From Solidesulfovibrio magneticus RS-1 (GTDB taxonomy: Bacteria; Desulfobacterota; Desulfovibrionia; Desulfovibrionales; Desulfovibrionaceae): a stretch of DNA of 64,000 bases. Within the stretch, counting starts at the first letter, position 1. Each line of letters begins with the position of its first letter. The stretch covers positions 1,426,001 through 1,490,000 of the forward strand of contig NC_012796.1 in assembly GCF_000010665.1 (NCBI RefSeq), read 5' to 3'. Both the position numbers and the translations under genes were made by a program. This document shows, one piece after another, positions 1-64,000 of the stretch. Under the pieces are notes generated by a model, which worked only from the letters and a program-made list of their open reading frames with translations, searched no databases and was not told where the DNA came from.

Positions 1-1
1 G

Positions 2-742
2 GCCACGGTCAGTGAGATGGCCTTGGACACGGTGCTGCGCCGCTCCGGGAAGGGGCATGTCTTTCAGGTTTTTTGCGCCTATGACGACGAGGAGCCCCGG
101 CTGGTGTTCGACCTGCCGCCGGATTGGACCGCGGATACGGCGCGCATCCGTTTGCAGCGGCGCAAGCCTTTTCAGCATCTCTCCGTGACGGTGGCCATGG
201 CCGATCCGGAAAGCAATGTTTCCTTTTACGGCCTAAGCGACAGCATTCGCTTCGAGAAAATGGATTTGGCCGTTTCCGAGCCCGATGGGGCCCTGGATGC
301 GGACGTTGCCGTGGACATGGAACAGATCGGCGAGATCGAAACCGTGCCGGAGGGCCGCTTCCGCTGGGGTTTTGGGCCGCAAAGCGCCATGCGGTTTCAT
401 CTGGAGCGTCTGGAGCCGATGCGGCTGGAGATGGCCTGCAACAATCCCATCCCCGGCCAGACCATGGAGATCCTGGTCAACGGCGTTGTCCTGGCCAAAG
501 TCGGGCCGATGGCGGTCCAACCCTGGCTGGCGCAGACCACGCCCGTGCGTTTGGACTTCGTTGGAAAAGCCGGGGACAATACGGTGACGCTACGTTACGG
601 GACGTACAACCATCAGGAGCCGGCCGCGCCGGGGAGCACGTTTGCGCCCGACGACGGGCGTCGCCTGGCTCTGGCCTTTACCACGCTCAAGCTCTCCCGC
701 GCCGGGGAGCAACAGGATTCCTTCGTCGTGCTGGCGCGCTGA
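2..742 (+). CDS. C-terminal part of a protein of unknown function (5' end outside window)
   Basis: The frame is open from base 2 with no convincing ribosome site before the first ATG at 17, so the gene very probably starts upstream. The visible 246 residues look soluble and beta-rich, with no membrane segment. The second half reads like a beta-sandwich of the kind found at the ends of carbohydrate-active or glycosyltransferase proteins (inference from pattern only; I do not recognise the family). It ends eight bases before the convergent stop of the next kinase gene. Confidence 0.6.
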   Translation, partial: ATVSEMALDTVLRRSGKGHVFQVFCAYDDEEPRLVFDLPPDWTADTARIRLQRRKPFQHLSVTVAMADPESNVSFYGLSDSIRFEKMDLAVSEPDGALDADVAVDMEQIGEIETVPEGRFRWGFGPQSAMRFHLERLEPMRLEMACNNPIPGQTMEILVNGVVLAKVGPMAVQPWLAQTTPVRLDFVGKAGDNTVTLRYGTYNHQEPAAPGSTFAPDDGRRLALAFTTLKLSRAGEQQDSFVVLAR

Positions 743-749
743 GGGGACT

Positions 750-3023
750 CTACCCCTCCCGGGCTACCGGCAGCCGGATGTAGAAGGTCGCGCCGCCCTC
801 GGCGTTTTTCGCGGCCACGATGTCGCCGCCGGCGTCCTTGATGATGCCGTAACTGATGGAAAGCCCCAGGCCCGTGCCCTTGCCGATCTCCTTGGTGGTG
901 AAAAACGGCTCGAAGATCTTGGCCGCCAGCTCCTTGGGAAAGCCCGCGCCCGTGTCCGAGAGCCGCACCTTGACCGCGTCGTGGTTGGCCGTGGCCTTGA
1001 TGACGATGCGCCGGGGGCAAGCCGGCTCCCGCTTGGCCCGCTCCTCGATGGCGTCCCGGGCGTTGACCAGCAGGTTGATCATCACCTGCTCCAGCCGGTT
1101 GGGGTCGATGCGCACCGGCGGCAGGTTCTCGGCCAGGGCAAACTCCGTCTCAATGCCGCGAAGGGCCAGCTGCTCGGCGAAAAATTCCACCGACCGCCGG
1201 GCAATGCCCCCCACGTCCACCAGCTCCGCCTCGTGGTCGGAGATGCGCCCAAATTCCCGCATATGCCCGATGATCCGGGCCGCCCGGTCCACCTGGTTGC
1301 CGATGAGGTCGGTTAAGCGTGTGAGCAGCGGCAACGGCGGGGCCTCGCCCCGGCCAAGGTGGCGGCGCACCAGATCGACGCTGGTCTGGATGACGCACAG
1401 GGGCTGGTTGATCTCGTGGGCCACGCCCGTGGCCATTTCGCCCAAAGTCGCCATCTTGCCGGCCTGGATGAGCTGCTGTTCGGCCTCCAGGCGTTTGGTG
1501 ATGTCGGCCACGGTGACCAAGAGCACTCGCCGGCCGGCGTATTCGGAAAACGAGGTGTGCATGGATACGAAAAACGGCCGGCCGTCGCCCGTGACATGGC
1601 GGGCCTGCTCCACGTCCTGGCCGTCGATGACCGCGGCCATGGCCGCGTCGCGGCGTTCGTCGTAAAACAGGTCGTGCAGCGAGCGCTTGGTCAGCTCGCC
1701 GCGCGGCAGCTCGTACATGGCCACCGCCCCCCGGTTGCAGTCCAGCACCGACAGATCGTCGCGGTCGATGACGAACACCGCGCCGGGCACGTTGTTGAAC
1801 ACATCGAAATACTTCTTTTCCGACCGCCTCAGCGCCAGCTCCAGATCCTTGCGCGAGGTGATGTCCAGGCACATCTCCATGGCCGCCACGAGGTTGCCCT
1901 CGGAGTCGTAAACCGGCGAGGTGGTGACGATCCAGTCGGCCCGCGTGCCGTCCCGGTAGCAGCCGGTCTCCTCGGTGGTGTGGGAGCGGCCGGTCTCGAA
2001 GGTCTTTTTGACCGGACAGGACGGACACGGCGCGTCCAGATTCTTGTAGGCCTTGAAGCAGTATTCGCCCACCGAGGCATTGAACTTCTCGGCAAAGGAC
2101 CGGTTGAAGCGCAGCAGGCGCAAGTTGCGATCCTGCACGGTCACCAGACACGGCACGCCCTCGAAAAGGTCCTGATACAGATCCTTTTGCAGCTCGATCT
2201 GGCTGTTCTTGGCGATGAGGTCGCTGCCCATCTGATGGATGGCCCGGGAGAGCTGGCCGATCTCGTCGAGGCGGTCCTCGTCGATGCTGACCGGCTTCTT
2301 GCCCTTGGCCCAGGCTTGGGCCTCGCCCTCGATGCGCGACAGCGGGCGCTTTATGAGCACGAAAATGACCAAGAACAAGGTCAGGATGGCCGCGCCGAAT
2401 ACCAGGGCGGCCAGATAGACGGTGTTCTCCTTGAATTCCTCGATCAGCGACTGGCTCTCGCGCAGGGAAAAGGCGATGTCGAGGACCCCGAGAATCTGCT
2501 CGCTGTCCTTGTGGAAATGGCAGCCGGCCGGCTCGGTGCAGCCCGGCTCGTTGGCGATGGGCCCGACGATGCGCAAAATCTGCTCGCCGCCCACGGTCTC
2601 CCGGGCATACAGCCGATGCTCCAGGGTGGGCGACACGGCCGGCGGCGTGAGCTGGTGGCAGACCTGGCAGGGCGCGGCCGAGGTGTCCAGGCGCGAGCCC
2701 GGAGCCTCGCCCTTGCTCGTGAACATCACCTGGCCGGCCTTGTTGATGATGCGGATTTCCCGAATCTCGGGCAGCCGGCCAAGGTTGGCGACAATGGCCC
2801 GGATGTCCTCGCGGGAATTGAGCAGCATGGCGTAATCCAGGCCCAGCCGGGCCGTGGCCAGGACCCGGTCGGCTTCCTTGACGCCGGCGTTTTGGACAAA
2901 GCGCTCCTCGCGGGCGACCTGGAAACCGGCCCAGACAAAAATGCAGCCAAAAAGCACCACGGCCAACGGGATGCCGATCTTGATGCTCAGATGGCTGCGT
3001 ATGAAAGTGAGCAAAGGGGACAT
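750..3023 (-). CDS. Membrane sensor histidine kinase with periplasmic c-type haem motifs, HAMP and two PAS domains
   Basis: The protein has 757 residues. A membrane segment lies at about 15-33. The periplasmic domain (about 34-200) carries a canonical haem c site, CQVCH at 119-123, and a second cysteine pair followed by His (C162, C168, H169) that resembles a wider-spaced haem site. A second membrane segment at about 203-224 is followed by HAMP (225-275), a PAS domain (280-395) with a Cys-x2-Cys-Pro motif at 333-337, a second PAS (400-512), HisKA with phospho-His H536, and a HATPase with intact N, G1 and G2 boxes. It would sense redox state or a haem ligand outside the membrane and pass phosphate to a receiver protein. 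The Shine-Dalgarno GGAGG before the start lies in the flank of a dispersed repeat. The ligand is unknown. Confidence 0.92.
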   Translation of the reverse strand: MSPLLTFIRSHLSIKIGIPLAVVLFGCIFVWAGFQVAREERFVQNAGVKEADRVLATARLGLDYAMLLNSREDIRAIVANLGRLPEIREIRIINKAGQVMFTSKGEAPGSRLDTSAAPCQVCHQLTPPAVSPTLEHRLYARETVGGEQILRIVGPIANEPGCTEPAGCHFHKDSEQILGVLDIAFSLRESQSLIEEFKENTVYLAALVFGAAILTLFLVIFVLIKRPLSRIEGEAQAWAKGKKPVSIDEDRLDEIGQLSRAIHQMGSDLIAKNSQIELQKDLYQDLFEGVPCLVTVQDRNLRLLRFNRSFAEKFNASVGEYCFKAYKNLDAPCPSCPVKKTFETGRSHTTEETGCYRDGTRADWIVTTSPVYDSEGNLVAAMEMCLDITSRKDLELALRRSEKKYFDVFNNVPGAVFVIDRDDLSVLDCNRGAVAMYELPRGELTKRSLHDLFYDERRDAAMAAVIDGQDVEQARHVTGDGRPFFVSMHTSFSEYAGRRVLLVTVADITKRLEAEQQLIQAGKMATLGEMATGVAHEINQPLCVIQTSVDLVRRHLGRGEAPPLPLLTRLTDLIGNQVDRAARIIGHMREFGRISDHEAELVDVGGIARRSVEFFAEQLALRGIETEFALAENLPPVRIDPNRLEQVMINLLVNARDAIEERAKREPACPRRIVIKATANHDAVKVRLSDTGAGFPKELAAKIFEPFFTTKEIGKGTGLGLSISYGIIKDAGGDIVAAKNAEGGATFYIRLPVAREG

Positions 3024-3033
3024 GATTGAAGAA

Positions 3034-3072
3034 GCCTCCGGCGGCCGGGGGGATCATCCCCCCGGACCCCCT
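3034..3072 (+). repeat. Dispersed GC-rich palindromic repeat, copy 1 (variant core)
   Basis: GCCTCCGGCGG flank, then a 21-base palindrome at 3045-3065 with arm CCGGGGGGAT and a single central base, then ACCCCC. Compared with the common form, both arms differ in a compensated way, so the stem stays perfect. It lies ten bases upstream of the kinase start, in the opposite orientation to that gene. Confidence 0.9.
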
Positions 3073-3460
3073 GGAAGGGGGGTAAGGGGTCGGACGGTTG
3101 CGCGGCGTCCGGCGTGGATGCGTCGAAGACGTATAATACGATCAAATCAGTCTGAAAACAGGGAGAGAACCAGGGCGATTTTTTCGGAGCTGCGCCCCGG
3201 CGTAACCAGGCCGTCGGGAAGGATTATACGGCTGCCCTCGGCTCCCAGGGCATATCCCGTCCGCCGTATCGGCGTCGTTGCCGCCAGTGCCCCTAACGGG
3301 GGGCATTCGGCACCCGACGCAGGGAGCAGGACAGCGGCAGCGTTCATTCCTGTCGCCGGAACCATGCTTTTTCTCCCAAGGCCGATTGCCGACCCTCTTG
3401 GCTTCCCAACCGTCCAGAGCGCCCACTCACGCCACAACCCCCTCAACCCCTTTTCCATGT

Positions 3461-3534
3461 GGGGGGTCCGGGGGCCTCAGGCCCCCGGCGGAGAGGTCCA
3501 GGAGAGGCAGCGCCTCTCCTGGCCGCCGGAGGCA
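3461..3534 (-). repeat. Dispersed GC-rich palindromic repeat, copy 2 (long form with two hairpins)
   Basis: The common 21-base palindrome is at 3468-3488 (arm CCGGGGGCCT). Unlike the other copies, a 34-base segment separates it from the CCGCCGGAGGC flank. That segment contains a second perfect hairpin: CCAGGAGAGGC at 3498-3508 pairing with 3512-3522. It lies just after the stop of the hybrid kinase gene, reading in that gene's direction. Confidence 0.9.
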
Positions 3535-3563
3535 TTTTCCCTCTTTTACTCTTCCCTCTTCCC

Positions 3564-5486
3564 CTAACTGCAAACGCTAGCGCCGCGCGGCAGGCGCACG
3601 GCGATGGCGCTGCCGACGCCGGGTTCGGAGGTCACGGCGATGGAGCCTCCGTGCTGGGCCACGATCTGGTTGGCGATGAAAAGCCCCAGTCCGGTGCCGC
3701 GCGAGCCTTTGGAGGAGAAAAAGAGCGTAAACATGCGTTCCCGGGTGGACTGGTCCATGCCGACGCCGTTGTCGGCGACCACGAAGGTCACGGCCTCGGC
3801 CGTGGCTTCCACGGTCAGGGTCACTTCGTGGAAGGCCTTGGCCTTGTCCTCGGCGCAGGCATCCACGGCGTTTTCGAGCAGGTTGACCATGGCCGAGGTG
3901 AGCGCCGTCTCGTCCATGGGCAGCGTGCCTGCGGCCTCGCCCAGGCGCAGGATGAAGGCCACGTCGCGGCTTTGGGCCTTGGGTTCGACGATGCCGGCCA
4001 GATCGCGGGCGAAGGTTTCGATGGAGACGGGGGAGAGCTCGGGTTCGCGCGATTTGGCGTACCACAGGATGTCGAGCACCATGTTGCGGATGCGTCCGAT
4101 CTTGTCGGACACCACGCCCCAACCGTCGCGCACGCGGGTCCAGTCCTCGCGGGACAGTCCGGTTTCGACCTTGAACATGCCGCCGTCGAGGGAGGTGAGC
4201 AGGCCTTTGACGCCGTGGGACATGGAGCCGAGCATGAGCCCAAGCGATGCGAGGTGGTCTTGCAGGGCCCGGATGGGGGTGATGTCGGCGGCGATTTCGA
4301 TGACCTGGCTGGTTTCGCCTGTGGCGTCGGGGATGGGGGCGGTGCGAAGCCACATGTTTTTGGCCGCGCCGCAGCGGGTGGACACGACAGTTTCGCCTTC
4401 GTGGGGCGCGCCGTCGTGGAAGGAGCTTTCGGCCGGGCAGTGTTCGCAGGGGTCGTCGCGGTGGGCAAACAGTTTGTGGCAGGGGCCGGTTTCGGCCTCG
4501 CCGAAGTCGGCGCGCCATTGGCGGTTGGCTTCGACCACGGTGAAGTCCTGGTCCAGCACGGCGATGGCGCAGGGCACGGCGTCGAACAGGCGCTGGAATT
4601 TCTCGCGCACGGCCCGCAGCTCTTCCTGGAGCCGGCCCACCTCGGCCACGTCGGCGGCGATCTCGATGACCAGCTCCACCTGGCCGTCCGTGCCGAAGAC
4701 CGGGGCGGTATGGATCAGCACCGGAATCTCGCGGCCGTCCTTGTCGCGGAAGGTCTCGCGGCCGCGCTGGCCCTGGCCTTGTTCCACGGTGCGCCAGACC
4801 GGGCAGGCGTTGCCGCTGCCCTGACGGTCGGCGTAGAGTTCCCAGCTCATCTTGCCCACCACCTCGCCCAGGCGCTGCCGGCCCAGGGTGTTTACGGCCA
4901 CGATTTCGAGGTAGCGGTTGTGGATGACGATGCAGCAGGGCATCTGGTTGAAATAGCTGGGTCCCTGGTCGAAGGAGGCAATGAGCCCCTCGATGGCGCT
5001 GGCCACGCCCTCCACGGCCTGCCCCACGGCCATGCGGCGCTCCATCTCGACCAGGCGGGCGGATTTTTCGCGCACCAGCCGTTCGAGATTGCGGGTGTGT
5101 TCGGTGATCTGGCGGCGCATGGACACGCGGTCGGCGGCCCGGTGGAGGGAGGCTGTGAGCAGTTCGTCGCGCACGGGCTTGGTGAGGAAATCCAGGGCCT
5201 GGCGCTTGAGGCTCTCGATGGCCAGTTCCATGTCGCCATGGCCGGAAATCATGATGACCTCGATCTCGGGATCGAGGGCTTTGACGCGCGAGAGCAGTTC
5301 GATGCCGTCCATGCCGGGCATCTTGATGTCGGTGAGCACGATGGACGGTTTGAAGGTGGCGCACAGCTCCAGGGCTTCGCGGCCGCCGGGGGCGGTTTCC
5401 ACGTCGTAGCCCAGGTCGGCGATGGAGAGGCTGAGGACTTCGCGGATGGCCTCGTCGTCGTCAACCAGCAGCACCTTCTCGTTCAT
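3564..5486 (-). CDS. Hybrid receiver-PAS-PAS-histidine kinase
   Basis: The protein has 640 residues and appears cytoplasmic, with no membrane segment. An N-terminal receiver domain (1-120) carries acidic residues D9-D11 and phospho-acceptor D53. A coiled linker follows, then two PAS domains. The second PAS contains a Cys-x2-Cys-Pro pair (DPCEHCP). The transmitter has an H-box SMSHGVKG and a HATPase with NLLENAVDA, DNGVGM and GTGLGLF. The start at 5486 was chosen because GGAGAGG lies seven bases upstream and MNEKVLLVDDDE is a typical receiver N-terminus; longer in-frame starts read through non-coding DNA. The receiver is at the N-terminus, so it is probably controlled by another kinase nearby. 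Confidence 0.9.
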   Translation of the reverse strand: MNEKVLLVDDDEAIREVLSLSIADLGYDVETAPGGREALELCATFKPSIVLTDIKMPGMDGIELLSRVKALDPEIEVIMISGHGDMELAIESLKRQALDFLTKPVRDELLTASLHRAADRVSMRRQITEHTRNLERLVREKSARLVEMERRMAVGQAVEGVASAIEGLIASFDQGPSYFNQMPCCIVIHNRYLEIVAVNTLGRQRLGEVVGKMSWELYADRQGSGNACPVWRTVEQGQGQRGRETFRDKDGREIPVLIHTAPVFGTDGQVELVIEIAADVAEVGRLQEELRAVREKFQRLFDAVPCAIAVLDQDFTVVEANRQWRADFGEAETGPCHKLFAHRDDPCEHCPAESSFHDGAPHEGETVVSTRCGAAKNMWLRTAPIPDATGETSQVIEIAADITPIRALQDHLASLGLMLGSMSHGVKGLLTSLDGGMFKVETGLSREDWTRVRDGWGVVSDKIGRIRNMVLDILWYAKSREPELSPVSIETFARDLAGIVEPKAQSRDVAFILRLGEAAGTLPMDETALTSAMVNLLENAVDACAEDKAKAFHEVTLTVEATAEAVTFVVADNGVGMDQSTRERMFTLFFSSKGSRGTGLGLFIANQIVAQHGGSIAVTSEPGVGSAIAVRLPRGASVCS

Positions 5487-5714
5487 GCGCCCTCTCCGAA
5501 AGGCTTGGCCGTCGCAGGGTCGCGACGGCGGACGGTGAATAATAACCGCCGGCTGGCGGCGCGGCCTCCATGGCGGCCGATGGGCGGTCGGCCGACGCAA
5601 GTGTCCATGGAAGGCCGCGCCGCGTGAGCCGGCGGGGGTATGTGCCCAAGCGGGGACCGGGGAAGGGCGAAGCCGAGGGTCGAAGTCGGCGGCTTCCCGA
5701 AGTCGTCCTCAGGC

Positions 5715-6071
5715 TTATTCCCCAAGCATCTCCTTGACAAGGCGCAAGGTCTTGACCCGGTCCACAGGCTTGCTGATGACCGGCACGTTGTTGCCCAGCG
5801 CCGGCGGCCGGGGGCCGACGCCGCTTATCACGACGACCGGAATCTCGGCCAGGCCGGGTTCCTTGCGCAGCTTCACGTAGAACAGGGTGCCGCCGCGGGC
5901 GGGCATGTCCATGTCCAGGGTGATGAGGTCCGGATTGTGGACCTGGGCCTGTTCCAGGCCGGCCACGCCGTCGGTGGCGGTGAAGGTGGTGAAGCCTTCG
6001 CCGTCGAAGAGGTCCTTTAAGTAGCTGACGACTTCGGGATCGTCGTCGATGATGAGTATCTTCTTGGCCAT
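5715..6071 (-). CDS. Single-domain response regulator (receiver only)
   Basis: The 118 residues are a complete CheY-like receiver: acidic cluster D9-D11, phospho-acceptor D53 and the conserved lysine in SKPVD near the C-terminus. There is no output domain. It ends the group DUF1641 protein, SQR-like protein and receiver, lying 25 bases after the DUF1641 gene, so co-transcription is likely. It may relay phosphate between neighbouring kinases or act by protein contact. Confidence 0.9.
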   Translation of the reverse strand: MAKKILIIDDDPEVVSYLKDLFDGEGFTTFTATDGVAGLEQAQVHNPDLITLDMDMPARGGTLFYVKLRKEPGLAEIPVVVISGVGPRPPALGNNVPVISKPVDRVKTLRLVKEMLGE

Positions 6072-6096
6072 GATGGCATCCTCGTTTTGGTGGTCT

Positions 6097-6759
6097 TTAA
6101 CGGGGGGCGGCTTCGCTTAATTTGCCCAGGCCCTTGGCCAGTTCCAGGGCGACGCCGATGCCGCGCTTGAGGTCGGGATCGCCAAGCGCCTTGACCATGC
6201 CCAGAGGGCCGACGGGTTCGGCCTTGGCGAGATCCAGGCCGGCCGGCAGGTCGGTGAGCTTGTCGAGCAGCTCCAGCATCTTGGGATCGGACATCTTCTT
6301 GAGCAGGCCAATGAGCGCCACGAAGCTGTCGCCCATGGCGGCGATGTCGTCGGGGCCGTAGTGGGCGGCGACCTTGGCGCGCACGTCCATCATGGCGGCG
6401 TAGGTGCGGAACACGCCACGCTGTTCCAGTTCCCCAAGGCTTCTGATGCCGGTGTGGACCATGGACTTGGCCAGGGGCTCCATGGTGTGCCACAGCTCAA
6501 TAATGTTTTCGAGCTGCTCCAGGGCGTAGGCCAGGTTGCCGATGTTGCGCAGGAAGCGCTTGATCAGCATGAAGAGGTCTTCGAGCTGGAAGCCGGCTTC
6601 CACGGACCCCAGTTCCTTGAGCAGAATCTTGAATCCCGACTTCATGAGCGGGTTCATGTCATGGAACATCTCATTGCGTTCCAGACGGGCGACCCGCTGT
6701 TCTTTCAGCTCCGCCTCGATGGACTCAAGGCGTTCAAGAATGCGTTCCTCGGTGGTCAT
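6097..6759 (-). CDS. DUF1641 family protein
   Basis: The protein has 220 residues, mostly helical, with no membrane segment. It matches the DUF1641 pattern (helical repeats ending around 'GLLKKMSDPKMLELLDKLTD'). The ATG at 6759 is preferred over GTG at 6768 because GGGAGGTG lies eight bases upstream of the ATG and overlaps the GTG. It follows the SQR-like gene by 13 bases. DUF1641 genes are known to sit beside sulfide:quinone oxidoreductase or formate dehydrogenase genes; a role as a partner or membrane anchor for the flavoprotein is inference. Confidence 0.8.
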   Translation of the reverse strand: MTTEERILERLESIEAELKEQRVARLERNEMFHDMNPLMKSGFKILLKELGSVEAGFQLEDLFMLIKRFLRNIGNLAYALEQLENIIELWHTMEPLAKSMVHTGIRSLGELEQRGVFRTYAAMMDVRAKVAAHYGPDDIAAMGDSFVALIGLLKKMSDPKMLELLDKLTDLPAGLDLAKAEPVGPLGMVKALGDPDLKRGIGVALELAKGLGKLSEAAPR

Positions 6760-6772
6760 TGGACGCACCTCC

Positions 6773-8017
6773 CTACAGCGCGCAAGCGCCCATGCGCTTT
6801 TTGCCGGCCATGAACATCTGGGGCTCCAGCGGCAGTTCCTTGCCCTTGAGCATCAGGTTGAAATACACCCACTTGAACATCATCTTGCCGCAGTAGTTGA
6901 GGAAGGATTCTTCCAAAAGCGACAGCGGCCCGATGCCCGGGAACGGGAATTTGCCCGGCAGCGGCTCGATCTTGTAGTTGAAGTCGATGAGCACGGCCTT
7001 TTCGTAGCCCGAGACGATGAAGCAGTTGGAATGGCCGTCGAATTCCGGCAGGGGCTCCAGACCGTCGATCTCGCGCAGGATGTTCCCCACCACGATCTCG
7101 GACTCGAAGTGGGCCACCGAGCCGGCCTTGGAGGTCGGGACGTTGGTGGCGTCGCCGATGATGTACATGTTCTCGTATTTCTTGGACTTCAGCGTGTGGT
7201 GGTCGGTGTCCATGTAGCCCATGGGATCGCCGATGTCGCTGTCGATGATGACCTGGGAGCCGAAGTTGGGCGGGATGGAGATGAGCAGGTCGTAATCGAG
7301 TTCCTCGCCCTTGTGGGACTCGATGGTCTTCTTGTCGGCGTTGACCTGGGCGATCTCGAAGTTGGGCACGATCTTGATGTTTTTCTCTTCGCACATCCGG
7401 CCCAGGATCTCGGCGGCCACGGGCTTGGTGAAGGCGCCGGTCAGCGGGGTCACCAGCTCGATCTCGATGTTGCAGCGGCTGTCCTGGGTCATGAAGAACC
7501 AGTCGGCCAGGAACACGAACTCCAGGGGAGCCACCGGGCACTTGATGGGCATCTCGGCGATGTTGAGCACGAGCTTGCCTTTCTTGAAGTGCTTGAGCTT
7601 TTTCGCCAGGGCGATGGAGCCGTCCGGGGTGTAGAAGTTGTGGACGTCCTGTCCCCAGCCGTCGAGCATGCCGTCGATCTCGTCGGGCATGATGCGGCAG
7701 CCGGTGGCGACCACGATCCAGTCATAGGAGTGGGAGCCGCCCTTGCAGGTGACGACCTTCTTGACCGGATCGACGTTGGTGATCTCGTCCTGGACGAAAT
7801 CGACGCCCGAGGGAATGAAGTCGGTCTGCGGCTTGATGCAGTCCTTGATGTCGTAGATGCCAAACGGCACGAAGAGCCAGCCCGGCTGATAGTGGTGCTG
7901 CCAGGTGCGGTCGATGATGGTGATCTTCCATTCCCGGGGATCGAGCTTCTTGCGGAGCTGGGTGGCCACCATGACGCCGCCGGCGCCCGAGCCAAGGATC
8001 AACAGCTTTTTCATCAT
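6773..8017 (-). CDS. sqr: Sulfide:quinone oxidoreductase-like FAD protein
   Basis: The protein has 414 residues. The N-terminal FAD-binding motif is LGSGAGG (8-14) and the second FAD motif is IGDATNVP (287-294). Three cysteines match the usual SQR redox positions: C107 in ATGCRIMPDEI, C160 in IKCPVAP and C332 in SNCFIVSGYEKA. This supports oxidation of sulfide, or a related sulfur species, to polysulfide with electrons passed to the membrane quinone. Membrane attachment would use the C-terminal amphipathic helices. Two adjacent ATGs exist; the second, at 8014, has the better spacing from GAGG. The gene leads a group with DUF1641 and a receiver. A different sulfur or thiol substrate cannot be excluded. 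Confidence 0.85.
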   Translation of the reverse strand: MMKKLLILGSGAGGVMVATQLRKKLDPREWKITIIDRTWQHHYQPGWLFVPFGIYDIKDCIKPQTDFIPSGVDFVQDEITNVDPVKKVVTCKGGSHSYDWIVVATGCRIMPDEIDGMLDGWGQDVHNFYTPDGSIALAKKLKHFKKGKLVLNIAEMPIKCPVAPLEFVFLADWFFMTQDSRCNIEIELVTPLTGAFTKPVAAEILGRMCEEKNIKIVPNFEIAQVNADKKTIESHKGEELDYDLLISIPPNFGSQVIIDSDIGDPMGYMDTDHHTLKSKKYENMYIIGDATNVPTSKAGSVAHFESEIVVGNILREIDGLEPLPEFDGHSNCFIVSGYEKAVLIDFNYKIEPLPGKFPFPGIGPLSLLEESFLNYCGKMMFKWVYFNLMLKGKELPLEPQMFMAGKKRMGACAL

Positions 8018-8830
8018 TGCCTCGCTTTGAGGAGTTGTTGGTTGGGCAGGGTCGCGGCGCGTCGGTTGCGGCCGCGTAACCTGACCGCCTCCAAAGCAAG
8101 GGCTGGTCCAACTTGGCGTTTTCCCTGTAATGGGCTGATTTCGAAGGATTTGTCGGATTTCGGGGAGGCGGGCGGGGGTGCTCGGCCGGTGGGGGCTGGA
8201 GCAACAAAACTTGTCGCAAGTCTGGGGTTTGCTGCTAATCGGCTGGTAATATTTGATTTTTAATTCATACTGCCTTTGTCAGCAAATGTTGACGGTCAAG
8301 GGATGTTGTCGCGGGGCGGCGCGCGCCCTTGCCCGGCAGGAGATGGTGGCCTTCAGGACGCTCAGTCGCGGGACAGCCCGGGCTTGAGAGGTCACCGTAA
8401 TGAGTGGCTCACGCCAATTTTTGCGGGTTCTTCACGAGGCAGCTGACGCAGGGCTGGCCTCACGACGGCCCCGAGCAGGCCTTGGCGGTTCGGGATGCTC
8501 CCTGGCGCAGGGACGGCCTGCCACGAAACAGGGACTGTCTGCTTCGGACAACACAAGGCAGGGGGCGGACCGCCAAACGGGACAGACGTCGTGCGAGACC
8601 GGCGACAAGGCGTAGCCCGACGGGATGACCCAAACGACAAACCGCCCGGCCCCTGGTTTGCCGTAGCAAGCCGGGGACGGGCGGCCGGTGGTTCTTGTGG
8701 ATCAGGCGGGGGCCGCCGGGGACGGCAAGGTGGTGTTCCAGGCGTCGGCGCACCGCGTCGCCAAGGCCTCGCCGACGCGGCGCGGGCCGCCCCTGGCCTA
8801 CGCCAGGAGCGTTGGGCCCTGGCGTTCCCG
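8018..8830. other. Long intergenic region, no gene supported
   Basis: This stretch of about 810 bases lies between the SQR-like gene and a receiver gene. The part next to sqr (8220-8310) is AT-rich and includes an imperfect palindrome GTCAGCAAATGTTGAC, a possible operator. A candidate sigma-54 site is annotated separately. From 8390 to 8830 the DNA is GC-rich and can form long imperfect hairpins (around 8643-8685). None of the short open frames has a start site or recognisable product. Confidence 0.5.
8093..8110 (-). promoter_or_regulatory. Candidate sigma-54 (-24/-12) promoter for sqr-DUF1641-receiver group
   Basis: On the minus strand TGGACCAGCCCTTGCTTT has the GG and GC dinucleotides separated by exactly ten bases, as sigma-54 promoters require, with a good TTGCTTT -12 half. 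The -24 half (TGGACC) departs from TGGCAC at two positions. The expected start would be about 65 bases before the sqr start codon. No sigma-54 activator gene is present in the window. Confidence 0.35.
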
Positions 8831-9220
8831 TCAGCGGGGCCGGGTGGCTTGCCGGCGGTCGTAGACGGCGCGGATGGCCCCTTCGAGTTCCTCGGTGGGG
8901 CAGGGCTTGAGCAGGTAATCGGCCGCGCCGCCGGCGATCATGGTCGAGGCGATGTCCACCGAGGCGTGGCCGGTGAGCACCAGCACCTCGGCTTCGGGGC
9001 AGGCGGCGCGCAAAAGCGGTAACGCGTCGGCCCCGGTCATGCCGGGCATTTTGACGTCCAGCACGATGACGTCGCAGGGGGCTTGGCCCAAAAGCTCCAG
9101 GGCGGCCGGGCCGCTGCCGGCCTCGCGCACGACAAAGCCGTGGCGGCCAAGCAGCTTGGCCAGGGTTTCGCGGAACCGTTCCTCGTCATCGACAATAAGG
9201 ACGCGGATGGGGTCGGCCAT
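8831..9220 (-). CDS. Single-domain response regulator (receiver only)
   Basis: This is a 129-residue CheY-like receiver with acidic D11/D12, phospho-acceptor D55 and a lysine in LLKPC. The start MADPIRVLIVDDEE at 9220 has GGAGAA upstream, whereas longer in-frame readings have no receiver sequence. It follows a kinase gene by 28 bases and is the third gene of the set receiver, kinase, receiver, so it is a likely substrate of that kinase. Confidence 0.88.
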   Translation of the reverse strand: MADPIRVLIVDDEERFRETLAKLLGRHGFVVREAGSGPAALELLGQAPCDVIVLDVKMPGMTGADALPLLRAACPEAEVLVLTGHASVDIASTMIAGGAADYLLKPCPTEELEGAIRAVYDRRQATRPR

Positions 9221-9248
9221 GGGGTTCTCCGTGGCGAATTGGGGTTGG

Positions 9249-10190
9249 TCACAGCGGAAGGCTGACGGTGAAAACCGAGCCTTGGCCGACGGCGCTTTGG
9301 GCCGTGAGATTGCCGCCCAGGCGGGCGACGATGCCGTGGGACAGGGACAGGCCAAGGCCCGTGCCCTTGCCGGGGTCCTTGGTGGTGAAAAAGGGATCGA
9401 AGACCTTGGGCAGGTTTTCCGGGGGAATGCCGCAGCCGGTGTCGCGCACCTCGATGACGGCCCGGCCGTTTTGGCGGCCGGTGGCCAGGGTGATGGTCCC
9501 GCCTTCGGGAGTGGCGTGCAGGGCGTTGGTGAGGAGATTGAGGATGACCTGACGCAACAGCGGCACGTCGGTGCGAACAGGCGGCAGGGACTGGTCGTAG
9601 TCGCGCCGGATGGCCACGCCGCGCCCGGCGGCCTCGCGCTCGACCAGAACAGCCATGTCCTCGATGACCCGCTCCAGGGCTTCCTCCTGGAGCACGGGTT
9701 CCATCTTGCGGGCGAAATTGAGGAGCTTGTGGGTGATCTGGCGGCAGCGGGCTACCTGCTTGCCGACCTGGTCCAGGCAATCCTTGATTTCGGCCAGATC
9801 CTCCGGGGCCGGGCAGGCGTCCTGGCCATAGAGTTCCCGGGCCAGGTCGATTTCCTGGGTGATGATGGCCAGCGGGTTATTGATCTCGTGGGCAATGCCC
9901 GAGGACAGTTCGCCGATGGCGGCCAGCTTTTGGGAGTGCAGCAGCCTGATGTCGAGCTCGTGGAGCTCGCGTTCGCCACGCCGCACCCGCCGGGCCAGGG
10001 TCAGAGCCGAGCCGATGCAGATGGCTCCGGCGAAAAGGGCCAGCCCCACGCCGACCAGGGGCGGGGCGGCCAGGGCCGAGAGCACGGCCGCGCCGGCCAG
10101 CCCCGGGGCGAGCAGGGTATGGGGCCACAAGGGCGGCGCGTGGTCCCCGGGCAGCAGCCCGGGAGCGTCAGGCGTCGGCCCGGGATTCAT
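9249..10190 (-). CDS. Membrane-anchored histidine kinase
   Basis: The protein has about 313 residues. Two membrane segments (about 27-42 and 46-64) are joined by a very short loop, so there is no real external sensor domain. HisKA follows with phospho-His H101 (GIAHEINNPLAII), then HATPase with NLLTNALHAT, DTGCGIP and GKGTGLGLSL. The start is not certain: ATG at 10190 overlaps the end of the preceding receiver gene by 23 bases, and ATG at 10208 is also possible. It is probably driven by a partner protein or membrane state. Confidence 0.85.
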   Translation of the reverse strand: MNPGPTPDAPGLLPGDHAPPLWPHTLLAPGLAGAAVLSALAAPPLVGVGLALFAGAICIGSALTLARRVRRGERELHELDIRLLHSQKLAAIGELSSGIAHEINNPLAIITQEIDLARELYGQDACPAPEDLAEIKDCLDQVGKQVARCRQITHKLLNFARKMEPVLQEEALERVIEDMAVLVEREAAGRGVAIRRDYDQSLPPVRTDVPLLRQVILNLLTNALHATPEGGTITLATGRQNGRAVIEVRDTGCGIPPENLPKVFDPFFTTKDPGKGTGLGLSLSHGIVARLGGNLTAQSAVGQGSVFTVSLPL

Positions 10191-10560
10191 TGAGCTTTTT
10201 GCGCTCATAGGCCTTCTTGGCCTTTTCCAGCAATTCCCCGAAGTCCACGGGTTTGAGCACGTAGTCGTAGGCTCCAAGGGACATGCCCTGCATGCCGGAT
10301 TCCACCGAGGCGTGTCCGGTGAGGATGATGACCTCGACCAGGGGGTGGCGCTTCTTGATTTCCTGGAGCACGGCCAACCCGTCCATGCCGGGCATGCGCA
10401 TGTCCAGGATGACCACGTCAAAGGGTTCGCGTTCCAGGAGCGCCAGGGCGTCGGGCCCGTTGCCGGCGGCGGTCACGGGAATCTGGCGGTAGGTGAACCG
10501 TTTGACCAGGGTTTCGATGAAGTCGGCCTCGTCATCCACGGCCAAGACGCGAAGTCCCAT
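10168..10560 (-). CDS. Single-domain response regulator (receiver only)
   Basis: This is a 130-residue CheY-like receiver: D9/D10 acidic pair, phospho-acceptor D53 in VILDMRMPGMDG and lysine in VLKPVDFGELLEKAK. The start at 10560 has GAGAGGT upstream. It overlaps the following kinase gene, which implies translational coupling. Its sequence pattern is that of NtrC/AtoC-type receivers, but no ATPase or DNA-binding domain follows. Confidence 0.9.
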   Translation of the reverse strand: MGLRVLAVDDEADFIETLVKRFTYRQIPVTAAGNGPDALALLEREPFDVVILDMRMPGMDGLAVLQEIKKRHPLVEVIILTGHASVESGMQGMSLGAYDYVLKPVDFGELLEKAKKAYERKKLNESRADA

Positions 10561-10748
10561 CAGTACCTCTCTCCAGGCGTTCGGGTGTTGCCAACCCGGC
10601 GTCGGGCTGCCTGTCTGTTGCATGGGTGATCCGGTCGGTTTCGGTTTGTCGGGGTCATCCGCCGCCCGACCTTGCGGTCCGGCGGAGGCCAGGCCGAGGT
10701 CCGCGCCGCGTGCGTCGCGGCGCGGACCCCGGCTCCGGGGCGCAAAAC

Positions 10749-12401
<1,653 letters not shown>

Positions 12402-12468
12402 GGCAGTGGCCTCGCGGGAATGGGGACGCATGGGGCACGATAGCCCAGGGAGTTCGCAATGCAAAGGG

Positions 12469-14262
12469 TCATGGGGCGGCCTCGAAAAGGGGCAGGGCAA
12501 CCTCGACGCGGGCGCCCCGGCCGGGCAGGCCGTGGGCCGTGATGGCGCCGCCGTGGCGCTTGACCACGGCTCGGGCGGCGGCCAGGCCGATGCCCAGGCC
12601 CGGCATCTTGCCGGTGGTGACGTCGCCGAGCTGGAAAAATTTCTCAAAGACCGCTTCGCCCATGTCGGCGGGGATGCCCGGGCCGGTGTCTTCCACGGCG
12701 ATGACGGCCATGCCGTCCCGCAGGCCGGCCCGGCAGGCGATATGCCCGTCCTTGGTGAATTTCACGGCGTTGGACAGGAGCTGGTCGAAGACGAAGACCA
12801 GCCGGTCCCGGTCGCCGCGAAGGGGCGGCAGGTCGCCGGGGATGTCGCGCACGAAAGCCAGGCCCTTGGCGTTTATGGCCGCCAGATAGGGGGCGGCCGC
12901 CCGGTCGACGATCTCGGCTACGGCCAGGGGCGTTTGGACCAGCGGCAGGTCGTCGGCGTCCAGGGCGGCCAGTTCCAGGACGTTGTCGATAAGCCCGGCG
13001 AGCTTTCGCCCTTCCTCCAGCATGATGGCCAGATTGTGGCGCAGGCGTTCGACCTCGGCGACAATTTCCAGGGAGTGGCCGGCCTCGGCCAACGGCCCGC
13101 GTTCCAGGCGCTTGCGCATGACCTGGGCGAAGCCGACCATGGAGGTCAGCGGGGTTTTGAACTCGTGGGAGACGAGGCTTAAAAAGTCGGTCTTGACCCG
13201 GCCCAGTTCCTCGGCCTGCTGCCGGGCGGCCTCGGCCTTGGCGGCCTGCTCGGCGGCTTCGCGTTCCTTGGCGGCCAGTTCGCGGATGGTGGCCAGCAGA
13301 TGGCTTTCCATGGCCGCGATGTCGGCGGCCAGATCCCTGAATTCACCGGAATACTCGGTCGGATCAAGGTCGGCCCCCGCGCCCCGGACAAGCCGCCGGG
13401 CATGGCGGCGCAGACGCTCCAGGGGCGTGGCCACGGCCCGGAACAGTCCCCAGGCGGCCAGGGCGACCAGGACCAGGACGGCGGCCTGGATGCCGAAATC
13501 GAGCAGGTCCGTGACCCGGGCGATGGCGTTTCGCCGGGCTTCGTAGGCGGCGCGCAAGGCCTCGGTGACGGGCTCCAGGGCTCTGGCGGCGGACACGAAG
13601 CCGGCCGTGGCCGAACCGGCGTCTTCCAGGCGGCTGGCGTAGTCGCCAAGAGCGGCCAGATAGTCGCCTAAAACGCGCGCGGCGTCGCCGGACGGCGGAC
13701 CGGCCGGCCCGCCGTCGCGCAGACGTTCGGCCTCGCGGGTCAGCCGCCGGAGGTTGTCTGCCGTGCCCGAGGCCAGCCAGCGTTTTTCCAGCCGGGCCAA
13801 TCGGGCCACGGCGCCGGCCAGTTCGGGTTGGCTGTCGGCCAGTCGCTCCAAGGCCTGGGAACTGTCCAGGTACCGGGCGGTGGGATCGGCGGCTTCGGGA
13901 TCGCCCGAGACCCCGGCGATGGCCTCGAAACCGTCGTGGTAGGCGCGCAGGCGGGCCAGGGCGGCGTCGGACAAGGGGTCGTGGTCCGGATCGTCGGCGC
14001 GGATGGCCTCGATGGCGGCCATGGCGGCCTCTTGGTGGCGGCGCACGGCGGCCAGGGCTTCGGGATCGTGGCGCAGAAAGAAGTTTTTTTCCTGGCGGCG
14101 CATTTCCAGCGCTTCGATGCGGGCGGTCACGGCCAGACGCTCCAGGGCCAGGGTACGCTCGGTGTAGCGGCTCTCCAGGATGTCCACGACAAACACCAAG
14201 GCGAAGCCGGCCACGATGACGGCGCACAGCGCTTGCAGCTTGCCCTTGACGCTTAAGGCCAT
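12469..14262 (-). CDS. Sensor histidine kinase with helical periplasmic domain
   Basis: The protein has 597 residues. A membrane segment at about 9-28, then an all-helical external region to about 255 that begins with the signature MRRQEKNFFLRHD (54-66). That signature is typical of helical bimodular-type sensors of chemoreceptors and kinases. A second membrane segment lies at about 258-277. A HAMP-like linker and a coiled coil rich in Glu/Ala (325-355) precede HisKA with H366 (VSHEFKTPLTSM) and a HATPase with LLSNAVKFT, DTGPGIP and GIGLAAARAV. The HisKA subtype is the EnvZ-like class, unlike the other kinases here. The gene stands alone, 67 bases upstream of the Cache kinase. Confidence 0.88.
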   Translation of the reverse strand: MALSVKGKLQALCAVIVAGFALVFVVDILESRYTERTLALERLAVTARIEALEMRRQEKNFFLRHDPEALAAVRRHQEAAMAAIEAIRADDPDHDPLSDAALARLRAYHDGFEAIAGVSGDPEAADPTARYLDSSQALERLADSQPELAGAVARLARLEKRWLASGTADNLRRLTREAERLRDGGPAGPPSGDAARVLGDYLAALGDYASRLEDAGSATAGFVSAARALEPVTEALRAAYEARRNAIARVTDLLDFGIQAAVLVLVALAAWGLFRAVATPLERLRRHARRLVRGAGADLDPTEYSGEFRDLAADIAAMESHLLATIRELAAKEREAAEQAAKAEAARQQAEELGRVKTDFLSLVSHEFKTPLTSMVGFAQVMRKRLERGPLAEAGHSLEIVAEVERLRHNLAIMLEEGRKLAGLIDNVLELAALDADDLPLVQTPLAVAEIVDRAAAPYLAAINAKGLAFVRDIPGDLPPLRGDRDRLVFVFDQLLSNAVKFTKDGHIACRAGLRDGMAVIAVEDTGPGIPADMGEAVFEKFFQLGDVTTGKMPGLGIGLAAARAVVKRHGGAITAHGLPGRGARVEVALPLFEAAP

Positions 14263-14576
14263 GGGCGGACCCTGGTTGTGCTCACGACCGTCTCCCTGGG
14301 GCAGTTGCCGTTATCGGTGGCGGTAGCGGCCGCCGGGACGGCTCGTCCGGCGGGATGGGTCTTTTTTTAGCCCAAACGGCAAGAGGATGCCAGAATATTG
14401 TTCATAGTTTCACAAGTAGCCGGGGCAAGAAGTTGTGTCCCTGCGCCGGGCCGCCTGGCTTTTGGAGTCCGCCGCCGGCCCTGGAAGGGCGTTGTTCCGG
14501 GGTCGGCGGCGGTGTGAAGCGAGGATGGGCCACGGCGAGGCGTCCCTTGGGAGAGGCGCTTGTCGCGCAGGCGAGG
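14263..14576. other. Intergenic region
   Basis: This 314-base gap between the helical-sensor kinase and the msrAB gene (both minus strand) has no supportable gene. A GC-rich imperfect hairpin near 14328-14353 is followed by a run of seven T on the plus strand at about 14361. No plus-strand gene lies upstream of it, so I do not call it a terminator. Confidence 0.4.
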
Positions 14577-15734
14577 CTACTGGCCCAGACCGGGCAGAAA
14601 CTCGCCGTAACCGGCCGCTTCCATGGCCTCGGCCGGCACGAAGCGCAGGGCGGCGGAGTTCATGCAGTAGCGCTGGCCGGTCGGGGCCGGGCCGTCCGGG
14701 AAGACGTGGCCGAGGTGGGAATCGGCGATCCGGCTTCGCACTTCGGTGCGGCGTGAAAACAGACTGTTGTCGGGCCGCTCGGTCACGGCGTCCGGGCGGA
14801 TGGGCCGGGTGAAGCTCGGCCAGCCCGTGCCGGAATCGTACTTGTCGCGGGAACTGAAAAGGGGTTCCCCGGAGACGATGTCCACGTAGATGCCCCGGGC
14901 CTTCAAGTCCCAGTAGGCGTTGTCGAAGGGCCGTTCGGTGCCGTCTTGGCGGGTGACCTCGAAGGCCAGGGGGGTGAGCGTGGCCCGCAGCGCGGCGTCC
15001 GAGGGTCGGGTGAAGGCGCGCCAGGCCGGGGCCTTGCCCGAGCTGGCCGCTTCTCCGGCCGGTTTGGCCGCGGCCGGCTGGCCGCCCCAGGTTCGGGCCA
15101 GGAACTGGTCGCGGCCCGAGCCGGTGCGGTAGGCCTTGTACGGGCCGGCATGGGTGCGCCAGTAGTCTTGATGGTAGTCCTCGGCCGGGGTGAAGGGGCC
15201 GGCCGGCAGGATGTCCACGACGATGGGGCGGGTGAACCGTCCCGAGGCGGCCAGGGCGTCCAGGGCGGACCTGGCCTCGGCCCGCTGGGCCTCGTCGTGG
15301 ACAAAGATGGCCGGCCGGTATTGCCGGCCCCTGTCGGCGAACTGGCCGCCGGCGTCGGTGGGGTCGATGTGGCGCAGGAAGGCGTCCAGCACCTGGCGGT
15401 AGCTGACCTTGGCCGGGTCGAATCGGACCTCCACGGCCTCGTAGTGGCCGGTGCGGCCGTTCGAGACCTGCTCGTAGGTGGGGTTGGACTCTTTGCCGCC
15501 GGTGTAGCCGGAAACCACCGAGGCCACGCCGGCCAGTTTTTCCAGATCCGCTTCCACGCACCAGAAACAGCCGCCGGCCAGGGTGGCCAGGGCGAGATTG
15601 GGGGCTTGGGTCTCCATGGTGGCCTCCTTGGCGGCCGGGGGCGCGGCGGCGGCGGTCAGGGCGACGCCCAGGCCCCAGGCGATGCAGACGATACAGACGA
15701 CGAGGATGGCTGCGACGGTTTTTTTGTCGAGCAT
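14577..15734 (-). CDS. msrAB: Exported or membrane-anchored MsrA-MsrB fusion, peptide methionine sulfoxide reductase
   Basis: The protein has 385 residues. An N-terminal hydrophobic segment (6-30) acts as signal or anchor, so the enzyme probably works outside the cytoplasm. The MsrA domain (about 48-205) has the catalytic motif GGCFWC with C56. A linker of about 35 residues leads to MsrB (about 240-370) with [18 protein letters not shown] and catalytic RYCMNSAAL. The zinc CxxC pairs of many MsrB proteins are absent, as in other fusions. The pair reduces both epimers of methionine sulfoxide in envelope proteins. There is no thioredoxin-like third domain, so reductant must come from another protein. 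GGGAG precedes the start. Confidence 0.95.
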
Positions 15735-15871
15735 GGCGGCACTCCCTGGCTCCGTGCGGGCGACGGCGGCGGGCCGCGTCGGAATGCGCCGGACGGAGCA
15801 CTATGGAACCTTACCGGAAAAAGGGCGGCTTCGTCGATGGCCCAAAAGCCGGCTAGGGAAGAAAAAGCGAA

Positions 15872-16651
15872 TCAGGCGTTTCGCAAGGGGTGGACGCGGG
15901 CGGCGGCCAGCACGGCGGCCAGGGCGGTCTCGGCCTGGGCATGGCTTTGGCGGCAGGCCATCACGTCGCCGGTCTGGCAGGCGGCCAGCAGGTCGCGCAT
16001 GGCCTGGCCCAGGGCCTCGGCCCGTAGCGGTCCGGCCATGCCGGCCAGATCGTGGGCCAGGCCCGAGGCGGCGGCGACGTCGCCGCGTTGGGCGGCCTCG
16101 GCCAGCTCCCGGCCCTTGGGTTCGGCCAGTTCCACGAACAGGGCGAGCAGTTCGGCGGCAAACTCCAGGTTTCCCTTACGGGAAAATTCCGACAGGTCCA
16201 AAACCGCGGGAGATTGGGCCGGCTGGGCCGGCCGGCCCGCCCGCCCCTCGGTGACCCGGGCCATGGCCAACAGCAGATCTCGGCCGCGAACCGGCTTGGC
16301 CACATGGTCGTCCATGCCGGCGGCCAGGCAGCGCTCCCGGTCACCCTGCAGGGCAAAGGCGGTCAGGGCGAGAATGGGCACGTCAGGCGGATTGGCCGGG
16401 GTGCACTGGCCGTCGCGGATGGCCCGGGTGACGGCTAGGCCGTCCATATCGGGCAGTTGCACGTCCATGAGAATGCAGTCCACGGCCTGGGAGGCGGCCA
16501 GGGCCAGGGCCTGCCCCCCGTCGGCGGCGGCCAGGGGCTTGTGCCCGCTTTTTCGCAGCAGATGGAGCATGTACATCCGGTTGACGTCATTGTCGTCAAC
16601 GACGAGGACGGTCAGCTGCGGCAGAATCGGAAGCGGATTCGAATCATCCAT
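15872..16651 (-). CDS. Receiver-HPt phosphorelay protein
   Basis: The protein has 259 residues. The N-terminal receiver (about 12-135) has D19/D20, phospho-acceptor D63 and K119 in VAKPV. A Pro/Ala linker (140-150) leads to an HPt domain (about 155-255) with phospho-His H200 in AHDLAGMAG. It can accept phosphate on Asp and hold or pass it through His, so it suits a multistep relay with one of the kinases in the window. The start at 16651 has GGAAGGG eight bases upstream; longer in-frame readings lack receiver features. It is divergent from the toroid-protein gene. Confidence 0.88.
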   Translation of the reverse strand: MDDSNPLPILPQLTVLVVDDNDVNRMYMLHLLRKSGHKPLAAADGGQALALAASQAVDCILMDVQLPDMDGLAVTRAIRDGQCTPANPPDVPILALTAFALQGDRERCLAAGMDDHVAKPVRGRDLLLAMARVTEGRAGRPAQPAQSPAVLDLSEFSRKGNLEFAAELLALFVELAEPKGRELAEAAQRGDVAAASGLAHDLAGMAGPLRAEALGQAMRDLLAACQTGDVMACRQSHAQAETALAAVLAAARVHPLRNA

Positions 16652-16837
16652 ACGACACCCTTCCCGCAATGCGCCGGCCTGGGGCCAGCCATTTCCATAA
16701 CAACGCGGCTTTCCTAGCATGGCGTGGCGGACCTGACAAATTTGCTCTCGGAGTTGGTCTATTTTTAGTGGATTAGACTCGTGTGTTTGCTTTTGTCTCC
16801 GGGGATGGCTACCTGCAGAGAAGGAGGGAGTCCGGCC

Positions 16838-17731
16838 ATGACGGGAACCATTCTCCAAACGCATTACGATGCCCTGATCCGCCGGGCCGCGCCCGACGGC
16901 AGCTTTGCCGTGGCCGAGGGCGCGGGAAGCCGTCCCGACGCCACGGCCTGGGCGGCCATGGCCCTTTTCGCCGCCAACCTGGCCCTGGAGCTGGTCGCCG
17001 CCGCCCGGGCCGCCCTGGCTGCCGCCCAGTCTCCCGATGGTCGGGTGGCGCTTTTGCCTGAGCGCCCCGAGGCCGCCTGGCCCACCGCCCTGGCCCTTCT
17101 GGCCTGGCTGCCGGACCCGGCCCGGGCCGAGAACGTCTCCCGGGCAGCGGCCTGGCTCATGGCCCATCCCGGCAGCCATTGGCCCAAAAACGCCGAGGAA
17201 CAGGCCGTCATCGGCCATGACACGAGCCTTCGCGGCTGGAACTGGATCGACGGCACCCACTCCTGGGTGGAGCCGACCGCCCTGGCCATGCTGGCCCTCG
17301 GGGCCATGGCCACGCCGCCGGCCGAAGCCCTGGCCGAGGCGGCCCGTCTGCTTTTGGACCGCCAACTGCCGGACGGCGGCTGGAACTACGGCAACACCCG
17401 CGTCTTTCGAAATACCCTGCTGCCTGTGCCCGAGTCCACCGGCCATGCCCTGGCCGCCCTGGCCGGCCGGGCCGCGGCAGGCGATGTCGCCCCAAGCCTG
17501 GCCTATCTCCAGGGGACGCAGTGCGCCGTGGCCACCCCCCTGGCCGCCGCCTGGCGGGCCTTTGGCCTCGGGGCCTGGGGGCTGGCCGGGCAGGACGAAG
17601 AGGCCCTGTGCCGGGCCGCCCTGGAGCGCCAGTCGCGTTACGGTCCCTACGACACGCCGCAACTGGCCCAATGTCTGGCCGCCGCCGTCAGCCAGGGCCG
17701 GTTTGCCGTCCTGATCGGAGGTCTTTCGTGA
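16838..17731 (+). CDS. Prenyltransferase/squalene-cyclase-like alpha-alpha toroid protein
   Basis: The protein has 297 residues built of helical repeats. A QW-like motif, LPDGGWNYGN (about 183-192), and conserved Trp-rich turns (GWNWIDGTHSWVEPTA) fit the terpene cyclase/prenyltransferase toroid fold. The DxDD motif of squalene-hopene cyclases is not seen, so cyclase activity is not supported. AAGGAGGGAG precedes the ATG at 16838. The last bases overlap the start of the next gene in GTGA, so the two are translationally coupled. The function is unknown; a lipid- or peptide-binding role is possible. Confidence 0.75.
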   Translation: MTGTILQTHYDALIRRAAPDGSFAVAEGAGSRPDATAWAAMALFAANLALELVAAARAALAAAQSPDGRVALLPERPEAAWPTALALLAWLPDPARAENVSRAAAWLMAHPGSHWPKNAEEQAVIGHDTSLRGWNWIDGTHSWVEPTALAMLALGAMATPPAEALAEAARLLLDRQLPDGGWNYGNTRVFRNTLLPVPESTGHALAALAGRAAAGDVAPSLAYLQGTQCAVATPLAAAWRAFGLGAWGLAGQDEEALCRAALERQSRYGPYDTPQLAQCLAAAVSQGRFAVLIGGLS

Positions 17732-18756
17732 GCGTTTCCGATGCCGATAAGCACGCCCAGGGCCTGACTCGCCGCCAAGCCGTCAAATTGGCCGCCGCCG
17801 CCGCCGGTCTCGCCGCTGTTGGGGGGCTGGCCGCGACGAGCCTTTGGCGTGGGCAGCCCGAGGCCGAAGTCTTCATCGCCAAGGCGGCCGGTTACGACGC
17901 CGATCTGGCCGACGTGGTGCGCCGGGGACTGGCCGAGCTTGGGGTGACGCCGGCCGAGATCGCCGGCAAGCAGGTGCTGGTCAAACCCAATCTGGTCGAA
18001 CCCCATGCCGGGGCCGGCCACATCAACGTCCATCCGCTCATGGTACGGGCCGTGGCCGAGGCCTTTTTGGCTCTGGGCGCGGGATCGGTGGTGGTGGGCG
18101 AGGGGGCCGGTCATCGCCGCGACGCCTATCTGGTGCTGGAGGAATCGGGATTGGCCGAGGTGTTGGCCGAGGACCGGCTGGCGTTTTACGATTTGAACAG
18201 CGGCCCGGTGGCCCGTCGGCCCAATGCCGGCGGCTTCAGCAAACTTGGCGACCTGTGGCTGCCGGGCCGGCTCCTGGCCGCCGACATCGTCGTGTCCCTG
18301 GCCAAGATGAAGACCCACCACTGGGCCGGCGTGACGCTGGCCATGAAAAACCTGTTCGGCGTCATGCCCGGCGTCGTCTACGGCTGGCCCAAAAACGTCC
18401 TGCATTTCGCCGGCATCGAACCGTCGATCCTGGACATCAACGCCACCGTACGGCCGCACTTCGCCATCATCGACGGCATCGTCGGCATGGACGGCGACGG
18501 TCCCATCATGGGCGACCCGGTGGCGGCCGGCGTGGTCGTCATGGGCCGCAGCGCCGTGGCCGTGGATGCCACGGCCTGCCGGGTCATGGGCATCGATCCC
18601 GCCAACGTGAGCTACCTGCAAGCCGCCGACGGCCGCCTGGGGACCATTCGGGCGGCGCGCATCGAACAGCGCGGCGAATCGCCCGCCACCGTGCGCCGGG
18701 ATTTTGCGCTTCTCGACTACGTCCCGGCCCAGCGCAATTTGCGCCTGGCGCTTTGA
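17728..18756 (+). CDS. Tat-exported DUF362 protein
   Basis: The protein has 342 residues from a GTG start at 17728 with GGAGGT upstream. It carries a twin-arginine signal (TRRQAVKL at 14-21) followed by a hydrophobic stretch (22-37), so it is exported folded, perhaps with a cofactor. The DUF362 core has VKPNLVEP and KMKTHHWAGVTLAMKNLFG. It lacks the ferredoxin cysteines that many longer DUF362 proteins carry. The substrate is unknown. Coupling to the toroid protein suggests a shared exported or envelope function. Confidence 0.85.
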   Translation: MSVSDADKHAQGLTRRQAVKLAAAAAGLAAVGGLAATSLWRGQPEAEVFIAKAAGYDADLADVVRRGLAELGVTPAEIAGKQVLVKPNLVEPHAGAGHINVHPLMVRAVAEAFLALGAGSVVVGEGAGHRRDAYLVLEESGLAEVLAEDRLAFYDLNSGPVARRPNAGGFSKLGDLWLPGRLLAADIVVSLAKMKTHHWAGVTLAMKNLFGVMPGVVYGWPKNVLHFAGIEPSILDINATVRPHFAIIDGIVGMDGDGPIMGDPVAAGVVVMGRSAVAVDATACRVMGIDPANVSYLQAADGRLGTIRAARIEQRGESPATVRRDFALLDYVPAQRNLRLAL

Positions 18757-18780
18757 GGGGAGGCAGAGAGAACAGGGGGA

Positions 18781-18820
18781 ATGCCTCCGGCGGCCGGGGG
18801 GATGATCCCCCCGGACCCCT
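18781..18820 (+). repeat. Dispersed GC-rich palindromic repeat, copy 3 (variant core)
   Basis: ATGCCTCCGGCGG flank, 21-base palindrome at 18794-18814 with arm CCGGGGGGAT and central G, then ACCCC. It lies between the convergent ends of the DUF362 gene and the formyltransferase gene and could act as a terminator for both. Confidence 0.9.
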
Positions 18821-18890
18821 GCAATAAAAGAAGTTTTATAGGTGGTGTTGGGCGGCCAGCCGGACGGGGGCGGACAAGCCGTGGGCGGCT

Positions 18891-19868
18891 TCAGCCCTGG
18901 GACGCCTCCAGCCGGGCAAAGGTGACCAGTCTCGGGCTGCCCGGCAGGGGTTTGCCCTTGCACGTGGCCTCGACGCGGTGGGGACGGCTGTCGCGGAAGT
19001 GCGCCGGCGCTTCCCACACAAAGCCGGAATAGCCGTCGCCGAAACCGGCGGCGGCCACGTCGGGCCGGTGTTCGCCGGCCCAAAGCAGAAAGTCCTGGCC
19101 GTCCACGGTCAGCTTGACCTCCAGGGGCCCCCCCTTGGCGGCGGTGTCGCAGACCCAGCCAAGCACGCGATCGGGCTGGGGCGGATCAAGATGGCCCATG
19201 ATGCCGCCCGGCGTCTCCAAAATGAAGGTGCGGCCGTGGAATGCCAAGGTGAATTGCACCGGCCCGGGAGGGCCGAAGCTCACCAGCCGGCGCTCCATCT
19301 CCTCCTGGCTGATGTCTGCTCCGAAACGGCACATGCGCTCATAATCCCCCACCGTGCGCCGTGTGCCGCCCCAGGCCAGAGTTTTGTTCGGGATAAGCGG
19401 TTCCTCGCGGGTCAGGGCGGCGGCTTGACGCAAAAGGAGCATGGGCAGGGCTTGTCGGGCCGCCTGGGCCATGGTCGGCCGGGCTTTGGGGCCGGGCACG
19501 GGCAGTACTTCGGCGTCGATGATGGTTCCGGAGTCCACCACGGGCTCCATGACGTGCAGGGTCACGCCAAAAGCGGCGGCCTGTTCGTAGGCGGCCCAGG
19601 CCTCGGGGGCGACGCCGGGATAGGCCGGCGAGCCGGGGTGGATATTGTATGCGCCAAGCCCAAAGGCCGCCAGGCAGTCGGCCGGCACGATGACATTGGA
19701 CAGATAGGAAAGCAGACGCGCCTTGGGGCCAAGCGTCGGGAGCAGGGCACGAAGGCCGGGGAGGTCCACGACATGGCGCAGTTCCAGGTCTCGGCCGTGG
19801 GCGGCAAGCATTTGCAACAGAGCCGGGGCGCCGTCGTTGGCTGTCAGCAGCACCAGGGTTACGGTCAT
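18891..19868 (-). CDS. Formyltransferase-family protein with C-terminal beta domain
   Basis: The protein has 325 residues. The N-terminal formyltransferase domain keeps the catalytic Asn-His-Asp set of 10-formyltetrahydrofolate-dependent enzymes: N75 and H77 in YNIHPGSPAYPG, and D112 in VVDSGTI. From about 225 on, a separate beta-sandwich-like domain (VLGWVCDTA, VDGQDF, RPDVAAAGFGDGYSGF, GSPRLV) resembles one seen in sugar-related proteins. This makes formylation of an amino sugar more likely than of Met-tRNA (inference). The start at 19868 is preferred to the ATG six bases upstream because AGGA then has normal spacing. Confidence 0.8.
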   Translation of the reverse strand: MTVTLVLLTANDGAPALLQMLAAHGRDLELRHVVDLPGLRALLPTLGPKARLLSYLSNVIVPADCLAAFGLGAYNIHPGSPAYPGVAPEAWAAYEQAAAFGVTLHVMEPVVDSGTIIDAEVLPVPGPKARPTMAQAARQALPMLLLRQAAALTREEPLIPNKTLAWGGTRRTVGDYERMCRFGADISQEEMERRLVSFGPPGPVQFTLAFHGRTFILETPGGIMGHLDPPQPDRVLGWVCDTAAKGGPLEVKLTVDGQDFLLWAGEHRPDVAAAGFGDGYSGFVWEAPAHFRDSRPHRVEATCKGKPLPGSPRLVTFARLEASQG

Positions 19869-19943
19869 GGGCATTCCTCGCGGCGGTTGCGGTCGGTTGA
19901 GGCCGGGGCGGCGCAGGGGCGCGGCAGCGGGAGAAGGCGGCGG

Positions 19944-20693
19944 TTATTTCTTCATCCGGGTAAAAGGGATGTCCTTGCCCGAAGACGAACTGTACAGCAG
20001 GGCGCGCACTTGGCCGTCGTCGTCGAATTGCAGGCGCAATCCCTGGATGTCGCCGGTCGCGTCGGTCCCATCGAACACGCCGTAGAGCAGATGGCGCATG
20101 ACAATGGTCCGGTTGTCCCGGCCAACGGCGATGCCGGTGGGGGCCTGCGTCACGCGCAGGACACCGAGGGTGGGATTGGCGTAAGCTCCAACGGCCAGCC
20201 GCGCGGCGTCCCCGGTTGCGTCGGCGGCCTTGGCCGGGGCCGGCTCGGCCGTGGCGGGCGGCGGCACGATGCCGGGCTTTGCGGCATTGGTATCAGTCGC
20301 TGCGTCGGCCTTGGCAGGAGGCTGGACCAGCGTCGGCAACGGTACAGGGGGCTTGGGCTGGAGCGGCGCGGCGGATTGGGCCGCCGCAGGCGGTGTTGCG
20401 GCCGGAGCCGGGGCTGTTCGGTTCGTTTCAGGCGGCGTCACGGGCAGGCGCAGCATGTTGCCGGCGACAGCCTTGTCCGTTTGTTCCGGGGCATTGGCCT
20501 TGTCCAGTGGCTGGGAGGTCAGGCCGAGCCGGCGGGCGATGCTGACCAGGGTGTCGCCCAGCTCAGTGATAGGGGAGCTGGCATGATGGTCGTCTGTCCT
20601 GGCAGGCGGCGGCGCAGGCTGGGCAGCGGCAAAAAGCAGATTCGGCAGCAGGCAGACGACCGCCGAAAGCAGCTGCGCAAGCGTGTTAGACAT
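19944..20693 (-). CDS. Exported protein with LysM-like motif and proline-rich linker
   Basis: The protein has 249 residues. A signal peptide (1-25, ending AAA/Q) is followed by a short LysM-like segment (ELGDTLVSIARRLGLTSQPLD, written here as positions 44-64), suggesting peptidoglycan contact. A Pro/Ala-rich linker spans about 90-155. The C-terminal 85 residues form an unrecognised domain with alternating hydrophobic strands. It is the first gene after the formyltransferase in the reverse direction, and no functional link is clear. Confidence 0.7.
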   Translation of the reverse strand: MSNTLAQLLSAVVCLLPNLLFAAAQPAPPPARTDDHHASSPITELGDTLVSIARRLGLTSQPLDKANAPEQTDKAVAGNMLRLPVTPPETNRTAPAPAATPPAAAQSAAPLQPKPPVPLPTLVQPPAKADAATDTNAAKPGIVPPPATAEPAPAKAADATGDAARLAVGAYANPTLGVLRVTQAPTGIAVGRDNRTIVMRHLLYGVFDGTDATGDIQGLRLQFDDDGQVRALLYSSSSGKDIPFTRMKK

Positions 20694-21127
20694 CCTTGAT
20701 CCTTACTTCGGAGGTTGGATCCGTCGCGGTCATGGCCGCGACGCTTCCCGGCTATTTGTATAGGGCAAAGGTCTGGGCCTGACAATGTCGGCTCAAACTC
20801 CCGAGGGGCGGCGCGACGGCCCCCGGAATGCGCGATGGGGCTTGCCTTATGGCCCGTTTGGCCTTACCTCATGACGTGCTCGGGATGTCGGAAAACGAAT
20901 GGGATATGTCGCCGCTTACGGGCGTCGCTGGGCGACGCCGTTGATGACGCCGTTCAAGGCGCCTCGCTTGCTGGCGGCCGGTTTTCCACATGGCCGTCCT
21001 CTCCCGGGCCTTCCCCGAAACCTCGTCTCCGTCACGCCCCGGCGTCCCGGCGCGGCAGGCCTGCCCTGCCTGCCCGGCGGCGATGCGGCTGGCCGGATTT
21101 CGCGACCAAAGGCGGCGCGGATCTGCT
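20694..21127. other. Divergent intergenic region
   Basis: This 434-base region between the LysM protein (minus) and a membrane protein (plus) has no supportable gene. It contains a GC hairpin (GGCGTCGC at 20921-20928 pairing with 20932-20939). It presumably carries promoters for both directions, but no clear -35/-10 pair is seen. Confidence 0.4.
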
Positions 21128-21898
21128 ATGGACAATAAAGAAGGCACCGAGAACCCTGGCGCCGGCAAGGCCTCCGAAGCCTTGGGCAGTCTGGGCCTGT
21201 CGTTTTCCGACAGGGAAAAAAAGAACCTCATGACGTTTCTCTCCATCGGGATCATCCTGGTGGAGTTTGCCGTCACCATTGCCGCCGTCTGCTATGGGAT
21301 CATCAAATCCACCAAGCTGCCGGACGGAACCATCGAATTCCAGTTTCCGTGGATACCCTACGGCGTGGCCGTCATCGTCGCGCCGGTGGCCATCATGCTC
21401 GTGGTCAACATCATCGGCCTGGGTTTCACCCGCATTTTCAAGGGCGATCCGGCCATGGACGAGGAGCAGATGCGCTACATGCCCGAGCGCCTGCGCCGGC
21501 TCATCGCCCTGTCCCGGGGCCTGCCCTCCATTATTTTACTGGGGGGCATGATTCTTGTAGGAGCCGCGCTGTACTACCTGGACGCCGTTATCCAGGCGAT
21601 CTTGCGCATAGGCGATCATGTTGAGGTCATTGCCCCGTGGGTCATGGCCGGACTGGTGGCGGCATGGTGCGTGTCCTATCTGGTGCGGATGTGGTTCATG
21701 TACAAGACCCGCCGCATGCATGAGGAATTCGCCTTCCGCCGCGAGGTGCTCGAGCGAACGGGAATCGTCATCGTGGACAACCGCAAGCACATTGCCGCCG
21801 ATGGCCGCACCATCGGCGAACACGGCAATGTTCTCCCCGGGCGCGTCATTGACGTGCTCCCCCCCGGGGAGTCCGACGCCGACAAGGACGCGCCATGA
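21128..21898 (+). CDS. Integral membrane protein of unknown function
   Basis: The protein has 256 residues and about four membrane segments (roughly 35-60, 75-100, 135-155, 165-185). The N-terminus is short and cytoplasmic; the C-terminal tail of about 65 residues is charged and probably cytoplasmic (EEFAFRREVLERTGIVIVDNRK). No family is recognised. The ribosome site is weak (GCGGATCTGCT). It overlaps the next gene by four bases (ATGA). Confidence 0.7.
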   Translation: MDNKEGTENPGAGKASEALGSLGLSFSDREKKNLMTFLSIGIILVEFAVTIAAVCYGIIKSTKLPDGTIEFQFPWIPYGVAVIVAPVAIMLVVNIIGLGFTRIFKGDPAMDEEQMRYMPERLRRLIALSRGLPSIILLGGMILVGAALYYLDAVIQAILRIGDHVEVIAPWVMAGLVAAWCVSYLVRMWFMYKTRRMHEEFAFRREVLERTGIVIVDNRKHIAADGRTIGEHGNVLPGRVIDVLPPGESDADKDAP

Positions 21899-22392
21899 CC
21901 GACGCCGACGCTCTGGGCCAGAAAGCCCGGGAGATCCTGCTGGCCCGCGTGGCCCGCACCGAGGACGCCGGCCGGGCCGAAGCCCTGACCGCCTTTGTGG
22001 GGCTGGCCAGGCCCGACCTTGGGCCGGACGCCGCGGCTATTGTGGCCGAGACCGCGCCGCGCCTTTTGCCCAAGCTCACCGAGAAATGGGTGGGCTTGTT
22101 CGTGGACCGGCTTTTAGAGACCGTGCCCCACGTGCAGATCGCCGAATTGTGCGACGGTACGGCGGAAAACGAGGCCGCCCTGGCCCTGGCTTACGTCATG
22201 TTCCTGGAGTCGGCGCGCATGGAAAAGCAGATCGCCGAGGATCTGGCCGCCTGCGAGTTGCCGGCCGGCGCGGACGGCGTTGACGCCGCCGCCGAGGCCT
22301 GCCGCCGGCTGGCCGCTGTCGAGGAACGCCGACGTCAGGCCATGCAGGAAAAGGCCGCCGCCTACCGCCGGGACAAGCGCCGGGACAACTAG
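21895..22392 (+). CDS. Small soluble helical protein of unknown function
   Basis: The protein has 165 residues, mainly predicted helix, Ala/Glu/Arg-rich, with a C-terminal charged coil (VEERRRQAMQEKAAAYRRDKRR). It is translationally coupled to the preceding membrane protein gene through ATGA, so it may bind that protein's cytoplasmic tail. No family is recognised. Confidence 0.65.
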   Translation: MTDADALGQKAREILLARVARTEDAGRAEALTAFVGLARPDLGPDAAAIVAETAPRLLPKLTEKWVGLFVDRLLETVPHVQIAELCDGTAENEAALALAYVMFLESARMEKQIAEDLAACELPAGADGVDAAAEACRRLAAVEERRRQAMQEKAAAYRRDKRRDN

Positions 22393-22628
22393 GCCCCCGC
22401 GCCCTGGGAAATGCCGGGCATTTCCGGGGACGCCGAGAGCTTGGCCCGCTGCCGCGCCGCCCGCCGTCCGGCCCTTGCGGACGCCGGGCCTGTCCCGCCA
22501 CGTCGCCGCCCATTGGTCGCGTCCAGGCCAAACCAGGGATTGCCGCTGCCCATGGCCCGTTCGGCCGCCGACTTTCCATCGGCCCGCCGGCTGCGGCGGA
22601 CAGGCGATCCCCAGCCAGGGGGCGAGCC

Positions 22629-22790
22629 ATGCCGCATATCCCGTTTCACCGCCGTCACGAGGACGGCGCGACGTCTGTCGAGTACGCCCTCATGGCCAGC
22701 CTCATCGCGGCCGTGGCGGCCGCCGCCGTCGGCCAGTTCGGGTTGGCGGTGCTCAACCTTTTTCAGATCGTGGCCGGCCTGTTTTCCTGA
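22629..22790 (+). CDS. flp: Flp/Fap-type (type IVb) pilin
   Basis: This is a 53-residue prepilin too short for most gene finders. A basic leader (MPHIPFHRRHEDG) ends in Gly13, the expected prepilin peptidase site. The mature part begins ATSVEYALMASLIAAV, with the invariant Glu at position +5 followed by a hydrophobic helix, which is the Flp pilin pattern. AGGGGGC lies seven bases upstream of the ATG. No tad or cpa assembly genes are in the window, so this is an orphan pilin gene or the first piece of a locus split elsewhere. Confidence 0.8.
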   Translation: MPHIPFHRRHEDGATSVEYALMASLIAAVAAAAVGQFGLAVLNLFQIVAGLFS

Positions 22791-22825
22791 CGCCGCCTCG
22801 TCCGCTCCGGCCGCACCCTTTCAAC

Positions 22826-22869
22826 GGCAAGCCCCCGAATCCCGCCCCTGCGGGATTCGGGGGCTTGCC
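22826..22869. terminator. Perfect 19-base-pair hairpin after the flp pilin gene
   Basis: The arm at 22826-22844 (beginning GGCAAGCCCCCG) pairs perfectly with 22851-22869 across a six-base loop. There is no T-run, so it is not a classical intrinsic terminator. A dispersed palindrome follows four bases later. Together they lie between the convergent flp and HDOD genes and would block transcription in both directions or stabilise 3' ends. Confidence 0.6.
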
Positions 22870-22873
22870 ATAT

Positions 22874-22914
22874 GGGGGGTCCGGGGGCCTCAGGCCCCCG
22901 GCCGCCGGAGGCAT
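22874..22914 (-). repeat. Dispersed GC-rich palindromic repeat, copy 4
   Basis: Common core at 22881-22901 (arm CCGGGGGCCT, single central base), flanks GGGGGGT and CCGCCGGAGGCAT. It lies 12 bases after the stop of the minus-strand HDOD gene, in the same orientation as that gene. Confidence 0.9.
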
Positions 22915-22926
22915 CTTCTCCCCTAA

Positions 22927-24156
22927 TTACGAAAACATGGCGCAAATAACCTCGAAGTGGGCCTCGGCCGTTTCCACCAGCTCCGGCAGGTCGGCCGGGG
23001 TCAGGCGCACGGCTTCCCAGGCGGCGTGGTCGTAGCGCGGGACCAGCCGTTCGCCGCTGCAGCCCGGCAGGGTCGCCCCGGCTACGGCGTCGGCCACGCA
23101 CACGATGGCCGCTTCCAGGGGCGCTTCGGCCGTGGCTGGGGCGTGGTGCCGCCAGACGGCCTGTTCCAGGCTTTCTGGGAACCGCCATTTGCGCAGGAGC
23201 ATCCCGCCGAGTTCGGCGTGGTCGAAGCCGAGGATTTCGCGTTCAACGGCCACGAGGTGCTTGCCGGAGGCCGCCGCCGCGGCCATGGCCGCACCGGCCG
23301 CCTCCGGTGTTTGCTTGAACAGCACCAGCCGGCCGATGTCGTGGAGCAGGCCGGCCACGAAGAACCGTTCCGGGCTGGGGTCGGACAGGCGCACGGCCAG
23401 AAGCTTGGCCACCAGCCCCACGCCGATGGAATGGCGCCAGAACTGGCGCATGTCGATGCAGCCGGCCGGGATGTCCTTGAAAAGCGGCATGACCGACACG
23501 CCCATGGCCAGGGTGGAGAGCTGATTGAGGCCAAGGAGCATGACCGCCCGGGACAGGGTGTCAACCGGCCCTGGCGGCAGCCCGCCCGAGACGCGCAGGG
23601 TGCGGGCGTAAAAGGCGCTGTTGACGAGCTTTAAGAGCTTGGCCGTGAGGCTCGGGTCCTTGCTGATGACGGCGGCGGCCTCTTCCACGGTGGAGCCGGG
23701 GTCGCTTAGAACCTCGCGGATGCGCATGAAGACTTCGGGCAGGGAGACGAGCACCGGGTCGGAGGCCAGGATGGCCTCGGGGGTGGGAATCTTGTCGATA
23801 CCTTCACGGCCGCAGGCCGGCGGCCGGGTCGGGCGCGAGGCGGCCAGGGCCTCGGCCCGGGCCAGGGCCAGTTCGGCCAGGGCCGCGGCCAGGGGCGCGT
23901 CGGCGGGCAGGTGGGCCAGCCGGCGGCGGGCGGCCTCCTCGGGCGAGCCGGGCGGATTGGGGGCCGCATCGGGCGTGGTCTTGGCGGCGGACTCGGCCGT
24001 GGCTTCGATGTCGCGGATGCGCCAGCCGCGCAGCCATTTGAGGTGGCTCTCGGCCAGCACCGTGCCGGCCGGCAGGCGGTAGCGGCCGTCGGGGCTTTCG
24101 ATCTCGGCGGCCAGCACCATGCCGGCCCGGATTTGTGCGAAGGGAATGGTGGGCAT
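22927..24156 (-). CDS. HDOD domain signalling protein
   Basis: The protein has 409 residues. A short N-terminal beta segment (1-50) is followed by an Ala/Pro linker and an HDOD domain (about 130-350) with KLLKLVNSAFYA, and with the LLHDIGR motif intact, which many HDOD proteins have lost. HDOD proteins act as regulatory modules in signalling and motility; a hydrolase activity is not established. The start MPTIPFAQIRAGM at 24156 gives a PilZ-like or unknown N-terminal strand set; AAGGGA lies upstream. The gene is divergent from the LOG-like gene. Confidence 0.85.
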   Translation of the reverse strand: MPTIPFAQIRAGMVLAAEIESPDGRYRLPAGTVLAESHLKWLRGWRIRDIEATAESAAKTTPDAAPNPPGSPEEAARRRLAHLPADAPLAAALAELALARAEALAASRPTRPPACGREGIDKIPTPEAILASDPVLVSLPEVFMRIREVLSDPGSTVEEAAAVISKDPSLTAKLLKLVNSAFYARTLRVSGGLPPGPVDTLSRAVMLLGLNQLSTLAMGVSVMPLFKDIPAGCIDMRQFWRHSIGVGLVAKLLAVRLSDPSPERFFVAGLLHDIGRLVLFKQTPEAAGAAMAAAAASGKHLVAVEREILGFDHAELGGMLLRKWRFPESLEQAVWRHHAPATAEAPLEAAIVCVADAVAGATLPGCSGERLVPRYDHAAWEAVRLTPADLPELVETAEAHFEVICAMFS

Positions 24157-24335
24157 GGGCCGTCCCTTGTGCCGGCGGCGGCCGGCGGCGGAAGTGCGCT
24201 CCGGGCCGATCCCGGGGAAAGTCTGCCTTTGCCACGCCTTACCAGCGCCGGGCCTTGGCGGCAAGGGGCAGGGGTCGACCGTTTCGGGGTTCCCCAGCCG
24301 GCCGGCTTGGCCTATAAGGGCCATCCGGAGGCGAT

Positions 24336-26603
24336 ATGACCATATCCCCGCTCATTACCGGCGACGGCCAACTCGTGGACATCGGCGACGTGCGTTATAA
24401 CGACGAGCTTGCCGCGCCCCAGGCTTACGGCGTCATGCGGTTTTCCCACACCAGCGACGCGCTGCGCGGCTTGGTGCGCGACCTGCGCGACCGGGCCGCC
24501 CGCGAAGGCAGGCCGCTCACCGACTTCATGGACGTCAGCGGCCGCAGCGGCCATTCCCGCATTGGCCTGGACATCCACCTGACCGGCGAAGCGCCGCAAG
24601 TGTCCGACGCCGGGCGCACGGTGGAGCTGCCCGTGGCCGTCACGGCCCTCAATGCCGTGCTGGCCGAGTCCCTGGCCGATTTGCGCGGGCTTTGCGCCGA
24701 CGGCGGCGTGGACTTCGGCCGGCTGTTTATTCCGCGCGGGCCGGCTGTTTCGCGCGAGGCCATTGCCGAGGCCATGGAGCGCGGTTGGCTGCTGTTGCCG
24801 CGAAAGCACAGCGTGGCCGAGGACGGCGTGGTGGAGATCGTGCTGGAAAACCTGCGTTACGTGCTGTCCTCACGGCTTCTGGGGGTGGGGCGCAATTTCG
24901 CCGAGATGGTGGTCAAGGGCAAGCACGGCCTGGGGATTTTCCAGAGCGTCTCCCCTGGCGGGCTGCCGCCCCTGCTGGCGGCCAAGGAATTCATGGTCGG
25001 CGCGGTGCATATCGCCCTGGGGCCTTTCACCGCCTTTCTGGAGCGCCCGACCAACCGGGCCGGGGTGTTCCATCTGGCCTCGCGGCTTCTGGACGGTATC
25101 CGCACCTCGGGCATCGCCACGCCGCGCCAGGTGGAGCTCTACAACGGCGGCGAGGAAGCGGCCGAGACCGACGGCTTGGCCGTGCGCTTGCGGCTCTATC
25201 CGCCCGACGTGCGGGTGGCCAAGCTGGCCGAGCGGGTGCTCACCCCGGGCCGCAGCCGCGAGGTGCTGGCTTCCGGCGTCGATTTCGCGGACTTGACCGA
25301 CGTCTTCACGCCTTCGGTAGCCCGCACGCTTTTCGACGAAGTCACCGTCGATCCGGGCCAGGGCGGCATTTACGGCCGCATCCTCATGCCCGGCAAGATG
25401 ATCGCCATTCCCTGGGAGCAGGAGGAGGGCGTGTGGCTGCGGGAATTCCAGTGGCGGCTGGTCTATGAATACGCCCGGGGTAACGTGCCCGAGGGGGTGC
25501 TGACCGGCGAGGAGATTCCCAAGCGGATGCGGCCGTTTCTCGACGACCTCAAGTACGTGGGCGGCGAGCAGAACCTGTCCAAGGTGTTCGTCTCCGATGC
25601 CTTGCCGCCGGCCGACACCTTGCGGGTGCTCAAGCGCAACGGCATCGGCGTGGCCGCCTCGCGGGGCATGGGCTGCGAGCCGGGCAAGGCCTGCCGGCCG
25701 CCGCATTTCCGCATGGACCAGACGCTCTACGAGGAGCTGGTGCGCCTGGAAGGCGAGGGGATGCGGTTTTACATGCTCCTGGAGGTGAACGGCCAGGCCC
25801 AGGTGCGGGAGTTCTTCCGGGGGCTGTGGGTGACCCATGAGGGCCGGGAGCGGCTGCCGCGCATCCACACCACCATGGCCATGTTCGGGTCGGCCTGCGA
25901 CGTGCTGGGGCCGGTCCTGACCGAACCCATCGCCGTGTTCCTGCAAAAGATGCGCGACCATCCTCGCCTGGGCGAGGGGTTTGCCGTGGCCCACGGCTCG
26001 GGGCCGGGGGTCATGCGCATCGTGGACGACGCAGCGGCGGAACTGGGGATTTTCCGCATGGGCGTGGGCATCGATGCCGAGGAGATCGGCCAGACGCCCA
26101 ATTTCGCCCCCGAGGCCGTGGCCCAGTTCACCAACCTGGCCATGAACACCCGGCAGGACATCCTGGACCGGAGGTCGCTGTTCAAGATCTTCAACCTCGG
26201 CGGCTTCGGCACGAGCTACGAAGTGAACATGGCGCTGACCTTTTTAAAGATCGGCCAGTGCCTGCCCGCGCCCTACATCTTCATCGACCCGGTGGGCCTG
26301 GGGCGCGGCGGGGAGCCGTTCTGGCGCGAGACCCTGCGCCAGTTCGAAACGCTCACCAGCGACCTGGCCGGCGGCGGCCAGACCCTTGGCCCGCTTGGGC
26401 CGCGTTGGGTGGCCAACTGCTGCCACGAGGTGCGGGCCTACGAGGAAGGCTACGCCATCATGGCCGCCTTTGTGGACGACCCGGCCGCCTACTGGCGTGA
26501 GCACGGCATAGCCTTCGATCGGGTGCGCTTTGCCCGCGACAACCTCAAGAAGGCCGGCGTGCCCATCCCGCCCTACATCGAGGAAGCGCTGGAAGGGGAA
26601 TAG
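24336..26603 (+). CDS. Large protein with C-terminal LOG-like Rossmann domain
   Basis: The protein has 755 residues and appears soluble. The last 250 residues hold a nucleotide-binding Rossmann fold of the LOG (lysine decarboxylase-like) type: AHGSGPGVMRIVDDAA near 550 and LGGFGTSYEV near 620, the latter matching PGGxGTxxE with Leu for Pro. The first 500 residues are unrecognised, with a Cys-containing segment GMGCEPGKACRPPHF near 445-460. LOG enzymes release free bases from nucleoside 5'-monophosphates, but they are about 200 residues long, so this is a distinct architecture. GGAGGCGAT precedes the start. A strong terminator follows. Confidence 0.7.
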   Translation: MTISPLITGDGQLVDIGDVRYNDELAAPQAYGVMRFSHTSDALRGLVRDLRDRAAREGRPLTDFMDVSGRSGHSRIGLDIHLTGEAPQVSDAGRTVELPVAVTALNAVLAESLADLRGLCADGGVDFGRLFIPRGPAVSREAIAEAMERGWLLLPRKHSVAEDGVVEIVLENLRYVLSSRLLGVGRNFAEMVVKGKHGLGIFQSVSPGGLPPLLAAKEFMVGAVHIALGPFTAFLERPTNRAGVFHLASRLLDGIRTSGIATPRQVELYNGGEEAAETDGLAVRLRLYPPDVRVAKLAERVLTPGRSREVLASGVDFADLTDVFTPSVARTLFDEVTVDPGQGGIYGRILMPGKMIAIPWEQEEGVWLREFQWRLVYEYARGNVPEGVLTGEEIPKRMRPFLDDLKYVGGEQNLSKVFVSDALPPADTLRVLKRNGIGVAASRGMGCEPGKACRPPHFRMDQTLYEELVRLEGEGMRFYMLLEVNGQAQVREFFRGLWVTHEGRERLPRIHTTMAMFGSACDVLGPVLTEPIAVFLQKMRDHPRLGEGFAVAHGSGPGVMRIVDDAAAELGIFRMGVGIDAEEIGQTPNFAPEAVAQFTNLAMNTRQDILDRRSLFKIFNLGGFGTSYEVNMALTFLKIGQCLPAPYIFIDPVGLGRGGEPFWRETLRQFETLTSDLAGGGQTLGPLGPRWVANCCHEVRAYEEGYAIMAAFVDDPAAYWREHGIAFDRVRFARDNLKKAGVPIPPYIEEALEGE

Positions 26604-26640
26604 GGAGGGGCGCTTGCCCCGGCAAGCGGCGTGAGACAAG

Positions 26641-26668
26641 GGCCTGCGAGACATTCGCAGGCCTTTTT
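26641..26668 (+). terminator. Rho-independent terminator
   Basis: GGCCTGCGA at 26641-26649 pairs perfectly with 26655-26663 across a five-base loop, followed directly by TTTTT at 26664-26668. It ends the LOG-like protein transcript before the convergent nuoN gene. Confidence 0.92.
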
Positions 26669-26725
26669 GTTGCCAACTTGGGGGGCGTCTTGGGGGCGAC
26701 TTGGGGGGCGCAAGGCCGCGCGGCC

Positions 26726-28114
26726 CTAGGCCCCGCCGAAAAGGGCGGCGATGGCTCCGAGCAGCGTCTGGGGGAACAGCCCCAGGCCCACCAAGCCCGC
26801 GGCCATGACGCCAAGGGCCAGGGTTCCGGCCGGGCCGGCCGCGTAGACGGCGGCCGGATGGGCGATGAGCGACTCCCGCATGTAGAGCGCGGCAAGCAAG
26901 CGCAGGGCATAGAACACGCCGACCACGGCCGTGATGATGCCGAACGCCGCCAGACCGACATAGCCGGCCGACAGGGCCGCGCCAAAGACCAGGAACTTGC
27001 CGACAAAGCCGGCCGTGGGCGGCAGGCCGGCCAGGGAGGCCAGACCGATGGCCAAAACGCCGGCCCGCCAGGGATGGACGTAGCCCAGGCCCCGGTAGGC
27101 GGCGATGTCGTCGCGGTCGCCGATCTGGGCCGACAGCGCGCCCACCGCGCCGAAGGCGGCCAGATCCATGAGCGCAAAGGCGGCCAGATAGAACAGCGCC
27201 GCCTCGCCGCCGCCGTCGTTGACGGCCATGGCGGCCATGAGGATGTAGCCCATCTGGGCGATGGAGGAATAGGCGAGCAGGCGCTTGACGCTGGCCTGGG
27301 CCACGGCCCCGAGGTTGCCCACGGCCATGGTCAGGCCGGCCCCTACGGCCAGGGCCGGCCAGAGCAGTTCCCGGGCCTCGGGCGAGACTTCCGAACAGAC
27401 ATGGAGCAGGGCGGCGGCGGCGGCGGCCTTGGACCCCGACGACAGGAAGGCGGCCACCGGGGCCGGCGCGCCCTGGTAGACGTCGGGCGTCCAGAGATGC
27501 ACCGGGGCCAGGGACAGCTTGAATCCCACGCCGACCAGGACCAGGGCCAGCCCGGCGGCGGTCAGGGGGCCGGGCGCGGCCAGGGAGGCGGCGATCTCCA
27601 TGGAGCCGGAGGCGGCATAAATCAGCGCCATGCCGAAAAGCAGCACGGCCAGGGCCATGGCTCCGGGCAGGAAATACTTGAGCGCCGCTTCGGTGCCGAG
27701 GTTGTCGTCCAGGCGGGCGGCGATGAGGGCGTAGAGGCACAGCGAGGCCAGCTCCAACCCCACGGCCAGCATGATCCAGTCGTCGGCGTCGGCCAGAAGC
27801 AGCATCCCCAGGGCCGACCACAGGAGCAGGCCGTAGAGGGCGTCGCCAGCAAAGCCCCGGCGCTCGGCATAGCGGGCCAGCAGGGCGATGGTGGCCAGGG
27901 CGATGACCGAGAGCAGGCCGGCGTAGAAGCAGGCGATGGGGCTGCCGCCTTGGGGGCCGGCCACGGCCCACAGCCCGGGCAGGGCGGCGAACAGGGCGGC
28001 GGTGGCGGGGTAAAAGCCGGCCGGCACGGACCGGGCCATGGAGAGACACAGCACGAGGAGTCCGCCGAAAGCCAGGCAGAGGTGGGGGAAATAGGCGACG
28101 ACAAAGGCGCTCAT
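26726..28114 (-). CDS. nuoN: NADH-quinone oxidoreductase subunit N
   Basis: The protein has 462 residues with about 13-14 membrane segments; it is one of three antiporter-like proton-pumping subunits of complex I. The recognisable core includes ALKYFLPGAMA, LSLAPVHLWTPDVYQGAPAPVAAFLSSGSKAA (key Lys and His region), SVKRLLAYSSIAQMGY and SLAGLPPTAGFVGKF. It is slightly shorter than the E. coli protein at the N-terminus. It is the last gene of the nuo operon, 12 bases after nuoM. Confidence 0.95.
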   Translation of the reverse strand: MSAFVVAYFPHLCLAFGGLLVLCLSMARSVPAGFYPATAALFAALPGLWAVAGPQGGSPIACFYAGLLSVIALATIALLARYAERRGFAGDALYGLLLWSALGMLLLADADDWIMLAVGLELASLCLYALIAARLDDNLGTEAALKYFLPGAMALAVLLFGMALIYAASGSMEIAASLAAPGPLTAAGLALVLVGVGFKLSLAPVHLWTPDVYQGAPAPVAAFLSSGSKAAAAAALLHVCSEVSPEARELLWPALAVGAGLTMAVGNLGAVAQASVKRLLAYSSIAQMGYILMAAMAVNDGGGEAALFYLAAFALMDLAAFGAVGALSAQIGDRDDIAAYRGLGYVHPWRAGVLAIGLASLAGLPPTAGFVGKFLVFGAALSAGYVGLAAFGIITAVVGVFYALRLLAALYMRESLIAHPAAVYAAGPAGTLALGVMAAGLVGLGLFPQTLLGAIAALFGGA

Positions 28115-28126
28115 GACGTTCCTCGC

Positions 28127-29608
28127 TTAGAGGCCCGGCCAGACGCGGGCGGCAATGGCGTTAAGCGGCTCGGCGGCCAGCCCCAGCACCGGCCCGGGGA
28201 ACAGGCCCAGCCAGACGATGCCGACGGCCAAAAGGGACAGCAGCACCGCCTCCCTGGCGTCCAGGTCGGGGAAGGGGACGGCCGAGCGCGGCGGGCCGTA
28301 GAGCACGTCCCGGGCCAGGCGCAGCAAGTAGACCAAGGTCGCGGCCATGCCGGCCACGGCCAGGCCGGCGGCCAGGACGTTCACCTTGAAAAGCCCGAAA
28401 ACGATCATGGCTTCGCCCACGAACCCGGACAGCCCCGGCAAGGCGGCCGAGGCCAGCACGCAGAAAAGAAACGCCGCGCCGAAATGCGGGGCCTTGTTCC
28501 AGATGCCGCCGAGGATGTCGAAGCGTCGGCTGCCCAGGCGTTCGCCGATGGCTCCGGCCAGGGAGAACAGTCCGCCGGAGGTCAGCGCATGGCTGACCAT
28601 GAGCAGCACCGCGCCGCCCAGGGCCAGCCGGCTGCCCGAAACCATGGCGGCCACGGCCAGGCCCATGTGGCCAATGCTCGAATAGGCGATGAGCCGTTTG
28701 ACGTCTTCCTGGGCCACGGCCACGGCCGAGGCGTAGAACAGTCCGACCAGCCCAAGGACGGTGAGCGCCGGGGCAAAGGCGTGGGCGGCCTCGGGGAAAA
28801 GGGGCAAAGCGAAGCGAATCAGCGCATAGCCGCCGGTCTTGAGGAGCAGGCCGGCCAGGATGAGGCTGCCGGCGGTGGGCGCTTCGGTGTGGGCGTCGGG
28901 CAGCCACATGTGGACCGGCACCAGGGGAATCTTGATGGCGAACGACAGCACGAAGGCGGCGAAAAGCCAGCGGCCGACGTTTTGGGGGATGTCCAGACGG
29001 GTCAGCGCCTCCAGGGCGAAGTTCGGGCCGTCCGGGGCGTTAGCCGAGAGCACGCCCAGGGCGATGACGGCCAGGAACATGAGCAGGCCGCCGGTGGCCG
29101 AGAACAGGAAGAATTTCATGGCCACGCGCAGTTTGTCGCCGTGGCCGAAGACGCCGATGAGGAAAAAGACCGGGATGAGCTGGGCTTCCCAGAAAAGGGC
29201 GAAGAGAAAGACGTCCGAGGCCAGGAAGATGCCCTGGACGGTGGTGAGCGAAGCCAGGATGAGGCCGTGGTAGAGGGCCGGGCGCTCCCGGTCGTCATGG
29301 CGCGAGGCCAACATGCAGCACAGGCCGATAAGCGCGGTCAGGACCACGAAAATGAGGCTCAGGCCGTCCAGGGACAGGCTGTAGCGGATGCCGAAGGACG
29401 GAATCCAGGCGGCGTCCTCGACCAGCTCCGGGCCGAAGGAGCCGGCCGCGAACAGGCCGGCGATCAGGGCGCACAGGGCCAGTTCGCCAAGGGCGGCCAG
29501 CACGGCGAACCGGCGGCAGGCGGCGGCGTCGCCGCGCAAGGCGGGCATGACGCAGGCCGCGACCAGGGGCCAGAAGATGATCAGGGACAGCCAGGGCAAT
29601 TGCCGCAT
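28127..29608 (-). CDS. nuoM: NADH-quinone oxidoreductase subunit M
   Basis: The protein has 493 residues and about 14 membrane segments. Diagnostic segments are FWEAQLIPVFFLIG, KIPLVPVHMWLPDAHTEAPTAGSLILAGLLLKTGGYALIRF, DVKRLIAYSSIGHMG and LPGLSGFVGE. The conserved Glu in the FWEAQ helix and the Lys in LLLKTGGY, both central to proton pumping, are present. The start at 29608 has GGAG seven bases upstream. A dispersed palindrome separates it from nuoL. Confidence 0.96.
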   Translation of the reverse strand: MRQLPWLSLIIFWPLVAACVMPALRGDAAACRRFAVLAALGELALCALIAGLFAAGSFGPELVEDAAWIPSFGIRYSLSLDGLSLIFVVLTALIGLCCMLASRHDDRERPALYHGLILASLTTVQGIFLASDVFLFALFWEAQLIPVFFLIGVFGHGDKLRVAMKFFLFSATGGLLMFLAVIALGVLSANAPDGPNFALEALTRLDIPQNVGRWLFAAFVLSFAIKIPLVPVHMWLPDAHTEAPTAGSLILAGLLLKTGGYALIRFALPLFPEAAHAFAPALTVLGLVGLFYASAVAVAQEDVKRLIAYSSIGHMGLAVAAMVSGSRLALGGAVLLMVSHALTSGGLFSLAGAIGERLGSRRFDILGGIWNKAPHFGAAFLFCVLASAALPGLSGFVGEAMIVFGLFKVNVLAAGLAVAGMAATLVYLLRLARDVLYGPPRSAVPFPDLDAREAVLLSLLAVGIVWLGLFPGPVLGLAAEPLNAIAARVWPGL

Positions 29609-29647
29609 GATGGCTCCATTCTCTACGTTATCCCCCTTTCCCCATAT

Positions 29648-29688
29648 GGGGGGTCCGGGGGCCTCAGGCCCCCGGCCGCCGGAGGCAT
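29648..29688 (-). repeat. Dispersed GC-rich palindromic repeat, copy 5 (inside nuo operon)
   Basis: Common core at 29655-29675. It lies 30 bases after the nuoL stop and 40 bases before the nuoM start, in the orientation of transcription. An intra-operon hairpin of this strength could reduce read-through or protect upstream mRNA. Confidence 0.9.
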
Positions 29689-29717
29689 CTTCTTTCTTCG
29701 TCTCTTCCCTTCCCCCA

Positions 29718-31583
29718 CTACCCCAAACGCGCCGCCAACCAGACCAGTAAAATCGCGCAAGCGCCGAGCAACGTGGCCATGGTGGTGGCCGGGCGGGCCG
29801 AACCCAGGCGGGCGGCGGCCCGGGACAGGCGGCCCACGCCCGAGGCCGTGGCCGTGGCCGCGCCGTCCAGGACGTCCTCGTCCAGGCCGCGCCACAGCCA
29901 GGCGGCCAGCCGCAGGTAGGGCCGGGCGATGGCGCTGAGGCCAAAGGCGTCGAGGCCCAGGCCGGCTGTGAGCGCTCCAGCCGGGGCGGGCGCGGGATGG
30001 CGGGCGGGCTTGTAGAACACCCAGGCCAGCCACAGGCCGGCCAGCGCAATCAGCGCGTCGAGGATTTCCACGAACAGTTCGGCATGTTCGGTTTCGGGCG
30101 GCAGGGGCGCGACGGTGCCGGCCAAGTAGCTGTCGAGCAGGGCCGGGATGCCCAGGAAATGGGGCGGATTGGCGAAGCCGTAGACCACGGCCAGGATGGC
30201 CAGGGGCCATAGCGGGCGTTCCATGCGCCTCAGCGCCGGCTCGGACACGAGCTTGGCCGGATCGGCCGGGTCGCTGAAGAAGGCCACGAAGAGCATGCGG
30301 AAGACGTAGAGGGCGGTGAGAAACGCGGCGGCCGCGCCCATGACGAAGGACAGCAGGAAGATGGGGCCGGGGTGGGCCAGGGCGTCGGCCAGGGCGCGGC
30401 CCTTGCTGAAATAGCCTGAGGTCAGGGGCAGGGCGGCCAGAGCGGCCGCGCCGCAGGCGAAGAGGATAAATAGCCCGGGCAGGGCTTTTCGCAGGCGCGC
30501 GCCCATGCGGAAGATGTCGTGTTCCTCGTGGAAGGCCTGGATCATGACGCCGGCGGTCATGAACAGCAGCGACTTGAAAAAGGCATGGGCCTGCAAGTGG
30601 AAGAACGCGCCGCCGTCGTCGCCGCAGCCGGCGGCCAGGAACATGTAGCCGACCTGGCTGATGGTGGAATAGGCCAGGATGCGTTTGACGTCGCGCTGGG
30701 CCAGGGCGCAGGCCGCGCCGTACAGGGCCGTGGCCGCGCCGACAAAGGCGGCGGCGGCCCCGACCACCGGGGCCATGGCCAGCATGGGGGCCAGACGCAT
30801 GAGCAGATACACGCCGGCCGTGACCATGGTGGCGGCATGGATGAGGGCCGAAACAGGGGTGGGGCCGGCCATGGCGTCGGGTAGCCAGGCCGAAAGCGGC
30901 AGCTGGGCGGATTTGCCGCAGGCGGCGAAGAGGAAGAGCAGCCCGAGCAGGGTGGCCGTTTCCGGCGACATGGTGGCGGCATTTGCCGCTATGCCGGTCA
31001 GCGAGGCCGAGCCGGAGGCGGCGATGATAAGTCCCAGGGCGGCCACGTAGCCGAGATCGCCGATGCGGGTCATGAGGAAGGCCTTGCGGCCGGCGTCCAC
31101 GTTGGGCAGCTCCTCGTGCCAGAAGCCGATGAGCGCGAAGGAGCAAAAGCCCACGCCTTCCCAGCCCAGGAAGAGCAACACGAGGTCGTCGGCCAGGGCG
31201 ATGACCAGCATGAAGAAGACGAAGAGATTCAAGTAGCAGAAATACCGGGCGAAGGATTTGTCTTCGCGCATGTAGACGGCGGAATAGAGATGGATGAGCA
31301 GGGCGACGAAGGCGACGGTGACGCACATGAGCCCGGCCAGCCGGTTGTAGAGCAGGGAGAATTCGGCGGAAAATCCGTCGAAGGCGATCCACTGGCCGAA
31401 GGAGACGGTCACAGGCTGGGGGCCAAGGTTCCAGACGCCGGCCAGGGCGGCGGCCAGGGCGGCGGCCATGGCCAGGGCGGCGAGCCCCCCGGAGGCGGCC
31501 CGGGAGAGTTTTGGGCGCAGGGCGGCCTGGAGCACGGCCCCGGCCAGAGGGAAGGCGAGCAGGCAGGCGAGGGCGGTGGTCAT
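29718..31583 (-). CDS. nuoL: NADH-quinone oxidoreductase subunit L
   Basis: The protein has 621 residues and about 16 membrane segments including the long lateral helix region at the C-terminus. Diagnostic segments are LGWEGVGFCSFALIGFW, GKSAQLPLSAWLPDAMAGPTPVSALIHAATMVTAGVYLLMR, QRDVKRILAYSTISQVGYM and HAFFKSLLFMTAGVMI. It is the most distal proton-pumping subunit of complex I. GGGAGGAG lies four bases before the start. The start overlaps the nuoK stop in ATGA. Confidence 0.97.
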   Translation of the reverse strand: MTTALACLLAFPLAGAVLQAALRPKLSRAASGGLAALAMAAALAAALAGVWNLGPQPVTVSFGQWIAFDGFSAEFSLLYNRLAGLMCVTVAFVALLIHLYSAVYMREDKSFARYFCYLNLFVFFMLVIALADDLVLLFLGWEGVGFCSFALIGFWHEELPNVDAGRKAFLMTRIGDLGYVAALGLIIAASGSASLTGIAANAATMSPETATLLGLLFLFAACGKSAQLPLSAWLPDAMAGPTPVSALIHAATMVTAGVYLLMRLAPMLAMAPVVGAAAAFVGAATALYGAACALAQRDVKRILAYSTISQVGYMFLAAGCGDDGGAFFHLQAHAFFKSLLFMTAGVMIQAFHEEHDIFRMGARLRKALPGLFILFACGAAALAALPLTSGYFSKGRALADALAHPGPIFLLSFVMGAAAAFLTALYVFRMLFVAFFSDPADPAKLVSEPALRRMERPLWPLAILAVVYGFANPPHFLGIPALLDSYLAGTVAPLPPETEHAELFVEILDALIALAGLWLAWVFYKPARHPAPAPAGALTAGLGLDAFGLSAIARPYLRLAAWLWRGLDEDVLDGAATATASGVGRLSRAAARLGSARPATTMATLLGACAILLVWLAARLG

Positions 31584-31891
31584 GACTCCTCCCCGAGGCG
31601 GTCGTAGCTGTCGGCGCGGTCGGTGCCGCCGCCGCGACGGCCGTGGACGAGCAGCGCCAGACCCAGGCCGGCTTCGGCGGAAGCCAGGCCCATGATAATG
31701 ATGACGGCAGCCTGGCCGTCGAGGTTGTTCCAGGCGAGCCCCGCGCCGGCAAAGGCCAGTCCGGCGGCGGCCAGCATGAATTCCACGCCGATGAGGATGA
31801 GGAGAATCGAGCGCCGGGCAGCGGCCATGACGCCGCCGACGGCGAAGAGCAGGGCGGCCACGGCCAGGACATGGGAAAGGGGCACGATCAT
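31580..31891 (-). CDS. nuoK: NADH-quinone oxidoreductase subunit K
   Basis: The protein has 103 residues and three membrane segments. The core GGVMAAARRSILLILIGVEFMLAA contains the conserved Glu of helix 2, and VIIIMGLASAEAGLGLALL the Glu of helix 3; both are needed for proton transfer. The C-terminal tail GRRGGGTDRADSYDRLGEES is charged. It is coupled by 4-base overlaps to both nuoJ and nuoL. Confidence 0.96.
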   Translation of the reverse strand: MIVPLSHVLAVAALLFAVGGVMAAARRSILLILIGVEFMLAAAGLAFAGAGLAWNNLDGQAAVIIIMGLASAEAGLGLALLVHGRRGGGTDRADSYDRLGEES

Positions 31892-32412
31892 GCGGCCCGA
31901 CCTCCGGCGGCGATTTTGCGGCCGGTTTTGCCCCGGCCCAGGAGCATGACGGCGGCCAGGGCGGCAAACAGCAGGATGGAGACGGCCTCCACGGCCAGCC
32001 AGTATTTGTCGAACAGGATGGTCCCCACGGCGGCCGGGCCGGCCATGGCCGCCGGCAGCAGGGTCTTGGCCGTGGGATCGGCCCCGATCAGGGCGAACAG
32101 GGCCACCAGGGTGGCGGCGGCCAGGGTGGCCGGGACGAGGAACCGGCCCGGGGGCAGGGTTCCGTCGCCGGCCGGCAGGCCAAGCAGCATGATGACGAAG
32201 AGAAAGAGCACCATGATGGCTCCGGCGTAGACCACGACGGTCAGCACGCTCGGCAGCGGCGCGCCGAGCACGGCCAGCATGGCTCCCACCGACAGAAACA
32301 CGGCCACGGCGCAGCACACGGCATGGACGGGATTGCGCCGGGTGGCGGTGAGCACGGCCGCGCCCAGGCCCAGGGCGGCGAACAGATAAAACAGCGCGCC
32401 AAGCGGTGTCAT
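31888..32412 (-). CDS. nuoJ: NADH-quinone oxidoreductase subunit J
   Basis: The protein has 174 residues and five membrane segments. The conserved segment VVVYAGAIMVLFLFVIMLL (helix 3, whose pi-bulge is important for coupling) is present, as is the N-terminal ATRRNPVHAV. The start MTPLGALFYL at 32412 has GTGAGGAG upstream; an in-frame ATG 21 bases earlier is less likely. It follows nuoI after 123 bases that hold a palindromic repeat. Confidence 0.95.
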   Translation of the reverse strand: MTPLGALFYLFAALGLGAAVLTATRRNPVHAVCCAVAVFLSVGAMLAVLGAPLPSVLTVVVYAGAIMVLFLFVIMLLGLPAGDGTLPPGRFLVPATLAAATLVALFALIGADPTAKTLLPAAMAGPAAVGTILFDKYWLAVEAVSILLFAALAAVMLLGRGKTGRKIAAGGRAA

Positions 32413-32480
32413 TTTATGCTCCTCACGCGGCATTGCCGGATACTTCTCACACCCAGCCTCGCTTTCTTTTTACCCCATTT

Positions 32481-32519
32481 GGGGGGTCCGGGGGCCTCAG
32501 GCCCCCGGCCGCCGGAGGC
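32481..32519 (-). repeat. Dispersed GC-rich palindromic repeat, copy 6 (inside nuo operon)
   Basis: Common core at 32488-32508. It lies 16 bases after the nuoI stop and 68 bases before the nuoJ start, in the orientation of transcription, and separates the hydrophilic-arm genes (nuoA-I) from the membrane-arm genes (nuoJ-N). Confidence 0.9.
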
Positions 32520-32535
32520 TCTTTTCTTTTCTCCA

Positions 32536-33093
32536 TCAAGGCATGATGCTCTTCACATCCACCGGTTCGTCCTCGTCGATATGGCTGCCCTTGGGCGTGC
32601 CGGCGGCGACGCCGGCGTGGGCGTAGAAGTCGTAGTCGGGATGCTTGCCGCCGTGGTCCACGAGCAATTGCTCCTTTTCGTAGACGAAGTCGGCGATGTC
32701 GTCCTTGCAGAAGGCGAATTCGGGCGTGAGCTGCAGGGCCAGGGTGGGGCAGGCCTCCTCGCACAGGCCGCAGTAGATGCAGCGGGCGAAGTTGATGCGA
32801 AACCAGGCGGCGCGGCGGCGGCCGTTTTCGCCTTCCTCGGACTGCATGGAGATGCAGTTGACCGGGCAGGCCCCGGAGCAGAGGTAGCAGGCCACGCAGC
32901 GTTCGTTGCCGTCCGGGGAGCGGGTGAGGATGATGCGGCCGCGCGTGCGCGCGGGCATGGGCCGCTTGTATTCCGGGTACTGCTCGGTGACGGGCTTGCG
33001 GAACAGGTGCGTCAGCGTGGCGGCATACGAGCCGGCCAGGCCGGCCGCGCCTTCGATGACCGCCCCGAGCAGGCTTTGTTTTTCGTCGGCCAT
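32536..33093 (-). CDS. nuoI: NADH-quinone oxidoreductase subunit I (2x[4Fe-4S])
   Basis: The protein has 185 residues. An N-terminal amphipathic helix region (1-50) is followed by two [4Fe-4S] motifs: C66, C69, C72, C76 and C105, C108, C111, C115, the ligands of clusters N6a and N6b with the usual crossed pattern. The protein carries electrons from NuoG to the N2 cluster. The C-terminal tail after residue 140 is longer than in E. coli. It lies eight bases after nuoH. Confidence 0.97.
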   Translation of the reverse strand: MADEKQSLLGAVIEGAAGLAGSYAATLTHLFRKPVTEQYPEYKRPMPARTRGRIILTRSPDGNERCVACYLCSGACPVNCISMQSEEGENGRRRAAWFRINFARCIYCGLCEEACPTLALQLTPEFAFCKDDIADFVYEKEQLLVDHGGKHPDYDFYAHAGVAAGTPKGSHIDEDEPVDVKSIMP

Positions 33094-33101
33094 GGATTGC
33101 C

Positions 33102-34097
33102 TCAGGCGGCGGCCACGAGAATCGCGCCGGTTAGAAGGACATTTACAAGGGCCAGGGGCACGAGAACCTTCCAGCCCAGGGCCATGAGCTGGTCGTAGCG
33201 CAGGCGCGGCAGCGAGGCCCGGGTCCAGATGAGAAAGACCGGCACGGCCAGGACCTTGATCCCAAGCCAGACAATGGGCGGCAGGATGGGGCCGTGCCAG
33301 CCGCCCAGGAAAAAGACGGCGATAAGCGCGCCCAGAAGCACCATGTTGACGTATTCGCCGACGAAGAAGAGCGCGAAACGCATGCCGGAATATTCGGTGT
33401 GGAAGCCGGCCTGCAGCTCGTTTTCGGCCTCGGGCAGGTCGAAGGGGATGCGCTTGGTTTCGGCCAGGGCGGCGATGATGAAGAGGATGAAGGCAAAGGG
33501 TTCGGTGACGGCAAAGGGCAGCCCGGACTGGGCGGCCACGATGTCGGAGAGGTCGAGCGAGCGCGCCCGCATGACCACGGGCACAAGCGACAGCCCCAGG
33601 GCCAGCTCGTAGCTGATCATCTGGGCCGCGCCGCGAATGCCGCCAAGCAGGCTGTACTTGTTGTCCGAGGTCCAAGCCCCCAGGGCCAGGCCGTAGACGG
33701 CCAGGGACGACAGGGCCAGGACCAGCAGCAGCCCGACGTTGGTGCGCACGATGACCTGGGGCACGGCGTGCCCCAGGATGGTGAGCGTCTCGCCAAAGGG
33801 CACCAGCATGAAGGCAAGTAGCGCCATGCCGGCGACCACGGCCGGGGCCACGAGGAAGATGCGGCGGTCCACGCCGTCGGGGATGATGTCTTCTTTCAGC
33901 AGCATCTTGAGGCCGTCGGCCAGGGGCTGGAGCAGGCCGAAGTAGCCGACCCGGTTGGGGCCGTAGCGGACCTGGAAGCGCCCGAGGAGCTTTCGCTCCA
34001 GGAGAATCATGTAGGCGGCCAGCCCCAGGGCCACAGCCAGGGCCACGGCCATTTTGACGAGCATGACGCCGACGCCGATGAGCAGTTCCGCGGTCAT
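33102..34097 (-). CDS. nuoH: NADH-quinone oxidoreductase subunit H
   Basis: The protein has 331 residues and eight membrane segments. Diagnostic segments are ERKLLGRFQVRYGPNRVGYFGLLQPLADGLKMLLKED and KRIPFDLPEAENELQAGFHTEYSG, which form the quinone-chamber loops and the charged channel with conserved Glu residues. It joins the hydrophilic and membrane arms. It overlaps nuoG by four bases. Confidence 0.97.
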   Translation of the reverse strand: MTAELLIGVGVMLVKMAVALAVALGLAAYMILLERKLLGRFQVRYGPNRVGYFGLLQPLADGLKMLLKEDIIPDGVDRRIFLVAPAVVAGMALLAFMLVPFGETLTILGHAVPQVIVRTNVGLLLVLALSSLAVYGLALGAWTSDNKYSLLGGIRGAAQMISYELALGLSLVPVVMRARSLDLSDIVAAQSGLPFAVTEPFAFILFIIAALAETKRIPFDLPEAENELQAGFHTEYSGMRFALFFVGEYVNMVLLGALIAVFFLGGWHGPILPPIVWLGIKVLAVPVFLIWTRASLPRLRYDQLMALGWKVLVPLALVNVLLTGAILVAAA

Positions 34098-36469
34098 GAC
34101 GTTTTCCTCCGGCCCAAGTCGTCTGGTCCAATCGTCGGGGGCAGGGCGGCGAATTGCGGCAGCCGGGGCACGACCACCACGCCAAGGGCCACGCCGCGAT
34201 GCAGGCGTACGGCGGCCGTGGCCGGCGCGTCGCCGCAGTCCAGGGCGACCGTCGCGCCGTCGGCGAGGTTCAGCCCCGCCGCGTCGTCAGGATGGAGCAG
34301 GACCACGGCCGGGCCGGTCTTGTCGGCGGTGAGCGGCGCGTAGCGGGACAGCTCGTCGCCGCCGAAAAACGGCGTTTCCAGGACCACGGCCAGGCCTTCG
34401 GCCGGCTGGGCCGGAGGTGATTCGGGCGCGGCCGGCTCCCGGCCGGGGTAGGCCGGACGCTGGCCTTCGTCGGGAAGCGTCGCCGGGTCCAGGCCGGCCA
34501 GGACGGGATGGGCGGCCAGGGCCTCGGCCAGGGGATGGCGCGGCAGCTCCAAATTCAGGGCGCGGCCCAGGCGGTCGCACCAGAAGGCGGCCGGGGCCGG
34601 GTCCGTGCCAGGGAGCGGCCGGGCGTAGTCCCGGGGCGGATGGTCGCCCGCGCCGTCGGCCAGCACGGACAGGCTCGGGGCCTGGACCGGTTCGGCGCGC
34701 TGCAGCCGGCCGTCGCTGGCGGCCAGGGTCCCGCCGGTCTCGAACAGGGCGGCGGTAGGCAAGAACACCTGGGCGGCGGCCACGGTGGGCGTGGGCAGAT
34801 GATCAAGGACGATCAGGGCCTCCAGGGCGGGGAGGCGAGCGGCCAGGGCCGGGGCGGCGGTAAAGAGGTCGGTTTCCACGGCCACCACGGCCTTGATCCG
34901 GCCGGCGGCCACGTCTTCGGCCAGCTCGTCCAGGCCCGGGGCGTCGGCCGGGGCCAGCAAGGCCGCGCCGGCCGTGCCGGCCGCCGTCAGCACCGGCAGC
35001 AGCCCGAAACGGTCGTCGCCCGGCAAGTGGGCGGCCAGGGCCGGGGCGTACACGATGGCCGGGCGCTTGGCCCCGGCCATGGCCTTGGCCAGGGCTTCCA
35101 GACGCGGCCACAGCTCGGGAGCCAGAGGGAATTTTTGCTGGATAAGCCCCGAGGCGTCCGCGTCGGCTCCGGCCACGGCCAGGACCGCCGCCAACTGGCG
35201 CGGGGCCAGGGGCAGGTGGACATGGTCCAGGGGCAGGGCCAGGGGCCGGGGATCGGCCAGGAAGACCGCGGCTCCGGCCCGGGCGGCCTGGCGCAGGGCG
35301 AGCGTCAGCATGGGCGCGTCGGCAAGGGGCGAAACGCCCACCACCAGCACGGCGTCGGCCTTGGTGAGATCGGCCAGGGATCGGGCCCGGGGCGGGGTCA
35401 GGGCATACAGCGCCTGCCGGGCTTGTTCCTGCGCCTTGGCGGCGGCGAAAAAGGCCGGCGGGCGCCAGCCGGCCGCCCGGGCCAGGGCGGTGAGCGCGGC
35501 CTGGGTCTCCATGGCGGAACGCTGGCCGCCGACGACGGCCACGGCAGCCGGGCCGTGGCGTTTGGCCGCCGCAGCCAGCAGTCCGGCGGCGGCCCGCAGG
35601 GCCTCATCCACCGAGGCCGGCCGGCCGGCGGCCAGGGGCGCGCGGGGCCGGTCCTGGGCGGACTGGTAGCCAAAGCCGTAACGCCCCCGGTCGCAGATAA
35701 ACGCGCCGTTTATGGCGGCGTTGTCCCGGGCCTCGATACGGGCCACCCGGCGGTAGCGCGACAGTACCGTGACGTTGCAGCCGAGCGAACAATGCAGGCA
35801 CACTGACGGAGCACGCTGGCAGTCCCAACGCCGGGCCACGAACCGGCCGGGCTTGTCGGTCAGCGTGCCGGTGGGGCACAGGTCGGCCAGATTGCCGGCA
35901 AAGGGATTATCCAGGGGACCATCCTCGAACCGGCCGAAATAGACGCGGTTGGCGTTTTGCATGGGGCCGAAATCGCGGTAGCCGCAATACTCCTGATAGA
36001 ACCGGGCGCAGCGGTAGCAGTGGATGCAGCGGTTCATCTCGTGCTGGATAAACGGCCCCAGGTTCTGGTCCTGGTAGGTGCGCTTGCGGCCCGGGAAGCG
36101 GCGCAGGCTATGGCCGCCGGAAATGGTCTCGTCCTGGAGCAGGCAGTGGCCGCCCTCGTCGCAGACCGGGCAGTCGTGGGGGTGGTTGGCCATGAGCAGT
36201 TCGATGATCTGGCGGCGAAAGGCCACGGCCTTGGGGTGGCCGGTCTCCACCACCATGCCGTCGGCGGCCGGGGTCATGCAGCTCATCTCCAGGCCCTTGA
36301 CCGGCCCCTCGACGAACATCACGGCGCACAGCCGGCAGGCTCCGGCCGCGCCCAGGGATTTGTGCCAGCAAAAGCGCGGGATCATGATGCCCGCCCGCTC
36401 GGCGGCCTCGATGACCGAAACGCCCTTGTCCACGGTAACGGGGCGACCGTCGATGATCAGATCGGGCAT
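34094..36469 (-). CDS. nuoG: NADH-quinone oxidoreductase subunit G
   Basis: The protein has 791 residues. The N-terminal [2Fe-2S] domain has C34, C45, C48, C64 (N1b). The His-ligated [4Fe-4S] site N5 uses H96, C100, C103, C109, and N4 uses C148, C151, C154, C198. A molybdopterin-oxidoreductase-like domain follows and starts with Cys-x2-Cys-x3-Cys-x27-Cys (C224, C227, C231, C259), so the extra N7 cluster is present as in E. coli and Thermus. No molybdenum site is expected. The start at 36469 has GGAGG seven bases upstream and overlaps the end of nuoF by 13 bases. Confidence 0.96.
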   Translation of the reverse strand: MPDLIIDGRPVTVDKGVSVIEAAERAGIMIPRFCWHKSLGAAGACRLCAVMFVEGPVKGLEMSCMTPAADGMVVETGHPKAVAFRRQIIELLMANHPHDCPVCDEGGHCLLQDETISGGHSLRRFPGRKRTYQDQNLGPFIQHEMNRCIHCYRCARFYQEYCGYRDFGPMQNANRVYFGRFEDGPLDNPFAGNLADLCPTGTLTDKPGRFVARRWDCQRAPSVCLHCSLGCNVTVLSRYRRVARIEARDNAAINGAFICDRGRYGFGYQSAQDRPRAPLAAGRPASVDEALRAAAGLLAAAAKRHGPAAVAVVGGQRSAMETQAALTALARAAGWRPPAFFAAAKAQEQARQALYALTPPRARSLADLTKADAVLVVGVSPLADAPMLTLALRQAARAGAAVFLADPRPLALPLDHVHLPLAPRQLAAVLAVAGADADASGLIQQKFPLAPELWPRLEALAKAMAGAKRPAIVYAPALAAHLPGDDRFGLLPVLTAAGTAGAALLAPADAPGLDELAEDVAAGRIKAVVAVETDLFTAAPALAARLPALEALIVLDHLPTPTVAAAQVFLPTAALFETGGTLAASDGRLQRAEPVQAPSLSVLADGAGDHPPRDYARPLPGTDPAPAAFWCDRLGRALNLELPRHPLAEALAAHPVLAGLDPATLPDEGQRPAYPGREPAAPESPPAQPAEGLAVVLETPFFGGDELSRYAPLTADKTGPAVVLLHPDDAAGLNLADGATVALDCGDAPATAAVRLHRGVALGVVVVPRLPQFAALPPTIGPDDLGRRKTS

Positions 36470-37821
36470 TGGTCCTCCGGACAGGGGGTGGGGCCGAACT
36501 GGGGCGGCCGGGTGCCGCAGGCCTTGCCGCGCACGTGCGGCGGCGGGTTGCCGAAGGGACAGCGCTTCTCGGTGATGTGCGCCTGGACCTCGTCCATGAA
36601 ATGGGTGAGCAGGCCCCGCAGCGGCTCGGCCGCGCCCGGGGCGAAGGCGCAGTAGGCGAGATCGAGCACCGGCAGCATCTCCTGCAGCATCCCGACGTGT
36701 TCCTCGGTCCCCTCGCCGCCTTCGATGCGGCGCAGCAGTTCGCGCACGTAGGGGATGCCCTCGCGGCAGGGCGTGCACCAGCCGCAGGATTCCCGGGCGA
36801 AAAATTCCATGAGCGACAAGGTGGCCCCGACCAGACAGGTGTCCTGGTCGAAGACCATGAGCGAGGCGGTGCCGAAGCGCTGGCCGGCCTTGCGCATGGG
36901 ATCGAAGTCCATTTCCAGGTCGAGCAGGGCCTCGGGCAGATAGGGCGTGGACGCGCCGCCGGGGATGACGGTTTTAAATGTCTTGCCCGGAGCCATGCCG
37001 CCGGCGTGGGTGAAGATGATGTCGCGGATGGTGACGCCGATGGGCAGCTCGTAGCAGCCGGGCCGGGCCACCTGGCCCGAGACGCTGTAGAGCTTGGTGC
37101 CCGATCCGGATTCCGAGCGGGCCAGGGACTTGAACCAGGCTGGGCCGTTGCGCACGATGCCGGGCAGATTGGCCAGGGTTTCCAGGTTGTTGACGATGGT
37201 CGGGCAGTCCCACAAACCCTTGACGCTGGTGCGCGGGCCGCCCTTGCGGGGATTGGGGCGCAGCCCCGAGATGGCCTTGATCTGGGCCGAGGCCTCGCCG
37301 CAGATGTAGCGGCCGGCACTTCGGTGGACGTGGACGTCGAAGCAAAAATCCGTGCCCAGGATGTTCTTGCCGAGATACCCGCGCTCCCGGGCCACCTGGG
37401 TTTCCTGCTCGATGAGCTTGGCGTCGCCTTCATAGGAGGGGCGGATGAAAAAGACGCCTTCGCAGGCTCCCACGGCGTAGGCGCACAGGATGATGCCCTC
37501 GATGACGAGGTGGGGATCGACGTTGACCAGGATGCGGTCCTTGAAGGTGCCGGGCTCCATCTCATCGGTATTTATCACCACATAGCGGGTGCCCACGTGG
37601 TCGGCCGGGATGCCCTGCCATTTGCGGCCGGCCGGAAAGCCGGCTCCGCCCCGGCCGCGCAGGTCGGCGTCGAGCACGAGCTGGAGCACTTCGGCCGGGG
37701 TGCGCTGGCCGATGGTGGCGCGAAGGGCCTCGTAGCCGCCGCCGGCCAGGTATTCGTCGATGGTGGCCGGCCGGCCCAGGTGGCGGTTTTTGAAAAGCAC
37801 TTGCGGGATGTCTACTTGCAT
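36457..37821 (-). CDS. nuoF: NADH-quinone oxidoreductase subunit F with altered NADH pocket
   Basis: The protein has 454 residues. The FMN-binding loop GRGGAGFP (56-63) and the N3 cluster ligands C346, C349, C352 and C391 are intact. The NADH contacts known from Thermus Nqo1 are changed: the second Glu of GEETAL is Ala177 (GEASAQ, 175-180), the Phe after KW is Gly70 (KWQG), and the KPPF segment is GGPR (194-197). The protein should therefore still receive electrons on FMN, but binding of NADH in the usual way is doubtful; NADPH or a protein donor is possible (inference). It overlaps nuoE by 10 bases and nuoG by 13. Confidence 0.94.
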   Translation of the reverse strand: MQVDIPQVLFKNRHLGRPATIDEYLAGGGYEALRATIGQRTPAEVLQLVLDADLRGRGGAGFPAGRKWQGIPADHVGTRYVVINTDEMEPGTFKDRILVNVDPHLVIEGIILCAYAVGACEGVFFIRPSYEGDAKLIEQETQVARERGYLGKNILGTDFCFDVHVHRSAGRYICGEASAQIKAISGLRPNPRKGGPRTSVKGLWDCPTIVNNLETLANLPGIVRNGPAWFKSLARSESGSGTKLYSVSGQVARPGCYELPIGVTIRDIIFTHAGGMAPGKTFKTVIPGGASTPYLPEALLDLEMDFDPMRKAGQRFGTASLMVFDQDTCLVGATLSLMEFFARESCGWCTPCREGIPYVRELLRRIEGGEGTEEHVGMLQEMLPVLDLAYCAFAPGAAEPLRGLLTHFMDEVQAHITEKRCPFGNPPPHVRGKACGTRPPQFGPTPCPEDQCPI

Positions 37822-38312
37822 CGCACCGGCTCCTCGGTTCCCGCCCGCAGTTCGGCGATGACGGCGTCCACGGCCTCGGGGGTGAGGCGGTCGTAGAAGC
37901 GGCCGTTTATGAGCATGGTCGGGGCGTTGTGGCAGTTGCCGACGCAGGCCGCCGGCAGCACGGTAAAAAGGCCGTCCTCGGTGGTGCCGCCGGGCGGCAC
38001 GCCCAGGGTGCGGCAGAGGTAGTCGAAGATGGAATCCTGGTGGAACATCCAGCAGACCACCGAGTCGCAGACGTGGATGACGTAGCGCCCCACGGGCCGG
38101 CGGTAGAGGTAGTCGTAGAAGGTGGCCAGGGATTCGAGTTCCAGGGTGGTCATGCCGAGGACCTCGGCGGCCCGGTGCATGGCTTCGTCGCACAGATAGC
38201 CGTAGTGGTGCTGCAGGGCGTACATGACGTCCACGGCGGCCTCGCGGGGATTGTCCACGGCGGTCACCAGGCGGCGCAGGTCAGCTTGAAGTTCGGGCGG
38301 CAGGGGCGACAT
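37812..38312 (-). CDS. nuoE: NADH-quinone oxidoreductase subunit E ([2Fe-2S])
   Basis: The protein has 166 residues. A helical N-terminal half is followed by a thioredoxin-like domain whose four ligands are C82 and C87 (HVCDSVVC) and C123 and C127 (ACVGNCHNAP), the N1a cluster. The HQDS after the first pair replaces the more usual RGSE. It forms the electron-input module with NuoF. It starts 84 bases after nuoBCD ends. Confidence 0.95.
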   Translation of the reverse strand: MSPLPPELQADLRRLVTAVDNPREAAVDVMYALQHHYGYLCDEAMHRAAEVLGMTTLELESLATFYDYLYRRPVGRYVIHVCDSVVCWMFHQDSIFDYLCRTLGVPPGGTTEDGLFTVLPAACVGNCHNAPTMLINGRFYDRLTPEAVDAVIAELRAGTEEPVRCK

Positions 38313-38396
38313 GGGGCGTCAGGCCTCCGGGCGTTGCCGCGGTCTGGCTGGCGCGCGGCGGTTGTGGCGTGGGATGGCGGGCGTGGGCATGGCGGC

Positions 38397-40778
38397 TTAC
38401 CGGTCGATGTCCGGCAGGATGTAGTCGTAGGAGGCCAGCACGGCCACGCAGTCGGCGATGGAAAGGCCTTCGATGATGTGCGGCAGGGCCTGGACATTGG
38501 CGAATCCCGGAGTGCGGATGCGCATCCGGTAGGCGTGGCAGCCGCCGTCGGAGACCACGAAATAGCCCTGCTCGCCGCGCGGCGCTTCGGTTGCGGCGTA
38601 GGCCATGCCCGAGGGCAGGCGCGGGCCGCGCGTCACATTGACGAAATGGTGGATGAGGCTCTCAATGTCTTTGAGCGCCGCTTCCTTCTGGGGCAGACAG
38701 TAGCGGGAGTCGGCCGAGAGGTAGCGCCCGTCGGGCATTTTCGCGGCCGCCTGCTCGATGATGCGCAGGCTCTCGCGCATCTCGTCCATGCGCACGAGGT
38801 AGCGGTCGTAGCAGTCGCCGTTTTGGCGGGTGGGCACGTCGAAGTCGAAGTCAGCGTAAGCGCCGTAGGGCATGGCCTTGCGCCGGTCCCAGGCCACCCC
38901 GGCGGCGCGCAGGTTGGGGCCGGTGACGCCCCGGTCCACGGCCTCGGCGGCCGTGATGCCGCCCACGCCCCTGGTCCGGGCCTTGACGATGGGATTATTC
39001 GTCACCCCGGCGTGGTATTCCTTGAGCCGGCCCGGGAAGATTGTAATGAACGCCTCGACCTGCTCCTTCCAGCCCTCGGGCAGGTCGGCGGCCAGGCCGC
39101 CCAGACGCAGCCAGGAAGGATGCAGCCGGCCGCCGGTTACGGTCTCGATGATGTCGAGCACCATCTCGCGCTCCCGCAGGGCGTAGAAGATGGGGCTCAT
39201 CATGCCGAGATCCTGCAGGAACGTGCCGAAATACATGAGGTGGTTGGACAGCCGGAACAGCTCCGAGAGCATGACCCGGGCATAGGCCGCCCGGGGCGGA
39301 ACCTCGATGCCGGCCAGTTTCTCCACGGCCGTCACGTAGGACAGGTTGTTGGCGATGCCGGACAGGTAGTCCACCCGGTCGGTGTAGGGGATGAACTGGT
39401 GCCAAGTCTGGCGCTCGCCGATTTTTTCCACGCCCCGGTGGTGGTAGCCGATGTCGATGCCCATGGCTTTGATGCGCTCGCCGCGAAGGGCCATGACGAA
39501 GCGGATGATGCCGTGGGTGGCGTAGTGGTGGGGGCCGAAATTGAGGAGATAGTCGCCGTCCTTGGCCCGGTCCCCAAGGATTTCGGCGGCGTCCACAGGA
39601 GCCAGACGCTGGCAGTCGTCGCGGGTGAAGGCCGGCATGTTGGTGGCCCGGCCCTCGTAGTCCTTGCGCAGGGGATGGCCGATCCAGTCGCGGTGGGTGA
39701 GCAGTCGCCTGGGGTCGGGATGGCCGTCAAAACGCAGGCCGAACATCTCGGCCGCCTCGCGCTCGTACCAGTTGGCCGCGCTCCATACGCCCGTGGCCGT
39801 GGGCAGCGTGGCGTCGCGGCTTTGCAGCGGACAGACCAGCCGCACCATGGTCGCCCGGGACAGCGAGGTCAGGGTATAGACGGCCGTGGCCTCGTGGCCG
39901 GCCGGGGTTTTGCGGGCGGTCTCGTCGATGGCGGTCAGGTCTTCCAGCCGCTCGAAGCGGGTGGGGGCCTTGCGCTTGAGGTGGTCGAGCACTTCGGCCA
40001 CCCGGGCCGGGGGAACCTCGAAGGTCGGCATGTCGCCGGGCGCGCCGGCTCCGGCGAGCAGCCGGGCGTCGTCGCCGTAGACGGCGGCCAGATCGGCGGC
40101 CAGCACTTCCTGTTCGCGGGTGAGCGTCAGTCCCGGGGCCGGCGGGGTCCACAGGACCTCGGCCCGGGAGCCGGCAAAGCGCGGTTCGGTGGCGGCCGTG
40201 CCCCGGATGGGGATGGCGGCGTAGCCCGGGCCGCGCGTGTCGCGGGCTTTGGTGCGGCCATCAACGAGAAAATCCTCGCGCCCGCCCTGGGAGCCGCCGG
40301 GCAGATGCAGCACCGGCCGCGTCGGCCGCTCGCTGGCGTCGATCTTTTTTTGCAGGAGCATGAGCCCCTCGAAAACCGCCTCGGGCCGGGGCGGGCAGCC
40401 CGGGATGTAGACGTCGATGGGCAAAATCTGGTCCGAGCCTTGAACGACGGAATAGACGTCGTACATGCCGCCGGAATTGCTGCACGAACCCATGGAAATG
40501 ACCCATTTGGGGTCGCTCATCTGCTCGTAAAGCTGCAAGGCCACCGGGGCGATCTTTTTAAACATCGTGCCCGAGACGATGAGCACGTCGGCCTGCCGGG
40601 GCGAACCCCGGAAGACCTCCGAGCCGAAGCGGGCGATGTCGTAGCGCGGTCCCCAGGCCGTGGCTTCCTCGACGAAGCAGCAGGAAAGCCCGAAGAAAAA
40701 GGGCCAGAGGCTGTTTTTGCGGGCCCAGTTGATGACGGCGTCGGCCGGGCGGAAGAGCTGGTCGGCGGTCGAGGTCAC
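38397..40778 (-). CDS. nuoBCD: NADH-quinone oxidoreductase subunits B, C and D fused
   Basis: The protein has 793 residues in one uninterrupted frame. Residues 1-165 are NuoB with the four N2 ligands C33, C34, C99 and C128. A linker of about 60 residues leads to NuoC (about 235-385, with [27 protein letters not shown]). NuoD runs from about 400 to 793 ([30 protein letters not shown]-like TDRVDYLSG, and the C-terminal DIDR). The fusion ties together the quinone-reducing site. The GTG start at 40778 has GGAGGAAGG upstream and overlaps the nuoA stop in GTGA. Confidence 0.96.
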
Positions 40779-41194
40779 AGGCCTTCCTCCTCGTCCCAGT
40801 CAAGAGCCCCCTTGGACCAGGCGTAGGCCAGCCCGAGGCCCAGGATGACGATGAAGACGGCCATGCGCAGGTAGCCGGAAAGCCCGAGTTCCGGCCAGGC
40901 TGCGGCGTAGGCGATGATGTAGGCGGTTTCGACGTCAAAAAGCAGAAACAGCACGGCCACGAGGAAAAAGGGCACGGGATAGCGGAACCGGCCCGGTCCG
41001 GTGGGGATGATGCCGCACTCGTAGGGCTGTTGTTTGGCGGGGCTTGGCCGGCGGCGGGTCAGGAAGCCGGAGAGGAAAAGGATGACGGCCATGACGCCGC
41101 AGACGATGCCGACATAGACGACAAGGGGCAGCGCCCCGGGGTTCCAGGGGGAAAAGGGCGCGTCCAGGGGGACATAGGCCAGGGGCTGGGGCAT
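40775..41194 (-). CDS. nuoA: NADH-quinone oxidoreductase subunit A
   Basis: The protein has 139 residues and three membrane segments. The conserved loop [36 protein letters not shown], here at about 55-90, contains the essential Cys and the Asp/Glu of the coupling region. The start MPQPLAYVP at 41194 has GCGAGG upstream; a longer in-frame reading extends into non-coding DNA. It is the first gene of the nuo operon. Confidence 0.95.
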
Positions 41195-41417
41195 GGGGCC
41201 TCGCTTGTCGGCGTTGGCGTCGCCCGGACCGGAGGGTCCGATTGCCTCCCACCATACCCGCAACCGGATGAATTGCAACCGGTTCGCGCATCACGGACGA
41301 GTTGGCGAGGGGTGTAGGAATTGTTCGTTTATAGTGGAGATTGACAATTTTATGTGTCTGGGTATTGGAATATGTACATCCCAATCGCCCGGCCATGGTC
41401 CGGGCCAGGAGGCGGCC
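41195..41417. promoter_or_regulatory. Divergent control region between nuoA and the phospholipase-like gene
   Basis: Near nuoA there is an inverted repeat (CGGACC at 41225-41230 with GGTCCG at 41235-41240) and a direct repeat GCAACCGG at 41260 and 41275, spaced 15 bases, which could be a regulator site. Towards the plus-strand gene, TTGACA at 41341-41346 is followed after 16 bases by TATTGG, a possible but weak promoter. The region drops sharply in GC content from about 41310 onward. Confidence 0.4.
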
Positions 41418-42371
41418 ATGCCCGGAGCGTATGCCCATATCACATTGGCATCTCGTTGCGTCAATCCGAGTGTGCTAGGCAGTTTGGAGCTTGACACGGA
41501 AACCGTCGGCAAGCTCATGCAACAGGTAGGGTATTTCCAGCTTGGAGCGATCAGTCCAGACATGCCTTATCTTGTTGGCTTGGGAACTAATAAGCAGGCT
41601 ATAGCCTGGGCTGACCGTATGCACTGGAAAAACGTATCGGAGCGAATAGGCGCGGGAGTTGCCGCAGTAAGTAATTTGGAAGGGGACGTTCAGAATAAAT
41701 GTCTGGCGTGGCTGCTGGGGTTTGTTGAGCATATCATCTTCGACGTATTCATGCATCCTGTGGTTAATAATATTGCCGGTGGGGCGTATAGCGATGAGAC
41801 GAAGGGTCGTCATCAGTGGTGCGAAATGAATCAGGATGTTTATATATTGATGAGAGAGTGTTTAATAACTGACATTTCCAACGCAAAGATTGTCGAGGCT
41901 GTTATTAAAACGCTTCATGCTTCATGTGACAAGTGTGCCATGGATCAAGATGTACGGTCTGTTTTTGACGAAATGTTACGCACGGCAGACAGTGATCTGT
42001 ATGCCGATAATGTGCCTGATATTGATGGTTGGTTTGCCAGTTTTGTTTCAAAAATGCAAATTCAGGAAGGAAACTCCATCCTCTCCGGCATCGGTCGCCA
42101 TGTGAATTGGCATCTTGTCTACCCGGCCGCAGCTCAACGCAATCAAGAGTTTCTGGAGAATTTGCCAGTACCCGAAAACACTCCCCTGTCGCACCTCCGT
42201 ACTTACGATGCACTGTTCGATCATGCCCGCTCCCTGGTCAATGACCATTGGCGCAAGGTCACCAGAGCTGTGATCGGCATCGAACCGTATAACCCGAATT
42301 GGTTTGCCGGCTGGAATCTGGACACGGGCGAAAAGACCGAGGAAATATCCCAATTTTGGAGGCAACTATGA
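41418..42371 (+). CDS. Zinc-dependent phospholipase C-like protein
   Basis: The protein has 317 residues, with no clear signal peptide. The N-terminal half matches the zinc-dependent phospholipase C/PLPC pattern: H7 in AYAHITLA, D48 in GAISPDMPY, H69 in WADRMHW, and H105, D109, H113 in GFVEHIIFDVFMHPV. These are the expected metal ligands, so hydrolysis of a phosphodiester or phospholipid is plausible. AGGAGGCGG precedes the start. The base composition is visibly lower in GC than the neighbours, suggesting transfer. It is coupled through ATGA to the next gene. Confidence 0.8.
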   Translation: MPGAYAHITLASRCVNPSVLGSLELDTETVGKLMQQVGYFQLGAISPDMPYLVGLGTNKQAIAWADRMHWKNVSERIGAGVAAVSNLEGDVQNKCLAWLLGFVEHIIFDVFMHPVVNNIAGGAYSDETKGRHQWCEMNQDVYILMRECLITDISNAKIVEAVIKTLHASCDKCAMDQDVRSVFDEMLRTADSDLYADNVPDIDGWFASFVSKMQIQEGNSILSGIGRHVNWHLVYPAAAQRNQEFLENLPVPENTPLSHLRTYDALFDHARSLVNDHWRKVTRAVIGIEPYNPNWFAGWNLDTGEKTEEISQFWRQL

Positions 42372-42802
42372 AGATTGTGAAGTCTCTTCTTGCGGTCATT
42401 CTCTGCTGGGTGGTCCAAGCATCATTCGTTCAGGCCCAAAATATAACGCAAAAAGATATTGATGGTATCACTTTTGTGTACAATGCCGCCATAACTGTCC
42501 TGCAGGGTTCCGTCATGAGCGGACAAGTTGGTCAGCAAGTAAGAGGGCCGGAGTTTGTCACGGCTGGTTTAGCCGGTCATCATCCGTCGGCCGGGAAGTT
42601 CTCCGGGTTCTCCTATTCGGGATACACGGCCAATGTCAGCGGTAAACCCTATGCAGTCTTTTTGCTGTGCGATCAGGATGGAAGAAAAGCTTTGCTTGAG
42701 GGAGTGCTCTGCAAGGAGTCGCCGAGTATTGAAGCGAGTTGGAATGCGCAGCCACCTCGACCGTGCGAACATCATTTAGACGTTGCCAGGGTTTGCCAGT
42801 AG
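42368..42802 (+). CDS. Small exported protein of unknown function
   Basis: The protein has 144 residues with a good signal peptide (1-24, cleavage after AQA). The mature part has five cysteines, including C-terminal PCEHHLDVARVCQ, which could form disulfides. No family is recognised. It is translationally coupled to the phospholipase-like gene, shares its lower GC content and ends before a strong terminator, so the two form a self-contained unit. An exported inhibitor, cofactor or lipid-binding partner is possible (inference). Confidence 0.75.
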   Translation: MKIVKSLLAVILCWVVQASFVQAQNITQKDIDGITFVYNAAITVLQGSVMSGQVGQQVRGPEFVTAGLAGHHPSAGKFSGFSYSGYTANVSGKPYAVFLLCDQDGRKALLEGVLCKESPSIEASWNAQPPRPCEHHLDVARVCQ

Positions 42803-42854
42803 TTCATGTAAAAATATACAGGCCGCTTGACGGTTCTTTCAGGCTGCGTGAGCG

Positions 42855-42898
42855 CAGGGCGCAACGGTAGAGGCATCCGTTGCGCCCTGTTGCTTTTT
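42855..42898 (+). terminator. Rho-independent terminator
   Basis: A perfect 13-base-pair stem (arm CAGGGCGCAACGG at 42855-42867 with 42877-42889), a nine-base loop, then TTGCTTTTT. It ends the phospholipase-like two-gene unit before the convergent glycosyltransferase gene. Confidence 0.9.
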
Positions 42899-42953
42899 CT
42901 GGCGCGGAAGGCCTACCTCGACTTGGCGCTTGATTTGAAGACCCGGCAGCGGC

Positions 42954-44918
42954 CTACCCCGCCAGTCCTCCCGGCGCCGGCGGCCGGGCAAATAGGGCCA
43001 GCAGCCGGTCGTTGACCTCCCGGCCGGACAGCGTAAGGGGCAGCCGCCAGCCGAAGCCTGTTTCGGCGATGCGCTCGCCCACGGCCCCGATGTCGAAGCC
43101 CACGGTCCACAGCCCGGCCCGCCAGGCTTCGGTCAGGGCGTAGCACCAGGTTTCCGGCCATACCGACAGACACAGCGCCGCCTGGCAACCGAGTTCCCGC
43201 ACCACGCTCTCGGCCTCGCCTTCCTCGTAGCGGCCGGTGACGAACACCCGGCCCGTGCCGAACAGCGCGAAATCGTCCTTGGTGAAGCCGGCCACGGCAA
43301 AGGACAGCGGCAGCTCGCGTCGGGCCGCGTCCCGGGCCATGGCCAAGAGCACCTCGTAGCCCTTGTGGGAGCCGATGGCCCCGATAAGCGCCAACCGCAG
43401 GGGCGTACGGCCGTCCCAAGGGAAAACCGCAGGGGGGGGCGGCGGGGCGAAGGCCGGTTCGGGATGGGGCGCGACCACAAGGGGCGCGTCCGGGAAATGG
43501 CGGGCCAGGCGGTAGCCCGCGTCCCGGGAGGGGGCCAGCACCCGGCCGGCCCCGGCCAGGAGCCGGGCCGAGCGGGCGACAAGCTCCGGCGCGGGCGGCA
43601 GATCGTTTTCCAGGGGCACGCCCGCCGCCACGCAGCGCAGGCAACCCTCGGGTCCGGGCTCGTCGCAGGGCAGGCCGGTGTCGTCAAGAAGCGTGATGCG
43701 TGGGCAAAACCAGGCGTAGTCGTGGACGCGGGCCTCGTAAGGGACGCCCAAGGCTTCGGGCAGGGACAGGACGAGCTCGGGCAGATCGAGGAAGTGGTGG
43801 ATAACAATCCCGGCCGTGCCCAGGGTGTGCAGGTCGGCCATAAGCGCCGGCCAATCGTGGGGCAAGGCGTAGACGAGGTTTGGCGTGTCCGGCCCGCCGG
43901 TCAGGGTCAGGCGCACCCGGTTGTCCGGCTCGGACGGCTCAGGCGACGCGCCGTGGCCGGCCGGGACAAGCAGGCCGGCGTCGTAGCCGAGATCCGCCAG
44001 TTCGGCCGCTTCCTCGGCCAGCCGCCGGGCCGTGCCGCCGACCAGGCCGTGGCACAGGCGAAGGATCAGCGGCGCGCGGGCCGTACGGGCAAGGCGGGCC
44101 ATGTCCGCCGCCCGGCGCAGGGGCAGGGCCGGATCACGCCAGGTAAAATCGGCCACAAGGTCCAGGTAGTCGGGATGGCGCGCGGCCAGGACGGCCAGAT
44201 TGCGGGCCAGGGCGTCCTCTTTCGTCGCGCCGAAGGAGGCCCCGCCGGTGTGGACAACGTAGGCGTCGGCACACAGCACATTGCGCCAGCCTGACGCAGC
44301 GGCCCGGCGGCAGAAATCGTTTTCCTCGCCGTAGCCTCGGCCAAAGGCGGCGGCGTCGAAATCGCCCACGGCGGCCAGGGCGTCGCGGCGGATGTAGAGG
44401 CAAAACCCGACCCCCGTGGGGATGTCGCAGGTCCGGCCGGCGTTTATCCGAGCCAAAAGCGCGTCCAGGGCAGCCGGGGCGATGTCGCCGGGCAGGGGAT
44501 TGTCGGCGTTGAACGCCGGATAGGAGCAGATGGTGGCGTTGTTGGAAAAGGGCGTGGCCGTGGCGATGCCCGGGGCGCTGTAGGCGGCGGCGGCCAGACG
44601 GTCGAGCCAGCCGTCGAAAACCAGGGCGTCGCTGTTGAGCAGCACCACGTCGTGGGCCGGACCGTAGGCCATACCCCGGTTGGCCGATGCCGGAAAGCCG
44701 AGGTTGGTCGGGTTTTCGAGCAGGACGGCGCTTCCGGCCCCGGACAGCTCGCGCAGCCAGTCGGAGAGGCAGGGGTCGGGCGAGGCGTCGTTGACCATGA
44801 TGAGCCGAGGCCGCGCCTGCCCGGCGGCGCGCAGGACCGATTGCAGGCAGGCCCGGGTTTCGGCCAGGCCCTTGTAGACCGGGACCACTACATCGACGAC
44901 GGCGGGCGGATTATGCAT
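42954..44918 (-). CDS. Two-domain glycosyltransferase (GT2 plus GT4-like)
   Basis: The protein has 654 residues. Residues 1-260 are a GT-A glycosyltransferase of family 2: VVVPVYKG, NDASPD, NLGFPASANRGM, LLNSDALV (DxD-like) and GYGEENDFCRRA. Residues 300-650 form a GT-B-like domain with a nucleotide-sugar half near IGAIGSHKGYEVLLAMA and VSVWPETW-type end (CLSVWPETWCYALTEAW). The start at 44918 overlaps the TPR gene stop by eight bases. It probably extends a surface glycan or glycoprotein with two sugars. Confidence 0.9.
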   Translation of the reverse strand: MHNPPAVVDVVVPVYKGLAETRACLQSVLRAAGQARPRLIMVNDASPDPCLSDWLRELSGAGSAVLLENPTNLGFPASANRGMAYGPAHDVVLLNSDALVFDGWLDRLAAAAYSAPGIATATPFSNNATICSYPAFNADNPLPGDIAPAALDALLARINAGRTCDIPTGVGFCLYIRRDALAAVGDFDAAAFGRGYGEENDFCRRAAASGWRNVLCADAYVVHTGGASFGATKEDALARNLAVLAARHPDYLDLVADFTWRDPALPLRRAADMARLARTARAPLILRLCHGLVGGTARRLAEEAAELADLGYDAGLLVPAGHGASPEPSEPDNRVRLTLTGGPDTPNLVYALPHDWPALMADLHTLGTAGIVIHHFLDLPELVLSLPEALGVPYEARVHDYAWFCPRITLLDDTGLPCDEPGPEGCLRCVAAGVPLENDLPPAPELVARSARLLAGAGRVLAPSRDAGYRLARHFPDAPLVVAPHPEPAFAPPPPPAVFPWDGRTPLRLALIGAIGSHKGYEVLLAMARDAARRELPLSFAVAGFTKDDFALFGTGRVFVTGRYEEGEAESVVRELGCQAALCLSVWPETWCYALTEAWRAGLWTVGFDIGAVGERIAETGFGWRLPLTLSGREVNDRLLALFARPPAPGGLAG

Positions 44919-45687
44919 GGCCGACCTCGGCCGGGCCGGCGGCCAGGGGCGAGCCGAAAAGGGGCAGGCCGTCGTCGGCCCGCACGACGTCGAGCACGGC
45001 GGCGTCGAGGTTTGGCGGCAGGTCCATACGGAAGCCGCCAAGGGCCGGTAGGCCGGCCAGGGGCGCGTCGGCAAAGGCGCGGCCCACGGGCAGGCCGCCG
45101 GCCAGGACAAGGACTTCCGGGGGCGTGGGCGAGAGTCGGCGCAGGCAGCCCGCAACGCTCGACCCGTCGCGCCAGGCTGCGCCCCAGGCCTTGCCGCCGC
45201 ATCCCGCGTCGATCAGTCCGGCGGCCAGACGAAAGGTTTCGAGGGAATCCGGGGCGCGCAGCAGCGCCAAGGCGGCCGGCAGTCCGGCGGCCGGCCGGTT
45301 GGCTGCCAGTGCGGCCCGGACGACGGCCAGACGGGCTCCGGCGTCCTTGGGGCAAAGCGCCTCGGCGGCCAGGGCTTGGTTGAGCGCCTCGTCGGGAAAA
45401 CCGGCGTCCATGAGGGCGGTTGCCGCCAGGACGCGGGCCAGGGCGCTTTTGGGGGCGAGCCGGGCGGCCCGGCGGGCGAAAGCGGCGGCGGTAGGGCCGT
45501 CGCTCAGACGCCGGGACAGCTCGATGACCATGGCCAGGGCTTCCACGTGCAGGGCCGGCTGGCCGAGCAGGGGCAGGGCCAGACGCCTGGCCTGGGCCGG
45601 ATCGCTTCCGGCCAGGGAGCGGGCGGCTTCCATGGCGCGCCGGGCGGCCGGCGTGGGCGGGGGCAGGAGGGCGTCAGGCGTCGGCAT
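44911..45687 (-). CDS. TPR-like repeat protein in glycosyltransferase operon
   Basis: The protein has 258 residues. Helical TPR-like repeats occupy about 15-155 (AMEAARSLAGSDPAQARRLALPLL; AAFARRAARLAPKSALARVLAATALMDAGFPDEALNQALAAEAL). The last 100 residues are unrecognised. It overlaps genes on both sides, so it is made together with the two glycosyltransferases and may organise them or bind their protein acceptor. Confidence 0.75.
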   Translation of the reverse strand: MPTPDALLPPPTPAARRAMEAARSLAGSDPAQARRLALPLLGQPALHVEALAMVIELSRRLSDGPTAAAFARRAARLAPKSALARVLAATALMDAGFPDEALNQALAAEALCPKDAGARLAVVRAALAANRPAAGLPAALALLRAPDSLETFRLAAGLIDAGCGGKAWGAAWRDGSSVAGCLRRLSPTPPEVLVLAGGLPVGRAFADAPLAGLPALGGFRMDLPPNLDAAVLDVVRADDGLPLFGSPLAAGPAEVGHA

Positions 45688-46927
45688 CGAAGTCTCCGGC
45701 CAGGGTTTGCTCGATCAGCCGGACCTGGGCCGGCAGGCAGATACGGCCCCGGTCGTAGCGGGTGGCGATGGTTTCCCGGGCCAGGGCGCGCAGGGGGGAA
45801 AGTTCCCGGCCCCAGGCCAGGGCTTCGGCTATTTGTTGAGCCAGGGCTTCGGCATCGAAAAAATCCACGAGCAGGCCGTTTAAGCCGTGGGCCACCACCT
45901 CGCGCACCGGTTCGGTGTCCGAGGCCACAAGCAGGCAGCCGGCGGCCATGGCTTCCAGGCACGACCAGGACAGCACGAAGGGATAGGTGAGGTAGACGTG
46001 GCAGGCCGACACGGCCAGGGCGGCCAGATAATCGGGATAGGCGAGCTTGCCCAAGAAATGGACCCGCCCCGGGTCCACCGGGCACTCGGCCAGGTAGCGT
46101 TCCCGGTAGGTCTGGCCGCCCGGCAGGCGCAGGCCGTAGCTCACGTCGTCGCCGCCGATGACGAGCACCCGGCAGTTCGGCCGTAGGCGCAGCAGGCGCG
46201 GCAGGGCGCGCATGAAGGTATGAAAGCCCCGGTAGGGCTCCAGGTCGCGGGCCACATAGGTGACCACTTCGTCGCCCGGGGCCAGGACGAGGCCGTGCTC
46301 GGGCAGACGCAGCCGGGCGGCCGGATCGGGGCGCACGACGGCCGTGTCCACGCCTTCGTGGATGATCTCGATTTTTCCGCGAAAGCCGGCCGGATAGCCC
46401 TGGCGTTGCCAGGCCGTGGGCGAAATCCCGCGATGGCAGGCCTCCAGGGCAAGGAGTCCGGCGGTTTTTTGCAGCCGCACCGTGGGCCATTGAAACTGGG
46501 CCAGGGGATACTCGGGATCAAAGGTGGCTTCGGCTCCCTCGGGGTCGTAGTGGTGCTCGCAGTAGCAGATATGGCGCGCTTCGGGAAAGATGTCCTTTAA
46601 AAACAGGGCTTCGCCCCAGCCGGGGTGGGCGTAGACCAGGTCCGGGACCAACCCGTCCCGGCACAGGTTGCGGGCCGTTTCCAGTACGGCCGCGCCGCGT
46701 CGAATCTGTTCTTCGAGGTTGCGGGCCAGGGCCTGGAGCTGGGGAGGGGCCTGGCCGATGTCGTGGTAGGGGGCATCGACGACGCCGGGCAGGGGAACTT
46801 GGCGGCCGGCCTCCCGGATGGCACACACGCGGGTGGCCGGTTGCCGTAATAAATGCTCGGCCAAGCTCTGGAACTGGGCTGGGAAGTCGCGGTGGACAAA
46901 CAGGATGGTGCGCTGGGGATTGGCCAT
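45674..46927 (-). CDS. Glycosyltransferase family 4
   Basis: The protein has 417 residues, GT-B fold. N-terminal FVHRDFPAQFQSLAEHL; a C-terminal domain with DLEPYRGFHTFMRALP, VLVIGGDDVSYG, VHFLGKL and YPFVLSWSCLEAMAAGCLLVASDTEPVREVV, which contains the family E-x7-E region. The pattern resembles retaining transferases that act on lipid- or protein-linked glycans. It is the first gene of a three-gene overlapping set. Confidence 0.92.
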   Translation of the reverse strand: MANPQRTILFVHRDFPAQFQSLAEHLLRQPATRVCAIREAGRQVPLPGVVDAPYHDIGQAPPQLQALARNLEEQIRRGAAVLETARNLCRDGLVPDLVYAHPGWGEALFLKDIFPEARHICYCEHHYDPEGAEATFDPEYPLAQFQWPTVRLQKTAGLLALEACHRGISPTAWQRQGYPAGFRGKIEIIHEGVDTAVVRPDPAARLRLPEHGLVLAPGDEVVTYVARDLEPYRGFHTFMRALPRLLRLRPNCRVLVIGGDDVSYGLRLPGGQTYRERYLAECPVDPGRVHFLGKLAYPDYLAALAVSACHVYLTYPFVLSWSCLEAMAAGCLLVASDTEPVREVVAHGLNGLLVDFFDAEALAQQIAEALAWGRELSPLRALARETIATRYDRGRICLPAQVRLIEQTLAGDFDADA

Positions 46928-47073
46928 GACGGGCCTTGTGCCCTGGCCGGGCCGGCGGGTTTGTCACCCGTTTTTGGGCGGGGCCGAGGATTGTGCCCGG
47001 CCCCGTCTGGGCTTGCCCGGCCGGGCATCCGCCTGGGGCGGAGTGCACGGTCGGACAGGGAGGGTTTCGCGTT

Positions 47074-48180
47074 CTAGACCTTGGGTTCCAGGATAACGGC
47101 CAGGGATTCCAGGGCGTCGCCGGGCACAGGGGAGCGCAGGAATTCGCCGTTGCGCGCGGCGGGCACGGGGCCGGCGCCCAGGAAGGTCCCGGCGTAGGCG
47201 ATGGTATAGCGTCCGGCCGCCTCGCCGCCAAGCTTGGCGGCAAAGCCGAGCATGGGCGCGCCGGTTCCCCGGGAACCGGTAAATTGGGGCGGACTCACCC
47301 AGGGCATGGGCTGCCCGTTGGGGCCGATGGCGGCGTATTGCAGATCCTGCAAGGCCACGCCTTCCACATAAAGGGCCACGGCTTCCAGGCGTCGTTTGGA
47401 GCCGGGCCGGCCGGCGCCCTGCCCGGGGTCGAAGGCCACGTCGCCTTCGCCTTCCAGGTGGCCGGCCATGCGCACCACCGGCATGGGGCCGGCGGGGGCG
47501 CTTGGCGGGGTAAACGTCCGAGGCGGTTGGGGCGCGGCCGCAGCCGGTTGGCCGAAGCCCGCAGCCGGTTGGCCGAAGCTCGGCGCGGGTTGGCCGAAGG
47601 CCGGCGCGGGTTGGGCAAATCCCGGCTGCGGCTGGGCAAAGCCCTGGGGGCCGCCGAAGGCGGGCATGGCCTGAGGCCGGCCGGGGTAGCCGCCAAACGC
47701 GGGCTGCCCGCCGTGGGGGGAATAGGATAGTCCGCCGACGCCAAAAGGCTGCACGGGTGGCTGCTGGGGCTGCATGGGCGGCTGCTGGGGCTGCATGGGC
47801 GGCTGCTGGGGCATCGTCGCCTGGGGTTGGGCCGGGTTATGGCGCTTGATGTCCATGCGAATGCCGGTGGTGGCGTATTCGCTTGGCCGGTAGGTGGTGA
47901 AAAGGAGCAGGCCGCCGGGCTGGGCCACGGTGAGGGCGACACTTTCGCCTGTCCTGGACAGCCAGGCCGAGTGGCCGTCGGGCGAGGCCAGGCGGCAGGT
48001 CCCGGCGCTGCCGGGCAGAACGTCGACGCGGATGCTGGGAAAGGTCGAGTTGGCCAGATTGACGGTGGGATGTTCCATGCCGCCGACGACGATGGTGTAT
48101 TCGCCGGGAGGAAACGGCGCCAAGGTGGCCTCGCTGGCCAGCATGGTCTCCAGGCGTTGGCTTTGTTGTTGTGCGTGCAT
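47074..48180 (-). CDS. Low-complexity Pro/Gln-rich protein of unknown function
   Basis: The protein has 368 residues and no signal peptide. Residues 1-115 are beta-rich. The middle (about 120-230) is low complexity: three QQPPMQP repeats and several FGQPAPA-type repeats, each encoded by 21-base units. The C-terminal 130 residues are beta-rich with GTGAPMLGFAAKL and GRYTIAYAGTFLGAG, weakly like clostridial hydrophobic-W repeats. The gene lies 21 bases downstream of an HlyD-type adaptor gene, so it could be a type I secretion substrate (inference). Confidence 0.65.
   Translation of the reverse strand: MHAQQQSQRLETMLASEATLAPFPPGEYTIVVGGMEHPTVNLANSTFPSIRVDVLPGSAGTCRLASPDGHSAWLSRTGESVALTVAQPGGLLLFTTYRPSEYATTGIRMDIKRHNPAQPQATMPQQPPMQPQQPPMQPQQPPVQPFGVGGLSYSPHGGQPAFGGYPGRPQAMPAFGGPQGFAQPQPGFAQPAPAFGQPAPSFGQPAAGFGQPAAAAPQPPRTFTPPSAPAGPMPVVRMAGHLEGEGDVAFDPGQGAGRPGSKRRLEAVALYVEGVALQDLQYAAIGPNGQPMPWVSPPQFTGSRGTGAPMLGFAAKLGGEAAGRYTIAYAGTFLGAGPVPAARNGEFLRSPVPGDALESLAVILEPKV
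47541..47645. repeat. In-gene tandem repeat (about 21-base units)
   Basis: About five degenerate 21-base units (GGTTGGCCGAAG core) encode the FGQPAPA-like heptads. The copy number is likely to vary between strains. Confidence 0.75.
47761..47813. repeat. In-gene tandem repeat (21-base units)
   Basis: Two full identical units beginning CTGCTGGGGCTGCATGGGCG and a partial third encode QQPPMQP heptads. The near-identity implies recent slippage or recombination. Confidence 0.85.
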
Positions 48181-48201
48181 TGGGGCTCCTTGTCGAGACG
48201 C

Positions 48202-49557
48202 TTAAGGTTCTCGGATGGATTCGCCGAAAACGCGGATCAGCGGCCAGGTGATGTAGGTGATGACGGTGCGGGAGCCGACCTTGATGTCGGCGGAAAGCGT
48301 CATGCCGGGCACCAGGCGGAAGTCCTTGGGCAGGCTGCGCATGTGTTCCATGCCGGTGATGCGGATGCGTCCCTCGTAGACGAGGCGGCGGCCGCTTGGT
48401 GTGTCGAGGTACTGGGCGTCTTCGGCGAGGGTGCGCAATTCACCGTCCAGGTAGCCGAACTTTTGGAAGGGATAGGTGTCGAGCTTGAGCGTGGCGATGT
48501 CGTTTGGGCGGATGTAACCGATGTCGTCGGTGCCGATGAAGACGGCGGCTTCCAGGGGGGAATCCAGCGGGACGAGAGCCATCATGGTTTCGCCGCTCTT
48601 GATGACCGTGCCGGGGTTGAAATTGACGATGTCCAAGACCACGGCGTCGCTGGGAGCGGCGATGACGGACAATTCGTGCAGACGTTTGGCTTTGGACGCG
48701 TCTTCCTGGAGGGTTTGGAGCGTCTTGCGGGCTTCGCTGAGTTGGTTGGCGACGACATTGCGCCAATTCTCGATAAAGCCTTCCTTTTCGGCCAGGGCCT
48801 GGGCCAGATTGTGGCGTTTGGCTTCCTGGGAACCCTTGAGTTGTTCCATGGAGACGTTGGTCTGGGCCAAGTGGTTTTCCGCCTCCAGCATGGACAGGCG
48901 GGAATCCGACCCCTGCTCGTAGACCTTCTTGCGCATGCCCACCAGTTCCTGGGCCACCTGCACCTGCTTGTCCATCTGGGTGTATTGGCGCTGGCCGGCC
49001 ACAATGCTCTGCTGCACTTCGGCGATCTTGGTGTTGATGCTGCGCAGCTTGGCCGTGAACTCTTCCAGGCGGCCGGCCAGCAATTTGACCTGGCTTTCGA
49101 CCTCCTGGGGCGTGGCCCCGGCTGGCGGCGACAGGGGCAGGCCGGAGAGTTCGCTCTCCAGACGGGCGATCAAGAGCTTTTGATAGGTTTCATCGACCTG
49201 GATGCGGGAAGCGTCGGCATTGGAAAAGGTGGGATCGAGGCGCATCAGGATATCGCCTTTCTTGACAACGGAACCCAGGCGGACGTTGATGGAGCGGATG
49301 ATGGAGTCCTGCAAGGGTGCGATAATGATGTTTTTTTCGGAGGAAACGATTTTCCCGGAAGTCGCGATGACCTTGTCCGTTTCCGCGAAGCAGGCCCAAA
49401 GCAGTAGAAAAGCCAAGAGGCCGAGAATGGAATGCAACACGAGCCTGGTTGCCCGTGGCAGCGGCGTGAGTTCCAGCTCTTCCGCGTCAGGATGAAATTC
49501 AATCACTTCCCGGGGAATGGGTACGGCATCTTTCTTGGGAAGAAATTTTTGTAACAT
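48202..49557 (-). CDS. HlyD-family type I secretion membrane fusion protein
   Basis: The protein has 451 residues. A cytoplasmic N-terminus (1-40), one membrane segment (about 41-58), a biotinyl-lipoyl-like strand set (60-110), a long coiled-coil hairpin (about 120-315) and the C-terminal beta domain with VVLDIVNFNPGTVIKSGETMMALVP and SADIKVGSRTVITYITWPLIRVFGESIREP. This is the adaptor between an inner-membrane ABC exporter and TolC. No ABC exporter or TolC gene is in the window. Confidence 0.93.
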   Translation of the reverse strand: MLQKFLPKKDAVPIPREVIEFHPDAEELELTPLPRATRLVLHSILGLLAFLLLWACFAETDKVIATSGKIVSSEKNIIIAPLQDSIIRSINVRLGSVVKKGDILMRLDPTFSNADASRIQVDETYQKLLIARLESELSGLPLSPPAGATPQEVESQVKLLAGRLEEFTAKLRSINTKIAEVQQSIVAGQRQYTQMDKQVQVAQELVGMRKKVYEQGSDSRLSMLEAENHLAQTNVSMEQLKGSQEAKRHNLAQALAEKEGFIENWRNVVANQLSEARKTLQTLQEDASKAKRLHELSVIAAPSDAVVLDIVNFNPGTVIKSGETMMALVPLDSPLEAAVFIGTDDIGYIRPNDIATLKLDTYPFQKFGYLDGELRTLAEDAQYLDTPSGRRLVYEGRIRITGMEHMRSLPKDFRLVPGMTLSADIKVGSRTVITYITWPLIRVFGESIREP

Positions 49558-49682
49558 AGATCCTGTGCGTAGGCTTGGTCGGCGTCGCCATCGGTAGACT
49601 GTGAATCAACCGCAGCCAGAGTCGGGCCAAAAAATGTCCGACTTGACGCTCCTTCATGGCCAAAACACGGTTGTATTGTCAA

Positions 49683-51662
49683 TCAGGTTGTAGGGATAGA
49701 CGCGGTAGCTGGCCGCCCCGTCCCAAGGTTGGCAATCTCCTGCAAGCGCCGCCGATAGGCTGTGCCGACGCTGTGTGGAGCGTGCCTGGCAGCGATGAGT
49801 TCGCGCCCGGCCAGGGCCCGACGTCGGGCCAGGGTCGGTTGGTTTGCCACCAGACGCATGTTTGCCGCCAGACTCTCCAGAGCCGGCTCCGCCCACAGAA
49901 GGCCTTCGCCGAAAGGATAGTCGCCCTGGCCGACCGGGACAAGGCGGTAGGCCACGGGAAAGCCGGTGTCCGGGGTCAGGAAGTCGGCGTTGCCGGAATG
50001 GGCCGTGGCGATGACCGGCCGGCCAAGAAGCATGGCCTCGGCCATGGTGCGGCCGAAGCCCTCGGCCCGGTGGGGGGAGACGTAGGCGTCGCAGGCGGCG
50101 AAAAGCCCCAGCGCCTCGCCCCGGTCCAGGGTTTCGGCCAGCACGGCGATGCGGCGGTCGGCGGCGGCCGCAGCCTGGAGCAGTTGCCACCTGGGGTCCT
50201 CGGGGCGGGCGCTCATGGTCTTGAGCACCAGCCCCACCGGTTCGCGTCCGGTGGGAAAGGCCTGGCGGAAGGCGTCGATGGCAGCTTGGGGGTTCTTGCG
50301 GGCCGGGTAGGAGTTCCAGTCGAAGACGTAGAGAAAAAGGAAGCGGTCCTCGGGCAGACCGAAACGCGCCCGGGGGACCGGGGTCAGGCGATCCACGGAC
50401 ACGGCCATGGGCGCCAGGAAGGTCGGCACGGGCGAGGAGGCGGCAAAGGCGTCGCGGGTATAGGTCGAGGACAACCAGAGTTCGTCCACCAGGCCGTAAG
50501 CGTCGGCCAGACAGGCCGGCCAGGCCGGCAGCTCCCAGGGCCAGTAGCCGATGTTGTGGCGTCCGGCGAAAAGCGCGTCGCCGTGCTCCAGCCACAGCCG
50601 GGCCGTGTCCAGGCCCGTGAGGCAAAAAACACTGACCGGATAGGGGAGTTCACTGACGAGACAGGCGTCGAGCCAAGCATCGGTCTGGCGTACGGCCGCG
50701 CCGGCCGGCACGTTGACCACGGCGAAGGGGACGTCGGCCGCAGCCAGGGATTGGGCGAACATGCGCGAATCCTCGCCGATGCCAAGCTCCCCCCGGGCGT
50801 AGCCGATGATGTTGACGCCAAAAACATGACGCGGCGGGCCTGAGCGCACCAGACAGACGGCAGGGGCGTTTTTCCGGCGCGGCGGGCCAGACTCCTCGGG
50901 CGCGGCGGGCCGGACAAGGGCCATGATGGCCGGACGATGCTCGGGCCTGGCCGGATCAAGGTTTTTCCGGGCGGCGTCATCGGCCGTCCAGGCCAGTACG
51001 GCCCGGCGGGACAGACCGCCCAGTTTCGGAGCCGGCGCGTCCAGGGGCAGGGGCGGCCGCCAGGCCAGGTCTCCAGAGTGCCCCATTTCGGCCGCGCCAT
51101 AGAGCACATACCAGGCGAGCAGACCCAGCGTGCCCTCGGGCGTGTCGGGATTGAAGGCTTCTCGAATATCGTGTCTGGCGGCCCAACACAGTCGGGCCAG
51201 GCGCGGCAGGGGCAAGCCGACCGGAGCCAGGGGCGGCGTGGTCGCCTCGTGGAGCCAGGCCTGCTGCCCCGGGGAGAGCAAGTCCCAAAGCGCCATCTCC
51301 GGCACGGCGCTGGAAAAAAACCAGGCCGTGAAGGCCGCGCGTCCGGCGGTGCTGTCGCGATTGAATGGGGCCGTCTCGCTGGCCCGGAAGCGCCAGACGA
51401 AATCCATAAGCCGCGTGATCGGCGGGCTGTCCGGCGTTTTTCCGGGGCACACGACCTCGTGCAGCAGCCGCTCCCGGTCGATGTCCACGTTGGCGGCGGC
51501 GGCGGGAAATGCTTCGTGCCCGCAGCACAGCCACCAGACGGCGAAATCGGTTTCCCCAGCTAGGCCGGCCAGGCGGAGATTGGCCCGGATGTCGTCGCGA
51601 AGGGTCCAGGCCAGGCGCAGCGGCGGGGGCAGGGCGAAGCCGGGGGCAGGGGAGGCGCACAT
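49683..51662 (-). CDS. Large glycosyltransferase (GT4-type C-terminal half)
   Basis: The protein has about 659 residues. The N-terminal 275 residues are an unrecognised helical region also seen in form only. From about 285 to 640 it is a GT-B domain with GVNIIGYARGELGIGEDSRMFA, a mid-domain SYPARKNPQAAIDAFRQAF and YVSPHRAEGFGRTMAEAMLLGRPVIATAHSGNADFL, with the family Glu residues. The ATG at 51662 is chosen; a TTG 36 bases upstream is the only longer option, and neither has a strong ribosome site. It probably glycosylates a surface polymer or protein. Confidence 0.85.
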   Translation of the reverse strand: MCASPAPGFALPPPLRLAWTLRDDIRANLRLAGLAGETDFAVWWLCCGHEAFPAAAANVDIDRERLLHEVVCPGKTPDSPPITRLMDFVWRFRASETAPFNRDSTAGRAAFTAWFFSSAVPEMALWDLLSPGQQAWLHEATTPPLAPVGLPLPRLARLCWAARHDIREAFNPDTPEGTLGLLAWYVLYGAAEMGHSGDLAWRPPLPLDAPAPKLGGLSRRAVLAWTADDAARKNLDPARPEHRPAIMALVRPAAPEESGPPRRKNAPAVCLVRSGPPRHVFGVNIIGYARGELGIGEDSRMFAQSLAAADVPFAVVNVPAGAAVRQTDAWLDACLVSELPYPVSVFCLTGLDTARLWLEHGDALFAGRHNIGYWPWELPAWPACLADAYGLVDELWLSSTYTRDAFAASSPVPTFLAPMAVSVDRLTPVPRARFGLPEDRFLFLYVFDWNSYPARKNPQAAIDAFRQAFPTGREPVGLVLKTMSARPEDPRWQLLQAAAAADRRIAVLAETLDRGEALGLFAACDAYVSPHRAEGFGRTMAEAMLLGRPVIATAHSGNADFLTPDTGFPVAYRLVPVGQGDYPFGEGLLWAEPALESLAANMRLVANQPTLARRRALAGRELIAARHAPHSVGTAYRRRLQEIANLGTGRPATASIPTT

Positions 51663-51855
51663 GGGCGGAAGTCTAGGCGAGGGCCGGGGGAGTGGCAAGC
51701 TTATGTCATGATTACGCCGTGACTGAGCTTTTTTTGGGAGCGCGCGTCACGTAATCGTCGCCAAAACGTCGGCCGGACGCGGCCAGCCCACGGCGGCGGC
51801 CAGGATAGAGCAGGGCGTTCGGCCAGCCGTGGCCGGGCCAACATCGAGGCAGCCC

Positions 51856-54297
51856 ATGCTCAGGACGTTTATGCAGTTTTCGCCGCGCTTCGAACAGCGT
51901 TTCATCCCCGAGGGGGCGGCCGCTCCCGTTGCCCAGGCCCCGCAACTGCTGCGGGGCAAACGCCGGACCCAGGTGGCCGGCCATATGGGCCTTGGCGGAG
52001 CCCTCGGGGTCATTCTGCTTGAAATACAGGATTTTTCACTCTTGCGACGACTCGTGCGCCCGGAGGTGGCCGAGGCCTTGGGCGAAGCCCTGGAGCGCGA
52101 AGTGCGGGCCGTGGCCGTGGCCCGATTGTCGGCGCTGCCGGTCTGTCTGGTCGAACGCCTGGACCCCGGCCGGGCGCTCCTCGTGGTCGGCGGCAACGGG
52201 GCGGCGCTGGACGCCCTGGAGCGTACCACGGCGGGACTGCGCCTGGAGGTTCGGGGCAGGCTTCGGGCCGAGGCCATGCGCTTGACCGGCCAGGAGATGG
52301 AGCTGCGCGGCGGTGCGGCCCTGGTGCTTGGCGGCGGCGTGGCCGGCCTGGACATGGCCCTGGCCTCGGCCCTGGCCGAGGCCTCCCGGCTGGCCCGTAG
52401 CGAGGCCGGCAAATGCGCCTCGCCCATGCAGCGCGAGTTCCGCGAGATCCTCGAACTCGGCCGGGTCCGGGCGGTCTACCAGCCCATCGTCAATCTGCGA
52501 AGCGGCACGGTGTTCGCCTGGGAGGCCCTGGCCCGGGGGCCGGCCGACAGCGTCTTTGCCTCGCCGGCCATGCTGTTCGATTTCGCCGAGGAATCCGCCT
52601 CGGTGTTCGCCCTGGAAAAGGCCTGTCGCGAGGCGGCCATCGGCGGGTTTTCGGCCCGCCAGGAAGGGGCCAGGCTTTTTTGCAACATCCATCCCCGCAC
52701 CATGCTCGACCCGGCCTTCACCCCGGGCGAGACCCGAAAGCTCCTGGACAAGTACGGCATGGAGCCGCGCGACGTGGTGCTGGAGATCACCGAACGCCAC
52801 AGCGTCAAGGACTTCAACCTCTTCCACCGCACCCTGGCCCATTACCGCGACGCCGGCTACGGCGTGGCCGTGGACGATGTGGGCACCGGCTATTCCGGCC
52901 TGGCCTCCATCGCCGAGATCAAGCCCGATTTCATGAAGATCGACATGTCCCTGGTGCGCGGCATCGACGCCAACCCGGTCAAGCGGGCGCTTTTGGAAAC
53001 CATGCTGGCCTTTGCCGAGAAAATCGGCTGCCGCATCGTGGCCGAGGGCATCGAGACCGAATCCGAGCTGGCCTGCCTCATCCGCCTGGGCGCGCATTTC
53101 GGCCAGGGCTATTTCCTCGGCCGGCCGGCCACGCCTCCGGCCACGCCGGCCGAGGATGTGCGCCTGGCCATCGTGTCCGGCTCCAACCAGGCCGTGGACG
53201 GCCTCAAGTGCGCCTCGCCCATAAGCGATCTGGCCGAACGGCCGAACCAGGTTCCCCACGACGCCCAGGTCGGCGAGGTCAAACGCTTTTTCGACGCCGA
53301 TGAAGCGGCCCAGGCCGTGGTGGTGGTGCGCGACGGCCGCCCCGAGGGCCTCATCATGAGCCACCACCTCGACCGACTGTTGAGTTCCCAGTATGGGCTG
53401 GCCCTGTTTTCCCGCCGCGACGTCAGCCGCATCATGGACCCCCAATGCCTGGCCGTGGAATGGGACACCCCCGTGGAAGTGGCCGCCCAGGCGGCCATGG
53501 CCCGGGACCGCGACAAGCTCTATGACCCCATCCTGGTCACCTGCCGGGGCCGGCTCTCGGGCATCGTGTCGGTGCAAAAAATCCTCGACGCCCTGGCTTG
53601 CGTCCAGGTCGAAATGGCCAAGGGGGCCAATCCGCTGACCGGGCTGCCCGGCAACGTGGCCATCGAGCGTGAGATCGCCCGGCGCGCCGTGGTCGGCACG
53701 CCCGCCTGCCTGGTCTACGTCGATCTGGACAACTTCAAGGTCTTCAACGACGTCTACGGCTTCCAGAACGGCGACAAGGCCATCCTCATGACCGCCCGTA
53801 TCCTGGCCGAAGCCCTGGCCTCCAAGGGCGGCGAGGACGATTTTCTGGGCCACGTCGGGGGCGACGACTTCGTGCTCTTGTGCTCCTGCGACACCGTGGA
53901 GCCGGTCTGCCGGGCGGCCATCGACGCCTTCGCCGCCGCTTCGCCGGCCCTCTACGGTCCCGAGGACCGGGAGCGCGGCTACATCGAAGGCCAGGGCCGA
54001 GACGGCCGATTGGGACGCTTTGGCCTGCTCACCGTCTCCATGGGCGTCATCGACTGCGCTTTTGCCGTGGCCGTCACCATGGACGAGCTCGGCCAGCGCG
54101 CGGCTGCCGTCAAGAAATTCGCCAAATCGCGTCAGGGCAACTCCCTGGTGCGTGACCGCCGCAACCCCCTGGGCCTGCCCGGCGACCCCAGCGAACGGCG
54201 TGTGGGTGGAGAGGGAGTGGGGGAGAAGGAGGAGAGGATGCCTCCGGCGGCTGGGGGCCTGAGGCCCCCAGCCCCCCCGAATGGAGATAGTATTTAA
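51856..54297 (+). CDS. Cyclic-di-GMP protein: degenerate GGDEF, EAL, CBS pair and GGDEF
   Basis: The protein has 813 residues, cytoplasmic. Residues 30-180 form a degenerate GGDEF-like fold without active-site residues. EAL domain (about 195-440): WEALAR, NIHP, EITE, DDVGTGYSGL, KIDMSL, AEGIE and QGYFLGRP, consistent with an active phosphodiesterase. A CBS pair (about 460-585) is a nucleotide-binding regulatory module. The C-terminal GGDEF (590-765) has VGGDDFVLL and may be active. The last 20 residues are encoded by a dispersed palindrome. GAGG lies seven bases before the ATG at 51856. Confidence 0.9.
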   Translation: MLRTFMQFSPRFEQRFIPEGAAAPVAQAPQLLRGKRRTQVAGHMGLGGALGVILLEIQDFSLLRRLVRPEVAEALGEALEREVRAVAVARLSALPVCLVERLDPGRALLVVGGNGAALDALERTTAGLRLEVRGRLRAEAMRLTGQEMELRGGAALVLGGGVAGLDMALASALAEASRLARSEAGKCASPMQREFREILELGRVRAVYQPIVNLRSGTVFAWEALARGPADSVFASPAMLFDFAEESASVFALEKACREAAIGGFSARQEGARLFCNIHPRTMLDPAFTPGETRKLLDKYGMEPRDVVLEITERHSVKDFNLFHRTLAHYRDAGYGVAVDDVGTGYSGLASIAEIKPDFMKIDMSLVRGIDANPVKRALLETMLAFAEKIGCRIVAEGIETESELACLIRLGAHFGQGYFLGRPATPPATPAEDVRLAIVSGSNQAVDGLKCASPISDLAERPNQVPHDAQVGEVKRFFDADEAAQAVVVVRDGRPEGLIMSHHLDRLLSSQYGLALFSRRDVSRIMDPQCLAVEWDTPVEVAAQAAMARDRDKLYDPILVTCRGRLSGIVSVQKILDALACVQVEMAKGANPLTGLPGNVAIEREIARRAVVGTPACLVYVDLDNFKVFNDVYGFQNGDKAILMTARILAEALASKGGEDDFLGHVGGDDFVLLCSCDTVEPVCRAAIDAFAAASPALYGPEDRERGYIEGQGRDGRLGRFGLLTVSMGVIDCAFAVAVTMDELGQRAAAVKKFAKSRQGNSLVRDRRNPLGLPGDPSERRVGGEGVGEKEERMPPAAGGLRPPAPPNGDSI
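54238..54278 (+). repeat. Dispersed GC-rich palindromic repeat, copy 7 (inside coding sequence)
   Basis: Core at 54251-54271 with arm CTGGGGGCCT: the outer base pair is changed on both sides (C to T, G to A) so the stem stays perfect. It lies within the last codons of the EAL/GGDEF gene and encodes MPPAAGGLRPPAPPN. It sits 37 bases from the convergent stop of the next gene. Confidence 0.9.
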
Positions 54298-54314
54298 GGG
54301 GGTTGGGGCGTGAG

Positions 54315-55583
54315 TTAACGAGGTGGGTTAGCGTCGGGAATGATTTGGGTGAGCGCCGGGGCGGACGCGGCATAGGCCGGATCGTGGGGGCAAAAGCCGA
54401 CCCGGTCCCACAGGCCGGCGTCCGGGGCGCGCCGTATGAGGCCGGCCACCCGCCCGCCCAGGGCGGCCAGACAGGCTTCCGGGCCGGCGTCGGCCACCAG
54501 GCCGCCGCCCAGCAGTTCCTCGGCCAGGCCCGGCCAGAACCGGTCGGCAAAACGCCGCCCCAGGGCCAGAAAGGCCCGGTGGGACCAGGCCGCGCCATGG
54601 GCGGCATGGACAAGGACGGGCGCGGCGCAAAAGCGCGGCGTCCCCCCGGCCCGGGCCACGGCCAGGGGCAGGGCGTAGTCCCACCAGGGCAGGCCCAGCC
54701 AGAAGCCTTCCAGCTCCGGGCGCTGGGCATAAGCCGTGTCCACGGCGCACAGATCGAAACCGACATCATAGTAATAGGAAAACGCCGGCCGGGGTTCCCC
54801 CGGCGCGTCCGGCTCCACGTCCACCCGGCAAGCGGCCACCAGCCCGCCGCGCGCGGCCGTGGCCAGCCGGACGGCGAAATCCGCCCCGGCGGCCAGCACG
54901 ATGTCGGCGTTGAGCACGGCCACGGCCGGCGCGCCGACCGCCGCCCCGGCGGCGAGTAGTTCGCCCACGGCCGGGCAGGCCCGCTCGTAATCGGCCAGGG
55001 CCGTCTCCCGGCCCGCGACATAGGCCACATCCGGGAAACGCTCGGCCAGGGTGGCGATCTCCTCGGCCGCGTTGACCGACACGATGGTCGAAAATCCGGC
55101 CGCTCTCCAGGAAGCAAGCGCCAACCGGCAGCGTCGCCCGGCCGTGGGCGGCAGGCTGGTGACGGCCACGGCCCGCCGCGACGACGGGGCAAGGGGCGCG
55201 GGCGGCCCGGCCAGGGCCACGGCGTTGACCCGGGCGGCGATGCGTCCGGGATCGGCCGCGCCCGCCCGGGCAAAGGCCTCGGCCGCGCCCGTCCGGTCGC
55301 CCAGGGCCAGCCGGGCCTGGCCGGCGCAAAGCAGTCCCTGGCCGGTGTCGCCGTGCTCCCGGGCCACGGCCTCGGTCGCCGCCAAGGCCGCCTCGGCCCG
55401 GCCCAGGGCCAGGAGCAGATCGGCCCCAAGCAGCCGGCCAAGGGGCGTCTCCCGCACCGCCGGCCCGGCCAGCACGTCCAGGGCTAGGGCGTACTCTCCG
55501 GCCCGGGTCAGTTCCCGGGCCGCCTTGAGGGCCGCGTGGGCGGCCGGCGTGTCCGGGGCCAGCCGGACCCAGTCGGCGCTCAT
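54315..55583 (-). CDS. TPR-glycosyltransferase-like protein
   Basis: The protein has 422 residues. Two or three TPR-like helical repeats (about 12-120) are followed by a GT-A-like domain (about 140-360) with RLALASWRAAGFSTIVSVNAAEEI, VAVLNADIVLAAGADF (DxD-like NAD-I-V) and GFWLGLPWWDYALPLAVA. The acceptor-binding residues are not evident, and catalytic activity is less certain than for its neighbours. It is coupled by ATGA to the upstream GT2 gene. Confidence 0.8.
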   Translation of the reverse strand: MSADWVRLAPDTPAAHAALKAARELTRAGEYALALDVLAGPAVRETPLGRLLGADLLLALGRAEAALAATEAVAREHGDTGQGLLCAGQARLALGDRTGAAEAFARAGAADPGRIAARVNAVALAGPPAPLAPSSRRAVAVTSLPPTAGRRCRLALASWRAAGFSTIVSVNAAEEIATLAERFPDVAYVAGRETALADYERACPAVGELLAAGAAVGAPAVAVLNADIVLAAGADFAVRLATAARGGLVAACRVDVEPDAPGEPRPAFSYYYDVGFDLCAVDTAYAQRPELEGFWLGLPWWDYALPLAVARAGGTPRFCAAPVLVHAAHGAAWSHRAFLALGRRFADRFWPGLAEELLGGGLVADAGPEACLAALGGRVAGLIRRAPDAGLWDRVGFCPHDPAYAASAPALTQIIPDANPPR

Positions 55584-56392
55584 GGCCGGTCCGCGCCCTG
55601 GCAGTCCAGGAAATCCCTGGCCCGCTGGGCCAGCCGGCAGGACTCGGCCAGAAGATTGGCGTAACGCGAGGGCGTGTGCTGCCCCGTGGGCCGCGCCGGC
55701 CCGTGGCGGCGCACGCCGTAGAGCACGCGCGGCACATGGACGAACCGCGCCCCGGCCATGGCGAAGCGCAAGTAATGGTCGTAGTCGTTGGCGCTGCCAA
55801 ACGCTTCGTCCATGAGCCCCACCGTCTCATGGAGACGGGTGCGGTAGAGCCTGCACACGCCCAGGTGGTACCAGTCGGCCAGGCAGGCCTTGAAGTCGAA
55901 TTCCGGGAAGGTCATGCGGCGGTACACCCGGCCGTCGTCCTCCACCACATCCTGGTCGGCGTAGGCGAAGTCCGCGCCCGTGCGCTCCAGAGCCCCGGCC
56001 AGCTCCTCGATCATGTGCGGATAGGGCAGATCGTCGCCCGGCACATAGGTGCAGTATTCCCCTCGCGCCCGGGCCAGCCCCTCGTTGTAGGTACGCGTCG
56101 GGCCGATGTCGTGCTCGAAGCGCACGATCTCCACCCGCCGGTTTTGGGGATAGGTCAGCACGCGCTCGCGCACGACGTTGCCGCTGGCGTCCATGCAGAC
56201 CACCGGCTCGGCATATGCGCCGCCGATGCGACCGGGCAGGGCGTCGAGAAAATCCTTGGTGCCGTCGTCCGAGCCGCCGTCGACTATAATAAGCTCCAGC
56301 GCCTCATGGGTCTGGAACAGGCAGCGGTCCACGCAGGCCGGCAGATAGGCGGCCTGATTGAAAGTCGGAATGACGATGGTTGCCAGGGCCAT
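55580..56392 (-). CDS. Glycosyltransferase family 2
   Basis: The protein has 270 residues, a compact GT-A enzyme: TIVIPTFNQAAYLPACVDRCLFQ, IIVDGGSDDGT, NEGLARARGEYCTYVPGDDLPYP (DxD-equivalent GDD) and YDHYLRFAMAG. GTAGGT lies close to the start. It is first of a two-gene unit with the TPR-glycosyltransferase; the NeuB-type gene lies upstream on the same strand, so the product could transfer to or near a nonulosonic acid-containing glycan. Confidence 0.93.
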   Translation of the reverse strand: MALATIVIPTFNQAAYLPACVDRCLFQTHEALELIIVDGGSDDGTKDFLDALPGRIGGAYAEPVVCMDASGNVVRERVLTYPQNRRVEIVRFEHDIGPTRTYNEGLARARGEYCTYVPGDDLPYPHMIEELAGALERTGADFAYADQDVVEDDGRVYRRMTFPEFDFKACLADWYHLGVCRLYRTRLHETVGLMDEAFGSANDYDHYLRFAMAGARFVHVPRVLYGVRRHGPARPTGQHTPSRYANLLAESCRLAQRARDFLDCQGADRP

Positions 56393-56427
56393 GGTGACCT
56401 ACAGTGTGGGTGGGAGGAAAAGGAAGA

Positions 56428-56468
56428 ATGCCTCCGGCGGCCGGGGGCCTGAGGCCCCCGGACCCCCC
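56428..56468 (+). repeat. Dispersed GC-rich palindromic repeat, copy 8
   Basis: Common core at 56441-56461. It lies 35 bases upstream of the GT2 start, in the orientation opposite to that gene, and directly abuts the first AT-rich repeat at 56471. Confidence 0.9.
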
Positions 56469-56470
56469 AA

Positions 56471-56510
56471 CTAAAAAATACGAAGTGCTTTAAGTAAAAT
56501 TAGTGGGTTT
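56471..56510. repeat. AT-rich repeat, degenerate copy a
   Basis: CTAAAAAATACGAAGTGCTT followed by TAAGTAAAATTAGTGGGTTTT aligns with copy b about 100 bases downstream, but its inverted arms no longer pair fully. It looks like a decayed duplicate. Confidence 0.65.
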
Positions 56511-56574
56511 TGTCTGTTGCCAGCAAAAATCGCGCCTGCTTCTTCTGGTCGAGGGTGCGATTAGAGTCGCGTCC

Positions 56575-56602
56575 CTTAAAAAATACGATAGTATTTTTTA
56601 AG
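56575..56602. repeat. AT-rich perfect palindrome, copy b
   Basis: CTTAAAAAATAC at 56575-56586 pairs exactly with 56591-56602 across the loop GATA. It lies 62 bases beyond the stop of the minus-strand neuB-type gene, a position fitting a bidirectional terminator or a protein site. The surrounding AT-rich tail ATAAATGGTTTT also matches copy a. Confidence 0.8.
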
Positions 56603-56664
56603 AAAAATAAATGGTTTTAGCTCGTTGACTACAAAACACCATATACGTTTTCGCGGACGCGACA

Positions 56665-57780
56665 CTAGAAACCGGAAATGGCTTTGGCCGTTTGGGCATC
56701 GTCTTCGGGCTTGGGCCGCTCGGGCAGGGCCAGGACGTCGAACCGCACAGCCTCGTCCTGGCGGACCTTGGCGAGAAGCCGCCCGCCGACCACCAGATCG
56801 TAGGCCACCGGCGACAGCCCGTCGCCCGGACACTTGCAGGCCACGTCCTCGGGGCCCAGCACATGGCCGGCCGGCAGATCCCGGGCGTAGACCAGGGACT
56901 TGCGCAGCTTGGCCGCCGCCGCCGCTTCGCCGGCAAACACCTGCTTGCGCGTAACCCGCATGGCCGCCTCGGCCTGGCGCACCATGGCGGCCATGGCGGC
57001 AAAGGCGTCGGGCGTGAGCGAGGCCTTGTGGTCCGTGCCGGGCAGCTCGCGGTCCAGGGTGAAATGCCGCTCAATGATGACCGGAGCAAAGGCCGTCGCG
57101 GCGACGGTGGGGCCAAGGCCCTGCTCGTGGCCGGAATAGCCCACCGGCAGCCCGTAGCGGCGGCGCAGCAGATCCATCACCGGCAGCCCCACCTGCTCGT
57201 CCGGGCAGGGGTAGGTACTGTTGCAGTGCAGGATGATGATGCGGTCGGTGGTTTGCTTGAGCGTGGCCACGGCGGCGTCGATGTCGGCAAGCTGGCTCAT
57301 GCCGGTGGAGATGACCACCGGCAGGCCGGTTGCGCCGGCCTGGCGCAACAGCGGCAGGTTGACCAGATCGGCCGAGGGGATTTTCAGCAGTTCCACGCCA
57401 AGGTCGGTCAAAAGGCGCAGGCTCGGGGCGTCCCAGGCCGAGGCGAAAAAGGTCAGGCCCAGGGATTCGGCCAGGGCCTTGAGTTCGGCTAGGGCCTGGC
57501 CCGGCAATTCCAGGGCGGCTCGGTGGCGGCCGTAGGTGTCGCCGAAGCTGTTGGGGCCGCCGTAGGGCGCGTCCAGGCCGGCCCGGGTGAAAAGCGCCCC
57601 CATGTCGCGCTTTTGAAATTTGACGGCGTCGGCGCCGCTTGCGGCGGCGGCGCGCACCATGCGCCGGGCGGTCTCCAGGCTGCCTTGGTGGTTGTTGCCG
57701 ATTTCGGCAACGAGCAGGGCCGGGCAACCCGGGCCGACGGCATGGCCGCTGCGCAGGCGGATGATCGGGGCGGTGGGCAT
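56665..57780 (-). CDS. N-acetylneuraminate/pseudaminic/legionaminic acid synthase family protein
   Basis: The protein has 371 residues. A TIM-barrel NeuB domain (about 15-285) has AEIGNNHQGSLETA, DAVKFQKRD, STGMSQLADI, HCNSTYPCP, GYSGHEQGLGPTVAA and ERHFTLDRELPGTDHKASL, the residues that hold phosphoenolpyruvate, metal and the sugar. A C-terminal SAF domain (about 305-370) has SLVYARDLPAGHVLGPEDV. It condenses PEP with a hexosamine derivative to make a nine-carbon acid sugar for a surface or flagellar glycan. Which acid cannot be told. No neuA/neuC partner is in the window. Confidence 0.92.
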   Translation of the reverse strand: MPTAPIIRLRSGHAVGPGCPALLVAEIGNNHQGSLETARRMVRAAAASGADAVKFQKRDMGALFTRAGLDAPYGGPNSFGDTYGRHRAALELPGQALAELKALAESLGLTFFASAWDAPSLRLLTDLGVELLKIPSADLVNLPLLRQAGATGLPVVISTGMSQLADIDAAVATLKQTTDRIIILHCNSTYPCPDEQVGLPVMDLLRRRYGLPVGYSGHEQGLGPTVAATAFAPVIIERHFTLDRELPGTDHKASLTPDAFAAMAAMVRQAEAAMRVTRKQVFAGEAAAAAKLRKSLVYARDLPAGHVLGPEDVACKCPGDGLSPVAYDLVVGGRLLAKVRQDEAVRFDVLALPERPKPEDDAQTAKAISGF

Positions 57781-58101
57781 GGGGTGGTGTTCTCCGAAAG
57801 GCCTCGTGGGGCCGACCGTTTCATTTTAGCCCTGATCGCGGGCGGATACAAGGCCGTCCCAGGAGGCGGGCTGATTTTGCCGGCTTCAGGCGGAGTTGCA
57901 AACCATGTGCCGCCTCCCCCGGCCGGCGGGAAACAATCGGCCTATGTCATGGTGGAAAATGTATCCATTCAAGGCTATTGGCGACCATGCCCCAGAGCGG
58001 GCCGGACGGGGGAGCCATAGCCGGCCCGGGCGGCCAGCCTTGCCATCGGGGCCGAATGCGGTCAAAGTGGCCCGGCTCAATTTCTTACCGGACGAGGCGT
58101 C
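57781..58101. other. Divergent intergenic region
   Basis: This 321-base region between the neuB-type gene and the MlaF-like gene has no supportable gene. An AT-rich patch near 57940-57980 could hold a promoter; no clear motif is seen. Confidence 0.4.
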
Positions 58102-58872
58102 ATGACCCAGCCCATGATCGAGATACGCGGCCTCACCAAGGCCTTCCAGGGACAGCCGGTGCTGCGCGGCGTGGACATGGTCGTGCCCGAGGGCATGGTC
58201 ACGGCTGTTATCGGCAAGTCCGGCGAGGGCAAGAGCGTTTTGCTCAAGCACATCATTGGGCTTATGGCCCAGGACTCCGGCGACATCCTGTTTCAGGGCC
58301 AGCCGCTGTCGGCCATGAGCCGCGACGAGCGCCGGGCCTTTCGCCGCCGGTGCAGTTATATGTTTCAAAACATGGCGCTTTTTGACTCCATGACGGTGTC
58401 GCAAAATATCGCCCTACCTCTGCGCGAGACCCTGCGCCTGAGCGAGGCCGAGGCGGATGCCCGGGTGGGGGCCATGGCCGAGCGCCTGGAACTGACGGGC
58501 ATCCTGCACAAATACCCGTCCCAGATATCCGGCGGCATGCAAAAGCGCGTCGCCCTGGCCCGGGCCTTGGTTACGGAGCCGGGGGTGGTGCTTTTCGACG
58601 AGCCGACCACCGGCCTTGATCCCATCCGCAAGGCCTCGGTGTTGGCGCTTATCGACCAGTCGCGCCGCCAATTCGGCTTCACGGCGGTCTTGGTCAGCCA
58701 CGACATCCCCGACGTCTTCGGCATCGCCGGCCACGTGGCCATGCTCGACGCCGGCCGCATCCTCTGGCAGGGGTTGCCCCAGGACATCAGCGACTGCGAC
58801 GATCCGGCCGTGCAGCGCTTTTTGGCCGGCGAACCCGAGCCGGACAGCGACGAGGGCGACGGCCGGGACTAG
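58102..58872 (+). CDS. ABC transporter ATP-binding protein, MlaF-like
   Basis: The protein has 256 residues. Walker A GKSGEGKS (38-45), Q-loop FQN near 88-90, signature ISGGMQKR (142-149), Walker B VVLFDEPTTGLDP (162-174) and H-loop VSHD. The GEGKSVLLKHIIGL pattern and the length are those of MlaF, the ATPase of the system that moves phospholipids across the periplasm. No mlaE, mlaD or mlaC follows, so it must work with permease genes elsewhere. GACGAGG precedes the start. Confidence 0.9.
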   Translation: MTQPMIEIRGLTKAFQGQPVLRGVDMVVPEGMVTAVIGKSGEGKSVLLKHIIGLMAQDSGDILFQGQPLSAMSRDERRAFRRRCSYMFQNMALFDSMTVSQNIALPLRETLRLSEAEADARVGAMAERLELTGILHKYPSQISGGMQKRVALARALVTEPGVVLFDEPTTGLDPIRKASVLALIDQSRRQFGFTAVLVSHDIPDVFGIAGHVAMLDAGRILWQGLPQDISDCDDPAVQRFLAGEPEPDSDEGDGRD

Positions 58873-59084
58873 CCTCGCGTCCCTGGGTGTCGGCCTCGCC
58901 AGGCATTGCCGGCCACGGGCTGGCAGCACTTTTTCATTCCTGCGGTCGGGCGGACTTATTTTATCCTTGGGATGCAAGCCAGACGCCGCGTCCGTGAAAA
59001 AGGACCGGCTTTAGGCCTTGTCTCGCCACTTCGATGAACACATTTCCAGAGCGCGCCGCCAGGTGCGCGTCGGGGAGGGCAACC

Positions 59085-59843
59085 ATGCCGCGAGGGTTTT
59101 CGGGACGGGTTCTCGCCTGTGTCCTCTGTTTGCTTTTCGGCTTGGCGGGCCAGCTTCCGGCCGCCACGCTGCACCAGACCGGAACCATTGAGGCGCTCTC
59201 GGCCGGCGACTATGCCGGCCAGATCGCCATGCCGGCCCTGGCCGGGCAGGGCGATTTCGGCCTGGGCACCTTTGACGCCCTAAACGGCGAGATGGTGGTG
59301 CTCGACGGCGTGGTGTACCAAATTACTGTTGACGGCGTGGTGCACAAGGCCAAGCCGGGCCAGACCGCGCCCTTTGCCCAAGTGGCGCGTTTTGGCGGGA
59401 GCATTGATCTCGGCCGGGTGGATGGCCTGGATCTGCCGGGCCTGACCGCTGCCCTGGCCGCCCGGCTGCCCGATCCCTCCAAGATGTGCGCCGTGCGTGT
59501 GGACGGCCGCTTCGGCGAGCTGACCGTGCGCAGCGTTCCGGCCCAGGCCAAGCCCTGGCCGCCCCTGGCCGAGGCGATCAGCCGGCAGGCCACGTTCCCC
59601 CTGGCCGACGAGCAGGGGACCCTGGTCGGCTTTTACACGCCGTCGGGCTTGCCGGCCTTGTCCCCGCCGGGCTGGCATTTCCACTATTTGAGCAACGACA
59701 AGCGGCGCGGCGGCCATGTGCTGTCCCTCAAAGTGGACGCGGCCAAGGCCCGGGGCGAGGCCGTGACCGCCATGGACATTCGGTTGCCGCCTGGGCCGCT
59801 GCCCCGCGCGAATGTCGCCAAACCCGCTGCCGGGACGGAATAG
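59085..59843 (+). CDS. budA: Exported alpha-acetolactate decarboxylase
   Basis: The protein has 252 residues with a signal peptide (1-27, cleavage after AAA). The core is the acetolactate decarboxylase fold: GDFGLGTFDALNGEMVVLDG with E69, and zinc ligands H198, H200 and H211 in WHFHYLSNDKRRGGHVL; R149 corresponds to the catalytic Arg. It converts 2-acetolactate to acetoin and CO2 outside the cytoplasm, as in Brevibacillus. The start at 59085 has GGGGAGGG upstream; an in-frame ATG 51 bases earlier would precede the signal peptide by 17 residues. The next gene follows after three bases. Confidence 0.9.
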   Translation: MPRGFSGRVLACVLCLLFGLAGQLPAATLHQTGTIEALSAGDYAGQIAMPALAGQGDFGLGTFDALNGEMVVLDGVVYQITVDGVVHKAKPGQTAPFAQVARFGGSIDLGRVDGLDLPGLTAALAARLPDPSKMCAVRVDGRFGELTVRSVPAQAKPWPPLAEAISRQATFPLADEQGTLVGFYTPSGLPALSPPGWHFHYLSNDKRRGGHVLSLKVDAAKARGEAVTAMDIRLPPGPLPRANVAKPAAGTE

Positions 59844-59846
59844 CTC

Positions 59847-60785
59847 TTGGATTTCCTGTCGTTTTTCATGCCGGGCGAACGCCGGCCAGCGCCGCGCGCG
59901 GCCGATGCCGCCGTCAGGGCCGCCCGGGCCCGGGCCGAGGAACTGCTCGGCCGGGCTACCGGCCGCCTGGACGGCCTGTTTGCCCTGCTGGCCGCCGCCG
60001 ACGCCCGGGACGCCGGGCTTGTGGCCGCGCTGTTGGCCGAGGACCTCGACGCCCTGGCCGGACAGCTTGGGGCGGGCGGCGAGATCCTGACCGAAGTCCG
60101 AGCTGGACTTGGCCCAATGCCAGGTGCCGAGATCTTGGCCGGCTTTGCCCGCCGAGCCCAGGCGCGGCTGGACGCCCTGGAAAGGAAACTGGCCGAGCGC
60201 AAGGCCGGTGACTGGCGGCTGGCCGTGGACCGCTACGAGGCCCGGGCCTTGTGGCGGGTGCGCACGGCGCTCATCGTCTGCGTGGGCCTGCTTGCCGCCT
60301 CGCTGCTCCTTGGCGACACCCTGGCCAAAAAACGCCGGGATTTCGCCGCCATGGTGGCGCTGCTTCATGAGCGCACCGAGGCCCAGAACGCCCTGGACGC
60401 CCTGGCCGAGCTGGCCTTGGCCGCCAAGAAGGCCACGGGCAAGCCCTTATTTGCGGTGACGGGCCAAAACTGCACGAGCTGCGGTTGCGAGGGTCGCGAT
60501 TTGCGGCTGGTTCCCCAGGGCGACGTCTGCCGCCGCCAGTGGGAGGCCGCCCGGGAGCGTCTGGGCGCGGCGGCCAAGGCCTCGCCCCGGACCCTGGAGC
60601 GCCTGGCCCGCGATCCCTGGGGGTCGCCGTATCTGCTCAACGAAAACGAGGGCGAGAGCCCGGATTTCCCCTGCCTGCCCGATGCCGCGGTTTCGGCCGG
60701 CCAAAACGGCCTGTTCGGCGACGCCGACGACATTGTTGTGGCCGTGCCCAACGCCTTTTGCCCCACGGATAAGGAGCGGCCCTAG
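59847..60785 (+). CDS. Membrane protein with GspG-like C-terminal domain
   Basis: The protein has 312 residues from a likely TTG start (GGGACGGAA upstream); ATG at 59868 is the alternative. The helical N-terminal half (about 20-125) is probably cytoplasmic, and there is one membrane segment at about 138-158. The C-terminal part has a cysteine group (NCTSCGCEG) and ends with DPWGSPYLLNENEG and SAGQNGLFGDADDIV, the calcium-binding loop pattern of GspG-type major pseudopilins, but without a prepilin leader. The role is unknown. It lies three bases after budA. Confidence 0.7.
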   Translation: MDFLSFFMPGERRPAPRAADAAVRAARARAEELLGRATGRLDGLFALLAAADARDAGLVAALLAEDLDALAGQLGAGGEILTEVRAGLGPMPGAEILAGFARRAQARLDALERKLAERKAGDWRLAVDRYEARALWRVRTALIVCVGLLAASLLLGDTLAKKRRDFAAMVALLHERTEAQNALDALAELALAAKKATGKPLFAVTGQNCTSCGCEGRDLRLVPQGDVCRRQWEAARERLGAAAKASPRTLERLARDPWGSPYLLNENEGESPDFPCLPDAAVSAGQNGLFGDADDIVVAVPNAFCPTDKERP

Positions 60786-60793
60786 GGTCGCGG

Positions 60794-60822
60794 CTTAAAA
60801 AATACCGCCGTATTTTTTTAAG
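60794..60822. repeat. AT-rich palindrome, copy c
   Basis: CTTAAAAAATAC at 60794-60805, loop CGCC, then GTATTTTTTTAAG, with one extra T relative to copy b. It begins nine bases after the stop of the plus-strand gene and is followed by AATAAACCATG, which also resembles copy b. It may be a terminator. Confidence 0.8.
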
Positions 60823-60892
60823 AATAAACCATGATGCAACCCCACGATTTCATGGCGGCGTCCGCTTGGACGACGCGGGAGCGGACCTCGCC

Positions 60893-62926
60893 ATGAGCGA
60901 GGCCCTGATCCAGTTTCTTGCCGGCACGCTGCGGGCCGGCGGACTGGCCCTGGCCGCCGGCCATGGCCTGCTTTCGGCGGCCGTGCTGGTTGGGCTTGGG
61001 CGGCCGGCCCAGGCCTTCGTGGCCCTGGTCGCGGTCTGGGGCCTGTCCCTGGCCGTGTCGCGCCGGGGGCTGTCCATGGGCCTTTTTCTGCTGGGAGCCA
61101 CACTTTTTCTCTTCGGCTGGCAGGCCTACGTCTATCCTTCGGCCGCCTTCGGCCTGATCCTGGACATGGCCGCCCTGGCCCTGGGCTGGCGCAATCTCGG
61201 CCAAGCCGAGGCCGAGTCCCAAGCCGGCGCCGGCCCGTGCGGCGCGTGTCTCGGCGCGCTGGCCGTTTTGGCCCTGGGGTCCACGCTCCTTTTGCCCTGG
61301 GACCGTCTGGCCGCCCAGCTGGCCTTTTTCGGGCCCACCGCCTTTTTCGCCGCCGTGGCCTTTTCCCCGGCCGACGCCCCGGCTTACGTCCTGGGCGCGG
61401 CGGCGCGGCTGGCCGTATTTGCCGTGTTTGTCCGCGAGCTGGCTCGAAACCCCTGGCCCGGGCGCTTCGAGACCCTGGCCTCGGGCATCCTGGCCGGTCT
61501 TGTCGTCTCCATCGTCTACGGCCTGGCCCTGCATTTTCGCGGCGACCACTATCTGCTCCATTACCGCTTCACCTCGGTCTTCGCCAATCCGGGCTGGTAC
61601 GCCGAATACCTGGCCGTGGCCGCGCCTTTCGCCCTTATCGCCCTGGCGCGCCCCTCCAAGCTGTCCCGGTGTTTCGGCGCGGCCTGCCTGGCCCTTGTGG
61701 CCGGTTCCCTGGTCCTGACCCTGGCCCGGGCCGGCTGGATCGCCGGCGGCCTGACCTTCGCCGCCGCCGTATGGCTGTATTTCCAGGGCGGGCCCATGCT
61801 GCGCCTGCGCCGGCCCTGGGGGCATCTGCCGGCCCTGGCCGTTGGCGGGGCGTTGGTGGTCGGGGTGTCGTTTTGGGCCTCGGGCAAGGAGTTGGCCGCC
61901 GTCAGCCGGCCGATAAACGCCCTGCTGAAAGAGCGGGTGGGCAATTTTACGGATTCGCCCCGGCCGACGCTGTTCCGTTCGGGCCTGCTCATCGCCGCCG
62001 AAAGCCCGGTCTTTGGCCTGGGCTACGAAAGCTACGCCCGGCATTATCCGGTGCTCCTGGCCACGCCGGCCGCCTGGCTTGGCCGCTACGGCGACAAGAA
62101 CGCCGAGGTCTTCGAGACTTCGCACAACATGTACATCCAGATCGTCTCGGGCCTGGGGCTGGCGGGGTTGGCGTTGTGGTTGGTCATGGCCGGCCGGGCC
62201 GGGTTGCTGTTGTGGCGCGCCGTCCGGGACACGGCTTCAAGTCTCGACCTGGCCTTGCTGCTGTCCCTGGTCGCCTTCCATGTCTATGCGTTTTTTCAGG
62301 AGATGTTCTACGTGCCGGCGGTGCTGTTCCTGCTGGCCCCGCCCCTGGCCCGGGCCATGGCCCTGGAAGGCCGGACCCGTCCCGGCCGCCTGGCGCGGTT
62401 GGCCGGGGGCATGGCCTGGGTCTTGGCCCTGGCCGGGCTGGTCGCCTATGCCGCTGATTTCGGGCTGTCCCGCACCCGGGAACGCCTGTCCCTGGCCCAG
62501 TGGCGAGCCGGCGAGGTGGTCTATGAGGGGTTTTATCCGCCGGAGAGGATGGACGGGCGGGAGATGCGTTGGAGCGCGGGCAACGCTGCCGTGCTGGTCG
62601 CGCCGGGTGAGGTGGAGCTGACGCTTTTTTCGCCCGTGCCCCAGGACGTGCTGCTGGTGTCCGACGCCGGCCCCCTGGACAAGCTGCGCCTGGGCGGCGA
62701 GCCGGCCACGCGGCGTTACCGGCTGCCCGACGCCGGCGACGGCCGGGCCAGGACGATCTTTGTCATGCCCGAGACGGCGTTTGTGCCCATGGCCCAAAAC
62801 GGCGCGCCCGACCCCAGGCTGCTGGCGGTGGCGGTGGCGGTCCGGGCCGGACAAGAGGCGCGGGAAGTGCCCCCGACCCCGAGCGGGGCTGGCGGCCGGG
62901 AAGTTGAAAGAGGCGACGAACCTTAG
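60893..62926 (+). CDS. O-antigen ligase/polymerase-like membrane protein
   Basis: The protein has 677 residues and about 12 membrane segments. A large periplasmic loop at about 335-420 contains RPTLFRSGLLIAAESPVFGLGYESYARHYP and FETSHNMYIQIVSGLGLAGLALW, the pattern of WaaL/PglL/Wzy ligases that move a lipid-linked glycan to its acceptor. After the last membrane segment (about 510-527) there is an extra beta-rich C-terminal domain of about 150 residues, probably periplasmic. The ATG at 60893 has GGGAGCGG upstream. Its stop overlaps that of the next, convergent gene. Confidence 0.88.
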   Translation: MSEALIQFLAGTLRAGGLALAAGHGLLSAAVLVGLGRPAQAFVALVAVWGLSLAVSRRGLSMGLFLLGATLFLFGWQAYVYPSAAFGLILDMAALALGWRNLGQAEAESQAGAGPCGACLGALAVLALGSTLLLPWDRLAAQLAFFGPTAFFAAVAFSPADAPAYVLGAAARLAVFAVFVRELARNPWPGRFETLASGILAGLVVSIVYGLALHFRGDHYLLHYRFTSVFANPGWYAEYLAVAAPFALIALARPSKLSRCFGAACLALVAGSLVLTLARAGWIAGGLTFAAAVWLYFQGGPMLRLRRPWGHLPALAVGGALVVGVSFWASGKELAAVSRPINALLKERVGNFTDSPRPTLFRSGLLIAAESPVFGLGYESYARHYPVLLATPAAWLGRYGDKNAEVFETSHNMYIQIVSGLGLAGLALWLVMAGRAGLLLWRAVRDTASSLDLALLLSLVAFHVYAFFQEMFYVPAVLFLLAPPLARAMALEGRTRPGRLARLAGGMAWVLALAGLVAYAADFGLSRTRERLSLAQWRAGEVVYEGFYPPERMDGREMRWSAGNAAVLVAPGEVELTLFSPVPQDVLLVSDAGPLDKLRLGGEPATRRYRLPDAGDGRARTIFVMPETAFVPMAQNGAPDPRLLAVAVAVRAGQEAREVPPTPSGAGGREVERGDEP

Positions 62927-63378
62927 AGGTTCTGGGTGTTTCGCTCGAAGACCCGCAGTTCGGTCACCACCAGCGCGCCAAGTTGGCGCAGCCCTTGGTT
63001 TTCCTGATTTTCCACGAGTTCGGCCAAAAGCTTGGTGTCCTGGGGCAGGGAGGCCAGCACCGAGGCGCGCATTTCGCGCAGCCGCTCGGCCACGTAGACC
63101 GCGTCGCGCTTGGCCGTCATGTGTTCGGCCACGTCGGCCATGCGGGCCAGGCCGTTGGCCTTTTCGGCGTAGATGGCGCACATGGCGGTGAGATGCGACA
63201 GGATGTTTTTCTCGGGGGCGCTCTCGGTCTTGAAATAGAGGTCGGCGGCCTTGGTGGCGTATTCGTTGAAATGCTCGGCCGTGGCCCGGAAGTGTTTGGC
63301 GGCTCCCATGGCCTCGGTGGCGGCGGTCAGGGCCAAAAGCAGGCACAGGGCGCTTAAGGCGGCATGGCGTTGGTGCAT
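62923..63378 (-). CDS. Small exported helical protein of unknown function
   Basis: The protein has 151 residues with a signal peptide (1-26, ending AMGA/A). The mature part is helical and charged, like a four-helix bundle (FRATAEHFNEYATKAADLYFKTE; MTAKRDAVYVAERLREMRASVLASL). One cysteine at about 67. The start at 63378 has GGAGAA upstream. It is transcribed against its neighbours. No family is recognised. Confidence 0.75.
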   Translation of the reverse strand: MHQRHAALSALCLLLALTAATEAMGAAKHFRATAEHFNEYATKAADLYFKTESAPEKNILSHLTAMCAIYAEKANGLARMADVAEHMTAKRDAVYVAERLREMRASVLASLPQDTKLLAELVENQENQGLRQLGALVVTELRVFERNTQNL

Positions 63379-63710
63379 GGCTTCTCCGTGAATGGCCGTC
63401 CGGCAAGACTTCTCCGGTCGGCAAGGGCCACATACCACTTTTTCCCGGGCCGTCAACGTGGCGGCCGGGGGGCCTTGCCGGCCGGTCGGGAATGCTTATT
63501 TTCTGGGGGAAGGCCGCTGCGTCGCCACGGCTCCGGGGCGGCCGGACGTATCCCTCCTTACCGTCGTGTTGTTGTTGAGCACCGCTTGGGGGCCGCTTCG
63601 GCGGCCCCGTTTTTTGCCGCGTTTCCGGGCTGCGGCCGTTGACTTTTCGCCCTGGTCTTGTAGGAATTGCGGACCCAACCTCAAGCGGCTTCCATGCCTG
63701 CGGAAGACTC
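63379..63710. other. Divergent intergenic region with an orphan terminator
   Basis: This 332-base region between the exported-protein gene (minus) and the deacetylase gene (plus) has no supportable gene. It contains a strong plus-strand terminator at 63588-63615 although no plus-strand gene lies directly upstream. A small RNA or a leader of the deacetylase gene is possible. Confidence 0.5.
63588..63615 (+). terminator. Rho-independent terminator without an upstream plus-strand gene
   Basis: GGGGCCGC at 63589-63596, TTCG tetraloop, GCGGCCCC at 63601-63608, then GTTTTTT. This is a textbook terminator, 95 bases before the deacetylase start codon. Confidence 0.9.
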
Positions 63711-64000
63711 ATGAAAAAGGCTTACGGCTTGCGTGTTTTATTCCGTGCCTTGGCCCTTTTGGCCGCCCTGGTCTTGGTTTCTGCCGCCTCGGCCGGACCG
63801 TGTCGGGCCGGCATGGTGACCCTGGTCTTCGACGACGGCCTGTCCAGCGTCTACCAGTACGCCTACCCGGTGCTGGCCAAGTACGGGCTGGTGGCCACCA
63901 CCGCCGTCATCGCCGACCGGGTGGACTCCGGCGACCCCGACTTCATGGACGAAAAGCAGCTCAAGGAGTTGCAGACCGCCGGCTGGGAGATCGCCTCCCA
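63711..64000 (+). CDS. Polysaccharide deacetylase (NodB-type), 5' part
   Basis: The first 96 residues are visible; the gene runs off the window. A signal peptide (1-34) is followed by MVTLVFDDGLSSVYQYAYPVLAKYGLVATTAVI, with the DD of NodB motif 1 that binds metal. It would remove acetyl groups from a surface or extracellular polysaccharide outside the cytoplasm. CGGAAG lies upstream of the ATG. Confidence 0.85.
   Translation, partial: MKKAYGLRVLFRALALLAALVLVSAASAGPCRAGMVTLVFDDGLSSVYQYAYPVLAKYGLVATTAVIADRVDSGDPDFMDEKQLKELQTAGWEIAS

Follow-up and report, generated by a model that had tools for sequence, protein, structure and literature searches.

NADH is generally regarded as the substrate of complex I, and to our knowledge an NADPH-using complex I has so far been known only as an engineered form. 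The nuo operon of the window, by which we mean the whole 64,000-nucleotide stretch of the Solidesulfovibrio magneticus RS-1 genome analysed here, raises the question of which electron donor feeds a natural complex I. The operon encodes a complete complex I, with genes A to N (Table 1). Its nuoF lies between nuoE and nuoG, and there is no space for an extra gene from nuoBCD through nuoG. The gene order of relatives was mapped at L070–L089, L005, L007, L008 and L205–L207; all 14 nuo genes fell within the fetched stretch in 9 of 20 of the relatives' operons, several operons end at contig ends, and the operon at L080 holds E, F and G only.

Table 1. Positions in the window of the nuo genes and of the NuoF pocket residues, with the basis of each assignment.
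Feature	Position	Strand	Basis
nuoF, complex I FMN/N3 subunit, 454 aa, putative NADP-type pocket	36457..37821	-	PDB homology and alignment
Adenosine-binding loop, remodelled, NuoF residues 168-212, GEASAQ...GGPRTSVKGLW	37186..37320	-	alignment
A177 codon (Thermus E185, ribose-binding Glu)	37291..37293	-	alignment
R197 codon (Thermus F205, adenine-stacking Phe)	37231..37233	-	alignment
G194 codon (Thermus K202)	37240..37242	-	alignment
G70 codon (Thermus F78; non-diagnostic)	37612..37614	-	alignment
nuoE, N1a [2Fe-2S] subunit	37812..38312	-	NCBIfam NF005722, 188.5 bits, cut-off 141
nuoBCD, fused, single frame	38397..40778	-	NCBIfam NF009808, 1424 bits, cut-off 1156
nuoA, start unsettled	40775..41278	-	named from place and matches in relatives' operons, no family-library scan
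nuoG	34094..36469	-	NCBIfam TIGR01973, 494.3 bits, cut-off 470.05
nuoH	33102..34097	-	NCBIfam NF004741, 354.3 bits, cut-off 305
nuoI, start at MADEKQS	32536..33093	-	by eye (two 4Fe-4S motifs) and place, no family-library scan
nuoJ	31888..32433	-	top NCBIfam match 82 bits, under cut-off 157
nuoK	31580..31891	-	top NCBIfam match 72.6 bits, under cut-off 101
nuoL, approximate start	29718..31592	-	NCBIfam TIGR01974, 531.3 bits, cut-off 407.5
nuoM, approximate start	28127..29656	-	NCBIfam TIGR01972, 485.9 bits, cut-off 263.8
nuoN	26726..28114	-	NCBIfam TIGR01770, 339 bits, cut-off 332.6

The contact positions of NuoF were read by alignment to Thermus Nqo1 (PDB 2fug) and are given in Thermus numbering. 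The original prediction held that four NADH contacts are replaced (F78 by G70, E185 by A177, K202 by G194 and F205 by R197) while the FMN loop and the N3 cysteines are kept, and this proved exact in the alignment. The FMN-binding residues and the GRGGAGFP loop are intact (Thermus positions 64–67, 75, 92, 94, 95, 183, 184, 219 and 220 are identical in NuoF), as are all four N3 cysteines (C346, C349, C352 and C391). Contact roles of the Thermus pocket residues beyond F70 are assumed here. F70 is the other adenine-stacking Phe (PMC11677225), and it corresponds to F62 of NuoF, so the second stacking Phe is kept.

As an argument for altered nucleotide binding, the loss of four contacts was reduced to positions 185 and 205. 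Since E. coli NuoF has a Leu at the F78 position, F78 is not a general contact marker, and the K202 position, Gly in the window NuoF, is Arg in the HydB of Thermoanaerobacter kivui. As read from the alignment, E185 and F205 are therefore the only telling positions among the four. The NADH-specific pair of Glu185 and Phe/Tyr205 is absent from NuoF, which carries A177 and R197 instead and thus presents the NADP-type pair seen in T. kivui HydB (a small residue at 185 and Arg/His at 205). A fold search with a predicted structure gave a plain NuoF fold; the mean pLDDT of the prediction was 67.7, and it dropped below 50 in the pocket (residues 56–70, 86–97 and 168–205). Given this low confidence around the pocket, the contacts were inferred from the alignment. 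NuoF also misses the NCBIfam NuoF equivalog TIGR01959 (467 bits vs a cut-off of 558.65, which is a naming threshold and not a mechanistic feature), and it therefore differs elsewhere too.

The cofactor meaning of the pair was calibrated on one NADP-specific homologue against five NAD(H)-linked chains. T. kivui HydB (8a6t_B, from the HydABC structure PDB 8A6T) reads GESTAL/RPPR, which gives S185 and R205, and the purified HydABC showed 20.8 U/mg with NADP+ vs <0.01 with NAD+, as given in PMC8578170. GEETAL together with PPF was found in all five NAD(H)-linked chains, namely those of Thermus, E. coli, Acetobacterium woodii HydB, S. ovata StnB (8oh5) and C. saccharolyticus NfnB (9bov). A different HydB marker, G-D-E-G-D-P-G for NADP vs A-D-E-G-D-P-G for NAD, is suggested in PMC9431212, which also states that the bifurcating hydrogenase of D. 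fructosovorans uses NAD. Across 98 HydB-like rows the 185 and 205 classes agree in every row, and the two markers disagree in 25 (17 Gly-marker rows keep Glu185 and 8 Ala-marker rows lack it). T. kivui HydB fits both the Gly marker and the 185/205 pair, so it does not settle the choice between the markers. The window genome itself carries two paralogues (L001 and L002), named HndC-like by eye, which belong to the same FMN-subunit family as the window NuoF but keep GEETAL and KPPF.

An alignment of 176 NuoF and HydB relatives, a non-random sample that includes presumed members of the Desulfovibrionaceae, Desulfobacterota and Bacillota, showed that the two positions change together. Glu185 occurs with Phe/Tyr205 in 114 relatives and a non-Glu residue with Arg/His205 in 52; ten combine non-Glu185 with Phe/Tyr205, and none combines Glu185 with Arg/His205. 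The earlier statement that nearly all NuoF/Nqo1 proteins have GEETAL was too strong, as Glu185 is missing in 62 of these 176 non-randomly sampled proteins. All 62 have Ala, Ser, Gly, Val or Asn at 185 and Arg, His, Tyr or Phe at 205. The ten with Tyr/Phe205 all belong to the clade of the window protein, so loss of Glu185 alone does not force a basic residue at 205, and every Glu-less row outside that clade has Arg/His205. When alignment columns were ranked by mutual information with the 205 class, column 205 came first (trivially), 206 second and 185 third. At family level, 16 of the 119 genomes searched (own included) carry this NuoF, and all 16 lack Glu185 and have Arg/His205.

Glu185 is absent from several separate groups of the tree. 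Seven changes were needed at position 185, six of them forced by supported branches, and nine at 205. For six independent pairs on supported branches, position 205 changed in the same direction in 5.8, in the opposite direction in 0.0 and showed no difference in 0.2 (means of 200 pairings); the sign test on these six pairs, drawn from a non-random sample, gave a median p of 0.031 (range 0.031–0.063). The window protein groups with NuoF and not with HydB, within a 59-row branch that includes E. coli NuoF (SH-aLRT 99). Both E. coli NuoF and Thermus Nqo1 sit on long branches, and the latter lies across the split. Conservation was also high around the switch: among nine genus-level relatives (own included), 43 of the 45 positions of loop 168–212 are invariant, whereas the figure for the whole protein is 310 of 454 (P 3.6e-6, hypergeometric test). 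The pocket change is neither noise nor decay; drift is contradicted by the narrow choice of residues at the changed positions and by a loop that varies less than the remaining protein.

The sequence itself shows a coupled switch at two positions, which recurs in the tree, is conserved and matches one biochemically NADP-specific homologue. These observations point to a complete complex I whose NuoF pocket is likely of NADP(H) type and not of NADH type. The complex probably runs on NADPH. We infer the contacts, NADPH use and the direction of electron flow as follows. In an NADH-type NuoF, Glu185 holds the ribose of the adenosine and would repel a 2'-phosphate, and Phe/Tyr205 stacks on the adenine. 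Replacement of Glu185 by Ala177 would make room and remove the negative charge, and Arg197 in place of Phe205 could stack on the adenine as well as bind the 2'-phosphate. The hydride would then pass to the FMN site, and electrons would travel via N3 and the usual chain to the quinone, with the FMN site and N3 both unchanged. NADPH would be oxidised by the complex, or NADP+ reduced when it is driven backwards.

Backward running might even be the main mode, with proton motive force and menaquinol used to make NADPH for biosynthesis and the pocket being of NADP(H) type for that reason. The sequence evidence for this is identical, and since only the direction differs, it is compatible with an NADP(H)-type pocket; in addition, the profile search found no RnfC above its cut-off in this genome. 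Direction, however, is not readable from sequence, and NfnA-like, NfnB-like and malic-enzyme-like genes, which stand in a row in this genome, already offer sources of NADPH; mainly reverse operation is doubtful. It is also unlikely that the pocket accepts NADH and NADPH alike, with the loss of Glu185 only relaxing discrimination and F62 and Arg197 holding the adenine. Such dual specificity would fit the retention of F70, K75 and E97 in 39 of 39 clade members, the aromatic 205 of the ten Glu-less clade members, and the work of Morina 2011, whose title describes complex I as having been turned by engineering into an NADPH:ubiquinone oxidoreductase. It sits poorly with the uniform Arg/His205 of the Glu-less rows outside the clade and with T. 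kivui HydB, whose pair of the same kind goes with near-exclusive use of NADP+ (PMC8578170).

The original prediction had offered NADPH or a protein donor in place of NADH, and of these NADPH is well supported by the Arg/His205 of 52 of the 62 Glu-less relatives and by T. kivui HydB. Other genes near the operons were read at three places (the window, L074 and L080), so a donor gene might lie elsewhere. That nucleotide binding was lost and NuoF is fed by ferredoxin or flavodoxin could be argued from the four replaced contacts and from the Nuo of D. gigas, which has no NuoEFG and for which a ferredoxin donor is suggested in PMC4287179. This was set aside as very improbable, given that the changed positions are constrained in 62 of 62 and not drifting, the loop is over-conserved, F70, K75 and E97 are kept, and the nicotinamide/FMN side is intact. 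That NuoF is an ordinary NADH-type protein whose loop has drifted neutrally, a reading for which the plain fold might speak, is barely credible against a coupled switch in several separate tree groups and a loop conserved beyond the remaining protein.

With the NADP(H)-type pocket as the preferred reading, we lean towards the view that a complex I driven by NADPH has arisen naturally in the phylum, on the simplest account no fewer than two times: in the window lineage, where NuoBCD is fused, and in the L121/L123 lineage, where B, C and D are separate. In both, the route would be one two-position switch, which bifurcating hydrogenases show as well. For anaerobes that rely on menaquinone, this would add about 100 mV per electron to the driving force of the pump: with potentials of -74 mV for menaquinone, about -280 mV for NADH and about -380 mV for NADPH (PMC9304861), the driving force to menaquinone is about 306 mV per electron from NADPH vs 206 mV from NADH. 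The difference may matter for the ability of a menaquinone-linked complex I to pump its full proton complement. If the switch is read correctly, proton pumping in whole lineages of anaerobes is coupled to the pool of NADPH instead of NADH, and cofactor use in NuoF, HydB and related FMN subunits would become easier to predict from two alignment columns. Nature would then also provide a template for a complex I that uses NADPH.

Compared with known systems, the window protein shares with NuoF/Nqo1 (E. coli 7p64 and Thermus 2fug; 44–46% identity by structural alignment) the common fold, the FMN loop, the four N3 cysteines and the operon slot between nuoE and nuoG. It differs from them at positions 185 (E to A), 202 (K to G) and 205 (F to R), and in a Cys-containing C-terminal tail past residue 425. 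With T. kivui HydB, part of an NADP-specific bifurcating [FeFe]-hydrogenase, it has in common a non-Glu residue at 185 (Ser in HydB), Arg205, Thr206 and Gly78; HydB, unlike NuoF, has extra N- and C-terminal domains, D97 and Arg202, and belongs to a hydrogenase and not to complex I. The C-terminal domain with two [4Fe-4S] clusters and the D97 that mark bifurcating HydB are absent from NuoF, which is 454 aa long, lacks the cysteine motifs of the HydB rows at its C-terminus and has E at position 97. In the engineered enzyme of Morina 2011 the mutated residue is said to be the Glu at the site matching Thermus 185 (E183 in E. coli NuoF); there, too, nucleotide preference was altered, but by engineering, whereas the pocket described here is natural.

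The nucleotide pocket of the window NuoF was compared with that of Thermus Nqo1, whose numbering is used for positions 78, 185, 202 and 205. The alignment showed that the four replacements named in the original prediction were exact (F78 to G70, E185 to A177, K202 to G194 and F205 to R197), and its claim of a retained FMN site and N3 cysteines was borne out, as the FMN residues tested and the N3 cysteines were the same. E97, F70 and K75 (Thermus numbering) are also kept. The four contacts do not carry equal weight. Position 78 is Leu in E. coli NuoF, and Arg occupies position 202 in Thermoanaerobacter kivui HydB, which indicates that position 202 is uncoupled from cofactor use. A review names Phe70 and Phe205 as the residues that stack on the adenine (in Aquifex, Phe71 and Tyr205), with Glu185 and Lys76 holding the adenosine ribose (PMC11677225). 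Given these roles and the weak evidence from F78 and K202, the argument narrows to E185 and F205 as the informative changes. The combination of non-Glu at 185 with Arg/His at 205, in place of the NADH-type Glu185 with Phe/Tyr205, is referred to here as the switch.

The switch was calibrated against those PDB chains whose alignments could be read. A PDB search with the fetched locus L039 as the query showed that T. kivui HydB (8a6t) carries GESTAL and RPPR. GEETAL and PPF occur in five NAD(H)-linked chains, namely Thermus and E. coli NuoF, A. woodii HydB, C. saccharolyticus NfnB and S. ovata StnB. The enzymes from A. woodii, Thermus and E. coli are established users of NAD, and the C. saccharolyticus NfnB structure was solved with NAD. 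8A6T is described as the T. kivui HydABC and NAD+ is placed at the StnB FMN (PMC10482914), and purified T. kivui HydABC is given 20.8 U/mg with NADP+ and <0.01 with NAD+ (PMC8578170). The 185/205 rule thus holds in five cases with NAD and one with NADP; a sixth chain, 7t2r_B, which also reads GEETAL/RPPF, stands outside the five. Beyond this calibration set, C. autoethanogenum HytB is described as NADP-specific in PMC9431212, where a GDEGDPG/ADEGDPG motif is proposed as the NADP/NAD determinant. This motif and the 185/205 pair conflict in 25 of 98 HydB-like alignment rows.

NuoF proteins 59-100% identical to that of the window were found in 16 of 119 family genomes (own included), the next family matches having ≤42% identity. 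None of the 16 has the Glu, and position 205 is Arg or His in every one; the comparison with related NuoF suggested in the original prediction found the change in every family carrier. Among the best 29 new loci of the phylum search (345 genomes; L041-L069), 20 were without Glu and nine had GEET and KPPF. The family, phylum and Bacillota labels of these genomes are presumptive. Two FMN subunits encoded elsewhere in the window's own genome (L001 and L002) keep GEETAL and KPPF. In the tree group of 39 Glu-less sequences around the window protein, position 205 is Arg in 17, His in 12, Tyr in nine and Phe in one; the ten with Tyr/Phe may be dual-specific.

The coupling of the two positions was analysed in an alignment of four PDB chains with 176 distinct relatives. 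This sample, which is not random, combined close-relative loci, the best 30 loci of the family and phylum searches, the top 30 from a search of Bacillota (query L039), the two own-genome paralogues and 80 stretches hand-picked among the matches listed in the phylum and Bacillota searches; L003 (same gene as L011) was omitted and two duplicates were removed from 178 extracted. The 176 relatives comprised 114 with Glu and Phe/Tyr, 52 with non-Glu and Arg/His, ten with non-Glu and Phe/Tyr, and none with Glu and Arg/His. Fisher's test on this table gives 7e-35, a figure that is meaningless by itself because the sequences are related. A quickly built tree excluding the coupled columns, which does not distinguish gains from reversals, required at least seven changes at 185 and nine at 205, with six changes in the kept-Glu label forced by supported branches. 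Across six independent pairs on supported branches, 205 followed 185 in 5.8 on average and the opposite never occurred (sign test, median p 0.031, range 0.031-0.063). Apart from 205 itself, the columns most informative about the 205 class were 206 and 185.

The obtained results indicate that the window complex I is most likely NADP(H)-type. Loss of Glu185 would take away an acid clashing with the 2'-phosphate, and Arg/His205 could stack on the adenine and bind that phosphate, while hydride transfer to FMN and the remaining chain would be unaltered. The enzyme could run either way, with NADPH oxidised to quinone or made under proton motive force. The original prediction had allowed NADPH or a protein donor; its NADPH half is favoured by the switch and the T. 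kivui HydB match, whereas a protein feeding NuoF is unlikely, since the remodelled loop 168-212 is over-conserved rather than decaying and the FMN/nicotinamide side and N3 positions are kept. In nine genus-level NuoF (79-100% identical, own included), 43 of 45 loop positions are invariant versus 310 of 454 overall (P 3.6e-6), and this invariance above the rest of the protein points to a working site. Of the 19 FMN, nicotinamide-side and N3 positions listed, 17 do not vary among the clade's 39 members; a single sequence departs at position 65, and position 219 is variable (Asn in 29). A structure prediction from eight sequences had pLDDT <50 in the pocket, and by E-value a fold search, silent on the pocket, placed E. 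coli NuoF first, with T. kivui HydB in fourth and Thermus Nqo1 in fifth place.

Coordinates of the genes and regions discussed (window numbering unless a locus is named)
Feature	Coordinates	Strand	Content
nuo operon	41278 to 26726	minus	order A, BCD (fused), E, F, G, H, I, J, K, L, M, N
nuoBCD	38397-40778	minus	fused nuoB, nuoC, nuoD in one frame
nuoF	36457-37821	minus	454 residues encoded
NuoF C-terminal tail	36460-36561	minus	residues 421-454, with C421, C435, C447, C452
L074, relative's locus	2607-6315		SMC-type ATPase-like and phosphoesterase-like genes (by eye) between nuoF and nuoG
L200, window's genome	G000:C2:3864300-3869000		fumarase beta-, NfnA-, NfnB- and malic enzyme-like genes in a row (by eye, bar the TIGR01316 match)
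L208, fetched locus	7523-15102		HydB paralogue carrying the two-position switch (GESTALM, KY-IRS)

The host genome has 5,315,620 bases in three contigs (largest 5,248,049). Its close relatives that carry names are Solidesulfovibrio and a single Desulfovibrio sp. According to PMC4287179, the first report of a nuo operon concerned D. magneticus RS-1. An NCBIfam scan of 10 of the 12 operon products (NuoA and NuoI left out) found at least one curated cut-off reached by NuoE, NuoBCD, NuoG, NuoH, NuoL, NuoM and NuoN; NuoJ and NuoK matched solely under cut-off, and NuoF scored 467 against 558.65 bits. The tail cysteines of NuoF are kept at genus level and in part in other genera. As the StnB C-terminal linker carries a Zn site (PMC10482914), the tail may be a relic metal site.

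Of 20 stretches fetched for Glu-less relatives, nine hold all 14 nuo genes and one (L080) shows E, F and G alone; several of the 20 are truncated by contig ends. A single open frame for nuoBCD was present in all 18 operons where each of the three genes could be located; in L005 the three do not share a frame (nine stops), possibly owing to a sequencing error. A second Glu-less group, L121 and L123, has full 14-gene operons (L205 and L207), and the L122 operon (L206) runs from A to G only; nuoB, nuoC and nuoD are not fused in any of these three stretches. In the tree the L121/L123 group sits close to E. coli NuoF and separately from the clade of the window protein, so that, most simply, the switch would have arisen at least twice within complex I. 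When the non-nuo genes in the window, L074 and L080 were read by eye, no electron-donor gene stood out near the operon. A profile search of the own genome found no RnfC above cut-off and a gene above the TIGR01316 cut-off, presumably NfnB-like. The L208 paralogue lies downstream of HdrA-like and HdrD-like genes on the same strand (by eye), which suggests an NADP-linked Hdr-type complex.

A full-text literature search (titles and abstract starts, with subscription journals mostly outside its coverage) returned no description of a natural NADPH-type complex I. An engineered NADPH version is reportedly already known, from the title of Morina 2011.
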